Below, in pieces: positions 1-64,000 of a stretch of DNA of 64,000 nucleotides. The stretch comes from Streptococcus mitis subsp. hohhotensis. GTDB taxonomy: Bacteria > Bacillota > Bacilli > Lactobacillales > Streptococcaceae. Location of the stretch: the NCBI RefSeq assembly GCF_000722775.1, contig NZ_JPFZ01000006.1:62001-126000 (forward strand), given 5' to 3'. Made by a program: the position numbers and the translations under genes. The notes under the pieces are model-generated. The model was not told where the DNA came from. It was given only the letters and a program-made list of their open reading frames with translations, and ran no database searches. Each line of letters starts with the position of its first letter. The first letter of the stretch is position 1.

Positions 1-1
1 T

Positions 2-43
2 CCAAATGATCCAATTTCAGACTTTTTGAGCTTATTAAAATAG
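2..43 (+). CDS. PTS EIIB component, C-terminal end (partial)
   Basis: The first 43 bases keep an open frame of 13 codons reading PNDPISDFLSLLK, ending in TAG. Mannose-family PTS operons of this type run IIB-IIC-IID-IIA, so this is most likely the tail of the EIIB subunit, which passes phosphate from EIIA to the sugar. The IIC gene follows after 26 bp with its own AGGAGG site. The gene starts outside the window; the call rests on the short tail and on operon context. Confidence 0.6.
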   Translation, partial: PNDPISDFLSLLK

Positions 44-69
44 GAAAAAATTTTTAGGAGGTCATTGTT

Positions 70-975
70 ATGATACAATGGTGGCAAATTTTACTTCTCA
101 CTTTGTACTCAGCTTATCAAATCTGTGATGAGTTGACGATCGTTTCATCTGCAGGTTCCCCTGTATTTGCTGGTTTCATTACTGGTTTAATCATGGGAGA
201 TGTGACTACTGGTTTGCTTATCGGTGGTAACTTGCAATTGTTCGTTCTTGGGGTTGGTACCTTCGGTGGTGCTTCTCGTATTGACGCAACTTCTGGTGCA
301 GTTCTTGCGACAGCCTTCTCTGTTTCACAAGGAATTGATACAGCACTTGCGATTACAACAATCGCTGTGCCAGTAGCAACTCTCTTGACTTACTTCGACG
401 TTCTTGGACGTATGACAACTACTTTCTTTGCTCACCGTGTGGATGCTGCAATCGAACGCTTTGACTATAAAGGTATTGAACGCAACTACCTACTTGGTGC
501 GATTCCTTGGGCTCTATCTCGTGCCCTTCCAGTCTTCTTTGCGCTTGCTTTTGGTGGTGAATTTGTACAACACGTAGTAGATTTCGTTACAAAATACCAA
601 TGGGTTGCAGATGGTTTGACTCTCGCAGGACGTATGCTTCCAGGTCTTGGATTTGCAATCTTGCTTCGTTACCTTCCAGTTAAACGTAACCTTCACTACC
701 TTGCAATGGGATTTGGTTTGACAGCTATGTTGACTGTTCTTTACTCATATGTAACAGGTCTTGGTGGCGCTGTTGCTGGTATCGTAGGTACTCTTCCTGC
801 TGAAGTTGCTGAAAAAATTGGTTTCGTGAACAACTTCAAAGGCTTGTCTATGATTGGTATCTCTATCGTAGGTATCTTCCTTGCAGTGCTTCACTTCAAA
901 AATAGCCAAAAAGTAGCTGTAGCAGCACCTTCTACACCATCAGAAAGTGGGGAAATCGAAGATGACGAATTCTAA
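70..975 (+). CDS. PTS system mannose-family EIIC component
   Basis: Membrane permease subunit (301 residues) of a mannose/N-acetylgalactosamine-type phosphotransferase system. It has several hydrophobic segments with Gly-rich stretches typical of the EII-Sor/EIIC fold and a hydrophilic acidic tail. AGGAGG lies 8 bp before the ATG. The stop overlaps the start of the EIID gene. In S. pneumoniae the equivalent cluster sits downstream of the beta-galactosidase gene bgaC and imports galactosyl sugars released from host glycans; that role is inferred here from gene order. Probable equivalent of SP_0062. Confidence 0.9.
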   Translation: MIQWWQILLLTLYSAYQICDELTIVSSAGSPVFAGFITGLIMGDVTTGLLIGGNLQLFVLGVGTFGGASRIDATSGAVLATAFSVSQGIDTALAITTIAVPVATLLTYFDVLGRMTTTFFAHRVDAAIERFDYKGIERNYLLGAIPWALSRALPVFFALAFGGEFVQHVVDFVTKYQWVADGLTLAGRMLPGLGFAILLRYLPVKRNLHYLAMGFGLTAMLTVLYSYVTGLGGAVAGIVGTLPAEVAEKIGFVNNFKGLSMIGISIVGIFLAVLHFKNSQKVAVAAPSTPSESGEIEDDEF

Positions 976-1783
976 TTACAAACTTACAAAAGAAGATTTT
1001 AACCAAATCAATAAACGTAGCTTGTTTACTTTCCAATTGGGTTGGAACTACGAACGTATGCAAGCTTCTGGTTACCTTTACATGATTTTGCCTCAATTGC
1101 GTAAAATGTATGGGGATGGAACTCCTGAATTGAAAGAAATGATGAAAGTTCATACTCAATTCTTCAATACTTCACCATTCTTCCATACCATTATCGCTGG
1201 TTTTGACCTTGCCATGGAAGAAAAAGATGGTGTAGGTTCAAAAGATGCCGTTAATGGTATCAAGACAGGTTTGATGGGACCATTCGCTCCTCTTGGAGAT
1301 ACAATCTTTGGTTCACTTGTACCTGCTATCATGGGATCTATCGCAGCAACTATGGCTATCGGTGGTCAACCTTGGGGTATCTTCCTTTGGATCGCAGTTG
1401 CAGTTGCTTATGACATCTTCCGTTGGAAACAGTTGGAATTTGCCTACAAAGAAGGGGTTAACCTTATCAACAACATGCAAAGTACTTTGACAGCTTTGAT
1501 TGACGCGGCATCTGTACTTGGTGTCTTCATGATGGGTGCTCTTGTAGCAACAATGATCAACTTTGAAATTTCTTACAAATGGGCAATCGGTGAGAAGATG
1601 ATTGACTTCCAAGACATCTTGAACCAAATCTTCCCACGCTTGCTTCCAGCAATCTTTACTGCCTTTATCTTCTGGTTGCTTGGTAAGAAAGGTATGAACT
1701 CTACTAAAGCTATCGGTATTATTATCGTACTTGCTTTGGCTCTTTCTGCCTTTGGTAAATTTGTACTTGGAATGGGCGCATAA
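962..1783 (+). CDS. PTS system mannose-family EIID component
   Basis: Second membrane subunit (273 residues) of the same transporter, in the EIID family. The N-terminal half is soluble and amphipathic (HTQFFNTSPFF is characteristic) and hydrophobic helices follow. I chose the ATG at 962, inside the end of EIIC, because it is preceded by a GGGG-rich site; an upstream GTG at 947 is possible but poorly spaced. The 14-bp overlap with EIIC implies translational coupling. EIIC and EIID together form the sugar channel. Confidence 0.9.
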   Translation: MTNSNYKLTKEDFNQINKRSLFTFQLGWNYERMQASGYLYMILPQLRKMYGDGTPELKEMMKVHTQFFNTSPFFHTIIAGFDLAMEEKDGVGSKDAVNGIKTGLMGPFAPLGDTIFGSLVPAIMGSIAATMAIGGQPWGIFLWIAVAVAYDIFRWKQLEFAYKEGVNLINNMQSTLTALIDAASVLGVFMMGALVATMINFEISYKWAIGEKMIDFQDILNQIFPRLLPAIFTAFIFWLLGKKGMNSTKAIGIIIVLALALSAFGKFVLGMGA

Positions 1784-1786
1784 TTT

Positions 1787-2191
1787 ATGGCTAAATCATT
1801 AATTTTGGTGAGTCATGGTCGCTTCTGTGAAGAACTTAAAGGTAGCACTGAAATGATCATGGGTCCACAAGATAACATTCATGCAGTGGCTCTTCTTCCA
1901 GAAGATGGCCCAGAAGAATTTACTGCAAAATTTGAAGCTGCTATTGAAGGATTGGATGATTTCCTAGTCTTTGCGGATCTTCTCGGTGGAACACCATGTA
2001 ACGTGGTAAGCCGTTTGATTATGGAAGGTCGTGACATCGAACTTTATGCAGGGATGAATCTTCCAATGGTGATTGAATTTATCAATGCGAGCCTTACAGG
2101 CGCAGATGCGGACTATAAGAACCGTGCTACAGAAAGCATTGTGAAAGTTAATGACCTGTTAGCAGGCTTCGATGATGACGAAGATGAATAA
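1787..2191 (+). CDS. PTS system mannose-family EIIA component
   Basis: Soluble cytoplasmic phosphocarrier (134 residues), EIIA-Man fold. It takes phosphate from HPr on His10 (context ILVSHGRF) and hands it to EIIB. The segment FADLLGGTPCN is the usual family signature near the active site. It starts 3 bp after the EIID stop, so it is in the same operon, and ends in an acidic tail. A GC-rich hairpin follows before agaS. Confidence 0.92.
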   Translation: MAKSLILVSHGRFCEELKGSTEMIMGPQDNIHAVALLPEDGPEEFTAKFEAAIEGLDDFLVFADLLGGTPCNVVSRLIMEGRDIELYAGMNLPMVIEFINASLTGADADYKNRATESIVKVNDLLAGFDDDEDE

Positions 2192-2237
2192 GATGTGACA
2201 ACGTGAAAATCGTTAGAGCATTTTATATAGAATATAC

Positions 2238-2266
2238 ATGGGAATGGGGCTTACTCCCATTCCCAT
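2238..2266 (+). terminator. Hairpin between the PTS genes and agaS
   Basis: Perfect 11-bp inverted repeat ATGGGAATGGG / CCCATTCCCAT around a 7-nt loop, followed by only a short T run. It may be a partial terminator or an RNA-stabilising stem that sets PTS mRNA levels apart from agaS and galM. Confidence 0.6.
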
Positions 2267-2290
2267 ATTTGATAGAAAAAGAGGAACTCA

Positions 2291-3457
2291 ATGCTACATT
2301 ATACAAAAGAAGACTTGCTCGAATTGGGTGCAGAAATCACTACACGTGAAATCTACCAACAGCCTGATGTATGGAAAGAAGCTTTTGAATCTTATCAAGC
2401 AAAACGTGAAGAAATTGCAGCCTTCCTACAAGGGATTGCTGATAAACATGACTATATCAAGGTTATCTTGACAGGTGCGGGGACTTCTGCTTATGTGGGA
2501 GATACCTTGGTACCTTACTTTAAGGAAGTCTATGACGAACGCAAATGGAATTTCAATGCTATTGCGACCACAGATATCGTTGCCAATCCAGAAACCTATT
2601 TGAAAAAAGATGTTGCGACTGTCCTTGTGTCTTTTGCTCGTAGTGGGAACTCGCCTGAAAGTGTGGCGACTGTTGATTTGGCTAAAGCCTTGGTGGATGA
2701 GCTTTACCAAGTGACGATTACTTGTGCTGCAGATGGGAAATTGGCTCTTCAAGCTCATGGAGATGACCGCAATCTCTTGCTCTTGCAACCAGCTGCTTCC
2801 AATGATGCTGGATTTGCCATGACTTCTAGCTTTACGTCTATGATGTTGACAGCTCTCTTGGTCTTTGATCCTACAGAATTTGCTGTGAAAGCTGAACGTT
2901 TTGAAGTTGTGACTAGTCTTGCCCGTAAAGTTCTAGACAATGCAGAAGATGTCAAAGAGCTTGTTGACCTAGACTTTAACCGTGTCATCTATCTAGGTGC
3001 TGGTCCTTTCTTTGGACTTGCTCATGAAGCTCAGCTCAAGATTTTGGAATTAACAGCTGGTCAAGTTGCGACCATGTATGAAAGTCCGGTCGGCTTCCGT
3101 CACGGTCCAAAATCTCTTATCAACGAAGATGCAGTTGTTTTGGTCTTTGGTACAACGACAGACTACACTCGTAAGTACGACTTGGACTTGGTTCGTGAAG
3201 TTGCTGGTGACCAGATTGCTCGTCGTGTCGTGCTTTTGAGTGATCAAGCCTTTGGTCTTGAAAATGTCAAAGAAGTGGCACTTGGTTGTGGCGGTGTCTT
3301 GAATGATATTTACCGTGTCTTCCCTTACATCGTTTATGCCCAACTCTTTGCCCTATTGACTTCACTCAAGGTAGAAAATAAACCAGATACACCTTCTCCT
3401 ACAGGTACCGTAAACCGTGTGGTACAAGGTGTTATCATCCACGAATATCAAAAGTAA
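2291..3457 (+). CDS. agaS: SIS-domain sugar-phosphate isomerase/deaminase AgaS
   Basis: Cytoplasmic enzyme of 388 residues with two SIS (sugar isomerase) domains. The first contains ILTGAGTSAYVGD and the Ser-rich SFARSGNSPES phosphosugar loop; the second contains YLGAGPFFGLAHEAQLK. This is the AgaS group, which acts on amino-sugar phosphates such as galactosamine-6-phosphate (family knowledge). It sits between the PTS genes and galM, which fits processing of the imported sugar. Length is typical. Probable equivalent of SP_0065. Confidence 0.9.
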   Translation: MLHYTKEDLLELGAEITTREIYQQPDVWKEAFESYQAKREEIAAFLQGIADKHDYIKVILTGAGTSAYVGDTLVPYFKEVYDERKWNFNAIATTDIVANPETYLKKDVATVLVSFARSGNSPESVATVDLAKALVDELYQVTITCAADGKLALQAHGDDRNLLLLQPAASNDAGFAMTSSFTSMMLTALLVFDPTEFAVKAERFEVVTSLARKVLDNAEDVKELVDLDFNRVIYLGAGPFFGLAHEAQLKILELTAGQVATMYESPVGFRHGPKSLINEDAVVLVFGTTTDYTRKYDLDLVREVAGDQIARRVVLLSDQAFGLENVKEVALGCGGVLNDIYRVFPYIVYAQLFALLTSLKVENKPDTPSPTGTVNRVVQGVIIHEYQK

Positions 3458-3504
3458 GGAAATGTTTGTGAATTCTTGACAAGAGTATTTGTAAATCATC
3501 AGAT

Positions 3505-3538
3505 AAACCATAGATTGTCAGTAGGCTTTCTATGGTTT
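3505..3538 (+). terminator. Hairpin between agaS and galM
   Basis: Ten-base perfect inverted repeat AAACCATAGA / TCTATGGTTT with a 14-nt loop, followed by GTTTG. Weak terminator or processing stem in the agaS-galM interval. Confidence 0.5.
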
Positions 3539-3572
3539 GTTTGCTTGAGAGAAATAGTAAAAGGAGAACAAA

Positions 3573-4610
3573 ATGAAAGTATACACAGAGCGTGTATTTG
3601 GAAATGTTGAGGGCAAGGATGTCTTGGCCTATCGCTTTGAGACAGACGGTGGCTACCAACTTGAGGTTATGACTTATGGTGCGACCATCTTGCGTTATGT
3701 CACACCTGACAAGGCTGGAAATTTTGCCAATGTTATCTTGGGTTTTGATGATTTTGATAGCTATGTAGGTAATAGTCCCAAGCATGGAGCTAGCGTAGGT
3801 CCTGTGGCAGGCCGTATTGCTGGTGCGACATTTGAGCTTAATAGCAAGACTTATGACCTTGAAGTCAATAATGCTAGCAATTGTAACCACAGTGGTTCAA
3901 CAGGTTGGGATTCTACATTGTTTGAACTAGTTGAAGTGAGCGACTATGGTCTGACCCTCTACACAGAGCGTACAGATGGGACAGGAGGATTTCCTGGGAA
4001 CCTCAAGATCTGGATCAGTTATCACTTGGAAGAAACTGGTGCCTATGAAATCAGCTACAAGGTGACGACCGATCAGGATACGCTGGTCAATCCAACAAAC
4101 CACAGCTATTTCAACTTGTCTGGTGATTTCACGCAGACGATTGACCGCCATGTCTTCCAACTAAATACAGAGGGCATTTACCCAATCGCTCCCGATGGTG
4201 TTCCTGCCAAAACTCCAGACGCCGATCGTGATGTGGTCAAACACATCTACAATGGTGCCTTGTTGAAAGACATCTTTGCAGAGGAAGATGAGCAAATCCA
4301 GCTGGTATCTGGTTTGGATCATCCATTTGCTCTTCCTGCAGGTCATGATAATGCTGGTTTCCTTTATGACCAAAACTCAGGCCGCTTCCTGCTTTTCAAG
4401 ACAGAGGCTCCTTGCTTTGTAGTCTACACAGCAAACTTTGTGGATGAAAGTGTCATCATAGGAGGTCGGCCAATGGTACAGCACAATGGGATTGCCCTTG
4501 AAGCGCAAGCTTTACCAGATGCTATTCACAGTGACCTCAAAGACCAAGTCATTCTCAAAGCCGGTCAAACCTTAATCAGTACGACACGTTATGAGCTTGT
4601 TGTGAAATAA
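3573..4610 (+). CDS. galM: Aldose 1-epimerase (galactose mutarotase)
   Basis: 345-residue cytoplasmic enzyme interconverting alpha and beta anomers of galactose and related hexoses. Family landmarks visible are the GPVAGRIAG loop, the catalytic His region NPTNHSYFNLSG and the C-terminal IALEAQALPDA segment with the catalytic Glu. An AAAGGAG site precedes the ATG. It is the last gene of the PTS-agaS-galM cluster and would equilibrate galactose released by surface beta-galactosidase or entering by the PTS. Confidence 0.93.
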   Translation: MKVYTERVFGNVEGKDVLAYRFETDGGYQLEVMTYGATILRYVTPDKAGNFANVILGFDDFDSYVGNSPKHGASVGPVAGRIAGATFELNSKTYDLEVNNASNCNHSGSTGWDSTLFELVEVSDYGLTLYTERTDGTGGFPGNLKIWISYHLEETGAYEISYKVTTDQDTLVNPTNHSYFNLSGDFTQTIDRHVFQLNTEGIYPIAPDGVPAKTPDADRDVVKHIYNGALLKDIFAEEDEQIQLVSGLDHPFALPAGHDNAGFLYDQNSGRFLLFKTEAPCFVVYTANFVDESVIIGGRPMVQHNGIALEAQALPDAIHSDLKDQVILKAGQTLISTTRYELVVK

Positions 4611-4691
4611 AGGATGAAGATTCTACTTTTGGGGTGAATAGTATTTGCCTTATAACATTAGTAGAAATGGGCAAAGAATAGGAAAATATGA

Positions 4692-4697
4692 TATAAT
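4692..4697 (+). promoter_or_regulatory. -10 box of cbpI promoter
   Basis: Consensus TATAAT 49 bp before the cbpI ATG; no good -35 is visible at 17 bp. It starts a separate unit after galM. Confidence 0.5.
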
Positions 4698-4745
4698 TTA
4701 GTATTGAAAATACCTGTCCTATCTAAAGGATAAAAGGAGAAAAAG

Positions 4746-5942
4746 ATGAAGAAAATTGTATTTGCTAGCGCCTTGGCTTTGACTTTGGCTGGAGCAGTTT
4801 TGACAAATGATGTTTTTGCTAATGACAGATTGGTGGCAACACAATCTGTTAATGGTAAAAATGAAAATGTATTGACCTCAGAGGTGCTAAAACCTGCTAG
4901 TGGCAATGTTTTGGTTGGAATCAAGGGAGAATTTTTAACTCCAAATAAACAATCTATTTTGGACGCGATTAATAAGATTCGTAAGGAAGCGGCTGATGAA
5001 GGTTTGGTAGATAAGTATGTCCCTATTAAATGGTCTACTGATCTTGAGAAAACTGCTTTTGTACGAGCTACTGAGGTGTCAGTAGCTTTAAAACCTGAGC
5101 GTCTTTCTACTAAAGAAATCTGGACTGCTTTTCCATCTAGCAATAGTATAAGAGGAGAAGCTTTAGATGTGAACTATGAAGGTTTTCTAAAAGCAATTGA
5201 AAACTGGCATGCTGAGAAGGCGAATTATGTAGCGAAAAAGAAGGGTGGAACCTCTAAAGAATTTACAGGTTATTATGAGGTTTTGATTAATCCTAAATTT
5301 ACATATGTGGGTCTTGCAGCTTTTAAAAACGCAGCCAGCTCTCAGCAAGTAGCAACGATTTCTCTAGCTTTAGGTGATGATGCTTCTTCAGAGGAATTGG
5401 CTGGTGGATATGGTTCTGCTATTCAGTATACAGAAGTGACTGCATCAAATCTTTCAACAGTTAAAAGTAAAGCTACGGTTGTAGAAAAACCGCTGAAAGA
5501 TTTTAGAACATCTACATCTAGTCAGTCTGGATGGGTGAAGTCTAATGGAAAATGGTATTTTTATGAGTCTGGTGATGTGAAGACAGGCTGGGTGAAAACG
5601 GGTGGTAAATGGTACTACTTGAATGATTTAGGTGTCATGCAGACTGGATTTGTAGAAGTTGATGGAACATGGTATTTCCTTGATAGTTCAGGCGCGATGT
5701 TTACAGGCTGGGGAACAGATGGTAGCAGATGGTTTTACTTTGATGGCTCAGGAGCTATGAAGACAGGCTGGTATAAGGAAAATGGTACTTGGTATTATCT
5801 GGATCAATCAGGTGTCATGAAGACAGGTTGGTTTAAAGTTGGACCACATTGGTACTATGCCTACGGTTCTGGAGCTTTGGCTGTGAGTACAACAACACCA
5901 GATGGTTACCGTGTAAATGGTAATGGTGAATGGGTAAACTAG
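4746..5942 (+). CDS. cbpI: Choline-binding protein with CAP/SCP-like domain
   Basis: 398-residue secreted surface protein. Residues 1-25 are a signal peptide ending DVFAN. Residues about 60-230 resemble a CAP (SCP/PR-1) domain: an ILDAINKIRKEA helix, a KWSTDLEKTAFVRATE segment and an ENWHAEK helix. From about residue 260 there are six or more choline-binding repeats of the GW...WYYL type ending in a GEWVN tail, which dock on phosphocholine of teichoic acids. Position between galM and a zmpC-like gene matches pneumococcal CbpI (SP_0069 by memory). The role of the CAP domain is not known to me. Confidence 0.85.
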   Translation: MKKIVFASALALTLAGAVLTNDVFANDRLVATQSVNGKNENVLTSEVLKPASGNVLVGIKGEFLTPNKQSILDAINKIRKEAADEGLVDKYVPIKWSTDLEKTAFVRATEVSVALKPERLSTKEIWTAFPSSNSIRGEALDVNYEGFLKAIENWHAEKANYVAKKKGGTSKEFTGYYEVLINPKFTYVGLAAFKNAASSQQVATISLALGDDASSEELAGGYGSAIQYTEVTASNLSTVKSKATVVEKPLKDFRTSTSSQSGWVKSNGKWYFYESGDVKTGWVKTGGKWYYLNDLGVMQTGFVEVDGTWYFLDSSGAMFTGWGTDGSRWFYFDGSGAMKTGWYKENGTWYYLDQSGVMKTGWFKVGPHWYYAYGSGALAVSTTTPDGYRVNGNGEWVN

Positions 5943-6005
5943 GCTGAAAATGTCAGGCTATAGGTAAAGTATTCATCTTACTTAGCAAAAAGAATGAACG
6001 ATAAG

Positions 6006-6040
6006 AAAGAGGTTGATGGCGAACATTGACCTCTTTTGAT
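6006..6040 (+). terminator. Terminator after cbpI
   Basis: AAAGAGGT / ACCTCTTT stem with a 15-nt loop and a following T-rich run, 63 bp after the cbpI stop. Confidence 0.65.
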
Positions 6041-6275
6041 TTATAAAGATTGGATTCTTGTCTTCTCAATTTCAGACTTTTCTATTATGGACCAATATTT
6101 TATGGCATATTAAAAGTATAATTGGTAATCTAAAAAATGCTGTAATTGGTCTGAAGTCCATACTTACTTGTTGAGATGTTATCTCTGCTTTTTATCGCTA
6201 TAATTCACTGTATTTTTCTATAGTATGCAGAATATTTTTAAGTATATTTTCATAGAAATTTCTATCAACTTATTG

Positions 6276-6344
6276 TATAATAATAAGTAATTATTAGAAG
6301 ATTCTCAGAGAAAGGTTGATATAGTCAAACTATTCTTTGAGAAT
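6276..6344 (+). promoter_or_regulatory. zmpC promoter -10 and 5'-UTR hairpin
   Basis: TATAAT at 6276-6281 is followed about 20 bp downstream by a long imperfect hairpin (6301-6344, outer arms ATTCTCA / TGAGAAT, inner GGTTGA / TCAAAC, loop TATAG). The hairpin would lie near the 5' end of the zmpC mRNA, about 65 bp before the ATG. It may affect mRNA stability or be a regulator target. The rest of 5943-6409 shows nothing recognisable. Confidence 0.5.
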
Positions 6345-6409
6345 TTATACTTTTATGCGCAAAATAATTGATTGACATAAAGAGTATAGAAAATAAAGAT
6401 GAGGTTAAT

Positions 6410-9400
6410 ATGGGTCGAAAAAGTATTGGTGAGAAACGCCAGAGTTTCTCGATGAGAAAGTTGTCAGTGGGATTGGTATCAGTTACTGTAGCTAGTTTCT
6501 TTTTGATGAGTCAAGGGATTCAATCGGTATCAGCCGATCATATGGAAAGTCCAATTCATTATAAGTATATGACTGAGGGTGAATTGACAGACGAGGAAAA
6601 ATCCTTGCTGGTAGAGGCCCTTCCACAACTGGCTGAAGAATCGGATGATACTTACTACCTGGTTTATAGACCTCAACAGTTTTTACCGAATACAGGTTTT
6701 AACCCAACTGTTGGTACTTTCCTTTTTACTGCAGGCTTGAGCTTGTTAGTTTTATTGGTTTCTAAAAGGGAAAATGGGAAGAAACGATTTGTTCATTTTC
6801 TGCTGTTAACTAGCATGGGAGTTCAATTGTTGCCGGCCAGTGCTTTTGGATTGACCAGCCAAATTTTATCTGCCTATAATAGTCAACTTTCTATCGGAGT
6901 CGGGGAACAGTTGCCAGAGCCTCTGAAAATCGAAGGTTATCAATACATTGGTTATATCAAGACTAAGAAACAGGATAATGCAGGGATTTCAAGGATAGTT
7001 GATGGGCAATACTCTGCTCAAAAAGATAATCAACCAGACTCTACAAAAATATCAGATGTAGTTCATTCAGCTGATTTAGAATGGAACCAAGGATGGGGGA
7101 AGGTTAGTTTACAAGGTGAAACATCTGGGGATGATGGACTTTCAGAAAAATCTTCGATAGCAGCAGAAAATCCCTCTTCTAATGATTCACTCGTAAGTCA
7201 AGGTGAGCAGAATCCGAGTTACAAAGGAGAATCTGTAGTTCGATCAACATTGCCAGAACAAGAAAATCCTGTATCTGCTACAACGGTGCAGAGTGCGGAA
7301 GAGGAAGTATTGGCGACGACAAACGATCGACCAGAATATAAACTTCCATTGGAAACCAAAGGCACGCAAGAACCGGGTCATGAGGGCGAAGCAGCAGTCC
7401 GCGAAGAGACTCCAGAGTACACTAATCCAGTAGCGACAAAAGGCACGCAAGAACCCGGACATGAAGGTGAAGCAGCAGTTCGCGAGGAAGAACCAGTCTA
7501 CACAGAACCGTTAGAAACAAAGGGCACGCAAGAGTCAGGTCATGAGGGTGAAGCAGCAGTTCGCGAGGAAAATCCAGTTTATACTAATTCGTCAGAAGCT
7601 AAAGGCACGCAAGAGCCCGGTCATGAGGGCGAAGCTACAGTTCGCGAGGAAACACCAGAGTATACTAAACCACTAGAAACCAAAGGTACGCAAGAACCGG
7701 GTCATGAGGGCGAAGCAGCAGTCCGCGAAGAGACTCCAGAGTACACTAATCCAGTAGCGACAAAAGGCACGCAAGAACCCGGACATGAAGGTGAAGCAGC
7801 AGTTCGCGAGGAAGAACCAGTCTACACAGAACCGTTAGAAACAAAGGGCACGCAAGAGTCAGGTCATGAGGGTGAAGCAGCAGTTCGCGAGGAAAATCCA
7901 GTTTATACTAATTCGTCAGAAGCTAAAGGCACGCAAGAGCCCGGTCATGAGGGCGAAGCTACAGTTCGCGAGGAAACACCAGAGTATACTAAACCACTAG
8001 AAACCAAAGGTACGAAAGAACCGGGTCATGAGGGCGAAGCAGCAGTTCGCGAGGAAGAACCAGTCTACACAGAACCGTTAGCAACGAAAGGTACGCAAGA
8101 AGCCGGACACGAGGGTGAAGCAGCAGTCCGCGAAGAATCTCCAGTCTACACAGAACCGTTAGCAACGAGAGGTACTCAAGAACCGGGTCATGAGGGCGAA
8201 GCCGCAGTTCGCGAAGAGACTCCAGAATACACTAATCCAGTAGCGACAAAAGGCACGCAAGATCCAGGTCACGAAGGTGAAGCTACAGTCCGCGAAGAAA
8301 CACCGGAGCACACTGATCCAGTGTCAACAAAAGGCACGCAAGAACCAGGACATGAAGGTGAAGCCGCAGTCCGCGAAGAAACACCAGAGTATACTAAACC
8401 ACTCGAAACTAAAGGTACGCAAGAACCGGGTCATGAGGGCGCAGCAGTAGTGCAACCGGAGTTACCCGAGTACACTGACCCAGTAGCGACAAAAGGCGCG
8501 CAAGAAGCCGGACACGAGGGCGAAGCCGCAGTCCGCGAGGAAACACCAGAGTATACTAAACCACTCGAAACTAAAGGTACGCAAGAACCAGGACACGAAG
8601 GAGAATCCGTAGTAACAGAGGAGCTTCCGGCTTTAGAAGTTACTACAAGAAATAGAACGGAAACAGAAAATATTCCTTATACAACAGAAGAAATTCAAGA
8701 TGCAACACTTCTGAAAAATCGTCGTAGAACAGAACAACCAGGTCAAGCAGGAACGCGTACAATTCAATATGAAGACTACATCGTAAATGGTAATGTAGTA
8801 GAAACTAAAGAACTATCACGAACTGAAGTAGCTCCAGTAAAAGAAATCGTTAAAGTAGGAACACTAGTAAAAGTTAAACCTACAGTAGAAATTATAAACT
8901 TAACAAAAGCTGAGAACAAAAAATCTATAACTGTAAGCTATAACTTAACAGACACTACATCGGCGTATGTCTCTGCAAAAGCGCAAGTTTTCCATGAAGA
9001 CGAGTTAGTCAAAGAGGTGGATATAGAGAATCCTGCCAAAGAGCAGGTGATATCAGGTTTAGATTACTACACACCTTACACACTAAAAACACGTTTAACT
9101 TATAATCTAGGCGAAAACGATGAACAAAGTACAGAAACATCAACTCAAGCTTTCCAACTAGATTATAAGAAAATAGAAATTAAAGATATCGATTCAGTAG
9201 AACTATACGGTAAAGAAAATGACCGTTATCGCAGATATTTAAGTCTAAGTGAAACACCGACTGATACGGCTAAATACTTTGTAAAAATAAAATCAGATAG
9301 ATTCAAAGAAATGTATATACCTGTAAAATCTATTACAGAAAATACGGATGGAACTTATAAAGTGACGGCAGCTGTTGATCAACTTGTAGAAGAAGGTGCA

Positions 9401-12400
9401 GAAGGTTACAAAGAGGACTACACATTTAATGTAGCTAAAACTAAAGCGGAGCAACCAGGAGTATATACATCATTTAAACAACTTGTAACGGCGATGCAAA
9501 GTAACTTAGCAGGTGTATATAAATTAGCTGCTGATATGACAGCTGATGAAGTAGGGGTACCAGAGAATCAAACAAGTTACATAACAGGAGAATTTACAGG
9601 AACGCTAGTAGGAGCCGAAGGAAACAAAGCATATGCTATATACGACTTGAAAAAACCGCTGTTTGATGTATTAAAAAATTCAACTGTAAAAGATTTAGAT
9701 CTTAAAAATACACAAGTGGATAGCAAAGAAAATGCCGCAGCAGTAGCAAAAACAGCGAATAATGCTACTATCAGCAATGTAGCTGTAGAAGGAAAAGTAT
9801 CAGGAAGAAAATCTGTAGCAGGATTAGTAGTAGATGCTACAAATACAAGAATAGAAAACAGCTCATTCAGCGGAAAACTAGTCGCCAACCACGCGGATAA
9901 CAATGCGAATTATGCAGGAGGAATCGTCGGTAAATTAACTGGAGGAAATGCCAAAGTTGACAAATCGAAAGTAGATGCAGTCATCTCTACCGCTGCTCGT
10001 AACAATAACCAAACAGCAGGAGGAATCGCAGGTAAATTAGAAAATGGAGCGTTAGTAACACGTTCTGTAACAACAGGTAAAATCCTAAATGGTCAAGGGT
10101 ATCCAAGAGTCGGAGGAATAGTTGGGTCTACATATCCAAGAGGTCGTGTGGACAATGTAGTAAGCAATATGAATGTCGGTGACGGATATGCCACTACAGG
10201 AGATCAATTCAGTAGTGCAGATGTGAAGAATACTATTACCTCTGTTGAAAACAAAAAACAAGATAACTTCGTTCGAAAAGTAACTAAAGAAGAAGCGGAT
10301 GCTAAGATTGCTTCTTATGGAATAACAGTAACTCTTGATGATACTGGACAAGACCAAAAAGCAAACTCAAAAGAAGTTGACTATACAACATTAAATAAAG
10401 CGCAAGTTGAAAGAAAAGTAGCGTATAATAACATAGAAAAACTAATGCCATTCTACAATAAGGAGCTAGTTGTTCACTATGGTAATAAAGTGGCGACAAC
10501 GGATAAACTTTACACTACAGAACTGCTAGACGTAGTGCCGATGAACGGAAATGAAGTAGTAACGGATATTAATAATAAGAAAAATTCAATCAATAGAGTT
10601 ATGTTACACTACAAAGACAACACGGTAGAATACTTAGATGTAACATTCAAAGAAAACTTCGCAAACAGCCAAGTGGTCGAATACAATGTTGCAGACAAAG
10701 GATACATATTCACACCAGAAGCATTTGTATCAGATTATACAGCGATAACTAATAACGTACTAAGCGAATTACAAAATGTAACATTCAGCTCAGAAGCGAC
10801 TAAGAAAGTGCTAGGAGCGACAGATGACGCAGCGTTAGATAACTTATACTTAGATAGAGAATTTGAGGAAGTTAAAACTAATATAGCAGAACACTTAAGA
10901 AAAGTATTAGCGATGGATAAATCAATCAACACTACAGGAGATGGTGTAGTTGAATACGTAAGCGAAAAAATTAAAAATAACAAAGAAGCATTTATGCTGG
11001 GACTTACATACATGAATCGTTGGTACAATATTAATTATGATAGTCTGAATACGAAAGATTTATCAGTGTACAAGTTTGACTTTAACGGAAACAATGAAGC
11101 TTCAACGCTAGACACTATCATCGCCTTAGGAAATAGTGGGCTAGAAAACCTACGAGGACCAAACACGACAGGTCTATACGCGAGCGCACTTGCACCACTT
11201 AAAGGAGAAGATTCAGTCTTTGACTTCGTAGAAGCCTATAGAAAACTATTCTTACCAAACAAAACCAATAACCAGTGGTTCAAAGACAATACAAAAGCCT
11301 ACATAGTAGAAGCAACATCAGATATAGAAGAAGTTCGTGAAAAACAAGTATCACCAACGGCTGATAAGAAATACTCAATAGGAGTATATGATAGAATATC
11401 AGCACCAAGTTGGGGATATAAGAGCATGCTACTGCCACTATTAACGATGAAAGAAGAAAGTCTGTATGCAATATCTACTCTATCAACATTAGCCTTCGGT
11501 AGCTATGAACGTTATCGAGACAGAGGAGCTGATGGAGCGATTCTCTCAGGAGATGCCTTGAAACAATATGTTCGTGGAAAGGTAGACCAATCTGCAAAAT
11601 GGCAGAGAGATCATTATGACATCTGGTATAAAGTCCTAGCGCCAGAATTTAAAGAAAGATTATACCGTGCAGTGCCGGTAACAGATGCATTTGAGGTAAA
11701 AGATACAAATGGTAGAGGCTACTGGGCAACATTATCAGACAAAAACATAGACTCTATCTATAGTTTCTTCGGGCCAGCAGGTAAATACCATACGCCAAGA
11801 AAGAATGCAGGAGCTTACGCAACAGGAGTAGAGGCCTACTTTGTAAGTGATAGATTGTTAGACCAATATGGAACATCGGTTTATAGTCATGAGATGGTGC
11901 ACAACTCAGACGGAAAAGTCTACTTCGAAGGAAACGAGCGACGTGAAGGACTGGGAGCAGAACTATATGCACTAGGACTACTTCAATCAGCGGACAGTGT
12001 AGATAAAGATGCAATAGTATTAAACACAATCTTTAAAGGAGATAAAGACTCAAGAACTCGTCTACACACATACGATCCAACAGCAAGATTCACTTCTGAA
12101 GAAGAAATTCAACACTACTTACACGGAATGTATGATGTGCTATACACGCTTGATGCGATGGAAGCCAAGGCAGTATTAACTCAATCTGACACGGTTAAGA
12201 AACAATGGTTTAGAAAAATAGAGAACTACTATGTGCGTGATGATAGATATAACAAGGATACACACGCAGGAAACAAGGTTCGTCCATTAACCGATGAAGA
12301 AGTAGCAAGATTAAAAACGTTAGACTCATTAATCGAAAATGACATCATCAATAGACGTGCTTATCAAAATGAAGCTCAATACGGAAGAAACGGATATTAC

Positions 12401-12955
12401 ACAATAAGTATGTTCTCACCTATCTATGCAGGACTAAGCAATCCAAACGGTGCACCAGGGGATGTCATGTTCAGAAAAACAGCGTATGAATTATATGCTG
12501 AAAAAGGCTACCACAAAGGATTCCTACCATATGTTTCAAATCAGTATGCAGCAGATGCGCTTGCAGAAGGAAGTAAAACATATTCAAACTGGTATAAAAA
12601 AGATGTTGCTTTAGTCACAGATGATTTAGTATTGAAAAAAGTATTTGATAATCACTATCCAAACTGGGTAGAATTCAAAAAAGATATGTTTAATCAACGT
12701 ATAAGTAAACAGGCAAACTTGAAGCCAATTACTATTCAATATGAACTCGATAAGCCGAACAGCACAAAAGAAGTAACCATTTCATCAGCACAAGAAATGC
12801 AAGCTTTAATTGATGCGGCAGTAGCGCACGATGTGAAAAACCTTAAACGTGCAACAGAAAATGTTCCGTCAAGTTGGGTTCATTTACTGAAACAGAAAAT
12901 CTATAATGCCTACCTACGTAGCACAGATGATTTCAGAGAATCTATTTATAAATAA
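6410..12955 (+). CDS. zmpC: Surface zinc metalloprotease, M26 family (ZmpC-like)
   Basis: 2181-residue surface protease. I prefer the ATG at 6410, with GAGG 5 bp upstream, over a TTG 14 codons earlier. Order: YSIRK-type signal peptide (1-40), LPNTG sorting motif at about 92-96 followed by two hydrophobic segments (the N-terminal anchor typical of streptococcal M26 proteases), low-complexity region, sixteen 27-residue repeats (about 315-743), a G5-like domain (about 743-825), a GAG/GLUG-like repeat region (about 1040-1240) and the catalytic domain with HEMVH at 1827-1831 and candidate third ligand Glu about 19-23 residues later (EGNERREGLGAE). Position between cbpI and the glyoxalase gene matches zmpC. 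The usual pneumococcal protein is shorter (under 1900 residues by memory), and the repeats explain the excess. Frequent ATA, TTA and AGA codons downstream of the repeats differ from neighbouring genes and suggest horizontal origin. Confidence 0.88.
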   Translation: MGRKSIGEKRQSFSMRKLSVGLVSVTVASFFLMSQGIQSVSADHMESPIHYKYMTEGELTDEEKSLLVEALPQLAEESDDTYYLVYRPQQFLPNTGFNPTVGTFLFTAGLSLLVLLVSKRENGKKRFVHFLLLTSMGVQLLPASAFGLTSQILSAYNSQLSIGVGEQLPEPLKIEGYQYIGYIKTKKQDNAGISRIVDGQYSAQKDNQPDSTKISDVVHSADLEWNQGWGKVSLQGETSGDDGLSEKSSIAAENPSSNDSLVSQGEQNPSYKGESVVRSTLPEQENPVSATTVQSAEEEVLATTNDRPEYKLPLETKGTQEPGHEGEAAVREETPEYTNPVATKGTQEPGHEGEAAVREEEPVYTEPLETKGTQESGHEGEAAVREENPVYTNSSEAKGTQEPGHEGEATVREETPEYTKPLETKGTQEPGHEGEAAVREETPEYTNPVATKGTQEPGHEGEAAVREEEPVYTEPLETKGTQESGHEGEAAVREENPVYTNSSEAKGTQEPGHEGEATVREETPEYTKPLETKGTKEPGHEGEAAVREEEPVYTEPLATKGTQEAGHEGEAAVREESPVYTEPLATRGTQEPGHEGEAAVREETPEYTNPVATKGTQDPGHEGEATVREETPEHTDPVSTKGTQEPGHEGEAAVREETPEYTKPLETKGTQEPGHEGAAVVQPELPEYTDPVATKGAQEAGHEGEAAVREETPEYTKPLETKGTQEPGHEGESVVTEELPALEVTTRNRTETENIPYTTEEIQDATLLKNRRRTEQPGQAGTRTIQYEDYIVNGNVVETKELSRTEVAPVKEIVKVGTLVKVKPTVEIINLTKAENKKSITVSYNLTDTTSAYVSAKAQVFHEDELVKEVDIENPAKEQVISGLDYYTPYTLKTRLTYNLGENDEQSTETSTQAFQLDYKKIEIKDIDSVELYGKENDRYRRYLSLSETPTDTAKYFVKIKSDRFKEMYIPVKSITENTDGTYKVTAAVDQLVEEGAEGYKEDYTFNVAKTKAEQPGVYTSFKQLVTAMQSNLAGVYKLAADMTADEVGVPENQTSYITGEFTGTLVGAEGNKAYAIYDLKKPLFDVLKNSTVKDLDLKNTQVDSKENAAAVAKTANNATISNVAVEGKVSGRKSVAGLVVDATNTRIENSSFSGKLVANHADNNANYAGGIVGKLTGGNAKVDKSKVDAVISTAARNNNQTAGGIAGKLENGALVTRSVTTGKILNGQGYPRVGGIVGSTYPRGRVDNVVSNMNVGDGYATTGDQFSSADVKNTITSVENKKQDNFVRKVTKEEADAKIASYGITVTLDDTGQDQKANSKEVDYTTLNKAQVERKVAYNNIEKLMPFYNKELVVHYGNKVATTDKLYTTELLDVVPMNGNEVVTDINNKKNSINRVMLHYKDNTVEYLDVTFKENFANSQVVEYNVADKGYIFTPEAFVSDYTAITNNVLSELQNVTFSSEATKKVLGATDDAALDNLYLDREFEEVKTNIAEHLRKVLAMDKSINTTGDGVVEYVSEKIKNNKEAFMLGLTYMNRWYNINYDSLNTKDLSVYKFDFNGNNEASTLDTIIALGNSGLENLRGPNTTGLYASALAPLKGEDSVFDFVEAYRKLFLPNKTNNQWFKDNTKAYIVEATSDIEEVREKQVSPTADKKYSIGVYDRISAPSWGYKSMLLPLLTMKEESLYAISTLSTLAFGSYERYRDRGADGAILSGDALKQYVRGKVDQSAKWQRDHYDIWYKVLAPEFKERLYRAVPVTDAFEVKDTNGRGYWATLSDKNIDSIYSFFGPAGKYHTPRKNAGAYATGVEAYFVSDRLLDQYGTSVYSHEMVHNSDGKVYFEGNERREGLGAELYALGLLQSADSVDKDAIVLNTIFKGDKDSRTRLHTYDPTARFTSEEEIQHYLHGMYDVLYTLDAMEAKAVLTQSDTVKKQWFRKIENYYVRDDRYNKDTHAGNKVRPLTDEEVARLKTLDSLIENDIINRRAYQNEAQYGRNGYYTISMFSPIYAGLSNPNGAPGDVMFRKTAYELYAEKGYHKGFLPYVSNQYAADALAEGSKTYSNWYKKDVALVTDDLVLKKVFDNHYPNWVEFKKDMFNQRISKQANLKPITIQYELDKPNSTKEVTISSAQEMQALIDAAVAHDVKNLKRATENVPSSWVHLLKQKIYNAYLRSTDDFRESIYK
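7352..8640 (+). repeat. Sixteen 81-bp (27-residue) coding repeats in zmpC
   Basis: Each unit reads about KGTQEPGHEGEAAVREE plus a variable segment such as TPEYTNPVAT, EPVYTEPLET or NPVYTNSSEA. Units 1-4 and 5-8 form a near-perfect higher-order tandem duplication of 324 bp, differing at very few bases. Units 14 and 16 are the most diverged. Such arrays change copy number by slippage or recombination. Confidence 0.92.
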
Positions 12956-12998
12956 GATTGTAGAGTTTTATTGTTGAATAGTGTTTTTTGTAAGAATG

Positions 12999-13030
12999 AG
13001 GAGTCAGATGACCAATCTACTCCTTTTTCT
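12999..13030 (+). terminator. Terminator after zmpC
   Basis: AGGAGT / ACTCCT stem followed by TTTTTCTT, about 45 bp after the zmpC stop. Confidence 0.65.
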
Positions 13031-13175
13031 TATGGAGTGATATAGAGATGTGATTGAATCCAGGTTGCAGGAATTGTTTTTCATTCGCCAACGACCAATG
13101 GTGACAAGATGTATCTCAATCCCACAGAAAACGTCGATTTGAGAAATAACTTTGCTAGCCTGGTTAAATAAACAC

Positions 13176-13212
13176 AAAACAATCCTAGAAGATTTTTCTG
13201 GGATTGTTTTTT
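13176..13212 (+). terminator. Second terminator in the zmpC-glyoxalase interval
   Basis: Ten-base stem AAAACAATCC / GGATTGTTTT with a 15-nt loop and T run. Nothing else in the 354-bp gap is recognisable except a TATAAT-like box just before the next gene. Confidence 0.65.
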
Positions 13213-13309
13213 GCTGGGGAGTTCCTTCAAGTTGTATGACTTGACTTTCTTGATGGGAATGATATAATAGTTGTAACAAAAAACATTACAACAGAAAAGA
13301 GGACTATTT

Positions 13310-14164
13310 ATGACCTATGAATACAAGAGTCACATTTATTTGGCAGAGGCAGTTTTAAATGTAAAGGATTTGGCAAGTCAAACAGCCTTTTATCAGCAAA
13401 TTATTGGTTTAGAAATCCTATCTCAAACTGAGACAGAGGCCGTTCTAGGCCTGGGTGGAAAAGCCTTGGTACAGCTGATTCAAGCACAAGAGAGTGGAGA
13501 AGTAAGGGAATATTATGGCCTTTACCATCTGGCTATTCTCTTGCCGACACGCAAGGCATTGGCTGATGTCTTGAAACACCTGACAGATTTACAGATTCCT
13601 CTTGTTGGCGGTGCAGATCACGGTTACAGTGAGGCCCTTTACTTGGAAGATTTGGAGGGGAATGGCATCGAGCTCTATCGAGATAAGCCAGTTTCCACAT
13701 GGGATATTCGAGAAGATGGACGCATTATTGGGGTGACAGAGGCCCTTGCGGCGCAGGATATCTATGAGTTGGGGGAAAGAGTAGAGCCCTTTATCCTAGC
13801 AGAAGGTACGAGAATGGGGCATATCCATCTTTCCGTCAAGGATAGTCGAAAGTCCAGCCAGTTTTATCAAAAGGTGTTAGGACTAGAGGATAAATTCAGT
13901 TTGCCGAGCGCTAGTTGGATTGCAGCTGGGGACTACCACCATCACTTAGCAGTCAATGAATGGGGAGGAAAAGGCTTAGCTCCGCGTAAGGCAGGTTTGC
14001 CAGGCTTAGCCTACTATGTCATTGAAATCGCTCGTAAAGAAGAACTGTTAACGATTGCGCAAGGAGCACAAGAAGTTGATGCACCAATCAAATGGCTGAC
14101 ATCGAGCCAGCTGGAAATCACAGACCCAGACGGAATCGTGACCCGTATTCGTTTAGCAAGATAG
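13310..14164 (+). CDS. Glyoxalase/VOC-superfamily protein (CatE-like)
   Basis: 284-residue cytoplasmic protein with two vicinal-oxygen-chelate domains, about residues 8-125 and 160-280. Each starts with a beta-strand and a helix of the type LNVKDLASQTAFYQQIIGLE and LSVKDSRKSSQFYQKVLGLE. Candidate metal ligands are HIYLAEAV, YHLAILL, NGIELYRD and HIHLSV. Arrangement and length match bacterial extradiol-dioxygenase-like proteins, whose substrate in streptococci is unknown. An AAGAGG site precedes the ATG. Corresponds by order to SP_0073. Confidence 0.8.
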   Translation: MTYEYKSHIYLAEAVLNVKDLASQTAFYQQIIGLEILSQTETEAVLGLGGKALVQLIQAQESGEVREYYGLYHLAILLPTRKALADVLKHLTDLQIPLVGGADHGYSEALYLEDLEGNGIELYRDKPVSTWDIREDGRIIGVTEALAAQDIYELGERVEPFILAEGTRMGHIHLSVKDSRKSSQFYQKVLGLEDKFSLPSASWIAAGDYHHHLAVNEWGGKGLAPRKAGLPGLAYYVIEIARKEELLTIAQGAQEVDAPIKWLTSSQLEITDPDGIVTRIRLAR

Positions 14165-14254
14165 ACAGTATGTGATGAAAATCAGAGTATAAATTGTAGG
14201 AGTCGGATATGTAGAAAATTTGATATGATAGTAGGGAATAAGGAGAAGAATACA

Positions 14255-14812
14255 ATGACCAGTGAATACCAGAAAATGATTGCAGGAGAACCCTATCATC
14301 CGTTTGATCCTGAGTTGCGGGCCTTGGCTCAGGCTTCTCGCCAAAAACAGGCTGCCTTTAACAAGGAAGAAGATCCCTTGAAGGGGGCGGAGATTATTAA
14401 GACTTGGTTTGGTTCGACTGGGCAAAATCTCTATGTCAATCCACGCCTGGTGGTCGATTATGGGGTCAATATCTATCTAGGAGAAAATTTTTATTCTAAT
14501 TGGAACTTGACCATGCTGGATGTTTGTCCGATTCGCATCGGGGACAATGCTATGATTGGTCCCAACTGTCAGTTCTTGACTCCTCTCCATCCATTGGACC
14601 CGCAGGAACGTAATTCAGGTGTGGAATACGGCAAGCCTATTACTATCGGAGACAATTTCTGGGCTGGAGGTGGTGTTATTGTCCTTCCTGGAGTGACACT
14701 GGGCAATAATGTTGTTGCTGGAGCAGGTGCTGTAATCACTAAGTCCTTTGGCGACAACGTTGTCCTAGCTGGAAATCCTGCGCGTGTGATTAAGGAGATA
14801 CCTGTGAAATAG
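14255..14812 (+). CDS. Maltose/galactoside O-acetyltransferase family protein
   Basis: 185-residue left-handed beta-helix (hexapeptide) acetyltransferase of the Maa/LacA type. The N-terminal helical cap is MTSEYQKMIAGEPYHPFDPEL, hexapeptide repeats run from about residue 60 to 175, and the active-site His is in LTPLHPLDP. It transfers acetyl from acetyl-CoA to a sugar or similar hydroxyl; the substrate cannot be told. I chose the ATG at 14255 because AGGAG lies 8 bp upstream; an in-frame ATG at 14225 lacks a good site. Full length for the family. Confidence 0.88.
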   Translation: MTSEYQKMIAGEPYHPFDPELRALAQASRQKQAAFNKEEDPLKGAEIIKTWFGSTGQNLYVNPRLVVDYGVNIYLGENFYSNWNLTMLDVCPIRIGDNAMIGPNCQFLTPLHPLDPQERNSGVEYGKPITIGDNFWAGGGVIVLPGVTLGNNVVAGAGAVITKSFGDNVVLAGNPARVIKEIPVK

Positions 14813-14923
14813 AAGTAAAAAGGAACAGCGGAGGTTGTTTCTTTTTTGTAGGTTTCATCATCTTTTACCCAGCCCACATTTACCTACTCTATATCTTAGC
14901 AAGTCTGTTTCATTGATTAATTT

Positions 14924-14953
14924 AAAAGCATCTCGTAAGTGGGATGCTTTTTT
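14924..14953 (+). terminator. Terminator upstream of the phosphorylase gene
   Basis: AAAAGCATC / GATGCTTTT stem with a T run, about 110 bp after the acetyltransferase. A weaker AGGAACA / TGTTTCT stem lies nearer that gene at about 14820. Confidence 0.75.
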
Positions 14954-14977
14954 CTCCTTAGTTTATCAGCCCCCTCC

Positions 14978-15005
14978 TTGACACTGTGTCAGCTTTTGAT
15001 ACAAT
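14978..15005 (+). promoter_or_regulatory. Strong sigma-A promoter
   Basis: TTGACA, 16-bp spacer, TACAAT. It drives the nucleoside phosphorylase-type gene starting at 15031. Confidence 0.75.
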
Positions 15006-15030
15006 AGTACAAAATCAGAGGAGGTGGATT

Positions 15031-15795
15031 ATGATTCAGAAACATGCGATTCCTATTTTAGAGTTTGATGACAATCCTCAGGCGGTCATCATGCCTGATC
15101 ACGACGGGCTAGACTTGCAGTTGCCTAAGAAGTGTGTCTATGCTTTTTTAGGTGAGGAGATTGACCGTTATGCGAGGGAAGTAGGGGCGGACTGTGTCGG
15201 CGAATTTGTTTCAGCCACCAAGATCTATCCAGTCTATGTCGTTAACTACAAGGGAGAGGGAATTTGTCTGGCTCAGGCACCTGTCGGCTCCGCTCCAGCA
15301 ACCCAGTTTATGGATTGGTTGATTGGCTATGGTGTGGAGCAGATTATCTCTACTGGTACCTGTGGTGTGCTGGCTGATATAGAAGAAAATGCCTTTCTAG
15401 TCCCTGTTCGCGCTCTGCGAGATGAAGGAGCTAGTTATCACTATGTGGCACCTTCTCGTTATATGGAAATGCAGCCAGAGGCTATTGCTGCTATTGAGCG
15501 AGTGTTGGAAGCCAGAGGGATTCCCTATGAAGAAGTCATGACCTGGACGACAGACGGTTTTTACCGAGAAACGGCTGAAAAGGTGGCTTATCGCAAGGAA
15601 GAAGGCTGTGCTGTTGTGGAGATGGAGTGTTCTGCGCTTGCGGCAGTAGCCCAACTGCGTGGGGTTCTCTGGGGTGAATTGTTGTTCACAGCTGATTCCT
15701 TAGCAGACTTGGACCAGTACGATAGTCGTGACTGGGGTTCAGAAGCTTTCGAGAAGGCCTTGGAACTCTGCCTTGAGATTGCCTTTCAGATCTAG
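15031..15795 (+). CDS. Nucleoside phosphorylase family protein (PNP/UDP type)
   Basis: 254-residue cytoplasmic enzyme of the purine-nucleoside/uridine phosphorylase (PNP_UDP_1) superfamily. The phosphate-site segment IISTGTCGVL and the ribose-binding Glu region VVEMECSALAAVA are typical. The exact substrate is not predictable. The ATG at 15031 follows AGGAGG at the right distance; the open frame continues 15 codons upstream but across the promoter. It ends 33 bp before trkH, which has its own promoter. Confidence 0.82.
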   Translation: MIQKHAIPILEFDDNPQAVIMPDHDGLDLQLPKKCVYAFLGEEIDRYAREVGADCVGEFVSATKIYPVYVVNYKGEGICLAQAPVGSAPATQFMDWLIGYGVEQIISTGTCGVLADIEENAFLVPVRALRDEGASYHYVAPSRYMEMQPEAIAAIERVLEARGIPYEEVMTWTTDGFYRETAEKVAYRKEEGCAVVEMECSALAAVAQLRGVLWGELLFTADSLADLDQYDSRDWGSEAFEKALELCLEIAFQI

Positions 15796-15813
15796 CTACT
15801 CTTCTTCTTTTTA

Positions 15814-15822
15814 TGGTACAAT
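15814..15822 (+). promoter_or_regulatory. Extended -10 promoter of trkH
   Basis: TGGTACAAT is an extended -10 whose last base lies only 6 bp before the trkH ATG (15829). Transcription would start at or next to the A of the ATG, and no Shine-Dalgarno sequence is visible. This suggests a leaderless mRNA. Confidence 0.6.
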
Positions 15823-15828
15823 GGATGT

Positions 15829-17208
15829 ATGTTATTCAAATTATTTGTGAAAAAACTTGAAAGGGTCTTTGGCGGACTTTCGCCTGCTCGTCGCATTTTT
15901 TTAAGTTTCGCTGGAGTTATTTTTATAGGCTCTCTTCTTTTGAGTCTGCCTTTTGTTCAGGCAAATGGTTCTCAGGCCACTTATTTTGACCATCTCTTTA
16001 CGACGGTGTCCATGGTCTGTGTGACTGGCCTTTTTACGCAACCAGTGGCTACTACCTATAATGTCTGGGGTCAGCTGATTTGTATGCTCTTGATCCAGAT
16101 TGGTGGTCTGGGACTCATGACCTTTATCGGAGTCTTTTATATTCAGGGGAAGCAAAAGCTCAGTCTTCGCAGTCGTGAAACCATTCAGGAGAGCTTTAGT
16201 TACGGGGAGACTCGGTCACTGAAGGCCTTTATGCGCTCCATCTTTTTGACGACTTTTCTGGTGGAGGGCTTGGGTGCCTTTCTACTAAGTTTCCGTTTTA
16301 TTCCTGAGTTTGGCTGGGGACGGGGCATTTTTACCTCCATCTTTTTAGCCATTTCAGCCTTTTGTAATGCTGGTTTTGATAATTTCGGCAGTAGTAGTTT
16401 AGTGAATTATCAGACAGATCCCTTGATCAATCTGGTCATTGCTGGCTTGATTATCACAGGTGGTCTTGGCTTTATGGTCTGGTTTGACTTGGCAACCCAG
16501 TTTGACAAGAAGAAAAAACGTCGTCTGCGTTTCCACACCAAGTTGGTCCTCTTCTTGACTGCAGGAATTTTGCTGTTTGGGACAGTATCCACACTCTTTA
16601 CGGAGTGGCACAATCCAGGGACTATTGGCAATCTCAGTATCCCAGAGAAAGTGTTGGTTAGCTTTTTCCAAACCGTCAGCATGAGAACAGCTGGCTTTGC
16701 TTCTATTGACTACACTCAAGCTCGGCCTGTGACCTTGTTTATCTATATCCTGCAGATGTTTCTTGGAGGGGCGCCTGGAGGAACGGCTGGGGGGCTCAAG
16801 ATTACGACTTTCTTTGTCTTATTGGTCTTTGCGCGTAGTGAATTGCTGGGCTTACCTCATGCCAATGTTGCGCAGAGAACCATTGAGGCTCGCACAGTCC
16901 AAAAATCCTTTAGTGTCTTCATTATCTTTTTGATGACCTTCCTGTTGGGCTTGGTGTTGCTGGGAATTACAGCAGAAGGAACACCGCGCTTTATCTACCT
17001 CATGTTTGAGACCATTTCAGCCCTTGCGACAGTTGGGGTAACGGCAAATCTGACACCAGAATTGGGCAAGTTAGCCCTCAGTATTGTCATGGTGCTCATG
17101 TTTATTGGCCGTATCGGTCCCTTGACCTTGTTGGTTAGTTTAGCGGATTACCAGCCTGATAAGAAAGATTTGATTCAGTATATGAAAGCAGATATTAGTA
17201 TTGGATAA
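15829..17208 (+). CDS. trkH: TrkH/KtrB-type potassium uptake protein
   Basis: 459-residue integral membrane K+ channel-like subunit. Four pore repeats are visible, with filter segments such as TVSMVCVTGLF, AISAFCNAGFD, TVSMRTAGFAS and TISALATVGVT. It works with the cytoplasmic RCK protein encoded just downstream; in pneumococcus the pair (SPD_0076/0077) is controlled by c-di-AMP. Full length for the family. Likely leaderless (see promoter). The stop is 13 bp before the cabP ATG. Confidence 0.93.
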   Translation: MLFKLFVKKLERVFGGLSPARRIFLSFAGVIFIGSLLLSLPFVQANGSQATYFDHLFTTVSMVCVTGLFTQPVATTYNVWGQLICMLLIQIGGLGLMTFIGVFYIQGKQKLSLRSRETIQESFSYGETRSLKAFMRSIFLTTFLVEGLGAFLLSFRFIPEFGWGRGIFTSIFLAISAFCNAGFDNFGSSSLVNYQTDPLINLVIAGLIITGGLGFMVWFDLATQFDKKKKRRLRFHTKLVLFLTAGILLFGTVSTLFTEWHNPGTIGNLSIPEKVLVSFFQTVSMRTAGFASIDYTQARPVTLFIYILQMFLGGAPGGTAGGLKITTFFVLLVFARSELLGLPHANVAQRTIEARTVQKSFSVFIIFLMTFLLGLVLLGITAEGTPRFIYLMFETISALATVGVTANLTPELGKLALSIVMVLMFIGRIGPLTLLVSLADYQPDKKDLIQYMKADISIG

Positions 17209-17221
17209 GAAAGGAAGAACT

Positions 17222-17887
17222 ATGTCAGATCGTACGATTGGAATTTTAGGTTTGGGGATTTTCGGAAGTAGTGTCCTGACGGCCCTAGCCAAGCAAGATA
17301 TGAATATCATTGCCATCGATGACCACGCCGAGCACATCAATCAATTTGAGCTAGTTTTGGCGCGTGGTGTAGTTGGAGATATTACAGATGAGGAACTCCT
17401 CAGAACTGCAGGTATTGATACCTGTGATACGGTTGTAGTGGCAACAGGGGAAAATCTGGAGTCAAGTGTGCTTGCAGTTATGCACTGTAAGAGTTTGGGG
17501 GTACCAAGGGTTATTGCCAAGGTCAAAAGCCAGACAGCTAAGAAGGTGCTGGAAAAAATCGGTGCTGACTCGGTGATTTCACCTGAGTATGAAATGGGAC
17601 AGTCCCTAGCGCAGACCATTCTCTTTCATAACAATGTTGATGTCTTTCAGTTGGATAAAAATGTCTCTATCGTGGAGATGAAAATTCCGAGTGTTTGGGC
17701 AGGTCAAAGCCTGAGCCAGCTAGATCTACGTGGCAAATACAACCTCAATGTTCTAGGATTCCGTGAACAAGAAAATTCACCGCTAGATGTCCAGTTTGGA
17801 CCTAATGACCTCTTGAAGGCAGATGCCTATATTTTAGCAGTCATTAACAACCAGTATCTAGATGACTTGGCAGAATTAAATTCGTAA
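17222..17887 (+). CDS. cabP: TrkA/KtrA-type RCK protein, c-di-AMP binding
   Basis: 221-residue cytoplasmic gating subunit. Residues 1-130 are an RCK_N/Rossmann domain (GILGLGIFGSSV dinucleotide loop, acidic end in IIAIDDHAEHI). Residues 140-221 are an RCK_C domain, where pneumococcal CabP binds c-di-AMP. I chose the ATG at 17222 (AAGGAAG upstream); a TTG at 17201 would overlap the trkH end. It forms a two-gene operon with trkH that controls K+ import and, indirectly, turgor and competence. Confidence 0.92.
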   Translation: MSDRTIGILGLGIFGSSVLTALAKQDMNIIAIDDHAEHINQFELVLARGVVGDITDEELLRTAGIDTCDTVVVATGENLESSVLAVMHCKSLGVPRVIAKVKSQTAKKVLEKIGADSVISPEYEMGQSLAQTILFHNNVDVFQLDKNVSIVEMKIPSVWAGQSLSQLDLRGKYNLNVLGFREQENSPLDVQFGPNDLLKADAYILAVINNQYLDDLAELNS

Positions 17888-17909
17888 GGAGGGGATTTCC
17901 CTCTTTTTT
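17887..17909 (+). terminator. Terminator after cabP
   Basis: GAGGG / CCCTC short stem followed by TTTTTT, directly after the stop. Confidence 0.7.
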
Positions 17910-18036
17910 GATGTCCAAGATAGCAAATAGACAGAAACCTGTATCCCAAATGAGACCAGAACCCCTTGTATTCCAGTAAAAGTCCTTCAAAAACGGGACT
18001 TTATGATAGAATAGAAAGAAATGATAAGAGAGAGTA

Positions 18037-18243
18037 ATACTCTTCGAAAATCTCTTTAAACCATACTAGTGTCGTCTTGCCGTAGATATCATAGGTATAG
18101 GTAACTGACTTCGTCAGTCTTATTCACAACCTCAAAACCGTGTTTTGAGCTGACTTCGTCAGTCTTATCTACAATCTCAAAGCAGTGCTTTGAGCAACCT
18201 GCGGCTAGTTTCCTAGTTTGCTCTTTGATTTTCATTGAGTATA
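18037..18243 (+). repeat. BOX element (boxA-boxB-boxB-boxC)
   Basis: Starts with AATACTCTTCGAAAATC and ends with TTGATTTTCATTGAGTAT. BoxA carries the CGTCTTGCCGTAG core and two boxB modules contain CTGACTTCGTCAG. This is the standard pneumococcal BOX design. It fills most of the gap between cabP and the glycosyltransferase. BOX elements are non-autonomous repeats with stable RNA folding potential. Confidence 0.92.
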
Positions 18244-18274
18244 AGAAAAAATCAGTCCCCTAAAGGAGTAGATT

Positions 18275-19291
18275 ATGAAGTTATTGTCTATCGCCATCCC
18301 TAGCTATAATGCCGCAGCCTATCTTCATTACTGTGTGGAGTCGCTAGTGATTGGTGGTGAGCAAGTTGAGATTTTGATTATCAATGACGGGTCCCAGGAC
18401 CAGACTCAGGAAATAGCTGAGCGTTTAGCCAGCAAGTATCCTAGCATCGTTAGAGCTATTTATCAGGAAAATAAAGGCCATGGCGGTGCGGTCAATCGTG
18501 GCTTGGCGGAGGCTTCTGGGCGCTATTTTAAAGTAGTTGACAGTGATGACTGGGTGGATCCTCGTGCTTACCTAAAAATTCTTGAAACCTTGCAGGAACT
18601 AGAGAACGAGGGGCAGGAAGTGGATGCCTTTGTGACTAATTTTGTCTATGAAAAGGAAGGCCAGTCTCGTAAGAAGAGTATGAGTTACGAGTCGGTCTTG
18701 CCTGTCCAGCAGATTTTTGGCTGGGACCAGGTTGGAAATTTCTCAAAAGGCCAGTATATTATGATGCACTCGCTGATTTACCGGACAGATTTGTTGCGAG
18801 CGAGCCAGTTCCAACTGCCTGAGCATACTTTTTATGTCGATAATCTCTTTGTCTTTACCCCCCTTCAGCAGGTCAAGACTATGTACTATCTACCTGTTGA
18901 TTTCTATCGTTATTTGATTGGGCGTGAAGACCAGTCTGTCAATGAGCAAGTGATGATTAAGCGCATTGACCAGCAACTCAAGGTCAATCGACTCTTGGTA
19001 GACCAGCTTGATTTATCTAAAGTAAGCCACCCCAAAATGCGAGAATATCTGCTGAATCACATTGAGATTACGACGGTGATTTCCAGTGCCCTGCTCAACC
19101 GAGCTGGAACAGCGGAACATCTGGCAAAAAAACGTGAGCTGTGGACTTATATTCAACAGGAAAATCCAGAGGTCTTTCAAGCTATTCGTAAGACTATGTT
19201 GAGCCGTTTGACCAAACATTCAGTCTTGCCAGCTCGCAAACTTTCCAATGTCGTCTATCAAATCACCAAATCTGTTTATGGATTTAATTAA
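18275..19291 (+). CDS. Family 2 glycosyltransferase
   Basis: 338-residue GT-A fold transferase. The N-terminal catalytic domain (1-230) shows SIAIPSYNAA, the IINDGSQDQT nucleotide-sugar motif, KVVDSDDWVDP (DxD-like metal site) and NKGHGGAVNRGL. The C-terminal part is helical. It acts in the cytoplasm on a surface glycan or lipid-linked acceptor that cannot be told from sequence. AAAGGAG precedes the ATG. It stands alone between a BOX element and pavB; corresponds by order to about SP_0081. Confidence 0.88.
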   Translation: MKLLSIAIPSYNAAAYLHYCVESLVIGGEQVEILIINDGSQDQTQEIAERLASKYPSIVRAIYQENKGHGGAVNRGLAEASGRYFKVVDSDDWVDPRAYLKILETLQELENEGQEVDAFVTNFVYEKEGQSRKKSMSYESVLPVQQIFGWDQVGNFSKGQYIMMHSLIYRTDLLRASQFQLPEHTFYVDNLFVFTPLQQVKTMYYLPVDFYRYLIGREDQSVNEQVMIKRIDQQLKVNRLLVDQLDLSKVSHPKMREYLLNHIEITTVISSALLNRAGTAEHLAKKRELWTYIQQENPEVFQAIRKTMLSRLTKHSVLPARKLSNVVYQITKSVYGFN

Positions 19292-19406
19292 TATAAGTAT
19301 TTTATAAGAGGGATTTAAGAAAAATTTTAACTTTTTCTTAATCCTTTTTAATTTTAGGAGATTATACTAGAGTCATCAAATAAAGAAAAACTCTAAGGAG
19401 AATCCT

Positions 19407-21671
19407 ATGAAATTCAATCCAAATCAAAGATATACTCGTTGGTCTATTCGCTGTCTCAGTGTCGGTGTTGCCTCAGTTGTTGTGGCTAGTGGCTTCTTTG
19501 TCCTAGTTGGTCAGCCAAGTTCTGTACGTGCCGATGGGCTCAATCCAACCCCTGCTCAAGTAGCGCCAGATGCGACTTCGGTGAGTGAAAAGAGCGACTT
19601 ATCAGCAGAACTTCTTAAAGAAGCAGTCGATACAGCTCTTCCTTCAGAACAGGCAGATTCAACACCTAAAGCAAGCTTGGATACTGCAAGCTCTCCAGAA
19701 AAAGCAGATGCAGGTGCTAAAGAGCCAGTAGTAGCACCAAAAGAAGAAGCGCAAGCAAAACCAGAATCTAAGAAACAAACAGAAGATGCGGTTAAACCTG
19801 TGGACAGTCCTGCAGCTACAGTTTCTGGACAAGACCGTGAAGCAAGTGAAGCTCAACCAGCAACCACTCCAGCTGAAGTCCAAAAAGGTGTGGCTGACAA
19901 CACGAAAGACACAGTAGATGTTCCAGCTACTTACTTGGACAAAGCGAACTTCCCAGGCCCATTCACAGCTGGTGTCAATCAAGTTATTCCATACGAATTT
20001 TTCGCTGGTGACGGTATGTTGACTCGTCTTATCTTGAAAGCTTCTGACAAGGCCCCATGGTCAGACAATGGTTCAGCTAAAAATCCAGCTCTTCCACCAG
20101 TAGAAAAATTGGGCAAAGGTCTCTATTTCTATGAAGTGGACTTGGCCGGCACCCAAGGTAAATCAGATAAAGAGCTTCTTGACCTCTTGAAACAAAATGG
20201 CACTCAAAGTTATAAAGCTACCATCAAAGTTTACGGTGCGAAAGACGGCAAGGCCGATTTGACTAATCTCGTAGCGACTAAAGATTTGAATGTCAACTTG
20301 AATGGCTTGACTACCCCAGCTGAAGTTCAAAAAGGTGTAGCCGACAACACCAAAGATACAGTAGACGTCCCAGCTACTTACTTGGATAAAGCTAATTTCC
20401 CAGGTCCATTCACAGCTGGTGTCAACCAAGTCATTCCATATGAATTCTTCGCTGGTGACGGTATGTTAACTCGCCTTATCTTGAAAGCCTCAGACAAGGC
20501 TCCATGGTCAGACAACGGCTCAGCTAAAAATCCTGCCCTTCCACCAGTAGAAAAATTAGGCAAAGGCCTCTACTTCTACGAAGTAGATTTGGCAGGGACT
20601 CAAGGCAAATCAGATAAAGAGCTTCTTGACTTGTTGAAACAAAATGGTACACAAAGTTATAAAGCCACTATCAAGGTATACGGTGCCAAAGACGGCAAGG
20701 CGGATTTGACTAATCTTGTAGCGACTAAGAATTTGGATGTCAATTTGAATGGCTTAACCACTCCAGCTGAAGTCCAAAAAGGAGTAGCTGACAACACCAA
20801 AGATACAGTAGATGTTCCAGCTACATACTTGGGCAAAGCCAACTTCCCTGGTCCATTCACAGCCGGTGTCAACCAAGTCATTCCATATGAATTCTTCGCA
20901 GGTGACGGTATGTTGACTCGCCTTATCTTGAAAGCCTCAGACAAGGCTCCATGGTCAGACAATGGTTCAGCTAAAAATCCCGCTCTCCCACCAGTAGAAA
21001 AATTAGGCAAAGGCCTCTACTTCTACGAAGTAGATTTGGCAGGGACTCAAGGCAAATCAGATAAAGAGCTTCTTGACTTGTTGAAACAAAATGGAACTCA
21101 CAGCTACAAGGCAACTATCAAGGTTTATGGTGCGAAGGACGGCAAGGCCGATTTGACTAATCTCGTAGCGACTAAGGATTTGACAGTGAACTTGAATGGA
21201 CATCAGTCTCTTACTCAGATGCAATCAGGTTTCGTCCCATCTTCTAATGGTTCAGCTATGCCGGCTCCAATGATGAATAGTCATCAAGATGCGTCTAAGA
21301 TGAACGCTCAAATGCCAAGTGCCAATCAGGATGAGATGAAATCTAAAATGCCAGCTGCTAGTCAGGATAAGATGATGCCTAACAAAGAGCAGGACAAAAC
21401 CATGAATGCTAGCCAGCCTATGGCAACACCAAGCATGAAACAAGATCAAGCTCCAGCAGCCTCAAGCCAAATGTCTGATGAAGGCAAGATGATATCCAAT
21501 AACAAGGTATCAAGTCCGATGATGGCTGCTCAAATGAAAGACCAAAAAGACATACTTCCATATACTGGTGAAGCCCAAACATCAATGGCTACTATTGGAT
21601 TCTTTGGATTAGCCTTGGCCGGCCTGCTAGGTGGACTCGGTTTGAAAGCTAAAAAAGAAGAAAATGACTAG
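19407..21671 (+). CDS. pavB: Adhesin PavB, SSURE-repeat fibronectin/plasminogen-binding protein
   Basis: 754-residue sortase-anchored surface protein. YSIRK-like signal peptide (residues 1-42, WSIRCLSVGVASV), Ala/Glu/Pro-rich spacer, three SSURE repeats of 149 residues each (about 153-599), a Met/Gln-rich stretch (about 600-715), then LPYTG, a hydrophobic segment and a KKEEND tail. PavB of S. pneumoniae binds fibronectin and plasminogen, and its expression is linked to the neighbouring TCS08. Repeat number varies among strains; three is at the low end. A TATACT -10 box lies about 40 bp before the ATG. Confidence 0.93.
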   Translation: MKFNPNQRYTRWSIRCLSVGVASVVVASGFFVLVGQPSSVRADGLNPTPAQVAPDATSVSEKSDLSAELLKEAVDTALPSEQADSTPKASLDTASSPEKADAGAKEPVVAPKEEAQAKPESKKQTEDAVKPVDSPAATVSGQDREASEAQPATTPAEVQKGVADNTKDTVDVPATYLDKANFPGPFTAGVNQVIPYEFFAGDGMLTRLILKASDKAPWSDNGSAKNPALPPVEKLGKGLYFYEVDLAGTQGKSDKELLDLLKQNGTQSYKATIKVYGAKDGKADLTNLVATKDLNVNLNGLTTPAEVQKGVADNTKDTVDVPATYLDKANFPGPFTAGVNQVIPYEFFAGDGMLTRLILKASDKAPWSDNGSAKNPALPPVEKLGKGLYFYEVDLAGTQGKSDKELLDLLKQNGTQSYKATIKVYGAKDGKADLTNLVATKNLDVNLNGLTTPAEVQKGVADNTKDTVDVPATYLGKANFPGPFTAGVNQVIPYEFFAGDGMLTRLILKASDKAPWSDNGSAKNPALPPVEKLGKGLYFYEVDLAGTQGKSDKELLDLLKQNGTHSYKATIKVYGAKDGKADLTNLVATKDLTVNLNGHQSLTQMQSGFVPSSNGSAMPAPMMNSHQDASKMNAQMPSANQDEMKSKMPAASQDKMMPNKEQDKTMNASQPMATPSMKQDQAPAASSQMSDEGKMISNNKVSSPMMAAQMKDQKDILPYTGEAQTSMATIGFFGLALAGLLGGLGLKAKKEEND
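19863..21203 (+). repeat. Three 447-bp SSURE repeats in pavB
   Basis: Units begin at 19863, 20310 and 20757, exactly 447 bp apart. The encoded 149-residue repeats are almost identical (D to G after YL and Q to H in NGTQS are among the few changes), yet the DNA differs at many third positions. Confidence 0.93.
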
Positions 21672-21794
21672 TCTAGTTACAGACTTTCTATCTAGGATAT
21701 GAAAAATCCAGATATCGTTTAGAATGTTCGTAAAGAGATTAAAATGGTGTTATACTATTGTGGTATAGCACTGTTTTTTTCAAAGGAGAGACAG

Positions 21795-22493
21795 ATGGGA
21801 AAGACAATTTTACTCGTTGACGACGAGGTAGAAATCACAGATATTCATCAACGTTATCTGGTTCAGGCGGGATATCAGGTTTTGGTGGCCCATGATGGAG
21901 TAGAGGCCTTGGAAATCTTCAAGCGAAAAGCGATTGATTTGATTATTACAGATATCATGATGCCTCGGATGGATGGTTATGATTTGATTAGTGAGGTCCA
22001 GTATCAATTTCCAGATCAGCCTTTTCTCTTTATCACGGCTAAGACTAGTGAGCAGGACAAGATTTATGGTCTGAGCTTAGGGGCAGATGATTTTATTGCC
22101 AAGCCCTTCAGCCCTCGTGAGCTGGTTTTGCGTGTCCACAATATCTTGCGTCGCCTTCATCGTGGAGGTGAGACAGAGGTCGTCAGTCTCGGGGATTTAC
22201 GGATGAATCACGGTAGCCATGAGGTCCAAGTCGGAGATGTAGCGCTTGATTTGACCGTCAAATCCTTCGAACTTCTATGGCTTCTAGCCAGCAATCCAGA
22301 GCGGGTTTTCTCTAAGACAGACCTCTATGAAAAGGTCTGGCAAGAAGACTATGTGGATGACACCAATACCTTGAATGTTCATATTCATGCTCTTCGACAG
22401 GAGTTGGCTAAACATGCTAGTGCAGAAACACCGACCATCAAAACCGTCTGGGGCTTGGGCTACAAAATTGAGAAAGCACGAGGTAGTCAATGA
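21795..22493 (+). CDS. rr08: OmpR-family response regulator RR08
   Basis: 232-residue regulator. Receiver domain (1-120) has the acidic pocket Asp9/Asp10, phospho-acceptor Asp53 (ITDIMMPRMDGYD) and Lys in AKPFSP. A winged-helix DNA-binding domain (about 135-230) ends GLGYKIEKA. I chose the ATG at 21795 with AAGGAGAG upstream; the open frame starts 17 codons earlier. The stop overlaps the hk08 ATG by 4 bp. TCS08 is reported to regulate pavB and pili in pneumococcus; adjacency to pavB agrees. Confidence 0.92.
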   Translation: MGKTILLVDDEVEITDIHQRYLVQAGYQVLVAHDGVEALEIFKRKAIDLIITDIMMPRMDGYDLISEVQYQFPDQPFLFITAKTSEQDKIYGLSLGADDFIAKPFSPRELVLRVHNILRRLHRGGETEVVSLGDLRMNHGSHEVQVGDVALDLTVKSFELLWLLASNPERVFSKTDLYEKVWQEDYVDDTNTLNVHIHALRQELAKHASAETPTIKTVWGLGYKIEKARGSQ

Positions 22494-23542
22494 AATTAAA
22501 AAGTTATATTTTAGTGGGGTATGTCATTTCAACACTCCTAACGATTATCGTGGTTTTTTGGGCTGTTCAAAAAATGCTGATTGAGAAAAGCGAGATTTAC
22601 TTTTTGCTTGGAATGACCATCGTTGCTAGCCTTGTCGGTGCTGGGATTAGTCTCTTTCTCCTGTCGCCAGTATTTACGTCGTTGGGTAAACTCAAGGAAC
22701 ATGCCAAGCGGGTAGCGGATAAGGATTTTCCATCAAATCTGGAGGTCCAAGGCCCTGTAGAATTTCAGCAATTAGGCCAAGCTTTCAATGAAATGTCCCA
22801 TGATTTGCAGGCGACATTTGATTCCTTGGAAGAAAGCGAACGAGAAAAGGGCTTGATGATTGCTCAGCTATCGCATGATATCAAGACCCCCATCACTTCA
22901 ATCCAAGCGACGGTAGAAGGGATTTTGGATGGGGTTATCAAGGAAGGAGAACAGACTCATTATCTGGCAACCATTGGGCGCCAGACGGAAAGGCTCAATA
23001 AACTGGTTGAGGAGTTGAATTTTTTGACCCTAAACACAGCTAGAAATCAGGCGGAGACGACTAGTAAAGACAGCATTTTTCTGGATCAGCTCTTGATTGA
23101 GTGCATGAGTGAATTTCAGTTCTTGATTGAGCAGGAGGAACGAGATGTTCATTTGCAGGTAATCCCTGAGTCTGCCCGAATTGAGGGAGATTATGCCAAA
23201 CTTTCTCGTATCTTGGTGAATCTGGTCAATAATGCTTTTAAATACTCAGCTCCAGGAACCAAACTGGAAGTGGTGGCTAAGCTGGAGAAAAACCAGCTTT
23301 CAATCAGTGTGACCGATGAGGGGCAGGGAATTGCCCCAGAGGACTTGGAGAATATTTTCAAACGCCTTTATCGTGTCGAAACTTCGCGTAACATGAAAAC
23401 AGGTGGTCATGGCTTAGGGCTTGCGATTGCGCGTGAATTGGCTCATCAATTGGGTGGAGAAATTACAGTCAGCAGCCAGTACGGTCTAGGAAGCACCTTT
23501 ACCCTCCTTCTTAACCTCTCTGGCAATGAAAATAAAGCTTAA
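22490..23542 (+). CDS. hk08: Sensor histidine kinase HK08
   Basis: 350-residue membrane kinase. Two transmembrane helices lie close together (about 5-25 and 38-60) with almost no extracytoplasmic loop, so it is likely an intramembrane-sensing kinase. HAMP (about 60-110), HisKA with phospho-acceptor His129 (LSHDIKTPITS), then HATPase with N box NLVNNAFKYS, G1 DEGQGI and G2 GGHGLGLAIA. It phosphorylates RR08. Confidence 0.92.
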   Translation: MKLKSYILVGYVISTLLTIIVVFWAVQKMLIEKSEIYFLLGMTIVASLVGAGISLFLLSPVFTSLGKLKEHAKRVADKDFPSNLEVQGPVEFQQLGQAFNEMSHDLQATFDSLEESEREKGLMIAQLSHDIKTPITSIQATVEGILDGVIKEGEQTHYLATIGRQTERLNKLVEELNFLTLNTARNQAETTSKDSIFLDQLLIECMSEFQFLIEQEERDVHLQVIPESARIEGDYAKLSRILVNLVNNAFKYSAPGTKLEVVAKLEKNQLSISVTDEGQGIAPEDLENIFKRLYRVETSRNMKTGGHGLGLAIARELAHQLGGEITVSSQYGLGSTFTLLLNLSGNENKA

Positions 23543-23548
23543 AACCCC

Positions 23549-23577
23549 TTTACAAATCTAGCCATTCATGGTAGAAT
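23549..23577 (+). promoter_or_regulatory. rpsD promoter
   Basis: TTTACA, 17-bp spacer, TAGAAT with an extended TGG just before. Start of transcription expected near 23584. Confidence 0.7.
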
Positions 23578-23583
23578 GGATTT

Positions 23584-23736
23584 TGTGCGAAATATCAGCA
23601 GGAAAGCATGAAGCTCGTCAACAGGTGTCTTATAATAAGTAACCTTGGCTGTTTAGGCGAAGGGCATCTGCACGAATCAGGGCTTTCTAAGTGACTATTT
23701 CCACCGAAATATTATTTATATCAGGAGGACATTCAC
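23584..23736 (+). ncRNA. rpsD mRNA leader, probable S4 autoregulatory structure
   Basis: A leader of about 150 nt separates the promoter from rpsD. Possible pairings include GAAAGC (about 23602) with GCTTTC (about 23684) and GTGC with GCAC inside, which would give a compact nested fold. Ribosomal protein S4 represses its own mRNA in Firmicutes through a structured leader. The fold was judged by eye only. Confidence 0.5.
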
Positions 23737-24348
23737 ATGTCACGTTATACAGGACCATCTTGGAAGCAAGCTCGTCGCCTTGGCCTTTCACTTACAGGTA
23801 CAGGTAAAGAATTGGCACGTCGTAACTACGTACCAGGACAACACGGACCAAACAACCGTTCTAAATTGTCAGAATACGGTTTGCAATTGGCTGAAAAACA
23901 AAAACTTCGTTTCACTTACGGTGTAGGTGAAAAACAATTCCGTAACTTGTTCGTACAAGCTACAAAAATCAAAGGCGGAATCCTAGGTTTCAACTTCATG
24001 CTTCTTTTGGAACGTCGTTTGGATAACGTTGTTTACCGTCTTGGTCTTGCGACTACTCGTCGTCAAGCTCGTCAATTCGTAAACCACGGTCACATCCTTG
24101 TTGACGGAAAACGCGTTGATATCCCATCATACCGCGTAACTCCAGGTCAAGTGATCTCAGTTCGTGAAAAATCATTGAAAGTTCCAGCTATCCTTGAAGC
24201 AGTAGAAGCTACTCTTGGACGTCCAGCATTCGTATCATTCGACGCTGAAAAATTGGAAGGTTCATTGACTCGCTTGCCAGAACGCGACGAAATCAACTCA
24301 GAAATCAACGAAGCACTTGTCGTTGAATTCTACAACAAAATGCTTTAA
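23737..24348 (+). CDS. rpsD: 30S ribosomal protein S4
   Basis: 203-residue primary 16S rRNA-binding protein. It has the conserved N-terminal [19 protein letters not shown] and an S4 RNA-binding domain around [11 protein letters not shown] and [24 protein letters not shown] precedes the ATG. Codon use is highly biased, as expected for a ribosomal gene. The last codons (FYNKML and stop) contain the attachment core of integrative element 1, so the present 3' end was probably brought in by the element and restores the protein. Confidence 0.98.
24327..24342 (+). repeat. attL core of element 1 (inside rpsD)
   Basis: ATTCTACAACAAAATG, 16 bp, repeated exactly at 35682-35697. Marks the left boundary of the element in the 3' end of rpsD. 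Confidence 0.9.
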
Positions 24349-24367
24349 TTTTAAGAAATATCTTACA

Positions 24368-24393
24368 GAAAGCCTACAACAGTGGGCTTTTTG
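24368..24393 (+). terminator. rpsD terminator
   Basis: AAAGCCTAC / AGTGGGCTTT stem and T run 20 bp after the rpsD stop. It lies on the element side of the attachment core, so it arrived with element 1. Confidence 0.75.
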
Positions 24394-24420
24394 CTTTGTC
24401 TTAAAACGTTGATTTCTGGG

Positions 24421-24442
24421 TTTGTCCCCCTTTTTGTCCCCC
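24421..24442 (-). repeat. Integrase arm-type repeats, left end of element 1
   Basis: TTTGTCCCCC occurs twice with a 12-bp period (24421 and 24433) between the attachment core and the integrase stop. A degenerate pair in the same orientation and with the same period lies at the right end (35559 and 35571). Confidence 0.7.
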
Positions 24443-24443
24443 T

Positions 24444-25606
24444 TTACAAAGAACTTACAGCTTTCTCATAAAATGAGACGGCTGTTTTTGCTTTTTCTTT
24501 GGAGAGATGACTGTAAGTGTCCATAGTCATAGCTAGTGTAGAATGACCTAGACGGTGTTGTAATTCTTTATATGGTATTCCAGAGTTTAGCAAAAGACTA
24601 GCGTGTGTGTGTCTAAAACCGTGGAATCCAATATTAGGTACACCAGCATGTTTGAAACGTGTGTTTAAACGAGTTGATAGTGTTTTATTGTTTGGGTATT
24701 TATGAATAAAATCTGAGAAGACAACAGTTTCAGTCCGACCAAGTTTCCAAGCTTCTTGCCTTTGTCTTTTTTGATACACTTTTAAGACCTCTATAGTTTG
24801 TGGGTCAATATCAATTGTGCGATAACTTGCCTCAGACTTTGGGCTGTTAATCTCACCTAAATGATTTAGTGTCTTTGTAATATTCACAGTTGCATTATTT
24901 AGGTCAATATCTGACCAGTGTAGAGCTAAGGCTTCGTTAATACGGCAACCAGTAGCAAGAAGAAACTTGTACAAAGTAATTTCATAGATATTTCTATATA
25001 TTGCTAAGTTAGCCTCTTCTAAATAGCTGAGAAATTGCTTTAACTCTAAGTTATTAAAGTGTTTTACTTTGTTTCTACCCTTTTTTATTTTACGAGGAAG
25101 AATAACTTCACGAGCTGGATTCATATCAATAATCTGCATTGTCACAGCATATTGTAGTATACGTTTATTTAGCGCGTGAATTTTATCATAGTGTAGAAAT
25201 GCGCCTTCTTCTCGTTTGTTAGCACGTAGAGCTAGTTGATTAACAATGCGTTGGATAGTTGGAGTAGTTAACTTATCTAACCTATAAGAACCAAATAAAG
25301 GAATCACATGGTTAGATAGTAGTCGCTTTACTGAATCTTGCGTATTTGGTTTTACTGTGTGTTGATAGCTTTCCCACCATAGTTGAGCTACTTCTTCATA
25401 ACTTGTTAGTGGGATTATTTCTTTTTTAGTGAAGCCATTATTTTGGAATTCAGCCTTAGCTAATTGAGCTTTTTTCTTCAATTCAGTTTTAGTTCTAGCT
25501 GTCAGATTAGACTTTATTTTTTTCCTGTGAGTTTATCTACTCCTAAGTATACTTTGGCACGATATACAGTGCTACCATTTTGTTTTTTTATTTCTGCTAT
25601 TTTCAT
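24444..25606 (-). CDS. int: Tyrosine integrase of element 1, split by a frameshift
   Basis: Site-specific recombinase next to attL. The catalytic part (24444-25481, 345 residues) has the Arg region GCRINEALALHW, HGFRHTHAS, RLGHSTLAMTMDTYSHL with the nucleophilic Tyr, plus a SAM-like core-binding domain. The start of the protein lies in another frame: ATG at 25604-25606 with an AGAAAGG site encodes about 30 residues of an arm-binding domain (MKIAEIKKQNGSTVYRAKVY...) ending at TAA in 25514-25516. One-base slippage on the A7 run just before that stop gives ...LTGKK-IKSNLTARTK... in one continuous protein. It is therefore either frameshift-regulated or recently inactivated. Confidence 0.85.
25514..25523 (-). 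promoter_or_regulatory. Slippery heptamer A AAA AAA followed by TAA in int
   Basis: On the minus strand the upstream frame reads GGA AAA AAA TAA. A -1 slip continues as AAA AAA ATA AAG, entering the frame of the catalytic part. This is a classic -1 frameshift heptamer, with SD-like AGGAG about 17 nt upstream. A plain one-base deletion in an A8 run would look the same. Confidence 0.55.
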
Positions 25607-25662
25607 TTTTTAACCTTTCTAACATCAGTAGGCAAGCTGTAAAAGGTTATGAAAAATAGATA

Positions 25663-26202
25663 TTATGATTTGTGTCTAGAACGAATACCTTCAATTAGTA
25701 TCTGTAGAGCAGTTAAGTCCTCAGTTGTGAGTGCTTGACCATCAATAGTTATTTTTACATTCTTCCTAAAGATATAATCAAGATTAATTTTGATATTTTC
25801 CCCATTGATAATATCTTGGCTAATATCTTTGTATGTTTTTAACTTTGAGAATATGGATTCGCCATTTCTTAACTCAATTAAATCTTTTAAAAGTTGCTTC
25901 TCTTTATCGTTATGAACAGAATCCATGTGGATATTTTTGATTATATCATCAATATAAGAGTTAGCCAATTGTTGATATTTAATTTTGTGCTCATCAAACT
26001 CTAATCCACCTTGTTCGCATTTTTCTTTTATAGAGAGTGAAGCAATGCTTTCAGTAATTTCAGAGAGTTTAGTTAAACTGGGAATCTTTTTCTCATTTTC
26101 AATTTGTGAGATATAAGACTGTGATACTTTTAGTTCTTCAGCAAGGCTCTTAGTAGTTACGTTACCTTCTGTACGGTATTTTTTAAGATATGCTCCTATC
26201 AT
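25663..26202 (-). CDS. XRE-family repressor of element 1
   Basis: 179-residue DNA-binding protein. The N-terminal helix-turn-helix (residues 5-60: KSLAEELKVSQSYISQIENEKKIPS) is of the Cro/CI type; a long charged helical C-terminal part, about 65-179, has no recognisable protease motif. It is divergent from the xis-small ORF-helicase genes, as in phage satellites and integrative elements where such a protein keeps the element quiescent. Its stop is 56 bp upstream of the integrase start, so int may be co-transcribed. Confidence 0.8.
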   Translation of the reverse strand: MIGAYLKKYRTEGNVTTKSLAEELKVSQSYISQIENEKKIPSLTKLSEITESIASLSIKEKCEQGGLEFDEHKIKYQQLANSYIDDIIKNIHMDSVHNDKEKQLLKDLIELRNGESIFSKLKTYKDISQDIINGENIKINLDYIFRKNVKITIDGQALTTEDLTALQILIEGIRSRHKS

Positions 26203-26287
26203 TTTTAACCTCCGTTTAATAACTTTAGTAATATTTTAGCAAAAAACTCTTGACATGTAAATAGAAAACTGATAAAATTCCAAATAT

Positions 26288-26310
26288 AACCCAAGTCAAT
26301 TAACTTGGTT
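26288..26310 (+). promoter_or_regulatory. Inverted repeat in the repressor/xis intergenic region
   Basis: AACCCAAGT and ACTTGGTT face each other around 6 bp. It lies between the XRE repressor and the divergent xis gene, so it is a candidate operator; it could also be a 5'-UTR hairpin. Confidence 0.4.
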
Positions 26311-26376
26311 AATAGGCGAGCTGTACTAGTTATGAGAGGATAGTTGTGCACAAAATGGAAAAGAAAGGGGGTGTCT

Positions 26377-26673
26377 ATGTTTAGTACACCACAAGGGATA
26401 TTATCTCAAGAAGCAGAACTAGCATTGTTGGGAAGGATTGAGCATTTAATAAATGATTATCTATCACATGCAATGCTTTCACCTCACAGTGACTCGTTTG
26501 GCTTGATACAACAGAAAGAGTTAATCAAAGAACTAGGTATTAGTTTAGTAACTCTGCATGAATGGGAGCGTTTGGGGTTAACTCGATACTGTCCACCAAT
26601 AGAAGGAACTCGCAAAGTTTTCTATAAGAAATCAGATGTTATGAAGTTTCTTTCAATTACTAGTAAGGAGTGA
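26377..26673 (+). CDS. Excisionase-like MerR/HTH_17 protein of element 1
   Basis: 98-residue small DNA-binding protein. The C-terminal winged helix is of the AlpA/Xis type (QKELIKELGISLVTLHEWERLGL, then PPIEGTRKVFYKKSDVMKFL). I chose the ATG at 26377, with GGGGGTG upstream, over an earlier GTG. The C-terminal motif is clearly shared with the protein at 38238-38486 in element 2 (PPIEGTRTVFY). Likely role: directing excision or activating the following genes. Confidence 0.75.
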   Translation: MFSTPQGILSQEAELALLGRIEHLINDYLSHAMLSPHSDSFGLIQQKELIKELGISLVTLHEWERLGLTRYCPPIEGTRKVFYKKSDVMKFLSITSKE

Positions 26674-26678
26674 ATACA

Positions 26679-26822
26679 TTGTATGAAAAGAAAATAAACA
26701 CAATTGAAAAGTTCTATGATTTCTTGAAATACATAGGTACTTGCAACCATGTTGAATCACAGATTCAATTGCTATCAATTACGCTATATAGTGTAATGCT
26801 TATCCAAGAAAGGATTGTCTAA
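26679..26822 (+). CDS. Small ORF, 47 residues, coupled to the helicase
   Basis: A TTG start at 26679 follows AAGGAG by 8 bp; the reading frame runs 47 codons to TAA at 26820-26822, overlapping the helicase ATG as TAATG. The peptide (starting YEKKINTIEKFYDFLKY and ending SVMLIQERIV) looks like two helices. A start at the GTG (26670) would overlap the ribosome site. Spacing, overlap and coupling argue that it is translated. Function unknown; it may be a helicase loader or an accessory of replication. Confidence 0.6.
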   Translation: MYEKKINTIEKFYDFLKYIGTCNHVESQIQLLSITLYSVMLIQERIV

Positions 26823-28363
26823 TGACATTAATTACCATAAAACCAAAACATTCTGTTCTAGAAGCAGATATTAAATTTGAAACTTACCCTGAGAATGCTA
26901 TTCAAGATTTTGATAACGCTACTCCAATAACTGAATATAAGGAAGAATGGCGAATATATAAAAATGAGGTAATTGATTCTACCCCTCACATAGAGCCTTC
27001 AGAAAAAGAGAAGATGAAAAAGAGAAAAGCTCCTTTTTATATCATGGCAGATTTTTTAATGGCTCATCTCATTGTGGTTAGTATAGCTGAAATAGAGGAT
27101 ACTGGTGAAGGTAACTTATTTGTGTATAATCCCAAAGAGGGGATTTATCAACCTGCTTGGCATATTGTTAATAAATTAGCAAGAAGGTTAGAACCTTCTT
27201 TTAGGAGTAATGATATATCAGAGATTTTTTCTGTACTAAGTTGTATCTGTAAAAATGTAAGTATATATCAAGGCTCACGTTACATAGCGTTAGGGAATTG
27301 TATTTATGATACTTATTATGGGGACGGAATGAAGTACAGTCCTTCAATTGTGTTTACACATAAGGTACAAGTAAATTATAATTCAGAAGCAACTTCTCCA
27401 GTATTGGGCGATTGGTCTATTGATTCTTGGTTAACTGAACTGTTTAATAATGATGCTGAACTAATTCACTTAGCATGGCAAACAATTTTGGCAGTGATAC
27501 GTGGTTATGCTGATGAGAGAATTATTTGGCTGATTGGAAAAGGAGGAACAGGTAAGGGTAGTTTCCAAGAGTTGTTAATTAACTTAGTAGGTAGGATTAA
27601 TACAGCATCCATGAAACTAATTGAATTAGAGGGCAAAAATCGTTTTGCCACTTCACAGTTAATAGGTAAACATCTAGTTATTGGAGATGATAATCCTATT
27701 GATAAGGTGGTAACAGACCCTTCTACTATGTTTTCTCTAGTTACTCATGATATTGTCACAATCGAAAAGAAAGGCAAACAGGCCTATTCTGCTCGACTTA
27801 CTCCTGTGATTGTTCAATCATCTAATCGATTGATTAAGATTCAAGGAGACAAAGAAGCTATAGCAAGAAGAACTTTCATACTTCCCTTCGTTTCTGAATT
27901 TAACAAAGATGGTTACAAGAGAGAAATAAAGCAGGTTTATCTAAAACGTCAGGATGTATTAGAATATGTATTGAAGAATGCATTAGAATATGATATCAGT
28001 GATGGATTCAAGGATATCAGTCACCACCCTGCTATCAAGGAAATTCATGGGAAGTCTATGACAAGTGTTGAACAGTTTTCATCTTATCTGTTTAGTCGTG
28101 TGAAATCTACTTTCTTGCCGAATTCATTTATGCTATGGGCATATGAACAATTCTGTGAAGGAAATGGTTTAAAACGAGAAACTAAGGAAGCCTTTCACAA
28201 AGAATTAAAAGATGCACTTCCATCAGACTGGGTATTTAAGCCAACATTATCTACTTGTAAAGATTTTGATGAGGGTGATTCTGTTTATTTTATTCATTCT
28301 GAGTCTTTTAATTTGGATTCTACAAAGAGATATAAAGGGTATGTAATGAAGTCATGCTCTTGA
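26822..28363 (+). CDS. D5/SF3-type helicase (P4-like replication protein)
   Basis: 513-residue replication protein. A D5_N-like region (about 60-220) is followed by an SF3 AAA+ helicase with Walker A GKGGTGKGS (about 242), Walker B-like HLVIGDDNP, and a motif C region VIVQSSNRLIKIQGD with ARRTFILPF as arginine finger. An archaeo-eukaryotic primase domain was not recognised at the N terminus, so the protein is probably helicase only. Such proteins drive autonomous replication of phage satellites and integrative elements after excision. The region just downstream has origin-like repeats. Confidence 0.85.
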   Translation: MTLITIKPKHSVLEADIKFETYPENAIQDFDNATPITEYKEEWRIYKNEVIDSTPHIEPSEKEKMKKRKAPFYIMADFLMAHLIVVSIAEIEDTGEGNLFVYNPKEGIYQPAWHIVNKLARRLEPSFRSNDISEIFSVLSCICKNVSIYQGSRYIALGNCIYDTYYGDGMKYSPSIVFTHKVQVNYNSEATSPVLGDWSIDSWLTELFNNDAELIHLAWQTILAVIRGYADERIIWLIGKGGTGKGSFQELLINLVGRINTASMKLIELEGKNRFATSQLIGKHLVIGDDNPIDKVVTDPSTMFSLVTHDIVTIEKKGKQAYSARLTPVIVQSSNRLIKIQGDKEAIARRTFILPFVSEFNKDGYKREIKQVYLKRQDVLEYVLKNALEYDISDGFKDISHHPAIKEIHGKSMTSVEQFSSYLFSRVKSTFLPNSFMLWAYEQFCEGNGLKRETKEAFHKELKDALPSDWVFKPTLSTCKDFDEGDSVYFIHSESFNLDSTKRYKGYVMKSCS

Positions 28364-28692
28364 TACACTTGAAACAGTAAATTTCATTTCTATTTTCAAT
28401 TTTATTTGTTTTATTTATTCTAAGAAGTTGGAAATTAGTGTATCAAGTGTATCATTCTGGAGATATACAAAGTGTGAACGACTAGCCCGCCACGAGCGAA
28501 GGCAAAGGAGTGAAACACTTTGTTAAGTACCAAACACGCCTAATTTATTCCATGGTCTAATTGACAGCAAGAAACAAGGCACTCTCGTACAAATGAACTG
28601 TCCATCCGAAAAACTAAAGCCTTTCGTCTGAGACGTTCTTAGCGTACTTTGTGCCTACTTACTGTCAATTTGCTTTCACGGCATAAAGGCGT
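28361..28692 (+). other. Origin-like region: iteron-like repeats and nested hairpins
   Basis: Non-coding 330 bp after the helicase gene. TGATACACTT (28361) opposes two tandem AGTGTATCA copies (28437 and 28446). Then comes a 9-bp hairpin ACAAAGTGT / ACACTTTGT (28467-28523). Then three nested pairings: ACGCCT/AGGCGT (28536, 28687), AATTGACAG/CTGTCAATT (28559, 28662), AGGCAC/GTGCCT (28577, 28651). The inner loop carries TAGCGT (28640), the CS-6 hexamer of ssoA-type single-strand origins. It could be a replication origin, an sso or a structured RNA. Nothing is seen in 28700-28820. Confidence 0.55.
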
Positions 28693-28826
28693 ATGCTTGT
28701 GAGATAAAATAGAGAATAAAACTAGCTATTTAATAAGGATTTAGATTATAGAATTTAACATTTTTATAGTGTTGTCTTGATTCAGCTATCAGTTTTTTCT
28801 GTACAATTGTATCAATTTATCTTTTT

Positions 28827-29018
28827 GTGTTTGTGGTTAGTAATGCGCGTGATAATGGGATTTCTAAGGGGCGATTAAAAAATAGAATAGTAATGGATGT
28901 ATGTGAATTTTGCTATTCACCGATTAACTCTCTATATCAAAAATGTGTTAGTAATGTGGAATTGTCTGAAAGAGATTCATGTGATGTAACGGATATACAA
29001 AATCCCTGCAATGAGTAA
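28827..29018 (+). CDS. Possible small Cys-containing ORF
   Basis: 63 codons from a GTG, with five cysteines including CEFC. The stop lies in the loop of the following terminator and there is no good ribosome site. It resembles no family I know. It may be spurious, or a remnant of a longer gene. Confidence 0.25.
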   Translation: MFVVSNARDNGISKGRLKNRIVMDVCEFCYSPINSLYQKCVSNVELSERDSCDVTDIQNPCNE

Positions 29019-29031
29019 TTGCAGGGATTTT
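28999..29031. terminator. Strong bidirectional terminator
   Basis: Fourteen-base perfect stem AAAATCCCTGCAAT / ATTGCAGGGATTTT with a 5-nt loop. T runs on both sides allow it to end the rightward origin transcripts and the leftward five-gene cargo operon. Confidence 0.85.
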
Positions 29032-29072
29032 CAGGTAACTAGGAAAACTTTGTAAGTATAGGGAATATTGTT

Positions 29073-30164
29073 TTAGTCTATTTTGTAGTAGACAGCTTTT
29101 TCATCAGATGGATGTGTTTGAGTAATGATAATTCTAGTTTTACTTTTATCAGTTGGGTCTTCGATTGATACCATTTGGTTATTCTCAAATCGTTTCATAG
29201 GTATACTTGTTCCAGGGGGATATATTCCCATTGCAGCTCCTATAGGTCCTGAGCTGATACTAAAACCTATGTGTCCATCGCTTCCCATGCCTGACTGAGC
29301 TATCTGTCCTCCTTTTGTTAACCCATTCTTATTAAACACTATTTCATATCCTAGTTCATTCCTCCAAGTACCAGCTATACTAGAGTAGTCTCCATGTAGA
29401 ATAGCCTGTGTATCAATTTCTTGTGTTGTATTTTCTGTGTGCTTTTCTTCTGTGGGAGTCGTGATAAGTGTGGCATCAGTAGCAACCCAGAATTGAAATT
29501 TTTCAGAGTCTTCCATGATTCTGACTGTGAAAGTAACGGTTGCTCCTTCTTGCCATCCTTCAATCATAGATTTCTTAATTTGTATTTGTACACCAGTTAT
29601 AGGAGCATTACTAGCTTTTACCCAAATAGTATGGTATGTTTCTAGAGCTTTAAAATGTCCTACGTATGCTTCCCAAAATTTTTGGCGTGTTAGTTCTGCT
29701 GTGAAGCGGTATAGTTGACCAGTTTTTAACCTACCATCATTTTCCATGTCTCGAAGCTCTTCGGCTGTCGTGTCTATTATACTATCTTCAGTTGAGCTAG
29801 AGCTTGTGGTAGATGTGCTGGATGATGCAGAGAAACTAGAAGTAGTAGATGAGATTTGTTGTGAAGAGTGACTATCTACTGTTTCTATATTTTCATTTAG
29901 ATGTCTAAAGAATAAAAAAGTAGCTCCTATAATGGTAAGAAGTAGAAGTGTAATTGAGGTTATAAGAATCCAAAATTTGTTGCTCTGTGGTAGAGGACAA
30001 ACTACTACGTGATTCTGATTTTGGTAAACTTCAACAATATCGTTTACTTTAGGATGAAAAGTTAACTCATTGATAGGAACATTTAGAGTCTCATTTGTGT
30101 GGAGTCGAATGATAATATGTGTTTCTGAAACGTGAATAATTTGGTTATGTTTTTTATTTTTCAT
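29073..30164 (-). CDS. Cargo operon gene 5: membrane-anchored DUF6287-type protein
   Basis: 363 residues. Residues 1-62 are a small cytoplasmic beta-rich domain (HPKVNDIVEVYQ); about 64-88 a transmembrane helix; about 95-130 a Ser/Thr linker; about 135-235 an extracytoplasmic OB-like domain; about 245-363 a C-terminal domain with GDYSSIAGTWRN, which I recognise as DUF6287-like from streptococcal surface lipoproteins. Same overall design as the gene upstream (30171-30908), 6 bp away. Function unknown. It is the last gene before the strong terminator. Confidence 0.75.
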   Translation of the reverse strand: MKNKKHNQIIHVSETHIIIRLHTNETLNVPINELTFHPKVNDIVEVYQNQNHVVVCPLPQSNKFWILITSITLLLLTIIGATFLFFRHLNENIETVDSHSSQQISSTTSSFSASSSTSTTSSSSTEDSIIDTTAEELRDMENDGRLKTGQLYRFTAELTRQKFWEAYVGHFKALETYHTIWVKASNAPITGVQIQIKKSMIEGWQEGATVTFTVRIMEDSEKFQFWVATDATLITTPTEEKHTENTTQEIDTQAILHGDYSSIAGTWRNELGYEIVFNKNGLTKGGQIAQSGMGSDGHIGFSISSGPIGAAMGIYPPGTSIPMKRFENNQMVSIEDPTDKSKTRIIITQTHPSDEKAVYYKID

Positions 30165-30170
30165 GTAGTA

Positions 30171-30908
30171 TTAGTTCTCGTACATATAGGCAACCATGAG
30201 AGGTAGTGTTTTTGTGGATTTAAAGACCGTTTCATAACTTTGTCTTCCTTTTACTAGTCCGTACAATGTTATATGGTCATCTTCGGCTATAACTCTATTG
30301 TTGTATTCAGAAGGAATAGAAACCAAAATAATTTTATCATAGTCATCATTTATGGCTACACGCAGTGTGTAGGCTTTCCCATCTTCCATAGCTTGTAAAA
30401 CTTTACCATATACTCTTACTTTAGTATCTACGGCTATTTCATCATGATTCCACTTGTTATAGTCTACTTCACCATAATTTGCTTTATCATTATCTACAGT
30501 AATCTTAGGTTTTGATGGTACTGAGGATGAGGAACTGGAACTACTTTCCTTTAAGGAAGATGAAGAGGTAGAGCTACTTTTTTTGGATGATGAAATTTGT
30601 TTTGATGTTGAACTTGAAGTTGTTTGATTGTTTGAAATTTGTTTTTTAGTATTTATAAAACTTATAACAATAATTACAAACAGTAATAGTAGAGTGACTA
30701 TAATTCCTATTTTTTTAGATTTGTTCTTTTTCTCTATGTTGTTCTTGTTGATGTCGACTTTTATGACAATACCTTCATAAACTTCTACATAATCCCCTAT
30801 ACTAGGTTCAAAGTCACAAGATTCAATAGCAATTTCCTTTAAACTTCCATCTTCATAACCTATATAAGCAGTATCTTCAGTTATTTTAATAATTTTCCCT
30901 ATGTTCAT
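30171..30908 (-). CDS. Cargo operon gene 4: membrane protein with cytoplasmic beta-domain and extracellular OB-like domain
   Basis: 245 residues. Cytoplasmic beta-domain 1-56 (CDFEPSIGDYVEVYEG), transmembrane helix about 66-87, Ser-rich linker about 92-130 and an extracytoplasmic domain about 135-245 rich in beta-strands (TKVRVYGKVLQAM, HITLYGLVKG), OB-fold-like. The N-terminal domain is a relative of the one in gene 5. A decayed fragment of a paralogue lies at 33535-33639. Function not known to me. Confidence 0.75.
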   Translation of the reverse strand: MNIGKIIKITEDTAYIGYEDGSLKEIAIESCDFEPSIGDYVEVYEGIVIKVDINKNNIEKKNKSKKIGIIVTLLLLFVIIVISFINTKKQISNNQTTSSSTSKQISSSKKSSSTSSSSLKESSSSSSSSVPSKPKITVDNDKANYGEVDYNKWNHDEIAVDTKVRVYGKVLQAMEDGKAYTLRVAINDDYDKIILVSIPSEYNNRVIAEDDHITLYGLVKGRQSYETVFKSTKTLPLMVAYMYEN

Positions 30909-30918
30909 TAGTACTCTC

Positions 30919-31722
30919 CTATTTTAATATTCCAGAAAACTTAACTTCATCAGGTGCCATTACATAACGATTCACAGCGACTTCTTCCCCACTGAGAGTG
31001 TAATAGAATCTAGGGCTATTTACTCCGTGGGATTTGGCAATTTTATATAAAGATTTGTTTAATGCACTGATAATTGCTCTAAGTTCTTTGTTTGAATACG
31101 AAGCATTATTTTCTGTGAGAATGATTCTGATGCCAAGTGTTACAGATGTTTTTTCCATTTCAAGCATATGTGCTCCTGATTGTGTATTTACTTTATCTAC
31201 ACCTCCTTGAATTGCATTATAGAAAGCATCTAAATCTACTTTTCTGTTTTCTTCATTAGACTTTTTTTCAGATTCTTTAGATTTTTTCTCTGCTTCCTCT
31301 TTCAATTTTTTCTGTTTTTCCCGTTCTTCCCGTTCTTCTCGTTCTTTCCGCTCTTTTTCTTCTTTAATCTTTTCGATTTGTTTATTAAGTTTTAATTCCA
31401 CTTCGTTTACACGGGAGGACAAACTACTAATTTTGTACTCGTGGTCGTTTGGATATCTATCTTCTAGGTATTTAATTTCCTTTTTAACAGATGACAATTC
31501 ACTATCATCAGAAACAAGCTTCAAAGCTTCCTCTAACGTTATATTTTGTTTTATATTTGTTGTGTTATTTTCTAGTGCTTCAACTAGCTTAGTAACACGT
31601 TCCGTATCTTTAACATATTGTTGATTACCATAGCTTATTGCAATATAAGCAAATAATCCAAATAATAAAGTAAATATCACTAGAAAACCTACAATATATT
31701 TATAAATTTTTTCTTGGTTCAT
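30919..31722 (-). CDS. Cargo operon gene 3: membrane-anchored coiled-coil protein
   Basis: 267 residues. Transmembrane helix about 8-28, then a long Lys/Glu-rich coiled coil (about 30-160) and a folded C-terminal domain (about 165-267, with VDLDAFYNAIQGGVDKVN and FYYTLSGEEVAVNRYVM). The N-terminal in-out topology puts the coiled coil and C-terminal domain outside the cell. No family recognised. It starts 3 bp after gene 2 and ends 10 bp before gene 4. Confidence 0.75.
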   Translation of the reverse strand: MNQEKIYKYIVGFLVIFTLLFGLFAYIAISYGNQQYVKDTERVTKLVEALENNTTNIKQNITLEEALKLVSDDSELSSVKKEIKYLEDRYPNDHEYKISSLSSRVNEVELKLNKQIEKIKEEKERKEREEREEREKQKKLKEEAEKKSKESEKKSNEENRKVDLDAFYNAIQGGVDKVNTQSGAHMLEMEKTSVTLGIRIILTENNASYSNKELRAIISALNKSLYKIAKSHGVNSPRFYYTLSGEEVAVNRYVMAPDEVKFSGILK

Positions 31723-31725
31723 TAT

Positions 31726-32166
31726 TTATTCCTTTCTTATAAATGACTCAATCACTTCAACACTAGCTTGACTTGCTTTCGGTAATATGTCATATACTGT
31801 ACCATTTGTGAAGTAAGTGAGATTGGGGATTGTTTTGAATCCTACATTTGTTTTAAAGTTATTCCAACTTGTCTTATCTATATGCTCACTATCTAAGTAA
31901 TACACAGTTGTCTCAGTTTTATCTACTGCTTTTGCTAGCTTTGGAGCAAATTCTTGGCAGTATGGACAACTCTCTCTCCCTGTGTATAGGTAAAAGCTTT
32001 CTTTATGTTGTATTTTCTGTTCCACAGCCTCTAAACTTATCTTTTGGAGTCTCTTTATAGCTATCTGGTATTCTGTTTGTGGTAGAGTAGTTAAGTATGC
32101 TGTGAATGTGACGATTATAATAAGTAGTAGTGACAGTAGAATAAGAACTTTTTTACTATTCATCAC
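31726..32166 (-). CDS. Cargo operon gene 2: membrane-anchored thioredoxin-like protein
   Basis: 146 residues: transmembrane helix 5-25, then a thioredoxin fold with CPYC (context YTGRESCPYCQEF) and the cis-Pro segment FKTIPNLTYF. It resembles the bacteriocin-accessory/PedC-type thioredoxins of Gram-positives, whose role is disulfide formation or reduction outside the cell. In the same operon the Excalibur protein has a Cys pair (NCKEAR and GYGCDE) that could be its substrate. The start overlaps the end of gene 1 by 11 bp. Confidence 0.82.
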   Translation of the reverse strand: MMNSKKVLILLSLLLIIIVTFTAYLTTLPQTEYQIAIKRLQKISLEAVEQKIQHKESFYLYTGRESCPYCQEFAPKLAKAVDKTETTVYYLDSEHIDKTSWNNFKTNVGFKTIPNLTYFTNGTVYDILPKASQASVEVIESFIRKE

Positions 32167-32995
32167 ATCCGTATCCGTCTTTGTCTCTATCTAGCCATGG
32201 ACCATATTGTGGGTCACTAGCAGGTATGTTTACACGTCCTGCTTTTCGTGCTTCCTTACAGTTTTTGAACGGTCTTAAATTTGATTGTGGAGCAGGTGTA
32301 GACGATTGTGTAGGAGTGGTTGTGGTGTGAGATGAAGCTTGTTCTTGCTCTTTTGCTCGTGAAGATGCTTTCCTTTCCTCCTCTTTTGATTTGGAGGCTT
32401 CAATACTTGCTTTTTCCTCTTCTTGTGCTTTTTCTGTTTTTCTCACTTCACTGATTACTAACGAACCTTTATCGATTGAATCATATTTTTCTAAAGATAC
32501 TGTATTTCCTGTATAGACCATAAGTTCATTCATTTTCACAGCTAGTGATTCAGGTGTACGGATAAGAAGCTTCTTACCTGTTATGTTGTACTCACGGTAT
32601 TCATCTTTTTCTTCAATCCCAATTACCTCAGCTTCAACTTCGTAGAGTTTATCTGTGTTAGAGAGTTTGTGTGCTACCTCTCTCAGTGCTTTGGCTCGCA
32701 GTATGATTTTAATTTGTGGTGTATTTAGATAAGCATCTACAGCTATATGTCCAGTTGGAGACCATTTCTCTATTTTAGAGCTAGTTTCACTACTAGATGA
32801 TGAAGTAGAGGAAGATGAACTAGACTGTTTAACTTGTGAAGACTGTTTGACAGAATCACTAGCCTTGGTTTGAGCTTGTGAGTGTTTAGTGCTACCGCTA
32901 GTTAGTAGTGTGAAGAACAAAATGAGGATAAGCAATAGTACAATACCACCTATAATCTTTTGTTCTTTGCTTAATTCCTTAAGCTTTTTAAGCAT
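32156..32995 (-). CDS. Cargo operon gene 1: membrane-anchored Excalibur-domain protein
   Basis: 279 residues. Transmembrane helix about 12-32, Ser-rich linker 37-70, an extracytoplasmic central domain (about 72-185), a charged coiled region with Ser/Thr/Pro (about 190-240), and a C-terminal Excalibur domain: FKNCKEARKAG then a DRDKDGYGCDE calcium-binding loop with two Cys likely in a disulfide. GGAGG precedes the ATG. It is the first gene of the leftward operon, divergent from an XRE gene 184 bp away. Function unknown. Confidence 0.8.
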   Translation of the reverse strand: MLKKLKELSKEQKIIGGIVLLLILILFFTLLTSGSTKHSQAQTKASDSVKQSSQVKQSSSSSSTSSSSSETSSKIEKWSPTGHIAVDAYLNTPQIKIILRAKALREVAHKLSNTDKLYEVEAEVIGIEEKDEYREYNITGKKLLIRTPESLAVKMNELMVYTGNTVSLEKYDSIDKGSLVISEVRKTEKAQEEEKASIEASKSKEEERKASSRAKEQEQASSHTTTTPTQSSTPAPQSNLRPFKNCKEARKAGRVNIPASDPQYGPWLDRDKDGYGCDE

Positions 32996-32999
32996 ATAT

Positions 33000-33179
33000 A
33001 ACCTCCAAATGTTTAACTTTATTTAATGAAATAAAATAAATATTTCCTAATAGTTATAATTATATCACACAAACTTTAACAATAGAATATGTTTTTATTA
33101 AATATTAAACTATAGAGAATGTAAACCTGATTGTTTAATCTATAAGATAGATAGTAGATTTAACATAGAGGGTGAAGGA
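33000..33179. promoter_or_regulatory. Divergent promoter region of the cargo operon and its XRE gene
   Basis: AT-rich 180 bp. On the minus strand a TATAAT box lies about 65 bp upstream of the operon; on the plus strand TATAAG lies about 40 bp before the XRE gene. The layout suggests control of the operon by the XRE protein. No clear palindrome was found. Confidence 0.45.
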
Positions 33180-33506
33180 ATGGATGATATATTAGAAAAT
33201 ATAAGTAATCAGATACGAGACTTACGAGCTTCAAAGAAGATTACACAGCAAGAATTAGCAGAAAGAACAAATCTAAGTGTTCCTTATATCAGTCAGATAG
33301 AAAATAATCATAGAAATATCTCTTTGGAAACTTTTGTGAAGATTGTTGATGCTTTAGAAGTTCCGTTGAGTGATTTTTTCTTACCTTATTCTGTTCCACA
33401 AGATACAGAGATGATGGAACTGTTATTGAAGATTCAGAAACACCCACAGCATAAGATGATTGTTCATAAGGTGATGGAAATACTTGAATTAAGCCAAGAT
33501 AGTTAG
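33180..33506 (+). CDS. XRE-family regulator divergent from the cargo operon
   Basis: 108 residues with an N-terminal helix-turn-helix (about 9-64: KKITQQELAERTNLSVPYISQIENNHR) of the SinR/Cro type and a helical C-terminal tail that may dimerise. GAGGG lies 7 bp before the ATG. Its position opposite the five-gene operon makes it the likely local regulator. It differs from the element repressor at 25663. Confidence 0.85.
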   Translation: MDDILENISNQIRDLRASKKITQQELAERTNLSVPYISQIENNHRNISLETFVKIVDALEVPLSDFFLPYSVPQDTEMMELLLKIQKHPQHKMIVHKVMEILELSQDS

Positions 33507-33534
33507 TGATAAATAAAAAGCACTAAAGAGTAAT

Positions 33535-33639
33535 TTATACTAAATCTATCCAACCATATATAGTTGTTTTAGTATCTATTATTATTTCATCATGCTTAAA
33601 ATTGTTATAGTCTCTCTCGAAGTGATTTTTAATAGTAAT
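33535..33639 (-). pseudogene. Fragment of a paralogue of cargo gene 4
   Basis: On the minus strand 33639-33535 reads ITIKNHFERDYNNFKHDEII and then DTKTTIYGWIDLV, stop. Cargo gene 4 reads ITVDNDKANYGEVDYNKWNHDEIAV, then DTKVRVYG, in the same place. The rest of the gene is gone. The remaining 33640-33825 shows no gene. Confidence 0.75.
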
Positions 33640-33825
33640 CTGTAGGTCGGGTGATTAGAAATTATCTGTACTGTTTGTATATTGTGAGGATTAGAGGTGA
33701 CATTATTCAGATAAGGAATGAGAATTATTTTTCTTAATTGAAGAGGTCGATTAAAAAACAAAAAGAAAAAGAAAGCACTGAATCTGAATATTCAGCGCTT
33801 ATCTATTTTCTTAAAAAACGTGTTA

Positions 33826-35226
33826 CTAAATCCATTCCCCATTAGCATTTACAGTATAACCATCAACTGTAGTGCTTACTGCTAATGCTCCTGAGCTATA
33901 AGAGTAGTACCATTTAGTGCTGACTTGATACCAACCAGTTTTCATAGAACCTGATTCAGTGAGGTAATACCAAGTACCACTTTGACTAAGCCAGCCAGTC
34001 TGCATAGAGCCTGAGCTGTTTAGGTAGTACCATGTACCAGATTGATTGAGCCAACCTGTTTGCATAGCTCCTGAACCGTTGAGATAATACCAAGTTCCAT
34101 TAACTTTTTGCCAACCTGTTTTCATAGAGCCTGAATCAGTCAAATAGTACCAAGAGCCTCCTTGATTTAACCAACCAGTCTTCATTTCTCCATCTTGTGC
34201 TAGGTAATACCATGCACCGTTTACTTGAACCCAGCCAGATTGCTTGTTCTTTGATTGGTCATAGTAGAACCATTTACCATTTTCTTGCACCCAACCTTGT
34301 TTCTGTGTTGTAGCTTCTTCTTTTTTAGTAGTACTTTCGTCTACTTTCTTTTGCTTCAGTTCATTCTCCTGTTTTTTTAATGGTTCTTCAGCTTTAACTG
34401 TAGTATCACTCTTAGGTTTCTTTATTCCCTCTTTAATTTTTTCAAGAGAGTCATATCCTCTACGCTTATTTATTTCTGCAACATAGTCAGCATAGGGTGT
34501 ATCTCCACCCTCAAAAGGGTTCCCAGTAGTTTGGCTAATCGTTTTAGATTCATAGGGGTCTTCGACTTTTCCTGTTTCAGGATGATACCAAGCAAGTACG
34601 CCTGCTTCCCCCCAGTAGAATATACCCCAATTATTTCTGAGAACATCTCCCACATATTTTAAATCTTCACTGTTTGCATATTTTTTATCTGCAATTATTC
34701 TTTCTATATACTCAGCTTCTTGTCTTTTCTTTTCTTCTGACCTGTTTCTTCTAGTTTCTTTAAGTTTTTCTATGTATTCTTTATGTCTCTTTGCTTGTTC
34801 CTCTTTGTCTTTATCAAACTCTTTTTTGATTTTATCAAAACTATCATACCCTCTAAGGCGGTTTGTTTCAGCAATATAGACACTCGAGACTAAACCAACA
34901 TCATCAAAAGGGTAACCATAATGTATTTTCTCATATTCGGTTACATTTAAAGGGTCTAATATAATTTCATTTTCAGGCTGATACCAAGCAAGTTCTCCAT
35001 TTTTACCCCAGTAAAATACGCCACTATTTCGAGCAATTTTTTGATTTTGCATTTTAAAATCTTCATCCCAAATAGCTTTCGTCTTCTTTGGAATATCATT
35101 TATTATTTTACTAATTCTTTCAGTCTCGCTTTTATTAATTACATGGTCTGCTGAGACAGACTTAACACCAGCAAAAACTATAAACAATGCTATAAGCGCT
35201 GTAATAATTGTGTTTTTCTTTTTCAC
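33826..35226 (-). CDS. Choline-binding protein with duplicated novel N-terminal domain
   Basis: 466-residue secreted protein from a GTG start with AAAGGAG upstream. Signal peptide 1-27 (KSVSAD). Two related domains follow, about 60-135 and 190-265, sharing (V/I)FYWG, LAWY.PE, DP, a G.PF..G core and a (R)RGYDS(F/L)(D/E)KIK end, separated by a charged helix (about 135-185). After a Lys/Glu-rich linker, about eight choline-binding repeats (GW..NG.WYYL) finish in GALAVS and GEWI. It would sit on phosphocholine of teichoic acid. I do not recognise the repeated domain. It is cargo of element 1. Confidence 0.85.
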   Translation of the reverse strand: MKKKNTIITALIALFIVFAGVKSVSADHVINKSETERISKIINDIPKKTKAIWDEDFKMQNQKIARNSGVFYWGKNGELAWYQPENEIILDPLNVTEYEKIHYGYPFDDVGLVSSVYIAETNRLRGYDSFDKIKKEFDKDKEEQAKRHKEYIEKLKETRRNRSEEKKRQEAEYIERIIADKKYANSEDLKYVGDVLRNNWGIFYWGEAGVLAWYHPETGKVEDPYESKTISQTTGNPFEGGDTPYADYVAEINKRRGYDSLEKIKEGIKKPKSDTTVKAEEPLKKQENELKQKKVDESTTKKEEATTQKQGWVQENGKWFYYDQSKNKQSGWVQVNGAWYYLAQDGEMKTGWLNQGGSWYYLTDSGSMKTGWQKVNGTWYYLNGSGAMQTGWLNQSGTWYYLNSSGSMQTGWLSQSGTWYYLTESGSMKTGWYQVSTKWYYSYSSGALAVSTTVDGYTVNANGEWI

Positions 35227-35558
35227 TTTAAATACTCCTTTGTTTTATAATTCATTTCAAGCAATAAGAAGTCATTTAAACTTTATTACTTAAATATAAA
35301 TCGTAAATTATTATACCATAAATCAAGTAATATCACTATATTTTCATAAAACACCTCCTGTTTTATATTTATGTTTAAAACATTGTTAAACACTATCCTA
35401 ATTATATCACAGTTACATATATATTAGTTAATGTTTTTAATAATTTTTTAACTCTAGCAAATGTAAAATATACACCTTAATCTACAAGATGAATGGGGTA
35501 AAATAAAAAGCACCTAAACGGTACTTCTTACTTGCCTACTGAACTCATCACCATGAAA
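35227..35558. other. Intergenic: CBP promoter, otherwise empty
   Basis: AT-rich 330 bp upstream of the choline-binding protein gene. On the minus strand an extended -10 (TGGTATAAT, core 35310-35315) lies about 85 bp before the GTG. No gene recognised. Confidence 0.5.
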
Positions 35559-35580
35559 TTTGTACTCCTTTTTGTCCACC
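35559..35580 (-). repeat. Integrase arm-type repeats, right end of element 1
   Basis: TTTGTACTCC (35559) and TTTGTCCACC (35571), 12 bp apart, in the same orientation as the left pair and about 100 bp from the right attachment core. More degenerate than the left copies. Confidence 0.6.
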
Positions 35581-35681
35581 TCGGAGTAAAGTTTAATCTA
35601 TTTTATTTAATATGTAAATTCTAAAAATACTACAGAATCAACATTTATAAAGCATACCAAAGTGTAATTTATACTAAATCT

Positions 35682-35702
35682 ATTCTACAACAAAATGTTG
35701 TA
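35682..35702 (+). repeat. attR of element 1 with displaced rpsD tail
   Basis: ATTCTACAACAAAATG (35682-35697) repeats attL exactly and continues TTGTAA. In frame it reads F-Y-N-K-M-L-stop, the same ending as RpsD but with a different Leu codon. It is therefore the original chromosomal rpsD 3' end pushed aside by integration. A GC-containing hairpin (AGCACT/AGTGCT with T run, about 35745-35778) follows and may be the old rpsD terminator. Confidence 0.9.
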
Positions 35703-35816
35703 ATATTTTATTGAATAAGATAGGCTTTAGAGCCTTGATATTGAGCACTTTGGGGCGCTTTCCCTTAGTGCTTTTTTTGTTTTTACAATAGCTTTTAAGC
35801 ATACAGCTATAAGTAT

Positions 35817-35856
35817 CTATACGCGACTAGACCTGTATAGTTTAAAGTGATATAAT
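35817..35856 (+). promoter_or_regulatory. Promoter and operator of the toxin-antitoxin pair
   Basis: Inverted repeat CTATAC (35817) / GTATAG (35835) overlaps the expected -35 region of a promoter with TATAAT at 35851-35856. AAGGAGG follows before the antitoxin ATG. Such operators usually bind the antitoxin-toxin complex. Confidence 0.6.
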
Positions 35857-35877
35857 AGTCTAAAAGGAGGTACTACT

Positions 35878-36165
35878 ATGAATGTTTTAGAAAAAAATAC
35901 ACAGGTAAACTTTAAGACTAACAGAGACTTGTTAGAGAAGGCTAAAGCTATTATCACATCGCAAAATCTTGATATGACAGCCAGTTTTAACTTGTTTTTA
36001 GAACACATTGTAGAAAATAAAGCCTTGCCATTTGAAACTCAAGTAGACAAAGAAAGAGAAGAACTTCTATTAGGATTGCGTGCCGAAATTGCCCGTAGCT
36101 TTGAGGATTTAGAACATGGAAGGACTTACAGCCTTGATGAAGTGAGGGCTAACCTTGGAATTTAA
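35878..36165 (+). CDS. RelB/DinJ-type antitoxin
   Basis: 95 residues. The N-terminal ribbon-helix-helix (VNFKTNRDLLEKAKAIITSQNLDMTASFN...) resembles RelB/DinJ; the C-terminal half (SFEDLEHGRTYSLDEVRANLG) is the usual toxin-wrapping tail. It overlaps the toxin start by 11 bp. It would neutralise the downstream toxin and repress the operon. Confidence 0.85.
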   Translation: MNVLEKNTQVNFKTNRDLLEKAKAIITSQNLDMTASFNLFLEHIVENKALPFETQVDKEREELLLGLRAEIARSFEDLEHGRTYSLDEVRANLGI

Positions 36166-36502
36166 CGAGAACTCATATAGCCTTATTATCTCTGAAACGG
36201 TACAAGAACAGCTAAGAGGTATTAAAGATTATATCTCAGCTAACTACTTTTCAGAACAGGCAGGAGCAAACACAGTTAAGAATATTCTTTACGGATTGGA
36301 ACGTCTTGAAGTTTTCCCGGAAGCAGGATTTGATGCTGATGAAAGAGTAGGAGTTATTATATACCCACCCCACAAAACTCGATGCATCATTTTAGGCGAT
36401 TACCTAGCCTTCTATCATATTTTAGAGGATAGAAAAGCTGTCTTTGTATCAGATATTATTCATAGCAAACAGGATTACATTCGCTTGTTCAAGAAAAAAT
36501 AG
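36155..36502 (+). CDS. RelE/ParE-superfamily toxin
   Basis: 115 residues from a TTG start inside the antitoxin gene. RelE/ParE fold: two N-terminal helices (SETVQEQLRGIKDYISANYF), then strands with RCIILGDYLAFYHILEDRKAVFVSDIIHSKQDY. The C-terminal YRLF-like end is typical. Whether it cleaves mRNA (RelE) or acts on gyrase (ParE) cannot be told from sequence. The pair lies between the two elements and may stabilise the island. Confidence 0.83.
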   Translation: MEFNENSYSLIISETVQEQLRGIKDYISANYFSEQAGANTVKNILYGLERLEVFPEAGFDADERVGVIIYPPHKTRCIILGDYLAFYHILEDRKAVFVSDIIHSKQDYIRLFKKK

Positions 36503-36591
36503 TGCATATTATTGAACTGCGTTTTGGATTCCAAAAATTTTAAAAAAGATTACTCTATTTCAAAAATTTTTAGGAATGAAAATATAAAAAA

Positions 36592-36744
36592 AGAGAAACC
36601 TCATAATGAAGTTTCTCTTGCTTTTAATCGTCCGAATCAATATTCTTATTTCAAAAAAGGTAGTGAAAAAGGTAGTGATTCGAATGATTTCCCTTGCAAT
36701 ATAGTGAAATTAACAAAAAGAAAAAACGCTAATCAAGCGTTTTT
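36592..36744. other. Right end of a decayed rpmG-type element
   Basis: Hairpin AGAGAAAC/GTTTCTCT (36592-36618), then two GGTAGTGA arm-like repeats 12 bp apart (36659 and 36671), then hairpin AAAAACGCT/AAGCGTTTTT (36722-36744), then the rpmG-tail att at 36771. This mirrors the right end of element 2 (terminator 44824, arms 44891/44903, att 45005). No integrase belongs to this end. A possible 84-codon frame across it (36512-36766) is not supported. Confidence 0.6.
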
Positions 36745-36770
36745 CTTCTGTATTGATTCGTATTGAATGC

Positions 36771-36787
36771 TTATTTAACCTCTGTAA
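36771..36787 (-). repeat. Left att of element 2, with rpmG tail
   Basis: On the minus strand it encodes T-E-V-K-stop, the last residues of L33. It matches 45005-45021 at 15 of 17 bases, with ten identical in a row (ACCTCTGTAA). Confidence 0.85.
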
Positions 36788-36859
36788 GAGTTAAATAATT
36801 TCTATTTTAGCTGTTAGAAACGTTGGTACATCAATGTTTCTAGAATGCTACATAATAAA

Positions 36860-36879
36860 AGGTAGAGTGAATGGTAGAG
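36860..36879 (+). repeat. Integrase arm-type repeats, left end of element 2
   Basis: GGTAGAGT at 36860 and 36872, 12 bp apart, just beyond the int stop. The same pair is at 44891 and 44903. Confidence 0.75.
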
Positions 36880-36882
36880 TAG

Positions 36883-38148
36883 TTATTGCGTTAGCTCAGC
36901 AATCTTTTCAAGATAAATCCCCACAGCTTCTAACTTTCGTTGTGGTGCTAATTCAGCGTAAGTATCCATTGTAGTTGAAATGGATTTATGTCCCATTCTG
37001 ACTTGGAGTTCTTTCCAATTTGTTCCAGCATTAAGTAGCATTGAAGCATGAGTATGTCGGAATAAATGGAAACCATAGTTTGGTAACCCAAGACCTACTA
37101 ACCTTTTCTTAAGAGTTGTTCTCTCGTTTCTGTCACACATATAGTTCCCATAGATTGTAGGGAAAATAAGTTTTGTTCTATGTCTGTTGTGCAATTCAAG
37201 ATACTTGTTCATTTCGTGGTGGAAATCTATGAGTTTTTCTATTATGGGGGGAGGGACAGGGACAGAGCGATTTCCTGCATCAGTTTTTGGTGTAGCTTTA
37301 CAGATAACTTCCCCTTTTGTCCCATCTTTTTTATTTGCGGTTTTCCACATCAATGTTTTACTGACATTAATAGAAGAATTTTCAAAATCTAGGTCATCAA
37401 TCGTCAATGCAAGTAGTTCATTTATTCGCAAAGCAGAGGCTAATAAAGTATTACAAATTAACTTAAATCGTCGATTGGCTCTATTGTTATCTAAACTTTC
37501 AAGATAATTAAGCCATATTACAAGACTATCATCATGTAATACCATGATGCGTTGCTTATTTGATTTTGGCTTAGGTGGTATCTTAACAGAGCTAACAGGA
37601 TTAGTGATTAGTCCATAGTTTGTAATTCCATAGTCAAAAATATCTTTCAACTTATGGATAACAGCACCAAAATCTTTAGCACTACCTTTATCAGCACGCT
37701 TTATACCAGATTCAATGGACTCTTTTGATTTCTTTGCCAAACCATTTAACCAAAGCTGAATATCCGCAGATTCAATTTTATCTGGTTTGTAATCTCCAAA
37801 TTTAGGGATAATATAATTATCAAGATAACCTCTTACTCTGTTCAGAGTATTATGCGAGTTGACCCAGGTCTTATATGATTTAAACCATTCTTCAGCTAAA
37901 TCTTCCAGTGTATCAATGACGATAACTTTTTCTCGTGTTGAGCCATTTTTTTCAAATTCTAGTCGTGCTTGAATGATTGCTCTATCTAACTGTTTTAGTG
38001 TCTTGGCTGTAATGGTAGTAGTGACTTGCTTACCAGTTTTGATATCTTTTCCCAGAAATGTCCCCTTCAAAGTGTATGAGATGGACTTATCTTTTTTGAT
38101 TTTTTTAATGACTTTTTTGCCATTATGAATAATTGTTTCAGTTTCCAT
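36883..38148 (-). CDS. int: Tyrosine integrase of element 2
   Basis: 421-residue recombinase. An AP2-like N-terminal arm-binding domain (about 10-70), SAM-like core-binding domain (about 75-165) and catalytic domain with Arg in ASALRINELLAL, HLFRHTHASMLL, RMGHKSISTTMDTYAEL (nucleophile Tyr). Full length for Tn916/phage-type integrases. AAAGG precedes the ATG. It lies at the left end beside the att and arm repeats, so it catalyses integration into rpmG and, with the Xis upstream, excision. Confidence 0.93.
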   Translation of the reverse strand: METETIIHNGKKVIKKIKKDKSISYTLKGTFLGKDIKTGKQVTTTITAKTLKQLDRAIIQARLEFEKNGSTREKVIVIDTLEDLAEEWFKSYKTWVNSHNTLNRVRGYLDNYIIPKFGDYKPDKIESADIQLWLNGLAKKSKESIESGIKRADKGSAKDFGAVIHKLKDIFDYGITNYGLITNPVSSVKIPPKPKSNKQRIMVLHDDSLVIWLNYLESLDNNRANRRFKLICNTLLASALRINELLALTIDDLDFENSSINVSKTLMWKTANKKDGTKGEVICKATPKTDAGNRSVPVPPPIIEKLIDFHHEMNKYLELHNRHRTKLIFPTIYGNYMCDRNERTTLKKRLVGLGLPNYGFHLFRHTHASMLLNAGTNWKELQVRMGHKSISTTMDTYAELAPQRKLEAVGIYLEKIAELTQ

Positions 38149-38178
38149 ATTTGCCTTTCTTCATGGATATTGAAGTAG

Positions 38179-38223
38179 GCTAAAATAGTTACCACTCTTT
38201 CTTTTAGATAAAACTATTTTAGC
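38179..38223. terminator. Inverted repeat between xis and int of element 2
   Basis: GCTAAAATAGTT / AACTATTTTAGC, 12-bp perfect arms with a 21-nt loop, inside the 89-bp gap. It may be an attenuating hairpin that lowers int expression or a protein-binding site. Confidence 0.5.
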
Positions 38224-38237
38224 ACAAATTTTCAGAA

Positions 38238-38486
38238 TTAGGATTGTAAAAAGTTGATAATATCATCTAGTAGATAGAAGACGGTTCGAGTTCCCTCTAT
38301 AGGAGGTTCTAATCTTTTTAATCCTTTTTGTTCCCAAGTTTTTAGTGTGTTTGGGGAGATATTTAGCTGTTTTAGCAATTCTCGCTGTTGTATTATCTTT
38401 AGTGGTATGTTCTGTTCTTTGATTTGAATGAGTTTGATAAGTGTTTGCAATAATTGTTCAATTTGTTCTAATTTTTCGTTATTCAT
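38238..38486 (-). CDS. Excisionase-like HTH protein of element 2
   Basis: 82 residues. An N-terminal coiled helix is followed by a MerR/HTH_17 winged helix (REL-LKQLNISPNTLKTWEQKGL, then PPIEGTRTVFYLLDDIINFL). Homologous to the protein at 26377-26673 of element 1. It overlaps the rep gene by 8 bp and lies upstream of int, the usual place for xis. Confidence 0.8.
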   Translation of the reverse strand: MNNEKLEQIEQLLQTLIKLIQIKEQNIPLKIIQQRELLKQLNISPNTLKTWEQKGLKRLEPPIEGTRTVFYLLDDIINFLQS

Positions 38487-39084
38487 TATTCTCTTTCTCC
38501 TCTGTGTTTGAATTATGGAGTCGATTAGGATTGTATCTTCGTGAATCTAGGTATTTGGCGAAGAAATATGTACGTTCAATGATAAGCCCTAATAAATTGG
38601 TATTGTTTGCTCGGGCATACCAGACCAATTCTTCAAATTCGGTAAAGTCGTTCTCTTCGATAATATCAACTACTTCATGTATAAAATCCGAGGAGTTCAT
38701 CTCCATCAAGAATTTTTCTAAATTAAAGCCGCAACCGACTTCAATATCCTCAATGTTGTAGGGGGTCTTATCTGGATTTTCCGCATGGGTAAAGTAGTCA
38801 AATAAACCAGTGGGAGACATAACTACCTCCACATGTGCTGGACCGTTTAGTTTGTCACTGATGATATCTGATACTTGTGAATAGCTTTTCAGTGAATCAA
38901 AGAAGAAAGCACCGTGTTTGTGCGATTTCTTGAACTCTCCCGTCTGTCTATTAACATCCTTATCGTGCCAAGGACTAAGAATAAACGGAATATGGAGTTC
39001 CTCTAATATATTCAAGTAGTTCTCTGGTGCGCTTTCCTCGTAGAAGAGAAACGTCCATTTGGTTGAGCGCTGTTCTTTTGCCAT
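38479..39084 (-). CDS. Rep_2 (pMV158 RepB-type) rolling-circle initiator
   Basis: 201-residue HUH endonuclease. Metal and catalytic residues line up with pMV158 RepB: HDKD at 40-43, HKH with His55 and His57, and Tyr97 in FDYFTH. The C-terminal part is helical and may oligomerise. It should nick the hairpin origin 104-139 bp upstream. In streptococcal integrative mobilizable elements such Rep-type proteins with TcpA partners serve for replication and probably as the relaxase. First gene of the rep-xis-int operon. Confidence 0.88.
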   Translation of the reverse strand: MAKEQRSTKWTFLFYEESAPENYLNILEELHIPFILSPWHDKDVNRQTGEFKKSHKHGAFFFDSLKSYSQVSDIISDKLNGPAHVEVVMSPTGLFDYFTHAENPDKTPYNIEDIEVGCGFNLEKFLMEMNSSDFIHEVVDIIEENDFTEFEELVWYARANNTNLLGLIIERTYFFAKYLDSRRYNPNRLHNSNTEEKENNE

Positions 39085-39112
39085 AGGCAGTTACCTCATT
39101 TCTTTTGGGTTC

Positions 39113-39149
39113 TATTACTAAGGAGAAATGTCAGGTCGTATGCAAAGTT
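39113..39149 (-). promoter_or_regulatory. Two-part motif upstream of rep (copy 1)
   Basis: On the plus strand TATTACTAAGGAGAA, 14 variable bases, GCAAAGTT. The same parts with the same 14-base spacing occur at 41413-41449. Read in the direction of rep it is AACTTTGC, then TTCTCCTTAGTAATA. Candidate element-specific promoter. Confidence 0.6.
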
Positions 39150-39187
39150 TTTTTGAAAAAATTGAATTTTTTGTGATTATTGATTAT

Positions 39188-39223
39188 TGACCTATTGGGG
39201 GTCGTAGTAACCCCAATAGGTCA
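39188..39223 (-). other. pMV158-type double-strand origin (dso)
   Basis: Perfect 13-bp inverted repeat TGACCTATTGGGG / CCCCAATAGGTCA. The 10-nt loop reads TTACTACGAC on the minus strand, which contains TACTACGAC, the nick sequence of pMV158 RepB (cut between G and A). It lies directly upstream of the rep gene, as in pMV158-family plasmids. Confidence 0.88.
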
Positions 39224-39244
39224 TGATAGAAAAGAATATAAAAA

Positions 39245-39283
39245 GGGGCTGTCTGGCTTTTGCTTAACGCAAGCCACAGCCCC
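39245..39283 (-). terminator. Terminator of the TcpA operon
   Basis: GGGGCTGT / ACAGCCCC with an inner GGCTT/AAGCC pairing, T run on the minus strand; ends the operon 41312-39290. Confidence 0.85.
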
Positions 39284-39289
39284 AAGGGA

Positions 39290-39895
39290 TTAACGTTTTT
39301 GTCCAGTGAACCACAATTGGTTACGAACTCGAATAGGAGAGGAGAAATAATAGTCTGCGTGTTGGCTGACGATTTCTTCTTTTAATTGTGCTTCCATCTC
39401 TTTTAGGATTTTTTGCCCTTGTTGGTCTCTAGGGACTTTTAGAAAAATAGTGATGGTATCTTTTCGTATATCTACAATACACTTGCGAACAGCTCGGTTA
39501 AATCCTTTATGGATTGGATTGATGGTGGTAACGGTCTGGTGTTCAAGGTTGCTTATCTTCTGTACTCGTTCACGCTGAAACAGGAAGTGTCGCAACAGGA
39601 AAGTGTGATAGACAGATTGGATATAGTTCCGAAGACTATCTGTTTTCAACCGTTGTATTATCTCTAATCCAGTCAATAGTAAGGCAAGTAGTAGTGAAAT
39701 AAGAGCGGATTTGTGACTTACAGAACTAATGGTATCAGTAATGTTTTTAACTGAATCTAGGTTGACAAATGAGATGTTGGCTAATTGGACGGAAAGAAAA
39801 TTGAATAGCCAGCCGAAGACAGAGCAGATAGGAGTAGAGAGAACCAAATATAGTATAAGATTGAAACTTCTTATAAAGTAGTTTTTTGTGGTCAT
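39290..39895 (-). CDS. Membrane protein of the mobilization operon
   Basis: 201 residues. Two or three hydrophobic segments in the N-terminal half (about 8-35 and 60-82) are followed by a soluble basic C-terminal half (QTVTTINPIHKGFNRAVRKC). It overlaps the TcpA gene by 4 bp (ATGA). No named family recognised. A partner of the coupling protein at the membrane is likely from coupling and position. Confidence 0.7.
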   Translation of the reverse strand: MTTKNYFIRSFNLILYLVLSTPICSVFGWLFNFLSVQLANISFVNLDSVKNITDTISSVSHKSALISLLLALLLTGLEIIQRLKTDSLRNYIQSVYHTFLLRHFLFQRERVQKISNLEHQTVTTINPIHKGFNRAVRKCIVDIRKDTITIFLKVPRDQQGQKILKEMEAQLKEEIVSQHADYYFSSPIRVRNQLWFTGQKR

Positions 39896-40992
39896 AGGAT
39901 ACCTCGCTTAGTGTAGTAGGTTGGACAGAGTAGGGGCAGAACTTGGTAGGGGTGTTCATTGTCGATAACTTGGATGATACCTGTACCATGTCCTGTTGGA
40001 ATGACAATCCCCTCTGGATCGAGGTCAGGAAATAAAAATTGAGTAGTTTTCTGATTGATATTTCCAATTTGTAACAATACGTTTAGCTGTTCCCTTACTG
40101 AAATTGGGATAGTATTGTGGTCAAAACGCTGACTTACTAAAAATAGATGGATTTTGGTAGCACGTCCTAACAAGGCAATCTGTGAGAGTAAGGAGAAAAA
40201 TGCTTCTTTGATATTCTTATTGACTCCCTCTGATAGAGCTAGGACTTCATCAATAACAATAGTTAGATGGGTAAATTGATGGTTGGGATTATCATACAAG
40301 ATAGCTTGTCGTTTTTGAATGAGATTTGCACATTGACTTAATTGTTCGTTGACCTGTGATACAAAATCAGATTTTGAACGGTTTTCGACAGGGTGGATAA
40401 CGGAAATATGATTTTCTCTTGCCCAACGACTTGGGGTATCAAATTTCGGGTCAATGATAATCAAGTCAGACATATGCTTCAGTACACTCAAGAAGTAAGT
40501 GAGAGCATACGATTTCCCAGAACCTGAATTTCCAGCAATAGCCCAGTGATTGACCTTGTCTAAATTGAGTTCAAAGTGCTTCATGATAGGGATTTTCCCA
40601 TGTGGCAATCTGGCTGAAAACTTATCCAAATCAGGAATCGCTAAACGTTCTGAAATCCCTCTTTTCCAAGGGAAGAATAAACCACGTTGAATGTGTAAGT
40701 CATCTGTGTCTAGAGGGACAAAATAGGTAGCATTTTGTTTTAGAAGCGTATATTGTGGGTAAAGTGAAGCATTGGCAATCAGAAAGATTTTCTTGTATAA
40801 GTCGTCATCGAGGATATAAGCGCACGGTAGGCGAGGGACAAAGACAAAGCCGTCTTCTTGAATAATGACGTTAAAAGAATTAGTATAGCTGGTTTCCCCC
40901 TGCATTAAAGCCCCTAGAGCCATGTTTAGGCTCTGGAGCAGGTAAGATTGCAGGAAAGGTTGGTTCAGCACATCACGAGATTGTGAGGTCAT
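39892..40992 (-). CDS. TcpA/FtsK-SpoIIIE-like coupling protein
   Basis: 366-residue DNA-translocase ATPase. Walker A GNSGSGKS (about 157) in HWAIAGNSGSGKSYALTYF, Walker B-like LTIVIDEVLAL, and a sensor region FLVSQRFDHNTIP. It lacks transmembrane segments, unlike full TcpA/Orf21 proteins; the downstream membrane protein may supply them. It would bring the Rep-bound strand to a conjugative pore of a helper element. Confidence 0.87.
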   Translation of the reverse strand: MTSQSRDVLNQPFLQSYLLQSLNMALGALMQGETSYTNSFNVIIQEDGFVFVPRLPCAYILDDDLYKKIFLIANASLYPQYTLLKQNATYFVPLDTDDLHIQRGLFFPWKRGISERLAIPDLDKFSARLPHGKIPIMKHFELNLDKVNHWAIAGNSGSGKSYALTYFLSVLKHMSDLIIIDPKFDTPSRWARENHISVIHPVENRSKSDFVSQVNEQLSQCANLIQKRQAILYDNPNHQFTHLTIVIDEVLALSEGVNKNIKEAFFSLLSQIALLGRATKIHLFLVSQRFDHNTIPISVREQLNVLLQIGNINQKTTQFLFPDLDPEGIVIPTGHGTGIIQVIDNEHPYQVLPLLCPTYYTKRGIL

Positions 40993-41312
40993 TACCGAAC
41001 CTCCTTGATACCATTTGCTTTGAAGTAAACGTTATATTTTACTTCGCAGGCTTGTAGGGTGTCAAATTGAATCATGGATTGAAACGCTGGAAGCTCAATC
41101 GTATCTTCGAATTTTACTTGGAAAGGGTCTTGCCCTTCCTGTACAAACCATGCTTTATAGGCTACGATTTCTCCTGTTGGTTTTCCTTCTTCAAACCGTT
41201 GTTGTGGTTCAAGTTCGGTACTAAGTGAGTAAATCGGTTGTTTTTGACTGATAATTTTATCAGCCAATGTAGTTGTATAACCACCTTTTGTTGTTTTCAT
41301 TTTAAACGCCAT
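40992..41312 (-). CDS. Small conserved protein of the mobilization operon
   Basis: 106 residues, beta-rich (KMKTTKGGYTTTLADKII, VKFEDTIELPAFQ), no membrane segment. It overlaps the TcpA start (TAATG). Similar-sized genes precede the coupling protein in many streptococcal mobilizable elements; I do not recognise a named domain. An OB-like single-strand DNA-binding role is possible but not shown. AAGGAGG precedes the ATG. Confidence 0.65.
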   Translation of the reverse strand: MAFKMKTTKGGYTTTLADKIISQKQPIYSLSTELEPQQRFEEGKPTGEIVAYKAWFVQEGQDPFQVKFEDTIELPAFQSMIQFDTLQACEVKYNVYFKANGIKEVR

Positions 41313-41412
41313 AGGGTTGTTCCTCCTTTATTATTGAGAAATAATACGAATGAGACTTGCTCGGTTTTGGTCGTGAGCTGGACGTAGTTGCTCTAGTTAT
41401 GTATCACCTCCT

Positions 41413-41449
41413 TATTACTAAGGAGAATGAGACAACCAAACGCAAAGTT
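41413..41449 (-). promoter_or_regulatory. Two-part motif upstream of the TcpA operon (copy 2)
   Basis: Exact copy of both conserved parts of the motif at 39113-39149, with identical spacing, about 100 bp upstream of the first gene of the TcpA operon. Confidence 0.6.
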
Positions 41450-41478
41450 ATTTGTTAAATTTTTAATTTTTTTATAAA

Positions 41479-41505
41479 AAATCCAGTGACAGAGACACTG
41501 GATTT
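41479..41505 (-). terminator. Terminator of the sigma-like gene
   Basis: AAATCCAGTG / CACTGGATTT stem with 7-nt loop and T-rich tail on the minus strand. Confidence 0.8.
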
Positions 41506-41511
41506 GAGGTA

Positions 41512-41961
41512 TTAGCGATAACTTTTTAATAAAGGAGCTAATTTTTTTAGTGCTTTACAATAATGAGATTTGACAGTTACATCACTCATTTTCTTGTAAT
41601 GTTCAGTGATATAGCGAGCCGTTTCTTTATAGCTTGAACCTTGTTCCGCTATCATTTCAACAATCTTACTGTCAATTTCTGATAGGGATGCTTTAGCTTC
41701 ACGAATAGCTTGTCTTAACTCCGCTAGGATTAAAGCTTCTTCGGGATTCAAATCAGAACTTGCAACTACTTCATAGCGTTCACGTCGTTTACCGTTATTA
41801 CGAGATATGCTTTCTTCCATACTTCGTTTATGGTGGTATCGGTCACGCCGTTCTGCATTACTTTGTTCTTGTTGAAGCAAACGAGTTACTTCATTCCAAT
41901 TTTTAGCTTTAATAGCTTCTTTGATTTTACGCTCACGACGTTCTTGTACTTTATTACTCAT
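41512..41961 (-). CDS. Sigma-70 region 4-like regulator of element 2
   Basis: 149 residues. The N-terminal half is very basic and helical; the C-terminal half is a sigma region 4-type helix-turn-helix (EEALILAELRQAIREAKASL, GSSYKETARYITEHYKKMSDVTVKSHY). I chose the ATG at 41961 (AAAGGAG upstream); the open frame continues to 42072 through hairpins. It is transcribed alone towards the two mobilization operons. It may act as an alternative sigma factor or activator for them. Confidence 0.7.
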   Translation of the reverse strand: MSNKVQERRERKIKEAIKAKNWNEVTRLLQQEQSNAERRDRYHHKRSMEESISRNNGKRRERYEVVASSDLNPEEALILAELRQAIREAKASLSEIDSKIVEMIAEQGSSYKETARYITEHYKKMSDVTVKSHYCKALKKLAPLLKSYR

Positions 41962-41975
41962 AATGATGAGCTCCT

Positions 41976-42175
41976 TTCTGTCCTTTGGACAGAAGGAAAC
42001 AAAATGAGCAAATATTGAACGCTGAGTATACCAAAAGGCACAACAAAGAAACAGCGAAACAATTCTATGCAAGACATGACCTTTATCGTCATGTCATCAT
42101 ATTTGTTTCAATCTGTCCTTTGATGGCCATCAATTTGGACTATTAAAATTTATATCAAGAGTTTTTCTTGATATA
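41976..42175. other. Cluster of four inverted repeats
   Basis: TTCTGTCC/GGACAGAA (41976-41994, 3-nt loop), GACATGAC/GTCATGTC (42073-42095), palindrome TTGATGGCCATCAA (42120-42133), TATATCAAGA/TCTTGATATA (42151-42175). They lie in the leader of the sigma-like gene. This density fits an oriT, an sso or a leader control region. Confidence 0.55.
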
Positions 42176-42256
42176 TTCAGTATAAGGCGTAATGTTCTTT
42201 TATTTTTTACTTCTTTTTTTACTTCAATAGACTAATTTGTAAAACGAGGCGCAAAA

Positions 42257-42283
42257 AAAGACTAGGCGATTCACCTAGTCTTT
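42257..42283 (-). terminator. Terminator of the XRE-fusion gene
   Basis: AAAGACTAGG / CCTAGTCTTT with 7-nt loop, T run on the minus strand. Confidence 0.85.
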
Positions 42284-43697
42284 AAAGAGCAAATTTTCGT
42301 ATCTCCTCTTCACTTAATAATTTAATAAAGGCCTGTTGTACGTTATCTAAAGCGTGAGCCATTGACAGCAACTCCTTATTTAATTGTTCTTGGAAATAGT
42401 ATGTTACTTGGGTGTTATTAGTCAATAACCCCACAATATGGCGATTGACGCTTGTATTGTCTAAATTAATATCATATAGGTCAACTAAATCAATAAGGTC
42501 GATTTCGCTTAGTCCTTGAGCTGCAGCTTCTTCAATTCTTTTCTTATCCTCTAGTGAAAATCTTGTTGGCTCTAATTGAATAGTGTGCCTTTCTTGAATT
42601 GGTCTTGTTGCATAAGGGTTGGAAACCCAACTGATAATTTCATCAAAAGTTCTTTCCTCAGTCCTTTCTATATCATTGGATTGATAAATATTAATGCCTA
42701 GATTTGCCAACTCTTCTTTAGAATATTTTTGATATAACTCTGCGATATCCTTACCTTGACTGAGTAATTTCATATAGTCCTCATATATCTGTTTGAATTT
42801 CACTCCATCTATTTGTTGACCACCAGTCATACTAAACGAATAGGTTGTTCTTCCTTTTTGAGAAATAACTAATGGGACGGATGTAAGGTAAGATTTTGGA
42901 ATATTCTCTTTATACATTCTTTCTAATATATCATTTACCATAAATCCGATATTAAACAAGGGATTTTCTTTGAGTTTTTTTATTAGATTAGGGATAATTT
43001 CTGTCGAAACATTATCATACCACCATTTATTGATGAGAGGATCAATGTTTTCTTGCCTAAATGTTGAGGGTATGTCATTTCCGCCTAATTCAAATAGGAT
43101 ACCACAGACATTAACTTCAAATGATTTAATTAAATTATCCCCTAACATCAACCAAAGAATATCAAACATTTCTTCAAAATCAATGACAGTCAATTCATTG
43201 ATGGTACGGGTTCTAAAACTTCTAGCGGGGTTATAACTTTTTCCACCAACCCATACGTCAATGTCATCTTTCTTGTGAAAAGTATCCATTTCAGTTTCAG
43301 TAGAAATCATAAATCTTTTTCTTTGAATATTGAAATTTGCAAATGTCTTGGCAATACTTAGACAACTTGATTGGATTGAAATTAAATCATCACTCATGAA
43401 AGAATATAGTTTTTCATCTACAGCCTCTAAATCTCTATATAAAATAGAACTGAAAAAATAATGAAACAGATTCTCAATAAACTCATCTAACTCTCCAAAA
43501 ACGATATACGTATAGCTCGAAGCGGTTAGAGCATTTAAATAAACTAACATCGAACTCGTAATTGGTCGCTTACCACTTTCAACTTGACTAACTTGACCTG
43601 CATTGCCTAGTTCGCTTTGTGTAATATTGTATTTTTTTCTTAAATTTTTGATACGAGTAGGTATTTCTTGTGAATAATTTTCTTCAAAAAATTTCAT
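42282..43697 (-). CDS. XRE-domain regulator with large C-terminal region
   Basis: 471 residues. An N-terminal helix-turn-helix (about 10-60: RIKNLRKKYNITQSELGNAGQVSQVESGKRP) is followed by about 400 residues of no family I recognise, mixed helical, with FRTRTINELTVIDFEEMFDILW and a helical end. I chose the ATG at 43697 with AGGGGG upstream, seven codons inside the longest frame. Large XRE proteins at this place are common in streptococcal mobilizable elements and probably keep the element silent. Possible sensor of a cellular signal. Confidence 0.7.
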   Translation of the reverse strand: MKFFEENYSQEIPTRIKNLRKKYNITQSELGNAGQVSQVESGKRPITSSMLVYLNALTASSYTYIVFGELDEFIENLFHYFFSSILYRDLEAVDEKLYSFMSDDLISIQSSCLSIAKTFANFNIQRKRFMISTETEMDTFHKKDDIDVWVGGKSYNPARSFRTRTINELTVIDFEEMFDILWLMLGDNLIKSFEVNVCGILFELGGNDIPSTFRQENIDPLINKWWYDNVSTEIIPNLIKKLKENPLFNIGFMVNDILERMYKENIPKSYLTSVPLVISQKGRTTYSFSMTGGQQIDGVKFKQIYEDYMKLLSQGKDIAELYQKYSKEELANLGINIYQSNDIERTEERTFDEIISWVSNPYATRPIQERHTIQLEPTRFSLEDKKRIEEAAAQGLSEIDLIDLVDLYDINLDNTSVNRHIVGLLTNNTQVTYYFQEQLNKELLSMAHALDNVQQAFIKLLSEEEIRKFAL

Positions 43698-43747
43698 ATA
43701 TAATCCCCCTATAATCATGGAAAAGTAGAAAGTAGTAGAAATAGTTG

Positions 43748-44086
43748 TTATCCTAGTTGATTAAAAAAATCTCTGATTTCCTCATCTTTTATAAAATAAT
43801 ATATAATTTTCCCCTCTCTTCTAGTGTCCAAGATGTTTTGATTGGCTAGTTTACGAAGATGGTGGGAGGCAGATGCCATACTGAGATTTAATAAACAGGC
43901 TATATCGCAGACACAGAGTTCTTCGACGGCAAGGAGATAAAAGATGATATTTATCTGTTTATTATCGGTAAATTTTGATAAAATGCGAAGTGATTTTTGG
44001 ACTTTTTCCTTTTCAAGGTAGTTCGTTGCGGTTGTAACATTTTGTTGATTTATAACATCCACTTGACAGATACTATCTTTTTTCAT
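43748..44086 (-). CDS. cadX: CadX/CadC-type ArsR-family metal sensor
   Basis: 112-residue winged-helix repressor. The ELCVCDIACLLNLSMASASHHLRKL segment has the metal-binding Cys-x-Cys of the CadC/CmtR group in the recognition-helix region, and a Cys near the N terminus (SICQVDV) supplies a third ligand. It releases DNA on binding Cd2+ or related ions. The ATG at 44086 follows the cadD stop by 11 bp. Co-transcribed with cadD. Confidence 0.88.
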   Translation of the reverse strand: MKKDSICQVDVINQQNVTTATNYLEKEKVQKSLRILSKFTDNKQINIIFYLLAVEELCVCDIACLLNLSMASASHHLRKLANQNILDTRREGKIIYYFIKDEEIRDFFNQLG

Positions 44087-44097
44087 AATTTTTTCTC

Positions 44098-44712
44098 CTA
44101 GCCTAACACAGCCCATAGCATGTCAAAGCTGTTGTTTTCAATCAGGATATACATCCCCAATCCTAAATAGACAACGGCAATAAACCATCTACTATATTTT
44201 TCCAAAGTTTCTCCAACAGAAGGGACTTGTGCTAATTTTTGTGCAGAAAAAACCAAGAGATAAATCATGACTAGAAAAGTAAGTAAAGTCACTATCAAAT
44301 TCGCTAAATTTAAGGTGGTAAAATATGGGACAAAGACACCAATATTGTCAGCGCCACAACTTGCAAAAGTAATCATAGCGACTAGAAAAATCAGGTTTTT
44401 ATTGTCTTTGCGCAAACCTTCTTTGGCAATAGCTTCTCCATCAGAATCTCCTAAAAGCAAAACTTTTAGGCCTAGGAAAATTGGAATCAAACCGAGTAAA
44501 CCTAAAATCTCTTTACTAGGAATATAATTTAAGACAAATGCAAAAAGCAAACTTAGGAATATTAGACTAACAGAGCCTAGAAATTGTCCTAAATAGATGT
44601 TAATGATGTCTTTTCTGCTTTTTCTTTTGGCAAAAAATAACATTAGGATAATAAGTAAGTCTACGGCTGTCCCAGAATACAGTATTATTGAAGTAACAAC
44701 ATTTTGAATCAT
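44098..44712 (-). CDS. cadD: Cadmium resistance transporter CadD
   Basis: 204-residue membrane protein with five to six helices, CadD family. FASCGADNIGVFVPYF in the middle is the typical conserved loop. The ATG at 44712 follows GAGG; four codons upstream would be read from an earlier GTG or TTG. Exports or sequesters Cd2+ (family knowledge). First gene of the cadDX operon, at the right end of element 2 as resistance cargo. Confidence 0.9.
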   Translation of the reverse strand: MIQNVVTSIILYSGTAVDLLIILMLFFAKRKSRKDIINIYLGQFLGSVSLIFLSLLFAFVLNYIPSKEILGLLGLIPIFLGLKVLLLGDSDGEAIAKEGLRKDNKNLIFLVAMITFASCGADNIGVFVPYFTTLNLANLIVTLLTFLVMIYLLVFSAQKLAQVPSVGETLEKYSRWFIAVVYLGLGMYILIENNSFDMLWAVLG

Positions 44713-44721
44713 AAAACACCT

Positions 44722-44743
44722 CATTCAAATATATTTTTGAATG
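44722..44743 (-). promoter_or_regulatory. CadX operator
   Basis: Inverted repeat CATTCAAA / TTTGAATG with 6-bp spacer, the classic ArsR/CadC-type site, just downstream of the cadD -10 box, so binding blocks transcription. Confidence 0.85.
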
Positions 44744-44744
44744 T

Positions 44745-44773
44745 ATTTTAACATTAAACTTTGTAGATGTCAA
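44745..44773 (-). promoter_or_regulatory. cadDX promoter
   Basis: On the minus strand TTGACA (44773-44768), 17-bp spacer ending TGT, TAAAAT (44750-44745). Confidence 0.85.
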
Positions 44774-44823
44774 CTTAAAATTCACCAAAATATAGATAAG
44801 GCGTTAGTGTACCAAATATTAAA

Positions 44824-44854
44824 AAGCCCTGCCATCGAAATGATAGCAGGGCTT
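44824..44854. terminator. Terminator-like hairpin near right end of element 2
   Basis: AAGCCCTGC / GCAGGGCTT with inner CAT/ATG pairing; T run mainly on the minus strand. It may shield the element from rpmG read-through. Confidence 0.75.
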
Positions 44855-44890
44855 AACTTCAATATCCAGATGATATATTTATCTAAAAAA

Positions 44891-44910
44891 GGTAGAGTAA
44901 AAGGTAGAGT
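44891..44910 (+). repeat. Integrase arm-type repeats, right end of element 2
   Basis: GGTAGAGT at 44891 and 44903, 12 bp apart, same orientation as the left pair. Confidence 0.75.
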
Positions 44911-45004
44911 TTTTATTGATTTGTAGTGCGATATAATGAGTTTCAAAAAATCAAAAATCACTTTAAATCAATATTTTGACGTCTATTGACGTGTACTGAA
45001 ACCC

Positions 45005-45021
45005 TTACTTCACCTCTGTAA
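45005..45021 (-). repeat. Right att of element 2, 3' end of rpmG
   Basis: Encodes the T-E-V-K-stop of L33; partner of 36771-36787. Confidence 0.85.
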
Positions 45022-45154
45022 ACACAACGTGTTTGCGAAGTTTTGGTGAGTATTTCTTCAATTGAAGACGGTCTGGAGTGTTACGTTTGTTTTTAGAAGT
45101 AAGGTACAAGCGTTCACCAGATTCTTTGTGTTCAAGTGTAATATTTACGCGCAT
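45005..45154 (-). CDS. rpmG: 50S ribosomal protein L33
   Basis: 49 residues, starting [20 protein letters not shown] and ending VVFTEVK. It lacks the two CxxC pairs, so it is the zinc-independent (C-) form. It follows rpmF by 15 bp. Its last codons overlap the attachment site of element 2, whose integration leaves the protein intact. Too short for a default 60-residue gene cut-off. Confidence 0.97.
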
Positions 45155-45169
45155 GGTATCTCCCTTCTA

Positions 45170-45352
45170 TTATTCAGCTGATGCAGCTTTAGCGATTTTA
45201 CGTCCTTTGTAGTATCCTTTAAGTGATACACGGTGAGAACGTGAGTAATCTCCAGTAGTTTCGTCAAAGTTTACAGATGGAGCTGTTACTTTGTAGTGTG
45301 TACGACGTTTGTTTTTCTTCGCTTTTGAAGTGCGACGTGCAGGTACTGCCAT
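45170..45352 (-). CDS. rpmF: 50S ribosomal protein L32
   Basis: 60 residues, [20 protein letters not shown] at the start. Cys-free, zinc-independent form, as for the adjacent L33. AAGGAG precedes the ATG. Two-gene operon with rpmG. The 230 bp up to ilvD hold divergent promoters only. Confidence 0.98.
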
Positions 45353-45582
45353 TTCGATTTCTCCTTTAGGTATTTATATTCGATTCAATCTACTGATTTT
45401 CATCAACCATACTAGGATAACACATTTTTTTTGTAAAGTAAAGTTACTTGACAAAAAAAGATGAAAAAAATAGAAGCCATTCAATCTAATTAATCGAAAT
45501 TTTCTGAAAATTCAAGAATTTTCTTCTGTTCATTGCCTTTAAAATGTGCTATAATAGTTAAAACTGAAACGGGAGGGATAAG

Positions 45583-47286
45583 ATGACAGAATTAGATAAA
45601 CGTCACCGCAGTAGCATTTATGACAGCATGGTTAAATCACCAAACCGTGCCATGCTTCGTGCGACTGGTATGACAGATAAGGACTTTGAAACACCGATTG
45701 TGGGAGTGATTTCGACTTGGGCGGAAAATACACCATGTAACATTCACTTGCATGATTTTGGGAAATTGGCTAAAGAAGGTGTCAAATCAGCAGGTGCTTG
45801 GCCTGTGCAGTTTGGAACTATTACCGTAGCGGACGGGATTGCCATGGGAACGCCTGGGATGCGTTTCTCTTTGACATCTCGTGATATCATTGCGGACTCA
45901 ATCGAGGCGGCTATGGGTGGTCACAACGTGGATGCCTTTGTCGCTATCGGTGGCTGTGACAAGAACATGCCTGGTTCTATGATTGCCATTGCTAATATGG
46001 ATATCCCAGCTATTTTCGCCTATGGTGGAACCATTGCACCGGGAAATCTTGATGGCAAGGACATTGACTTGGTTTCTGTCTTTGAAGGTATCGGAAAATG
46101 GAACCACGGTGATATGACAGCTGAGGACGTGAAGCGTCTTGAATGTAATGCCTGCCCTGGCCCTGGTGGCTGTGGAGGTATGTATACAGCTAATACTATG
46201 GCGACTGCTATCGAAGTTCTCGGTATGAGTTTGCCAGGCTCTTCATCTCACCCAGCTGAATCAGCTGATAAGAAAGAAGACATCGAAGCAGCAGGACGTG
46301 CTGTTGTCAAGATGTTGGAGCTCGGTCTCAAGCCATCAGATATCTTGACTCGTGAAGCCTTTGAAGATGCTATCACTGTAACTATGGCTCTCGGTGGCTC
46401 TACAAATGCCACTCTTCACTTGCTTGCCATTGCACATGCGGCTAATGTTGATTTGTCACTTGAGGACTTCAATACGATCCAAGAGCGTGTGCCTCACTTG
46501 GCCGACTTGAAACCATCTGGTCAGTATGTCTTCCAAGACCTCTATGAAGTCGGTGGTGTGCCTGCGGTTATGAGATATCTCTTGGCAAATGGTTTCCTTC
46601 ATGGCGATCGCATCACATGTACTGGTAAGACTGTTGCTGAAAACTTGGCTGATTTTGCAGACCTTACACCAGGCCAAAAAGTCATCATGCCACTTGAAAA
46701 TCCAAAACGTGCAGACGGTCCGCTTATCATCTTGAACGGGAACCTTGCCCCTGACGGTGCGGTTGCCAAGGTATCAGGTGTGAAAGTGCGTCGTCACGTT
46801 GGACCAGCTAAGGTCTTTGACTCAGAAGAAGATGCTATTCAGGCCGTTCTGACAGATGAAATCGTTGATGGCGATGTTGTCGTTGTTCGTTTCGTTGGAC
46901 CTAAGGGTGGTCCTGGTATGCCTGAGATGCTCTCACTTTCATCCATGATCGTTGGTAAAGGTCAAGGAGACAAGGTTGCCCTCTTGACAGACGGACGTTT
47001 CTCTGGTGGTACTTATGGTCTGGTTGTTGGACATATCGCTCCTGAAGCTCAGGATGGTGGACCGATTGCCTACCTCCGTACAGGTGATATCGTTACGGTT
47101 GATCAGGATACCAAAGAAATTTCCATGGCCGTATCCGAAGAAGAACTTGAAAAACGCAAGGCAGAAACAATCTTGCCACCACTTTACAGCCGTGGTGTCC
47201 TTGGTAAATATGCCCATATCGTATCATCTGCTTCTCGTGGAGCTGTGACAGACTTCTGGAATATGGACAAGTCAGGTAAAAAATAA
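45583..47286 (+). CDS. ilvD: Dihydroxy-acid dehydratase
   Basis: 567-residue Fe-S enzyme of branched-chain amino acid and pantothenate synthesis; it dehydrates 2,3-dihydroxy-isovalerate or -methylvalerate. Cluster cysteines are visible in the [13 protein letters not shown] and [19 protein letters not shown] segments and near the start (ENTPCNIH). TGCTATAAT is an extended -10 about 30 bp before the start; GGGAGG precedes the ATG. It stands alone here, away from ilvBHCA. Confidence 0.97.
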
Positions 47287-47293
47287 ACTCAAA

Positions 47294-47322
47294 AAGCAAG
47301 CCAACTTCGGCTTGCTTCTTTT
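47294..47322 (+). terminator. ilvD terminator
   Basis: AAGCAAGCC / GGCTTGCTT stem and TCTTTT tail right after ilvD. Confidence 0.85.
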
Positions 47323-47347
47323 CATCTCCAAAAGTGATTTGCCTGCT

Positions 47348-47488
47348 TATACTCAATAAAAATCAAAGAGCAAACTAGAAAGCTAGGCGCAGGTTGCTCA
47401 AAATACTGTTTTGAGGTTGCAGATAGAACTGACGAAGTCAGTAACATCTATACGATAAGGCTAAGCTGACGTGGTTTGAAGAGTATTA
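47348..47488 (-). repeat. BOX element (reverse orientation)
   Basis: On the plus strand it begins ATACTCAATAAAAATC and ends GAAGAGTATT. Contains boxC, one boxB and boxA. Its boxA end covers the stop codon of the DUF59 gene. Confidence 0.9.
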
Positions 47489-47827
47489 ACGAGGTGGCAG
47501 TCCAAGGGCAATGCGGCCGTAGCGACTGATTCGTGTGATTTTCCAAGCAGGCGACCAGGTAACTTCAACCTTGACATCTTCGATACCCTCGATTTGTTTC
47601 AGACCTGCGACGATTTCGATAGGCAGGCTTTCGGCGCAATCACAGGCAGTATCAGTGAAGGTCATGACAATCTTGCAGAGACCCGTTTCATCCAGATTGA
47701 TTTCATAAATCAGCCCTAGATTGTAAACATCCAATTCCACATCTGTATCAAAAACCTTCTCTAGTTTTTCGATAATTTGGTCTTGTAAGGCCAAAGCGCG
47801 GTCATTGATTTTGATATCGTCTCTCAT
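47486..47827 (-). CDS. DUF59/MIP18-family protein (PaaD/SufT-like)
   Basis: 113 residues; single DUF59 domain with DVELDVYNLGLIYEINLD and MTFTDTACDCAESLP. Family members help assemble or transfer Fe-S clusters. The conserved Cys region here is CDCAE. The gene next door (ilvD) encodes an Fe-S enzyme, though on the other strand. GGAGGG precedes the ATG. The stop TAA lies in the end of a BOX element. Confidence 0.85.
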   Translation of the reverse strand: MRDDIKINDRALALQDQIIEKLEKVFDTDVELDVYNLGLIYEINLDETGLCKIVMTFTDTACDCAESLPIEIVAGLKQIEGIEDVKVEVTWSPAWKITRISRYGRIALGLPPR

Positions 47828-47951
47828 TACAGTCCCTCCACGTGATAAATATCCTCTATTTTCTCATAATTCTGACAATTTGGCAAGCTTTTGATGAATT
47901 TTCTGAAAAAATATGATAATATAAAGAAAACGCTGAATCAAGGGGAAGCCT

Positions 47952-48803
47952 ATGGAGCAGATTGGAAAAGTCTTTAGACAATTACGAGAGTCAAGAAATA
48001 TCTCACTGAGACAAGCAACTGGGGGACAATTTTCGCCGTCTATGTTATCCCGCTTTGAAACAGGTCAGAGTGAACTTTCGGTAGAAAAGTTTCTATTTGC
48101 CCTGGAAAATATATCTGCCAGTGTGGAGGAAATCCTCTTTCTGGCGAGAGGTTTTCAGCATGATACAGATTCTGAGTTGAGAAAAGAAATCATAGATGTC
48201 TTGGATCCAAAGAATATAGCACCTCTCGAAGACCTGTATCGCAGGGAGTATCAAAAGCATACCCATTCTCAAAACAAGCAGAAACATATTCTAAATGCCA
48301 TTCTTATCAAGTCTTATATGAAGAGTATGGATGAAAGGGTAGAGTTAACAGCAGAGGAAGGGAAAGTCCTTCATGACTACTTGTTTTCTACTGAGATTTG
48401 GGGAATCTATGAACTCAATTTGTTCTCAGTCAGTTCTCCCTTCTTATCTGTTTCTCTCTTTACTAGATATGTACGAGAAATGGTCCGAAAATCTGATTTT
48501 TTAATGGAAATATCTGGTAATCGAAACCTTTTTCACACTATACTATTGAATGGCTTTTTAGCCAGCATTGAGTGTGAAGAATTTACCAATGCCTCTTATT
48601 TTAAACGTGTTATCGAAGAGCATTTCTACAATGAAAATGAAACTTATTTCCGAATTGTCTATTTGTGGGCGGAAGGTCTTCTTGATAGCAAGCAAGGTAG
48701 AGTCAAGGAAGGCCAGAAAAAGATGGAGGATGCTGTCCGTATTTTTGAGATGCTTGGCTGTAATAAATCTGCCGAATACTATAGAAAAACGACCGATTGT
48801 TGA
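47952..48803 (+). CDS. Rgg/MutR-family transcriptional regulator
   Basis: 283 residues. N-terminal XRE helix-turn-helix (about 5-60: RQLRESRNISLRQATGGQFSPSMLSRFETGQ) and an alpha-helical repeat domain (about 70-283) of the Rgg_C type, which in many members binds short hydrophobic peptides. No obvious peptide gene was found in the 200 bp downstream. The MFS gene that follows is the likely target. Confidence 0.85.
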   Translation: MEQIGKVFRQLRESRNISLRQATGGQFSPSMLSRFETGQSELSVEKFLFALENISASVEEILFLARGFQHDTDSELRKEIIDVLDPKNIAPLEDLYRREYQKHTHSQNKQKHILNAILIKSYMKSMDERVELTAEEGKVLHDYLFSTEIWGIYELNLFSVSSPFLSVSLFTRYVREMVRKSDFLMEISGNRNLFHTILLNGFLASIECEEFTNASYFKRVIEEHFYNENETYFRIVYLWAEGLLDSKQGRVKEGQKKMEDAVRIFEMLGCNKSAEYYRKTTDC

Positions 48804-49003
48804 ATATCTGCAAACTACGAAAATAATTTGAAATTTTAAGTGATAGAATTGTTGGGCTCTCTCGTGTCACTGGAGAAATTCTCTCGTTTCTTTGTGCTCA
48901 TTTTATTTGTTGCATATATTCAAAAGTTTTTCCTCTAAAATTTCTAAGTGCTATACTATAGTCATACTTCACATAAAACTTCTAACAAGAAGGGAGATTA
49001 TCT

Positions 49004-50251
49004 ATGAAACTATTGTTCAGAAATCAAGCTTATCGACTCTTGACTTTGTCACGCTTCTTCAATGCTTTTGGTGCTTCAATTTTTAACCTGGTATTTATCG
49101 TCTATGCATCGACCCTACCACAAGCCTCCTTTGCTGTTGCTATGGCGAATATTGTCATGATTCTTCCGACCTTCTTTACAGTTTTTGTAGGGATTCGGGC
49201 AGATTATACGAGGGCCAAGGTCAAATGGATGGTCTATAGTGGTTTGTTTCAGGCGGTTTTATTTTTTCTAGCAGCTTTAGTTGTCCAGCAAGCTAGTCTA
49301 TTTGCCTTTTCTAGCCTGTGTTTGATCAATGTCATTAGTGATGTCATCAGTGATTTTGCTGGTGGTTTGCGCATGCCTCTTATTAAGAAAAAAGTAGCTG
49401 AAGATGATCTGATGGAGGCTTATTCTTTTTCCCAGTTCATCACCTATATTTCAGCTATTGGTGGTCAAGCTTTTGGAGTCTGGCTCTTAGGGCTATCGGT
49501 CAATAATTTTTCCCTCGTTGCGGGAATCAATGCCTGCTTTTTCCTCGTATCAGCCTCTGTTCTCTTTTTAGGAAAAAGCAAATTGAGCCTGTCAATGTCA
49601 TTTGCTGATGGTGAATCACTAAAAAATGAGAAGCTATCTATCAAAGACCAATTTCTAACGATTTATAGAAATTTACGTCTCGTTTTTCTTAAAAGTGGAC
49701 AGAAAAACTTTGGTTTTATGCTCTTTGCTGTCTTGCTGATCAATGCCTTGGGTGGCGCTTTGGGTGGAATTTATAATATCTTCTTTTTGAGCCATTCTCT
49801 CTTGAATTTTTCTTACACGGAAGCACTATTTATCAATCAATTCTGTGTTTTAGTAGCAATCATCATTAGTAGTCTTACGGGCAATGATTATTTTGGGAAG
49901 CAGTCCTTGCCTAGATTGATGATGTGGGCGACTGTAGGACTCAGTCTAGTTGGTCTAGCTAACGTATTCAATCAAGTCGTACTTGGTTTACTATTTCTCT
50001 TTTTAACTCTGTATGTGTCTGGTAAAGTTCAACCAAAGATTAGTGCCATGCTCATGAAAAATCTAGCTCCAGAGGTTTTGGCTCGTACTAGTAATTTTTT
50101 AGGTTTATTGTTTACCTTATCCATACCTGTGGGAACAGCTTGTTTTTCACTTATAGCTGTGTGGAATATACAGTTGACTTGGATGCTATTTGTTGGTCTC
50201 TCCTTGATAGCTATTCTTTTGACAGGTCTTAATCTCAAAAATGATATCTAA
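49004..50251 (+). CDS. Major facilitator superfamily transporter
   Basis: 415-residue membrane protein with about 12 hydrophobic helices and a central polar loop near residue 205. It resembles macrolide-efflux or drug-export permeases of the MFS. The substrate is not known. AAGGGAG precedes the ATG and a TATACT box lies about 50 bp upstream. The stop codon TAA is also the first bases of a BOX element. Confidence 0.82.
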   Translation: MKLLFRNQAYRLLTLSRFFNAFGASIFNLVFIVYASTLPQASFAVAMANIVMILPTFFTVFVGIRADYTRAKVKWMVYSGLFQAVLFFLAALVVQQASLFAFSSLCLINVISDVISDFAGGLRMPLIKKKVAEDDLMEAYSFSQFITYISAIGGQAFGVWLLGLSVNNFSLVAGINACFFLVSASVLFLGKSKLSLSMSFADGESLKNEKLSIKDQFLTIYRNLRLVFLKSGQKNFGFMLFAVLLINALGGALGGIYNIFFLSHSLLNFSYTEALFINQFCVLVAIIISSLTGNDYFGKQSLPRLMMWATVGLSLVGLANVFNQVVLGLLFLFLTLYVSGKVQPKISAMLMKNLAPEVLARTSNFLGLLFTLSIPVGTACFSLIAVWNIQLTWMLFVGLSLIAILLTGLNLKNDI

Positions 50252-50357
50252 TACTCTTCGAAAATCAAATTCAAACCACGTCAACGTCGCCTTGCCGTAC
50301 TCAAGTACAGCCTGCGGCTAGTTTCCTAGTTTGCTCTTTGATTTTCATTGAGTATAA
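50250..50357 (+). repeat. BOX element (boxA-boxC, no boxB)
   Basis: Begins AATACTCTTCGAAAATC, carries the classic CGTCGCCTTGCCGTA core and ends TTTTCATTGAGTATA. Short form without boxB. Confidence 0.92.
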
Positions 50358-50434
50358 ATCCTAATTTTTTTCTTACTGTTTTAATCCCTCTATTTATGGT
50401 AAAATAAGACTATTAAGTTTAAAGAGGATTCCCT

Positions 50435-51715
50435 ATGAAATTACAAAAACCAAAAGGAACGCAGGATATTTTACCTGCTGAGTCTGCCAAATGGCAGTAC
50501 GTTGAGGGCTTTGCCCGTGAGATTTTCAAGCGCTACAACTATGCAGAAGTGCGCACGCCTATTTTTGAGCATTACGAGGTTATCAGTCGCTCTGTCGGAG
50601 ATACAACGGATATCGTAACCAAGGAAATGTATGATTTCTATGACAAGGGTGACCGCCATATTACCCTCCGACCAGAAGGAACGGCACCAGTAGTCCGTTC
50701 CTATGTGGAAAATAAACTCTTCGCCCCAGAAGTGCAAAAGCCAAGTAAGTTCTACTACATGGGCCCTATGTTCCGTTACGAGCGTCCACAGGCAGGGCGT
50801 TTGCGCCAGTTCCACCAGATCGGAGTTGAGTGTTTTGGATCTAGCAATCCAGCTACCGATGTGGAAACAATCGCGATGGCAGCCCATTTCTTGAAAGAAA
50901 TCGGCATCCAAGGTGTCAAATTATATCTTAACACTCTTGGAAATCCTGAGAGCCGTGCGGCCTACCGTCAAGCCTTGATTGACTATCTGACACCGCTCAA
51001 GGAGACCTTGTCTAAGGATAGCCAACGTCGTTTGGAGGAAAATCCTCTCCGTGTCTTGGACTCTAAAGAAAAAGAAGACAAGGTGGCAGTGGAGAATGCA
51101 CCGTCTATCTTGGATTTCCTTGATGAAGAAAGCCAAGCACACTTTGATGCTGTGCGTCAGATGTTGGAAAATCTTGGAGTAGACTATATCATCGATACCA
51201 ATATGGTGCGTGGTCTGGACTACTACAACCACACCATTTTTGAGTTTATCACTGAGATTGAGGGCAATGACTTGACAGTCTGTGCGGGTGGTCGTTACGA
51301 TGGTTTGGTTTCTTACTTTGGAGGCCCTGAAACTGCTGGCTTTGGTTTTGGACTTGGTGTAGAGCGCCTGCTTCTCATTCTTGAAAAGCAAGGTGTGGCC
51401 CTCCCTATCGAAAACGCCCTAGATGTCTATATCGCAGTCTTGGGTGATGGAGCAAATGTCAAGGCTTTGGAATTGGTACAGGCTCTTCGCCAACAAGGTT
51501 TCAAAGCAGAGCGTGATTACCTCAACCGTAAACTCAAAGCTCAGTTCAAGTCAGCCGATGTCTTTGCGGCTAAGACTCTCATCACTCTAGGAGAGAGTGA
51601 AGTCGAAAGCGGACAAGTGACAGTCAAGAATAATCAAACCCGAGAAGAAGTGCAAGTGTCACTTGATGCTATCAATCAAAATTTCTCAGAAATCTTTGAA
51701 AAATTAGGCTTTTAA
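50435..51715 (+). CDS. hisS: Histidyl-tRNA synthetase
   Basis: 426-residue class II synthetase. Motif 2 is [20 protein letters not shown], the His-A motif is [12 protein letters not shown] and motif 3 is [12 protein letters not shown]; the C-terminal anticodon-binding domain starts at about 325. Extended -10 TGGTAAAAT about 38 bp before the start. No T-box was seen. Confidence 0.97.
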
Positions 51716-51867
51716 TAGTAGAAAAACTGGTCAGGATCTTATTCCTGACCTTTTTCTTTTACAAAATGACAAAAATAATAAACTTTTTGACAAATATGCT
51801 TGTCAAAAAGAAAAAGATGTGTTACAATGTAAGCAAGTTAAGAAATAGAAAGCAGAAAGGAGCTATG

Positions 51868-52179
51868 ATGTGGGTAGTATTTATACTATTTATGATTTTC
51901 TTTTATTCTAATAATTCTAAAAAAATCAAGAAACTAGAGAATAAAATCAAAAAGCTTGAGCGAAAAGAGAAAGGAAATATAGAAATGTCAAGATTATTGC
52001 AAGAATTAATTGGGAAAAATCCAACAATCGTTGGACAAGTGTTTGGAACATCTTTATGGGAAGTTGTGGATGTTGACGAGGAATGGGTCAAACTACGTAG
52101 TGTTGATAAAGAGGGAAAAGAAAAATTCAAGTTGCAACGTATTGAGGATATCCAAACCGTTGAATTTGATGGAGAGTAG
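51868..52179 (+). CDS. Small membrane protein, first gene of a five-gene operon
   Basis: 103 residues: N-terminal transmembrane helix (about 2-17), Lys/Glu-rich coiled stretch, then a C-terminal beta-rich domain (VVDVDEEWVKLRSVDKEGKEKFKLQ). ATG at 51868 fits the AAAGGAG site; ATG at 51865 is also possible. A promoter TTGTCA-17-TACAAT lies just upstream. No family recognised. Confidence 0.7.
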   Translation: MWVVFILFMIFFYSNNSKKIKKLENKIKKLERKEKGNIEMSRLLQELIGKNPTIVGQVFGTSLWEVVDVDEEWVKLRSVDKEGKEKFKLQRIEDIQTVEFDGE

Positions 52180-52188
52180 GTGTGTAAC

Positions 52189-52395
52189 ATGCAACTAAAA
52201 AATCGTCTAAAAGAGCTTCGGGCTCGCGATAGTCTCAATCAAACCGACCTAGCCAAGCTGGCAGGGGTTTCCAGACAGACCATTAGCCTACTAGAACGGG
52301 ATGAGTACACCCCGTCCATTATCATTGCCCTGAAAATATCTCAAATTTTCAACGAAACAGTCGAATCGGTATTTCGCTTGGAGGAGGATGAGTGA
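52189..52395 (+). CDS. Small XRE/Cro-type regulator
   Basis: 68 residues, almost entirely a helix-turn-helix (LNQTDLAKLAGVSRQTISLLERDEYTPS) of the short YozG/Cro type. Frequently paired with DUF3169 and ABC-type membrane genes in Firmicutes. ATG at 52189 fits the AGG site; the earlier ATG at 52180 does not. Its stop overlaps the next start. Confidence 0.88.
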   Translation: MQLKNRLKELRARDSLNQTDLAKLAGVSRQTISLLERDEYTPSIIIALKISQIFNETVESVFRLEEDE

Positions 52396-52592
52396 TGAAC
52401 AAGTATAAAGTAATCTATTATGTAGTTGCCATAGCTTTATTAGTCAGCGTATTTCTATTGATTGGGATGGACTTAGGCTGGTTTAATCCCTATCAAAGTG
52501 ACCAATTTATTTGGGCCTACTTTGCTCTTATCCCAGTCGTTGACTGGATTGAAAAGAAATCCAAAAATCTAGCAAGTGAAAAAGGAGAATGA
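52395..52592 (+). CDS. Small two-helix membrane protein
   Basis: 65 residues with two hydrophobic segments (about 6-25 and 36-52) and a Lys-rich tail. Coupled at both ends (TGATG with the XRE gene, ATGA-type with the next gene). No family recognised. Confidence 0.7.
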   Translation: MNKYKVIYYVVAIALLVSVFLLIGMDLGWFNPYQSDQFIWAYFALIPVVDWIEKKSKNLASEKGE

Positions 52593-52594
52593 AT

Positions 52595-53329
52595 ATGAAA
52601 AAGAAACATGGATTGTTATTTTTAATGTCTGTTGTCTTGGGAGGTTTCTTGGGCATGTTTGTAGGGATGTTTAAGGCACGTGCCGAATCCCACGAAATTA
52701 TGTTAGATGTAAAAGTCTTGATACCATGGATATCAGCTATTTGTTTACTGATAGGTTTTATTAGCATTCTTTTGACGTTCAATTTCTTAAAGAAAAGCAG
52801 AAAATTTCACTCCTTGTATCAAGAGGAAATGGATGATGATTTGAATGAAACCTATTATGTGCAAATGTATCGGAATCTTGAGTTTGGAACTATTGCTTTT
52901 AATATTACAAGTGTAGCGATTTTGTTGGCTCTTTTCATCTCATTAAATGAAGTGATTGTACTAAATGGAAGCCATCTAACCTTATCTCTTTCTTTTTTGG
53001 TATTAGTGCTGATTTTCAGTGTTCAAAAATATCTTTTTAAGACCATTGCGATTGTTCGTCAGTTTGATTTGGCATTTTTTTCTACACCAAAGGATGTCAT
53101 GGACTTTATCAATTCTTACGACGAAGGGGAGCGTCAGGCTAATTTAGAACAAGGTTTTCAGGTTTTATTCCAATTAAATCAGTATGTCTTGCCAGGTCTC
53201 TACATTCTAATTGATCTCTTTTCCTTACTGACAGGAGAGATTCAGTTACTAGCTTTCTTGCTTGTCGGAGCAATCCATGTTTATATCAATGTGATGCAAT
53301 TGCCTATGGTAAAACGTTATTTCAAATAA
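52595..53329 (+). CDS. DUF3169-family membrane protein
   Basis: 244 residues with about six hydrophobic segments. The MDDDLNETYYVQMYRNLEFGTI segment after the second helix and overall plan match DUF3169 proteins, which travel with small XRE regulators. ATG at 52595 is 8 bp from AAGGAG. Function unknown. Confidence 0.75.
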   Translation: MKKKHGLLFLMSVVLGGFLGMFVGMFKARAESHEIMLDVKVLIPWISAICLLIGFISILLTFNFLKKSRKFHSLYQEEMDDDLNETYYVQMYRNLEFGTIAFNITSVAILLALFISLNEVIVLNGSHLTLSLSFLVLVLIFSVQKYLFKTIAIVRQFDLAFFSTPKDVMDFINSYDEGERQANLEQGFQVLFQLNQYVLPGLYILIDLFSLLTGEIQLLAFLLVGAIHVYINVMQLPMVKRYFK

Positions 53330-53340
53330 AGGAGTTATCT

Positions 53341-53982
53341 ATGAAATTACTTAAAAACCTTGGCTGGTTTCTTCTAGCCATTCTATCCTTTTTATTCATC
53401 TATGGCTTCATTCAGGGACTCGCGACTACTTCGCTTGCCTTAGGCGCTTCACCCTATGCTGTTACCCTACTCTATGTGGCCTTGGCTGGAGTATATGTGT
53501 ACGTCATTTATAAATGGTACCAGAAAGGTCCTGTTCATATTGAGAAGAGTGGCTTCAACCGATTTATTTGGCTTCCTGCCTTGGTTTGGTTCTTATCTCT
53601 AGTTGTCCAGTTTTTCTTGCCTAACGACCCTTCAGTAAATCAGCAAACAGCGACAGACTTGACCTTATCTCAACCACTTTTCTCATTCTTTGCTATTAAT
53701 ATTTTTGCTCCTCTGACGGAAGAACTCATCTTTAGAGGAATGCTGGCACGCTATATCTTTCCTAAGCAGGACAACAGCAAACAAACTCTGCTTTTCCTTC
53801 TGGTAACTAGTGTTCTGTTTGCCTTGATTCATTTCCCAGGAACTTTGCAACAGTTTTTAGTTTATGCTAGTCTAGGATTGAGTTTGGGTCTGGCTTATGT
53901 AAGCCGAAAAGGTCTTCTTTACAGCATTTCTCTTCACGCTTTGAATAATTTAGTCAGCTTTTTGATGATTCTCATGCTATAA
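53341..53982 (+). CDS. CPBP-family intramembrane metalloprotease (Abi/CAAX type)
   Basis: 213 residues, about six helices. The catalytic motifs are EELIFRGMLARY (Glu-Glu and Arg), FALIHFPG (His) and a final LHALNN. Bacterial members are linked to bacteriocin self-immunity and to peptide-pheromone processing. It is in the operon with the XRE and DUF3169 genes, 11 bp from the latter. Confidence 0.87.
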   Translation: MKLLKNLGWFLLAILSFLFIYGFIQGLATTSLALGASPYAVTLLYVALAGVYVYVIYKWYQKGPVHIEKSGFNRFIWLPALVWFLSLVVQFFLPNDPSVNQQTATDLTLSQPLFSFFAINIFAPLTEELIFRGMLARYIFPKQDNSKQTLLFLLVTSVLFALIHFPGTLQQFLVYASLGLSLGLAYVSRKGLLYSISLHALNNLVSFLMILML

Positions 53983-53999
53983 TAGAGTCAGGAGGTCAC

Positions 54000-54230
54000 A
54001 TGAAACGAGTAATTTTATTAGCAGTGATTCAAGCAGTCGTTCTATTTTTCATCATTGGGGCGCTAGCTTATGCCTTCAAGGGCGATTTCTTCTACAACTA
54101 TCTAGCAGTTGTCTTTGCCCCTATTGCAGGTGTCTTGCGCTTTGGGACAGCCTACACAACGGAAATTGTCTTGCCTCGAAAGGCAGCCGAAATTGCTGAA
54201 AAGCGTAAAGCAGGCAACAATTCAAAATAA
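54000..54230 (+). CDS. Small two-helix membrane protein, last in operon
   Basis: 76 residues with two hydrophobic segments (about 5-25 and 33-55) and a charged tail. AGGAGG precedes the ATG. A terminator follows at once. No family recognised. Confidence 0.75.
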   Translation: MKRVILLAVIQAVVLFFIIGALAYAFKGDFFYNYLAVVFAPIAGVLRFGTAYTTEIVLPRKAAEIAEKRKAGNNSK

Positions 54231-54235
54231 AAGAG

Positions 54236-54259
54236 TCCGATGAACTTCATCGGATTTTT
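54236..54259 (+). terminator. Terminator of the membrane-protein operon
   Basis: TCCGATGA / TCATCGGA with T5 tail. Confidence 0.85.
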
Positions 54260-54384
54260 GTATGTGCGTTAATTTTTAGGGACTTTACCTGATTTTTAAA
54301 GACTAGTAAACTTTTCTGATGATTTTCATGAAGAGCCTGCGCTTTTATGGTAAAATAGTAACAGAATAAAAGAGGAGAGAAACA

Positions 54385-56148
54385 ATGAAACGTAGTATGT
54401 ATGCTGGTCGTGTTCGTGAGGAACACATCGGACAAGAAATGACCTTGAAAGGATGGGTTGGCCGTCGTCGTGACCTTGGTGGTTTGATCTTTATCGACCT
54501 TCGTGACCGTGAAGGAATTATGCAGTTGGTTATCAATCCTGAAAAAGTTTCTGCAGAGGTTATGGCAACAGCTGAAAGCCTTCGTAGCGAATTTGTTATC
54601 GAGGTGACTGGTCAGGTCGCTGCGCGTGAGCAAGCCAATGATAAGTTGCCAACTGGTGCAGTTGAGTTAAACGTGACAGCTCTGACAGTGCTTAATACAG
54701 CTAAGACAACACCATTTGAGATTAAGGATGGCATTGAGGCCAATGACGATACACGTTTGCGTTACCGTTACCTTGACCTTCGTCGTCCAGAAATGTTGGA
54801 AAATCTTAAACTTCGTGCTAAGGTGACCCACTCTATCCGTAATTACTTAGATGAGTTGGAGTTTATCGACGTGGAGACACCATTCCTTTCTAAGTCAACG
54901 CCAGAAGGGGCGCGTGATTATTTGGTGCCATCTCGTGTTAATAAAGGGCATTTCTATGCTCTTCCACAAAGTCCACAAATCACTAAGCAGCTCTTGATGA
55001 ATGCTGGTTTTGACCGCTACTACCAAATCGTCAAATGTTTCCGTGATGAGGACTTGCGTGGTGACCGCCAGCCTGAGTTTACCCAGGTCGACTTGGAAAC
55101 ATCTTTCCTTACTGAGCAAGAAATCCAAGATATCACAGAAGGCTTGATTGCGCGCGTGATGAAGGAAACAAAAGGCATCGAAGTGACGCTTCCATTCCCT
55201 CGTATGAAATACGATGACGCTATGGCTCTTTACGGTTCTGACAAGCCAGATACTCGTTTTGACATGTTGCTTCAGGACTTGACAGAAGTGGTCAAAGGTG
55301 TAGACTTTAAAGTCTTTTCAGAAGCACCTGCTGTAAAAGCCATTGTGGTCAAAGGCGCTGCGGACAACTATTCACGTAAAGACATCGACAAGATGACGGA
55401 AGTAGCCAAACAGTACGGTGCCAAAGGTCTTGCTTGGGTCAAGGTAGTTGATGGAGAACTAAACGGACCAGTTGCCAAGTTCTTGACAGGCATCCAAGCA
55501 GAATTGACAACAGCGCTTGCACTTGAAGATAAGGACCTCGTTCTCTTTGTGGCGGATACGCTTGAAGTGGCCAATGCAACTCTTGGTGCCCTTCGTGGAC
55601 GTATTGCCAAAGAGCTTGGTTTGATTGACAATGATAAATTCAACTTCCTTTGGGTGGTTGATTGGCCAATGTTTGAATGGTCTGAAGAAGAAGGTCGCTA
55701 CATGAGCGCCCACCATCCGTTCACCCTTCCACAGGAAGAAACAGCTCACGAATTAGAAGGTGATTTGGCTAAGGTTCGTGCCATTGCTTACGATATTGTC
55801 TTGAACGGTTATGAGCTTGGTGGTGGTAGCCTTCGTATCAACCAAAAAGACCTTCAAGAACGTATGTTTAAGGCTCTTGGTTTCTCAGCTGAAGAAGCAA
55901 ATGACCAGTTTGGCTTCCTTCTTGAAGCCATGGACTATGGTTTCCCACCACACGGTGGCTTGGCTATCGGGCTTGACCGATTTGTCATGCTCTTAGCAGG
56001 AGAAGAAAATATCCGTGAAGTCATTGCCTTTCCTAAGAACAACAAGGCAAGTGACCCAATGACACAAGCTCCTTCAACAGTAGCTCTCAAACAACTAGAG
56101 GAACTCAGCTTACAAGTAGAAGAAGATGAAACAAGCAAAACGAATTAA
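54385..56148 (+). CDS. aspS: Aspartyl-tRNA synthetase
   Basis: 587-residue class II synthetase of the bacterial type. N-terminal OB anticodon-binding domain (1-105), motif 1 in [15 protein letters not shown], motif 2 [21 protein letters not shown] insertion domain (about 300-420), motif 3 [14 protein letters not shown]. Extended -10 TGGTAAAAT upstream. Its end overlaps the next gene by 23 bp. Confidence 0.97.
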
Positions 56149-57067
56149 GCGGTGGCGCTATTATCTGCGCCGCTTTGCTCATCAGATAAAAATTTTACGT
56201 GTCTTACAAAGCATCTCTCGTGAAAAATACGATGAGAAGATTTCGGCTTCTCTGGTCTATGGTTTTTTATCAGCAGTAGCGGTCAATTTCTTTTTCCAAC
56301 CAGGTCATGTGTATTCGAGTGGTGCGACAGGTCTGGCACAGATTATCTCTGCCTTGAGTAATCACTGGTTTGGTTTTCATATTCCGATTTCGCTGACCTT
56401 CTATGCCATTAATTTTCCTTTGATGGTCTTGGCTTGGTATCAGATTGGCCATAAGTTCACCGTCTTTACCTTTATCACGGTATCTATGAGTTCCTTCTTT
56501 ATCCAGTTTGTCCCTGTGGCGACCTTGACGGAGGATCCCATTATCAATGCCCTTTTTGGGGGTGTTGTCATGGGCTTGGGGATTGGTTTTGCTCTTCGCA
56601 ACAATATCTCCAGTGGTGGGACGGATATTGTCAGTCTGACCATTCGCAAGAAAACAGGTAAGAATGTCGGTAGTATTTCTTTCTTGGTAAATGGGACCAT
56701 CATGCTGATAGCAGGTTTGACCTTTGGTTGGAAATACGCTCTCTACTCTATGATTACCATCTTTGTCTCTAGCCGTGTGACAGACGCTGTCTTTACCAAG
56801 CAAAAACGGATGCAGGCTATGATTGTGACCAATCATCCAGATAAAGTAATTGAGAAAATCCATAAAAAATTGCACCGCGGAGCAACCATGATCCACGATG
56901 CAGAAGGAACCTATAATCACGAGAGAAAGGCAGTTTTAATTACTGTCATTACACGTGCAGAGTTTAATGAATTTAAACAGATTATGAAACAGGTGGACCC
57001 AGGCGCCTTTGTCTCTGTATCTGAGAATGTTCATATTCTGGGACGATTCGTTGAAACAGAAAATTAG
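56126..57067 (+). CDS. YitT-family membrane protein (DUF161/DUF2179)
   Basis: 313 residues. About five hydrophobic segments (residues 45-215), including the [13 protein letters not shown] signature, followed by a cytoplasmic DUF2179 domain (about 225-313, [16 protein letters not shown]). Function is unknown. It starts inside aspS, so translation is coupled. A bidirectional terminator separates it from malR. Confidence 0.87.
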
Positions 57068-57076
57068 TGACTAAAA

Positions 57077-57100
57077 AAACCAGCGCGAGCTGGTTTTTAT
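57077..57100. terminator. Bidirectional terminator between YitT-family gene and malR
   Basis: AAACCAGC / GCTGGTTT stem with a GCGA tetraloop and T/A runs on both sides, for convergent genes. Confidence 0.85.
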
Positions 57101-58083
57101 TTTTCGATAATTTTGTGGGCGATTAACTGACGGTAACAAATTTGTTTATTGCTCTTAGCGTCGTTGATAATCTGAAGAATCGTTTCAAATGATGTTTGAC
57201 CAAGTTCTAGGCTATTGATATCGACATAGGCTGCCAAGTTGAGCTTGGGATTGACTGAGTCGAAGCTGAGAACAGGGACATCTAGCTGGTGCTTAGCGAT
57301 GTAGTCACAGACCCCTTCAGCTAGGAGGCTATCAGTTGTGATGATAGCATCAATCATAGGATCGTGTTTAAACAAACGCTTACTGAATTGATAACCTTTT
57401 TCTTCTAGGAATTCGTTCGCAAAATAGGTCAAGTTACTATCAAGAGGCAGTTGGTACTGTTTGAGTGCTGACTCATAGCCTGTTAAACGGTCTTGTGTTA
57501 CGAAGAGTCTCTTAGTCCCTCCAATAAAGGCAATTCGTTTGCAGCCTTTTTTGATGAAATATTCAGTCGCATCAAAGCCAGCTTGAACGTTGTCATTATC
57601 GACAAGTGGAATGAAGGGGGACAGAGATTTTCCGAGGATGAGGAAGGGGAACTGCTCATCAGCCACCAGTTTGACTAAAGGATCTTCCTCTTCGGCATAA
57701 AGGAAAATTAAACCGTCTACACGTTTACCATAGACCATTTGTGAGATGGCAGTAAGACGCTCCTTCTCATCTTTCCCTGTTGCTATCTGAATGGCATAGT
57801 GGTTTTCAGATGCGACTTGAGAGATGCCGCGTAGGACTGATGGAAAGAAAGGATTCTGGTAGAAGGCATCTGAATCATCAGGAAGAACTAAGCCGATAAC
57901 TTGCGTATAACTGCTTACCAAACTGCGAGCATTGAGGTTGGGGTGGTAATTGAGTTCCTTCATAGCCTTGCGAACGCGTTTTTTTGTTTCGTCGCTAATG
58001 GTTGATTTGTTTTGAATAACACGGGTTACGGTTGAAGGCGAAACACCAGCAGCCTTGGCCACGTCTTTAATCGTAACGGGCAT
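57097..58083 (-). CDS. malR: Maltose operon repressor MalR (LacI family)
   Basis: 328 residues. N-terminal LacI helix-turn-helix (1-60: TIKDVAKAAGVSPSTVTRVIQNKSTIS) and periplasmic-binding-like effector domain. It represses malXCD and malQ by binding CGCAAACGTTTGCG-type operators, two of which are visible at 62760 and 63144, and is released by maltose or maltodextrin. It starts 9 bp after malA. Confidence 0.95.
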   Translation of the reverse strand: MPVTIKDVAKAAGVSPSTVTRVIQNKSTISDETKKRVRKAMKELNYHPNLNARSLVSSYTQVIGLVLPDDSDAFYQNPFFPSVLRGISQVASENHYAIQIATGKDEKERLTAISQMVYGKRVDGLIFLYAEEEDPLVKLVADEQFPFLILGKSLSPFIPLVDNDNVQAGFDATEYFIKKGCKRIAFIGGTKRLFVTQDRLTGYESALKQYQLPLDSNLTYFANEFLEEKGYQFSKRLFKHDPMIDAIITTDSLLAEGVCDYIAKHQLDVPVLSFDSVNPKLNLAAYVDINSLELGQTSFETILQIINDAKSNKQICYRQLIAHKIIEK

Positions 58084-58092
58084 AAAAATCTC

Positions 58093-58893
58093 CTATTTAT
58101 GGTAATCTGGGTCACGGAAATGCGTTTTATAAAAGATAGTGACCAGATACAGAACAAAAAGAATGTTTTGTACAGTAATGAGAGTTGTCATATTTTGGCC
58201 AAAGAGTCCCAAAATAAGCGTAATCAGAGTTGGTAATCCTAAACAGTTCAAGATAAAATGGTAGCACTCTTTAAAGGTTTTAAATGAAAAGAGGCGTGAT
58301 TTCTTAGTGATATAAAGGAGAAGACTCGCTCCTAAAGAGACGATAAAGAAATTCAAACCAAAGAGGAAGCTTGCACCGAGAACTAGGAAGAGACTGATAT
58401 AGACACGATTCTGCTGGTACCAGTCTTTAGAAATTGCTTGGGTCAAGCTGTCTTTGCTTTTGAAACTCTCAGTCTGAATGGCTCGGTAAGAGATGCGGGT
58501 CAGTTCCTTACTTTCCTTGCTGATGACTAGCTCATTCGTATCGAAATGCAGTTGCAAGTCCTTAGGTAACTCCTTACTTTGACTTGGACCGATTAAAAGA
58601 GAAGGGGCTTGACTAGCTGTTCCTGTATAAGTTAATTTACCATCAACAATTGCAGCATGCTCAGAGAGGTCCTGGACAACCCCATCCGTCAGAGGTTCAT
58701 AGACATTATCGATGAAGGTTTCTAGCGGATAAGTCTCCTGAGAGCTGTTTTGGATGGCAATGGGTACCATAGACAAGCTGATAAGGAAGATACTGGTAAA
58801 GAGAAGTTGAAACCAGTTGAGCCCGAAACGTTTGGATAGGGGCTTACGAAATCCCCAAATACTTGAAAAATAAGAAAATGGATATGGAAGCAT
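58093..58893 (-). CDS. malA: Maltodextrin utilisation protein MalA
   Basis: 266-residue membrane protein of the DUF1189 family, with one N-terminal helix (about 27-47), an extracytoplasmic domain and three or four C-terminal helices from about 163. Named malA in pneumococcus for its place before malR; its biochemical role is not established. Poor ribosome site (AGAAAGAT) before the ATG at 58893. Confidence 0.85.
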
Positions 58894-59011
58894 AGGTATC
58901 TTTCTAAAAGGTGTTTTCTATATGAGTATTATTATATAGAGAAATGCGCTTTATTTCAAGTCTAGGAGAAAAATTGCTTGTTGCAAGAATATTATTTACA
59001 GTAGCAATCGC

Positions 59012-59173
59012 TAATACTCAATGAAAATCAAAGAGCAAACTAGGAAGCTAGCCGCAGGCTGCTCAAAACACTGCTTTGAGGTTGTGGATAGAACTGACGA
59101 AGTCAGCTCAAAACACTGTTTTGAGGTTGCAGATAAAGCTGACGTGGTTTGAAGAGGTTTTCGAAGAGTATAA
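59012..59173 (-). repeat. BOX element between malA and malD
   Basis: Plus strand begins TAATACTCAATGAAAATC (boxC end) and ends TTTTCGAAGAGTATAA. Two boxB-type modules (ACTGACGAAGTCAG and a partial one). The boxA end lacks the usual CTTGCCG core. It fills most of the 305-bp gap, 26 bp from the malD stop. Confidence 0.9.
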
Positions 59174-59198
59174 AATGAAAAAGGGTGGCGGGGATATA

Positions 59199-60041
59199 TT
59201 ATCCCTTGTCGCCACCACTTGTAAGTCCTGAAACAAAGTTCTTTTGTAGGAAGAAGAAGAGAATACAGATTGGAAGGGCAATGAGGATAGCACCTGCTGA
59301 GAAGTAGGCAATCTTCAAGTTTTTCACATTGCTAACGAAGGTTTGGAGACCTACGGCAACAGTAAAGTATTCTTTCTCACGAAGCAAGAAACTAGAAAGG
59401 ATATAGTCTCCAAAAGGTCCCATGAAGGCCCAGAGAGCTTGTACGGCAACCATTGGGCGAACAAGTGGAAGAACAATTTGCCAGAAGCGGCGGAAGTGTC
59501 CTGCACCGTCTAGTTTTGCAGATTCGTCTAGAGACATTGGCACTGTATCGAAGTAGCCTTTCATGAGCCAAGCATTCATCGGGATACCACCACCAACGTA
59601 GAGGAAGATGAGGAACCAGCTGTGGTTAAGGGCGTTCAACATAAGTGCCATAACGAAGAAGGCTGTCAAAGCGGCCATGGTTGGCACCATTTGGATAATC
59701 AAGAAGAAGACCAAACTTTGTTTACGAGCCAAGAAGTTGTAACGGCTGTAAGCATAACCAGCAAGTACGATAATACTTGTTTGAACAGCCATAGTAATTA
59801 AGGCGATAATCAAAGTGTTGAGATACCAAGTACCGTATAGGGTTTCAGTAAAGAGTCCTTTAAAGTTATCAAAATTGAAGTCGATGTTAGTATCGAGTTT
59901 AAAGGCCGCGACATTACCTGCTTTAAAGGCTGACATGATGGTAATCAAAAGTGGATAGATAATCACGATTGATAGGCCAATTAAGTAGAGGTAAGTAAGG
60001 GTTTGAGTCAGTCTACGTTTGAGTTTAATTGAGTTATTCAT
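59199..60041 (-). CDS. malD: Maltodextrin ABC transporter permease MalD
   Basis: 280-residue inner permease (MalG-like), six helices, with the EAA loop [25 protein letters not shown] that contacts the ATPase. ATG at 60041 with GGAGG 9 bp upstream is preferred; the longer frame would overlap malC. The ATPase is probably the shared MsmK encoded elsewhere. Confidence 0.95.
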
Positions 60042-60042
60042 C

Positions 60043-61335
60043 TTAGACGTCCTCCATATCAAATGCGTGTAGTTTCTTGAATGCGATCATAGAGATTGAG
60101 ATGACAATGATAGAGATAATCAAGGTAACAGCTGCCGCCATTGAGTATTGAGGAGATGTACCTGTTGTCAAACGGTAGATCCATGAGATCAAGATATCGG
60201 TTGAACCAGCTCCACCTCCGACACTACCAGGTCCTCCACCATTGAAGAGGTACATGATAGAGAAGTTGTTAAAGTTGAAGGTGTATTGACTAATCAAAGT
60301 AGGTGCCGCAACAGCCAAGATCATTGGGAAAGTGATGTTGCGGAATTTTTGCCAAGCATTGGCACCGTCAATATAAGCTGCTTCGTAAAGGTCGTTAGGG
60401 ATAGATTGTAAGATACCTAAAGTCAAAACGTAGATGTATGGGAATCCAAGCCAACCTTGCATCATAATCAAGGCAATTTTTGTCCAAGTTGGATCTGTTT
60501 TCCAAGGAATAAGAGCACCATCAAGGAAAGGAAGGAATTTAGCAAAGATTGGCAAGACTTGAGTGTTGATAGCACCGACACTATCATTAAACATATTTGA
60601 GAATGTCAAGATAGTGATGAAGGCTGGGACAGCCCAAGGAAGAAGGAAAATAACACCAAAGATACGTTTTCCTTTGATAAATGGTTGGTTAGCAATGATA
60701 GCTGTGAAGATACCGATTACGATTTGTAAAGTTGAGGCAGCCAAAGCCCAGATGATAGTCCAAGAAAGAACGGAACCGAAGGCAGAACGGAAGGTACTCA
60801 AACTCCAGATGTTCGTAAAGTTCGTCAAACCAACCCAGTCCAACAATTTGTTTGGTGGCAAGTGTTGGAAATCGTAGTTGGTAAAGGCGATCATCAAGGT
60901 TACGATAACTGGGAAGATAATCGCAAAAGTCATGGCAACATAAGATGGAATGATCAAGAGGTAAGGGAAGCCATTTTCATAGATTCCTTTGACCATTTCT
61001 TTAAAGGTAAGTGCTACTGGTATGCCATTATTAATGTGTTTGGCAGTTGTATGTGCATCTTTGATATTTGCGAAATAAAAGAGTACATAAACAACTACAA
61101 AGATTAAATGGAAGGCACCGCGAATCAGCATAAAGAGGGAATTGTCACGACCTGGCTTGTCACCAAGAGTGATGAGATTGCTCAATTCAGGGGCTGCAAG
61201 TGCTAGAAAATAAAGGACAAATACGATGGTTACACCAAGGAAGATAAAACCTTTGGCTTTTTGTTTATTGTAAATCTGTCCTAACCCAGGAATGATAGAC
61301 AGCAGGGCTGCTTTGCTAGGTTGTTGCTTTTCCAT
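60043..61335 (-). CDS. malC: Maltodextrin ABC transporter permease MalC
   Basis: 430-residue permease (MalF-like) with extra N-terminal helices and the EAA loop [25 protein letters not shown] at 61335 follows AAAGGAG by 5 bp; the longer frame begins five codons earlier on top of this site. It ends 1 bp before the malD start. Confidence 0.95.
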
Positions 61336-61402
61336 AATAACTCCTTTCATAGGATACTGGTTTTTAGATAAAACCTAAACTATTTGTGTTTTTGTTGATA
61401 AA

Positions 61403-61436
61403 TTCAAAGGGGGATTTGAATTCCACCCCCCTTGAA
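61403..61436 (-). terminator. Intercistronic hairpin between malX and malC
   Basis: TTCAAAGGGGG / CCCCCCTTGAA stem (one mismatch) in the 109-bp gap. Likely lets part of the transcripts end after malX, so the binding protein is made in excess over the permeases. Confidence 0.7.
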
Positions 61437-61444
61437 CAAATTTC

Positions 61445-62716
61445 TTATTCACCAAATTTTTGTTTGATTGTTTCTTTGATCAATGTTACAGCATCGTTAG
61501 CTGCTGTTTTAGCATCTTTCTTGCCACTTACAGCATCAAAGAGCATATTTTTCGCTGGATCCCAAACTGCAGACATTTGAGAGATGTTTGGCATTGGTTG
61601 AGCGTTCTTGAACTGTTTGATAACAGCAGTTGTCAACTCATCGTTTTTACCTTCAGCGTATGAACGAGCCTCAGTGTTAGCTGGGATTTCGTTAGTCTTA
61701 TCGTATAATACTTTTTGTTGTTCAGTTGAAACAAGGAAGTCTACAAATTTTTGAGAAGCTTCAAGGTTCTTAGTGGCTTGAGGGATGACCCAAGCTTTAC
61801 CACCACCAAATGCAGCATATTCTTTTCCGTTTGAAAGAGTTGGGATAGTCGCAACACCGTAGTTTACTTTAGCATCTTTGAAGGCTTGAGCTTTCCAAGG
61901 TCCGTCGATGATAGCAGCTGTTTTACCTTCTTGGAAATGAGTTTGGATTAAGTTACCAGCACCTTCAGTATCTTGCATACCTTTAGGCCATTTTTCATAC
62001 CAAGATTTAGCGTACTCTATACCTTTGATAGCTCCGTCGTTGGCAAGACCGATATCTTTAGCGTCCTTACCGTTTTGACCGAATACGTAAGCGCCGTTAC
62101 CAGCAAGAAGCCCGTATGCATAGTAGAAGTTTGTCCAGTCAGCTAGGAAAGCAGAAGTTTTTCCATCTTCACCAGCGAAGGCATATTTGCTATCTTTAGC
62201 AAGGTTTTCTAAGTCAGCAAAAGTTTTTGGAGCTTCTTTTATCAAGTCTTTGTTGTAGTACATAACAAGTGACTCGATAACGGCAGGAGCACCGTAAACT
62301 TTACCATTAGCAGCTGTTACAAGAGATTTAGTTGTGTCGTCTGTTTTAGCGCCGTCGCTCAATTTAACTTCTGAAAGTTGTCCGTCAGAACCAAGGCTAC
62401 CTACACGGTCGTATGGAGCCATCATAACATCAGGGACATTACCAGATTGGTTGTCAAGAGAAAGTTTATCAAGACCTCCTAGAGCATCACCAGTTTTAAG
62501 AGTGACTTTTACTCCAGCTTCTTTTTCATAAGCTTTAGCAACCTCTTCAATATAGCTCTTATATCCCTCGTCTACATATACAGTGAGTTCTTTCGCTTCA
62601 GATGAACCAGAATCAGCAGGCTTATCAGCAGTTTTGCTTCCGCAAGCTACCAAAAGCAAGCTAGCAAGTGTAACAGTTCCAAGCACAGCAGTGCTCTTCA
62701 TGAATTTAGATGACAT
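61445..62716 (-). CDS. malX: Maltodextrin-binding lipoprotein MalX
   Basis: 423-residue extracellular solute-binding protein, family 1. Lipobox LLVAC with Cys25 for lipid anchoring. It captures maltose and maltodextrins for MalCD. AGGAGG precedes the ATG. First gene of malXCD, driven by the MalR-controlled promoter upstream. Confidence 0.96.
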   Translation of the reverse strand: MSSKFMKSTAVLGTVTLASLLLVACGSKTADKPADSGSSEAKELTVYVDEGYKSYIEEVAKAYEKEAGVKVTLKTGDALGGLDKLSLDNQSGNVPDVMMAPYDRVGSLGSDGQLSEVKLSDGAKTDDTTKSLVTAANGKVYGAPAVIESLVMYYNKDLIKEAPKTFADLENLAKDSKYAFAGEDGKTSAFLADWTNFYYAYGLLAGNGAYVFGQNGKDAKDIGLANDGAIKGIEYAKSWYEKWPKGMQDTEGAGNLIQTHFQEGKTAAIIDGPWKAQAFKDAKVNYGVATIPTLSNGKEYAAFGGGKAWVIPQATKNLEASQKFVDFLVSTEQQKVLYDKTNEIPANTEARSYAEGKNDELTTAVIKQFKNAQPMPNISQMSAVWDPAKNMLFDAVSGKKDAKTAANDAVTLIKETIKQKFGE

Positions 62717-62759
62717 AGTGTATTCCTCCTAAAGAATAACAAATTTTATAATGAGGAAA

Positions 62760-62813
62760 CGCAAACGTTTTCCTTTATGGGACTAGTATAGCACAAATAG
62801 AAAACGGTTGCAA
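62760..62813 (-). promoter_or_regulatory. malX promoter with MalR operator and cre-like site
   Basis: On the minus strand TTGCAA (62813-62808), 17-bp spacer, TATACT (62790-62785). A MalR-type site CGCAAACGTTTTCC lies at 62760-62773, about 12 bp past the -10. The -35 overlaps TGCAACCGTTTTCT (62799-62812), which fits a CcpA cre site or a second weaker MalR site. Confidence 0.8.
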
Positions 62814-62819
62814 GTGTTT

Positions 62820-63100
62820 TTTGTAAAAATTTTAAAAAAATTTCACGGGAATGGTAAGCGTTTTATTTGTTTATAATAGAAGAAAAGTCAGAAAATATAT
62901 TTTCATGATTTTACTGAAATTATTTAGGGAAACGATTGCCTAGATTTTGAACAAAAAATAAATTGCTCTAGACCAAAAGTAGGCTAAGTTGAGCCTTCTA
63001 TTTGTAGTTGAAGAAGATTTTGTAAATAGAAAAGGAAAATGTATATGTATACATAAAGAAGGACAAGTTTTTTTAAAAAAATAATCAAAAAGTTTTTTAA
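62820..63100. other. malX-malQ divergent intergenic, central part
   Basis: AT-rich stretch with long A and T tracts. No gene or clear signal apart from weak operator-like pieces (GGTAAGCGTTTT near 62853 and GGAAACGATTGCC near 62930). Confidence 0.4.
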
Positions 63101-63106
63101 AAACGC

Positions 63107-63157
63107 TTGCAATTGTCGGGGAAATACGCTATAATTATCTTAACGCAAACGTTTGCG
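63107..63157 (+). promoter_or_regulatory. malQ promoter with perfect MalR operator
   Basis: TTGCAA, 17-bp spacer, TATAAT (63130-63135). The perfect palindrome CGCAAACGTTTGCG at 63144-63157 covers the transcription start. Confidence 0.85.
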
Positions 63158-63201
63158 CCCAAAAATGAAAATTTAAACTACAAATACACGAGGTGTTGTT
63201 T

Positions 63202-64000
63202 ATGAAAAAACGTCAAAGTGGTGTGTTGATGCACATCTCTTCTCTCCCAGGAGCATACGGAATCGGATCATTTGGTCAAAGTGCTTACGACTTCGTTGAT
63301 TTCTTGGTTCGCACAAAACAACGTTACTGGCAAATCCTTCCATTAGGAACAACTAGTTACGGAGATTCTCCTTACCAATCTTTCTCAGCCTTCGCAGGGA
63401 ACACTCATTTTATCGATTTGGATATCTTGGTGGAGCAAGGTTTGTTGGAAGCAAGTGACCTTGAAGGAGTTGACTTTGGTAGCGATGCGTCTGAAGTTGA
63501 CTATGCTAAAATCTACTATGCACGTCGTCCTCTTTTAGAAAAAGCGGTGAAACGTTTCTTTGAAGTCGGAGATATTAAAGATTTTGAGAAATTTGCTCAA
63601 GACAACCAATCATGGCTTGAGCTCTTTGCTGAGTATATGGCTATCAAAGAGCATTTTGAAAATCTTGCTTGGACAGAATGGCCAGATGCAGATGCTCGTG
63701 CTCGTAAAGCTTCAGCACTTGAAAGCTACCGTGAGCAATTAGCAGACAAGTTGGTTTACCACCGTGTGACTCAGTACTTCTTCTTCCAACAATGGTTGAA
63801 ATTGAAAGCTTATGCTAACGACAACCATATCGAAATCGTTGGGGACATGCCAATCTACGTAGCGGAAGATTCAAGCGATATGTGGGCAAATCCACACCTC
63901 TTCAAGACAGATGTCAACGGTAAGGCGACTTGCATCGCAGGATGCCCACCAGATGAATTTTCTGCAACTGGTCAGCTTTGGGGTAACCCAATCTATGACT
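63202..64000 (+). CDS. malQ: 4-alpha-glucanotransferase (amylomaltase), partial
   Basis: The first 266 codons of MalQ (malM in pneumococcal papers), running off the window. GH77 family landmarks: MKKRQSGVLMHISSLPGAYGIG, ILPLGTTSYGDSPYQSFSAFAGN, GDMPIYVAEDSSDMWANP. It disproportionates maltodextrins in the cytoplasm after uptake by MalXCD. Its start follows GAGG at 9 bp. The malP gene would be expected downstream. Confidence 0.95.
   Translation, partial: MKKRQSGVLMHISSLPGAYGIGSFGQSAYDFVDFLVRTKQRYWQILPLGTTSYGDSPYQSFSAFAGNTHFIDLDILVEQGLLEASDLEGVDFGSDASEVDYAKIYYARRPLLEKAVKRFFEVGDIKDFEKFAQDNQSWLELFAEYMAIKEHFENLAWTEWPDADARARKASALESYREQLADKLVYHRVTQYFFFQQWLKLKAYANDNHIEIVGDMPIYVAEDSSDMWANPHLFKTDVNGKATCIAGCPPDEFSATGQLWGNPIYD

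What the first reader, a model, noticed from the sequence alone, without database searches (positions are those of the whole stretch)
29073..33506. Undescribed five-gene extracytoplasmic system as cargo of an integrative element
Seen: five leftward genes with gaps of -11 to +10 bp, one strong terminator and a divergent XRE gene. All five products have one N-terminal transmembrane helix and an outward domain: Excalibur/Ca2+ loop, CPYC thioredoxin, coiled coil, OB-like, and OB-like plus DUF6287-like. Three have Ser-rich linkers. Known: membrane thioredoxins act on secreted Cys proteins; Excalibur loops bind Ca2+. Inference: an envelope complex with redox maintenance, perhaps for competition, phage exclusion or mating control. 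No part matches a system I can name.
Basis: partly seen in the sequence, partly recalled or inferred. Interest (0 to 1): 0.85.

Follow-up and report, generated by a model that had tools for sequence, protein, structure and literature searches.

The report
Satellite-phage envelope operon, likely phage exclusion
A small phage parasite sitting in a Streptococcus chromosome carries five membrane-anchored surface proteins built like proteins that phages use to stop other phages from injecting DNA, together with a probable dedicated enzyme for the disulfide bond of one of them; the function is inferred, not shown.

Summary
The five-gene block is real as described. It is cargo of an 11.4-kb phage-satellite-type element at the 3' end of rpsD: two GenBank satellite phages carry it, a 16-bp att repeat bounds it, and relatives show the empty site. 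It is not unique: a core of divergent XRE regulator, Excalibur protein (P5) and CPYC thioredoxin (P4) occurs in 12 of 284 Streptococcus genomes, in one of them (G053) at 41-45% identity within its own integrase-primase element. The other three genes are swapped between elements and exchange outer domains. Outer domains of P1, P2, P3 and P5 have relatives in temperate-phage lysogeny modules, often beside the integrase, where known superinfection-exclusion genes lie; the layout (anchor, Ser-rich spacer, outer domain) is that of the exclusion protein Ltp. P4 is a Bta/PedC-type thioredoxin; 31 of 60 such streptococcal loci have an Excalibur gene directly upstream, and P4 and P5 hold the operon's only extracytoplasmic cysteines. 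Best reading: a multi-protein, domain-shuffling entry-exclusion module whose Excalibur disulfide is made by P4. The exclusion step rests on position and layout; no exclusion or defence family matches by sequence. New variant of a known kind.

The parts
24327..35697 (.). Phage-satellite-type element with its two 16-bp att copies, integrated at the 3' end of rpsD
   Evidence: 16-bp exact repeat; empty site in G103, G225, G023; Javan305 and Javan323 carry it
24327..24342 (+). attL word within the 3' end of rpsD
24444..25481 (-). tyrosine integrase
   Evidence: PF00589 E 5.3e-27; 97-98% to Javan305/323
25663..26202 (-). HTH repressor-like
   Evidence: PF01381 E 2.3e-10
26344..26673 (+). MerR-like small protein
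   Evidence: PF13411 E 0.0011, below cut-off
26822..28363 (+). D5/DUF5906 primase-helicase
   Evidence: PF19263 E 5.6e-17, PF03288 E 1.4e-8
29001..29034 (-). hairpin downstream of P1
   Evidence: z -5.35
29073..30164 (-). P1: cytoplasmic segment, TM, Ser-rich linker, OB-like domain (not modelled), DUF6287 tip (variable between elements)
   Evidence: middle part matches ul36 ORF355
30171..30908 (-). P2: cytoplasmic segment, TM, Ser-rich linker, OB-like outer domain with relatives in phage lysogeny modules
30919..31722 (-). P3: TM, coiled coil, C-terminal domain shared with ul36 ORF355
31726..32166 (-). P4: TM-anchored CPYC thioredoxin, Bta/PedC type (start probably at the second codon)
32156..32995 (-). 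P5: TM, Ser-rich linker, middle domain, Excalibur domain (Cys246, Cys277)
33132..33165 (.). inverted repeat, candidate operator of the XRE protein
   Evidence: similar in nine relatives
33180..33506 (+). XRE-type regulator, divergent from P5
   Evidence: PF01381 E 1.1e-17; next to P5 in 15 of 15 block loci, partial in two at contig ends
33826..35226 (-). choline-binding protein in the variable slot of the element; not part of the five-gene block
   Evidence: PF01473 E 3.8e-38; N-part found in 1 of 14 other block loci, L036
35682..35697 (+). attR word

Best explanation
The block is a superinfection-exclusion-type envelope module of a phage satellite. Shown by sequence: the element is a satellite-type island at rpsD; its five proteins are membrane-anchored with outward domains (by hydropathy); XRE-P5-P4 is the fixed core and P1-P3 are exchangeable; parts of P1, P2, P3 and P5 have relatives in phage lysogeny modules. 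Inferred: in the integrated state the proteins act on the outer face of the membrane, held off it by Ser-rich spacers; their variable domains engage the entry apparatus of an incoming phage (for example its tape measure protein, as Ltp does) and block DNA injection, which protects the host of the satellite. P4 forms or repairs the Cys246-Cys277 bond of P5's Excalibur domain, so that its Ca2+ loop is stable outside the cell. The XRE protein controls the operon from the shared intergenic region. I put about 0.75 on the P4-P5 step and 0.45 on exclusion.
For: Element: att repeat, empty site, satellite-phage records. Core: P5-middle-domain search hits 12 of 284 genomes, the same 11 with close P4 plus G053; XRE-P5-P4 in 15 of 15 loci compared. 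Phage relatives: P2-type gene beside the integrase in 5 of 5 opened Streptococcus phage records and next to an integrase-sized ORF in 7 of 7 IMG/VR phage loci, 6 of 7 matching integrases (sets overlap); ul36 ORF355, between int and cI, combines P1-like and P3-like parts; anchored Excalibur genes with an integrase downstream in 7 of 10 other IMG/VR loci. Layout like Ltp (PMC3952083, passages); CbpL joins Excalibur to an Ltp domain (PMC5137146, passages). Tip and domain swaps. P4-P5: 31 of 60 pairs, cysteine inventory, Excalibur disulfide known in CbpL.
Against: No match of P1-P5 to an exclusion or defence family: no PF07553, only weak PADLOC matches; the two PHROG 'superinfection exclusion' matches, to P2 (E 1.7e-4) and P5 (E 0.005), cover mainly TM and linker. 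P2's outer domain weakly resembles part of LiaX, an envelope-stress protein (E 3.5e-6, 26 bits against a cut-off of 350). Position is no proof: three genes in that place in phage Dub35A gave no resistance (PMC7693887, passages). OB relatives are not always beside an integrase: not in satellites Javan619 and Javan398 (linear records), and in only 2 of 6 cellular loci outside known block carriers. The acidity seen in Ltp holds for phage OB domains (net -12 to -16 in 5 of 5 computed) but only weakly for P1/P2 (-5) and not for P3C (+1) or P5-middle (0). 29 of 60 P4-type loci have no Excalibur gene upstream.
Confidence: 0.45

Rival explanations
1. A surface complex for host or community interaction (adhesion, growth in serum, biofilm), i.e. 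lysogenic conversion by the satellite; the choline-binding protein in the same element would be more surface cargo.
For: Deletion of a pneumococcal satellite prophage reduced growth in serum and virulence (PMC6813308, passages); CbpL, an Excalibur protein, is tied to pneumococcal lung infection (PMC5137146, passages); a choline-binding gene lies in the element.
Against: The satellite effect was tied partly to vapE and not to such a block. The outer domains have relatives in lysogeny modules of phages from several genera, whose hosts include non-pathogens, where an adhesion role would not explain the place.
Confidence: 0.2
2. The proteins act on DNA entry of other kinds (transformation or conjugation) or on other satellites and the helper phage, for example as an entry barrier that keeps out competing elements in general.
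For: P2's outer domain models as an SSB-like OB fold; phage Excalibur proteins carry a nuclease-like stretch by eye, and a PHROG nuclease family matches P5's C-terminus.
Against: OB folds bind many ligands; the domain is acidic, which speaks against DNA binding. No part matches a mating or competence system in the libraries searched.
Confidence: 0.15
3. A redox module: P4 serves oxidative-stress resistance or bacteriocin maturation, and the other proteins are its clients or unrelated.
For: P4's best NCBIfam model is PedC/BrcD (E 2.1e-14) and its best solved relative is 'bacterocin transport accessory protein'. The S. mutans homologue Tlp of pneumococcal Bta affects peroxide resistance and competition (PMC7410335, passages); PedC raises pediocin potency (PMC4919988, passages).
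Against: P4 is below the PedC cut-off (53.6 against 120 bits). I recognised no bacteriocin-like gene in the element; the one Cys-rich small ORF outside the block (28827-29018) does not keep its cysteines in relatives. The recurrent genomic partner is an Excalibur gene.
Confidence: 0.1

Closest known systems
Ltp-type superinfection exclusion (lipoprotein of Streptococcus thermophilus phage TP-J34)
   Same: membrane anchor, Ser-rich spacer, outer effector domain; relatives of the outer domains lie in the lysogeny module
   Different: no Ltp domain; TM anchors instead of a lipobox; several proteins plus a thioredoxin; carried by a satellite; exclusion untested
Lactococcal Sie systems (Sie2009, SieF7/2AB)
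   Same: membrane-associated products of genes between integrase and repressor (PMC7693887, passages); ul36 has an ORF355 with P1- and P3-like parts there
   Different: no sequence link shown; TP901-1 has the PH-domain and metalloprotease genes without ORF355
Bta/PedC thioredoxins (PDB 1zma; TIGR01295)
   Same: CPYC thioredoxin, profile match E 1.2e-18 to 1zma, PedC model E 2.1e-14
   Different: below the PedC cut-off; no bacteriocin partner recognised; paired with an Excalibur gene
Excalibur-domain surface proteins (CbpL; YokF)
   Same: Cys pair and DxDxDGxxC loop
   Different: P5 has a TM anchor and its own middle domain; no choline-binding, Ltp or nuclease domain found in P5
SNIPE (membrane-bound nuclease that cuts phage DNA during injection)
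   Same: idea of defence at the membrane during DNA injection, with tape measure contact (PMC13190303, passages)
   Different: one cytoplasm-facing nuclease in E. coli; no shared domain seen

Membership tests
Phage satellite (PICI-type island) | integrase with att sites at a fixed chromosomal locus | tested here: met
Phage satellite (PICI-type island) | repressor and primase/replication module without phage structural genes | tested here: met
   repressor-like, primase-helicase found; no structural gene among the 11 element ORFs scanned with Pfam; ORFs under 100 aa were not scanned
Phage satellite (PICI-type island) | induction and packaging by a helper phage | not testable with these tools
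   needs experiment; records Javan305/323 are named satellite phages by their authors
Ltp superinfection-exclusion family | Ltp repeat domain (PF07553) | tested here: not met
   no PF07553 in P1-P5 at E up to 1
Ltp superinfection-exclusion family | lipobox anchor | tested here: not met
   hydropathy shows TM segments and P1, P2 and P5 have no cysteine in or just after them; an OB relative in phage locus L063 has a lipobox-like start by eye
Ltp superinfection-exclusion family | Ser-rich spacer before the outer domain | tested here: met
   P1, P2, P5; not P3, P4
Ltp superinfection-exclusion family | blocks phage DNA injection | not testable with these tools
   needs phage assays
PedC/BrcD bacteriocin disulfide isomerase (TIGR01295) | NCBIfam score over cut-off | tested here: not met
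   53.6 bits against 120
PedC/BrcD bacteriocin disulfide isomerase (TIGR01295) | thioredoxin fold family with CxxC | tested here: met
   CPYC; PF00085 over cut-off; 1zma match
PedC/BrcD bacteriocin disulfide isomerase (TIGR01295) | linked to a bacteriocin gene | tested here: not met
   none recognised among the element ORFs; small-ORF screen
Excalibur domain protein | PF05901 over cut-off with two Cys and DxDxDGxxC | tested here: met
   42.6 bits against 22; motif invariant in 7 aligned relatives
Excalibur domain protein | Ca2+ binding and disulfide | not testable with these tools
   shown for CbpL in PMC5137146 (passages)
Known anti-phage defence systems (PADLOC-DB 2.0.0) | convincing match to a system protein | tested here: not met
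   P1-P5: best E 2.5e-4 (18 bits, P1 N-terminal 4-105); XRE matches only HTH models

The most novel reading that the evidence does not exclude
Phage satellites of streptococci carry a multi-protein, domain-shuffling entry-blocking complex with a fixed XRE-Excalibur-thioredoxin core, in which recombination at Ser-rich linkers puts new outer domains on old anchors; and, more widely, streptococcal 'bacteriocin transport accessory' thioredoxins are in many cases dedicated oxidoreductases of Excalibur-domain surface proteins.
Probability: 0.3. Interest if true: 0.72.

Novelty: new variant of a known kind. Interest (0 to 1): 0.55.

Why it matters
If right, streptococcal phage satellites would hold an exclusion system made of several proteins instead of one, with a visible way of changing specificity (tip and linker swaps). 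It would also name a substrate class for the Bta thioredoxins, a widespread streptococcal family whose annotated role in bacteriocin transport does not fit the gene neighbours seen here. Both claims lead to simple laboratory tests.

Tried and rejected
1. The thioredoxin at the end of the S. suis satellite record Javan598 (46%) looked like an independent satellite copy. Rejected: a nearly identical protein lies directly downstream of rpsD in the chromosome of G255, and a similar one in G248 (L047, L051), so it is probably flanking DNA of that record.

2. A 63-aa ORF with five cysteines (28827-29018) as a bacteriocin-like substrate of P4. Rejected: its cysteines change in relatives.

3. A known RNA: no Rfam match at gathering threshold in 24300-35720.

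4. The structure model of P5 was too poor to use (mean pLDDT 42.7) and was not searched. P1, P3 and P4 were not modelled. The second structural aligner was busy and was not tried again.

5. Sequence profiles of the P2 OB domain and the P3 C-terminal domain found no convincing solved relative.

6. ORF355 of ul36 as the partner in a TP901-1-type exclusion pair: not supported, because TP901-1 has the PH-domain and metalloprotease genes without it.

7. A plasmid search with P4 gave 18 records, none covering 80% of it, all under 60% identity; not followed. Phage C41431 was opened and was uninformative.
Full report
What is there. The window has five leftward genes at the stated coordinates, with gaps of -11, +3, +10 and +6 in transcription order, a divergent XRE gene (33180-33506) and a strong hairpin downstream. 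I call them P5 (Excalibur, first gene), P4 (thioredoxin), P3, P2 and P1 (DUF6287, last gene). Pfam gives Excalibur, thioredoxin and DUF6287 over cut-off. Each protein has one N-terminal hydrophobic segment; P1, P2 and P5 have Ser/Thr-rich linkers. P1 and P2 begin with a homologous segment (E 2e-6), modelled in P2 as beta strands before a TM helix (65-87), a low-confidence linker and an OB-like outer domain (mean pLDDT 70.9). The best solved matches of that model are OB proteins, many of them single-stranded-DNA-binding proteins, with modest TM-scores; the best viral matches include phage lipoproteins and SSBs. The model of P5 failed (mean pLDDT 42.7).

The element. The integrase gene lies 95 bp from the end of rpsD. 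A 16-bp word at the 3' end of rpsD (24327) recurs at 35682. In genome G103 the rpsD side and the DNA right of 35682 meet, sharing 27 positions; G225 and G023 show the same junction, with right-flank similarity of only 105 bp. The element is therefore about 11.36 kb. It has an integrase, an HTH repressor-like gene, a MerR-like gene (below cut-off) and a D5/DUF5906 primase-helicase. Among the 11 element ORFs scanned with Pfam no structural gene or relaxase was seen. Two GenBank records named satellite phages, Javan305 (S. mitis 27_7) and Javan323 (S. mitis P-34), carry the same integrase (97-98%) and the block, whose genes they annotate as hypothetical proteins. Helper-dependent packaging was not testable.

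Recurrence. I compared the window with 14 other loci: Javan305, Javan323, 11 stretches from ten other genomes, and G053. They were collected by their P4 match (the genomes) or P5 match (the two phage records), so P4 and P5 are present partly by selection. An independent search with the P5 middle domain hit 12 of 284 Streptococcus genomes, namely the 11 with close P4 plus G053. Of 15 loci (window included), XRE, P5 and P4 are found in 15 (XRE partial in two at contig ends; P4 shifted in L044, intact with CPYC in the other 13 of 14), the P1 tip in 14 (two partial), a P2-type OB domain in 14 (in three of them only 33-35% identical over its full length, and in some only beyond XRE), the P1 OB domain in 12 (one partial) and the P3 C-terminal domain in 10. 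All five in the window's order: 6 of 15 (window, L032, L036, L043, L045, L046; in L046 296 nt separate P4 and P3). L040 and L046 come from one genome. Named carriers in the genome collection are S. mitis, S. pseudopneumoniae, S. shenyangsis, S. hohhotensis and two unnamed Streptococcus (13 loci).

A diverged copy. G053 holds XRE (41%), the P5 middle domain (45%), Excalibur (90%), thioredoxin (42%), a P2-type OB domain (40%) and a P3-type C-terminal domain (37%) in an element with its own integrase (43%), primase (40%) and MerR-like gene (66%). There the OB and P3-type domains sit on other anchors with weak PASTA-like repeats (below cut-off). So domains, not whole proteins, are what is kept.

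Shuffling. Against the window, in the 13 loci other than G053 the P5 middle domain is 91-100% identical and Excalibur 98-100%; the P1 OB domain is 90-100% where found; the P1 tip falls into classes (98-100, 84, 72-73, 58, 53, 39-41%); P3's N-terminal part is 70-75 or 96-100%; P2's N-terminal part is 60-100%. Other anchored proteins fill the slot after P4 and the slot beyond XRE. In G101 one intact ORF joins the P5 anchor and Ser-rich linker to the P1 OB domain. I read this as recombination at Ser-rich linkers; that is inference.

Phage relatives. P2 matches 30 phage records at E up to 0.01, 20 of them listed, through its OB domain except in the two block carriers. In the five Streptococcus phage records that I opened it is the gene beside the integrase (Javan414, 68, 271, 411, 207). 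In IMG/VR 9 loci were found, 2 of them this block; in the other 7 the next same-strand ORF is integrase-sized and 55-171 nt away, and 6 of the 7 match integrases. L062 has the integrase of Javan414, so the sets overlap. Against this: in two satellites, Javan619 and Javan398, the OB gene is far from int in the linear record. In a family-wide sample 12 of 117 genomes matched, 6 of them known block carriers; of the other six loci two are beside an integrase, one is a degraded block (G101), and three show no integrase in the stretch fetched. One of those three, G148, has a P2-like and a P1-tip protein side by side. P3's C-terminal domain matched, apart from block carriers, only ul36 and its derivatives, and P1's middle part matches another part of the same ORF355, a gene between int and cI. 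Of 12 IMG/VR loci found with the P5 profile 2 are this block; of the other 10, which match through Excalibur, 7 have an integrase 0.15-3.9 kb downstream (three of these look like one phage), and several carry, by eye, a staphylococcal-nuclease-like stretch and Ser-rich linkers. A PHROG nuclease family also matches P5's C-terminus (E 7e-12).

Thioredoxin and Excalibur. P4's profile hits PDB 1zma, 'bacterocin transport accessory protein' (E 1.2e-18), and NCBIfam's PedC/BrcD model below cut-off. CPYC stands in 9 of 11 aligned relatives and both cysteines in all 11. The operon's cysteines are P4's two, P5's Cys246 and Cys277, and one each in the N-terminal, cytoplasmic segments of P1 and P2. PMC5137146 (passages) reports that the two cysteines of Excalibur domains form a disulfide that ties the helix to the Ca2+ site. 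Of the 62 rows with E up to 4.1e-21 I examined 60 (left out: a second copy in G168, which has the pair, and the second piece of G107's gene). 31 of 60 have an Excalibur motif gene ending -13 to +24 nt from the (extrapolated) thioredoxin start on the same strand: all 12 of the mobile type, the window included, and 19 of the other 48; 29 do not. In 22 genomes, 16 chosen because they had the pair and 6 because they had not, there were 22 Excalibur matches in all, 16 of them next to the thioredoxin; with so few such genes per genome, adjacency by chance should be rare. The loci are related by descent, so these are not 31 independent events. In G062 and G214 a DUF6287 protein lies close by.

Function. 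Ltp of phage TP-J34 has a lipid anchor, a serine-rich spacer and an outer domain that blocks DNA injection through the tape measure protein, with negative charges important (PMC3952083, passages). Some lactococcal genes between integrase and repressor give exclusion, but three such genes of Dub35A did not (PMC7693887, passages). CbpL joins Excalibur to an Ltp domain (PMC5137146, passages). The phage OB domains are strongly acidic (net -12 to -16), P1 and P2 less so (-5), P3's and P5's domains not. On position, layout and shuffling I take exclusion at DNA entry as the best single explanation (0.45), with P4 maturing P5 (about 0.75). No convincing sequence match to an exclusion or defence family was found; PHROG exclusion families touch P2 and P5 only weakly, mainly in TM and linker, and a weak match of P2's outer domain to LiaX leaves an envelope-stress role open. 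The proteins fail the Ltp membership test; the claim is that they work like it.

Regulation. The XRE-P5 intergenic region is similar in nine relatives, L043 being the most different, and holds an inverted repeat (33132-33165) and, by eye, an extended -10-like sequence for P5. The consensus promoter scan was at chance.

Novelty. Full-text searches: Excalibur with superinfection exclusion gave one paper, on CbpL; three of four of bacteriocin transport accessory, Excalibur, disulfide, Streptococcus gave four, none holding both Excalibur and the accessory-protein phrase; DUF6287 gave two, of which I saw one passage, a table row. Two further searches on satellites and exclusion were seen as listings. 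Within that library I found no description of this block. The element type and the single parts are known; the combination, the shuffling and the Excalibur-Bta link appear new.

Noticed in passing
33513-33549 and 35646-35683: A 38-bp stretch beside attR has an 87% copy just after the XRE gene, so the choline-binding gene between them may belong to a second, remnant element; Javan323 likewise has an extra att word and an integrase fragment inside.
   Followed up: partly
36883-41312: A second tyrosine integrase, a plasmid-type Rep and an FtsK-like protein lie right beside the satellite: a second, different mobile element.
   Followed up: no
L047 8570-9019, L051 9411-9905: In G255 and G248 a Bta-type thioredoxin gene sits directly downstream of rpsD, at the place where the satellite integrates in the window's species. 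The satellite's P4 might derive from such a neighbour.
   Followed up: no
L040, L046 (G168): One S. pseudopneumoniae-like genome has four P5 places on four contigs, so it may carry several copies of the core, or the assembly repeats it.
   Followed up: no
28364-29072: A 709-bp stretch without a convincing gene between primase and P1, 94-96% identical in relatives where present, ends in the strong hairpin; no Rfam match.
   Followed up: partly
L147 4553-6273: Two-gene unit in G148: a P2-like OB protein and a P1-like DUF6287-tip protein, with no integrase in the 10.5 kb fetched.
   Followed up: no
L151 2898-3488: Natural fusion in G101 of the P5 anchor and Ser-rich linker with the P1 OB domain.
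   Followed up: partly
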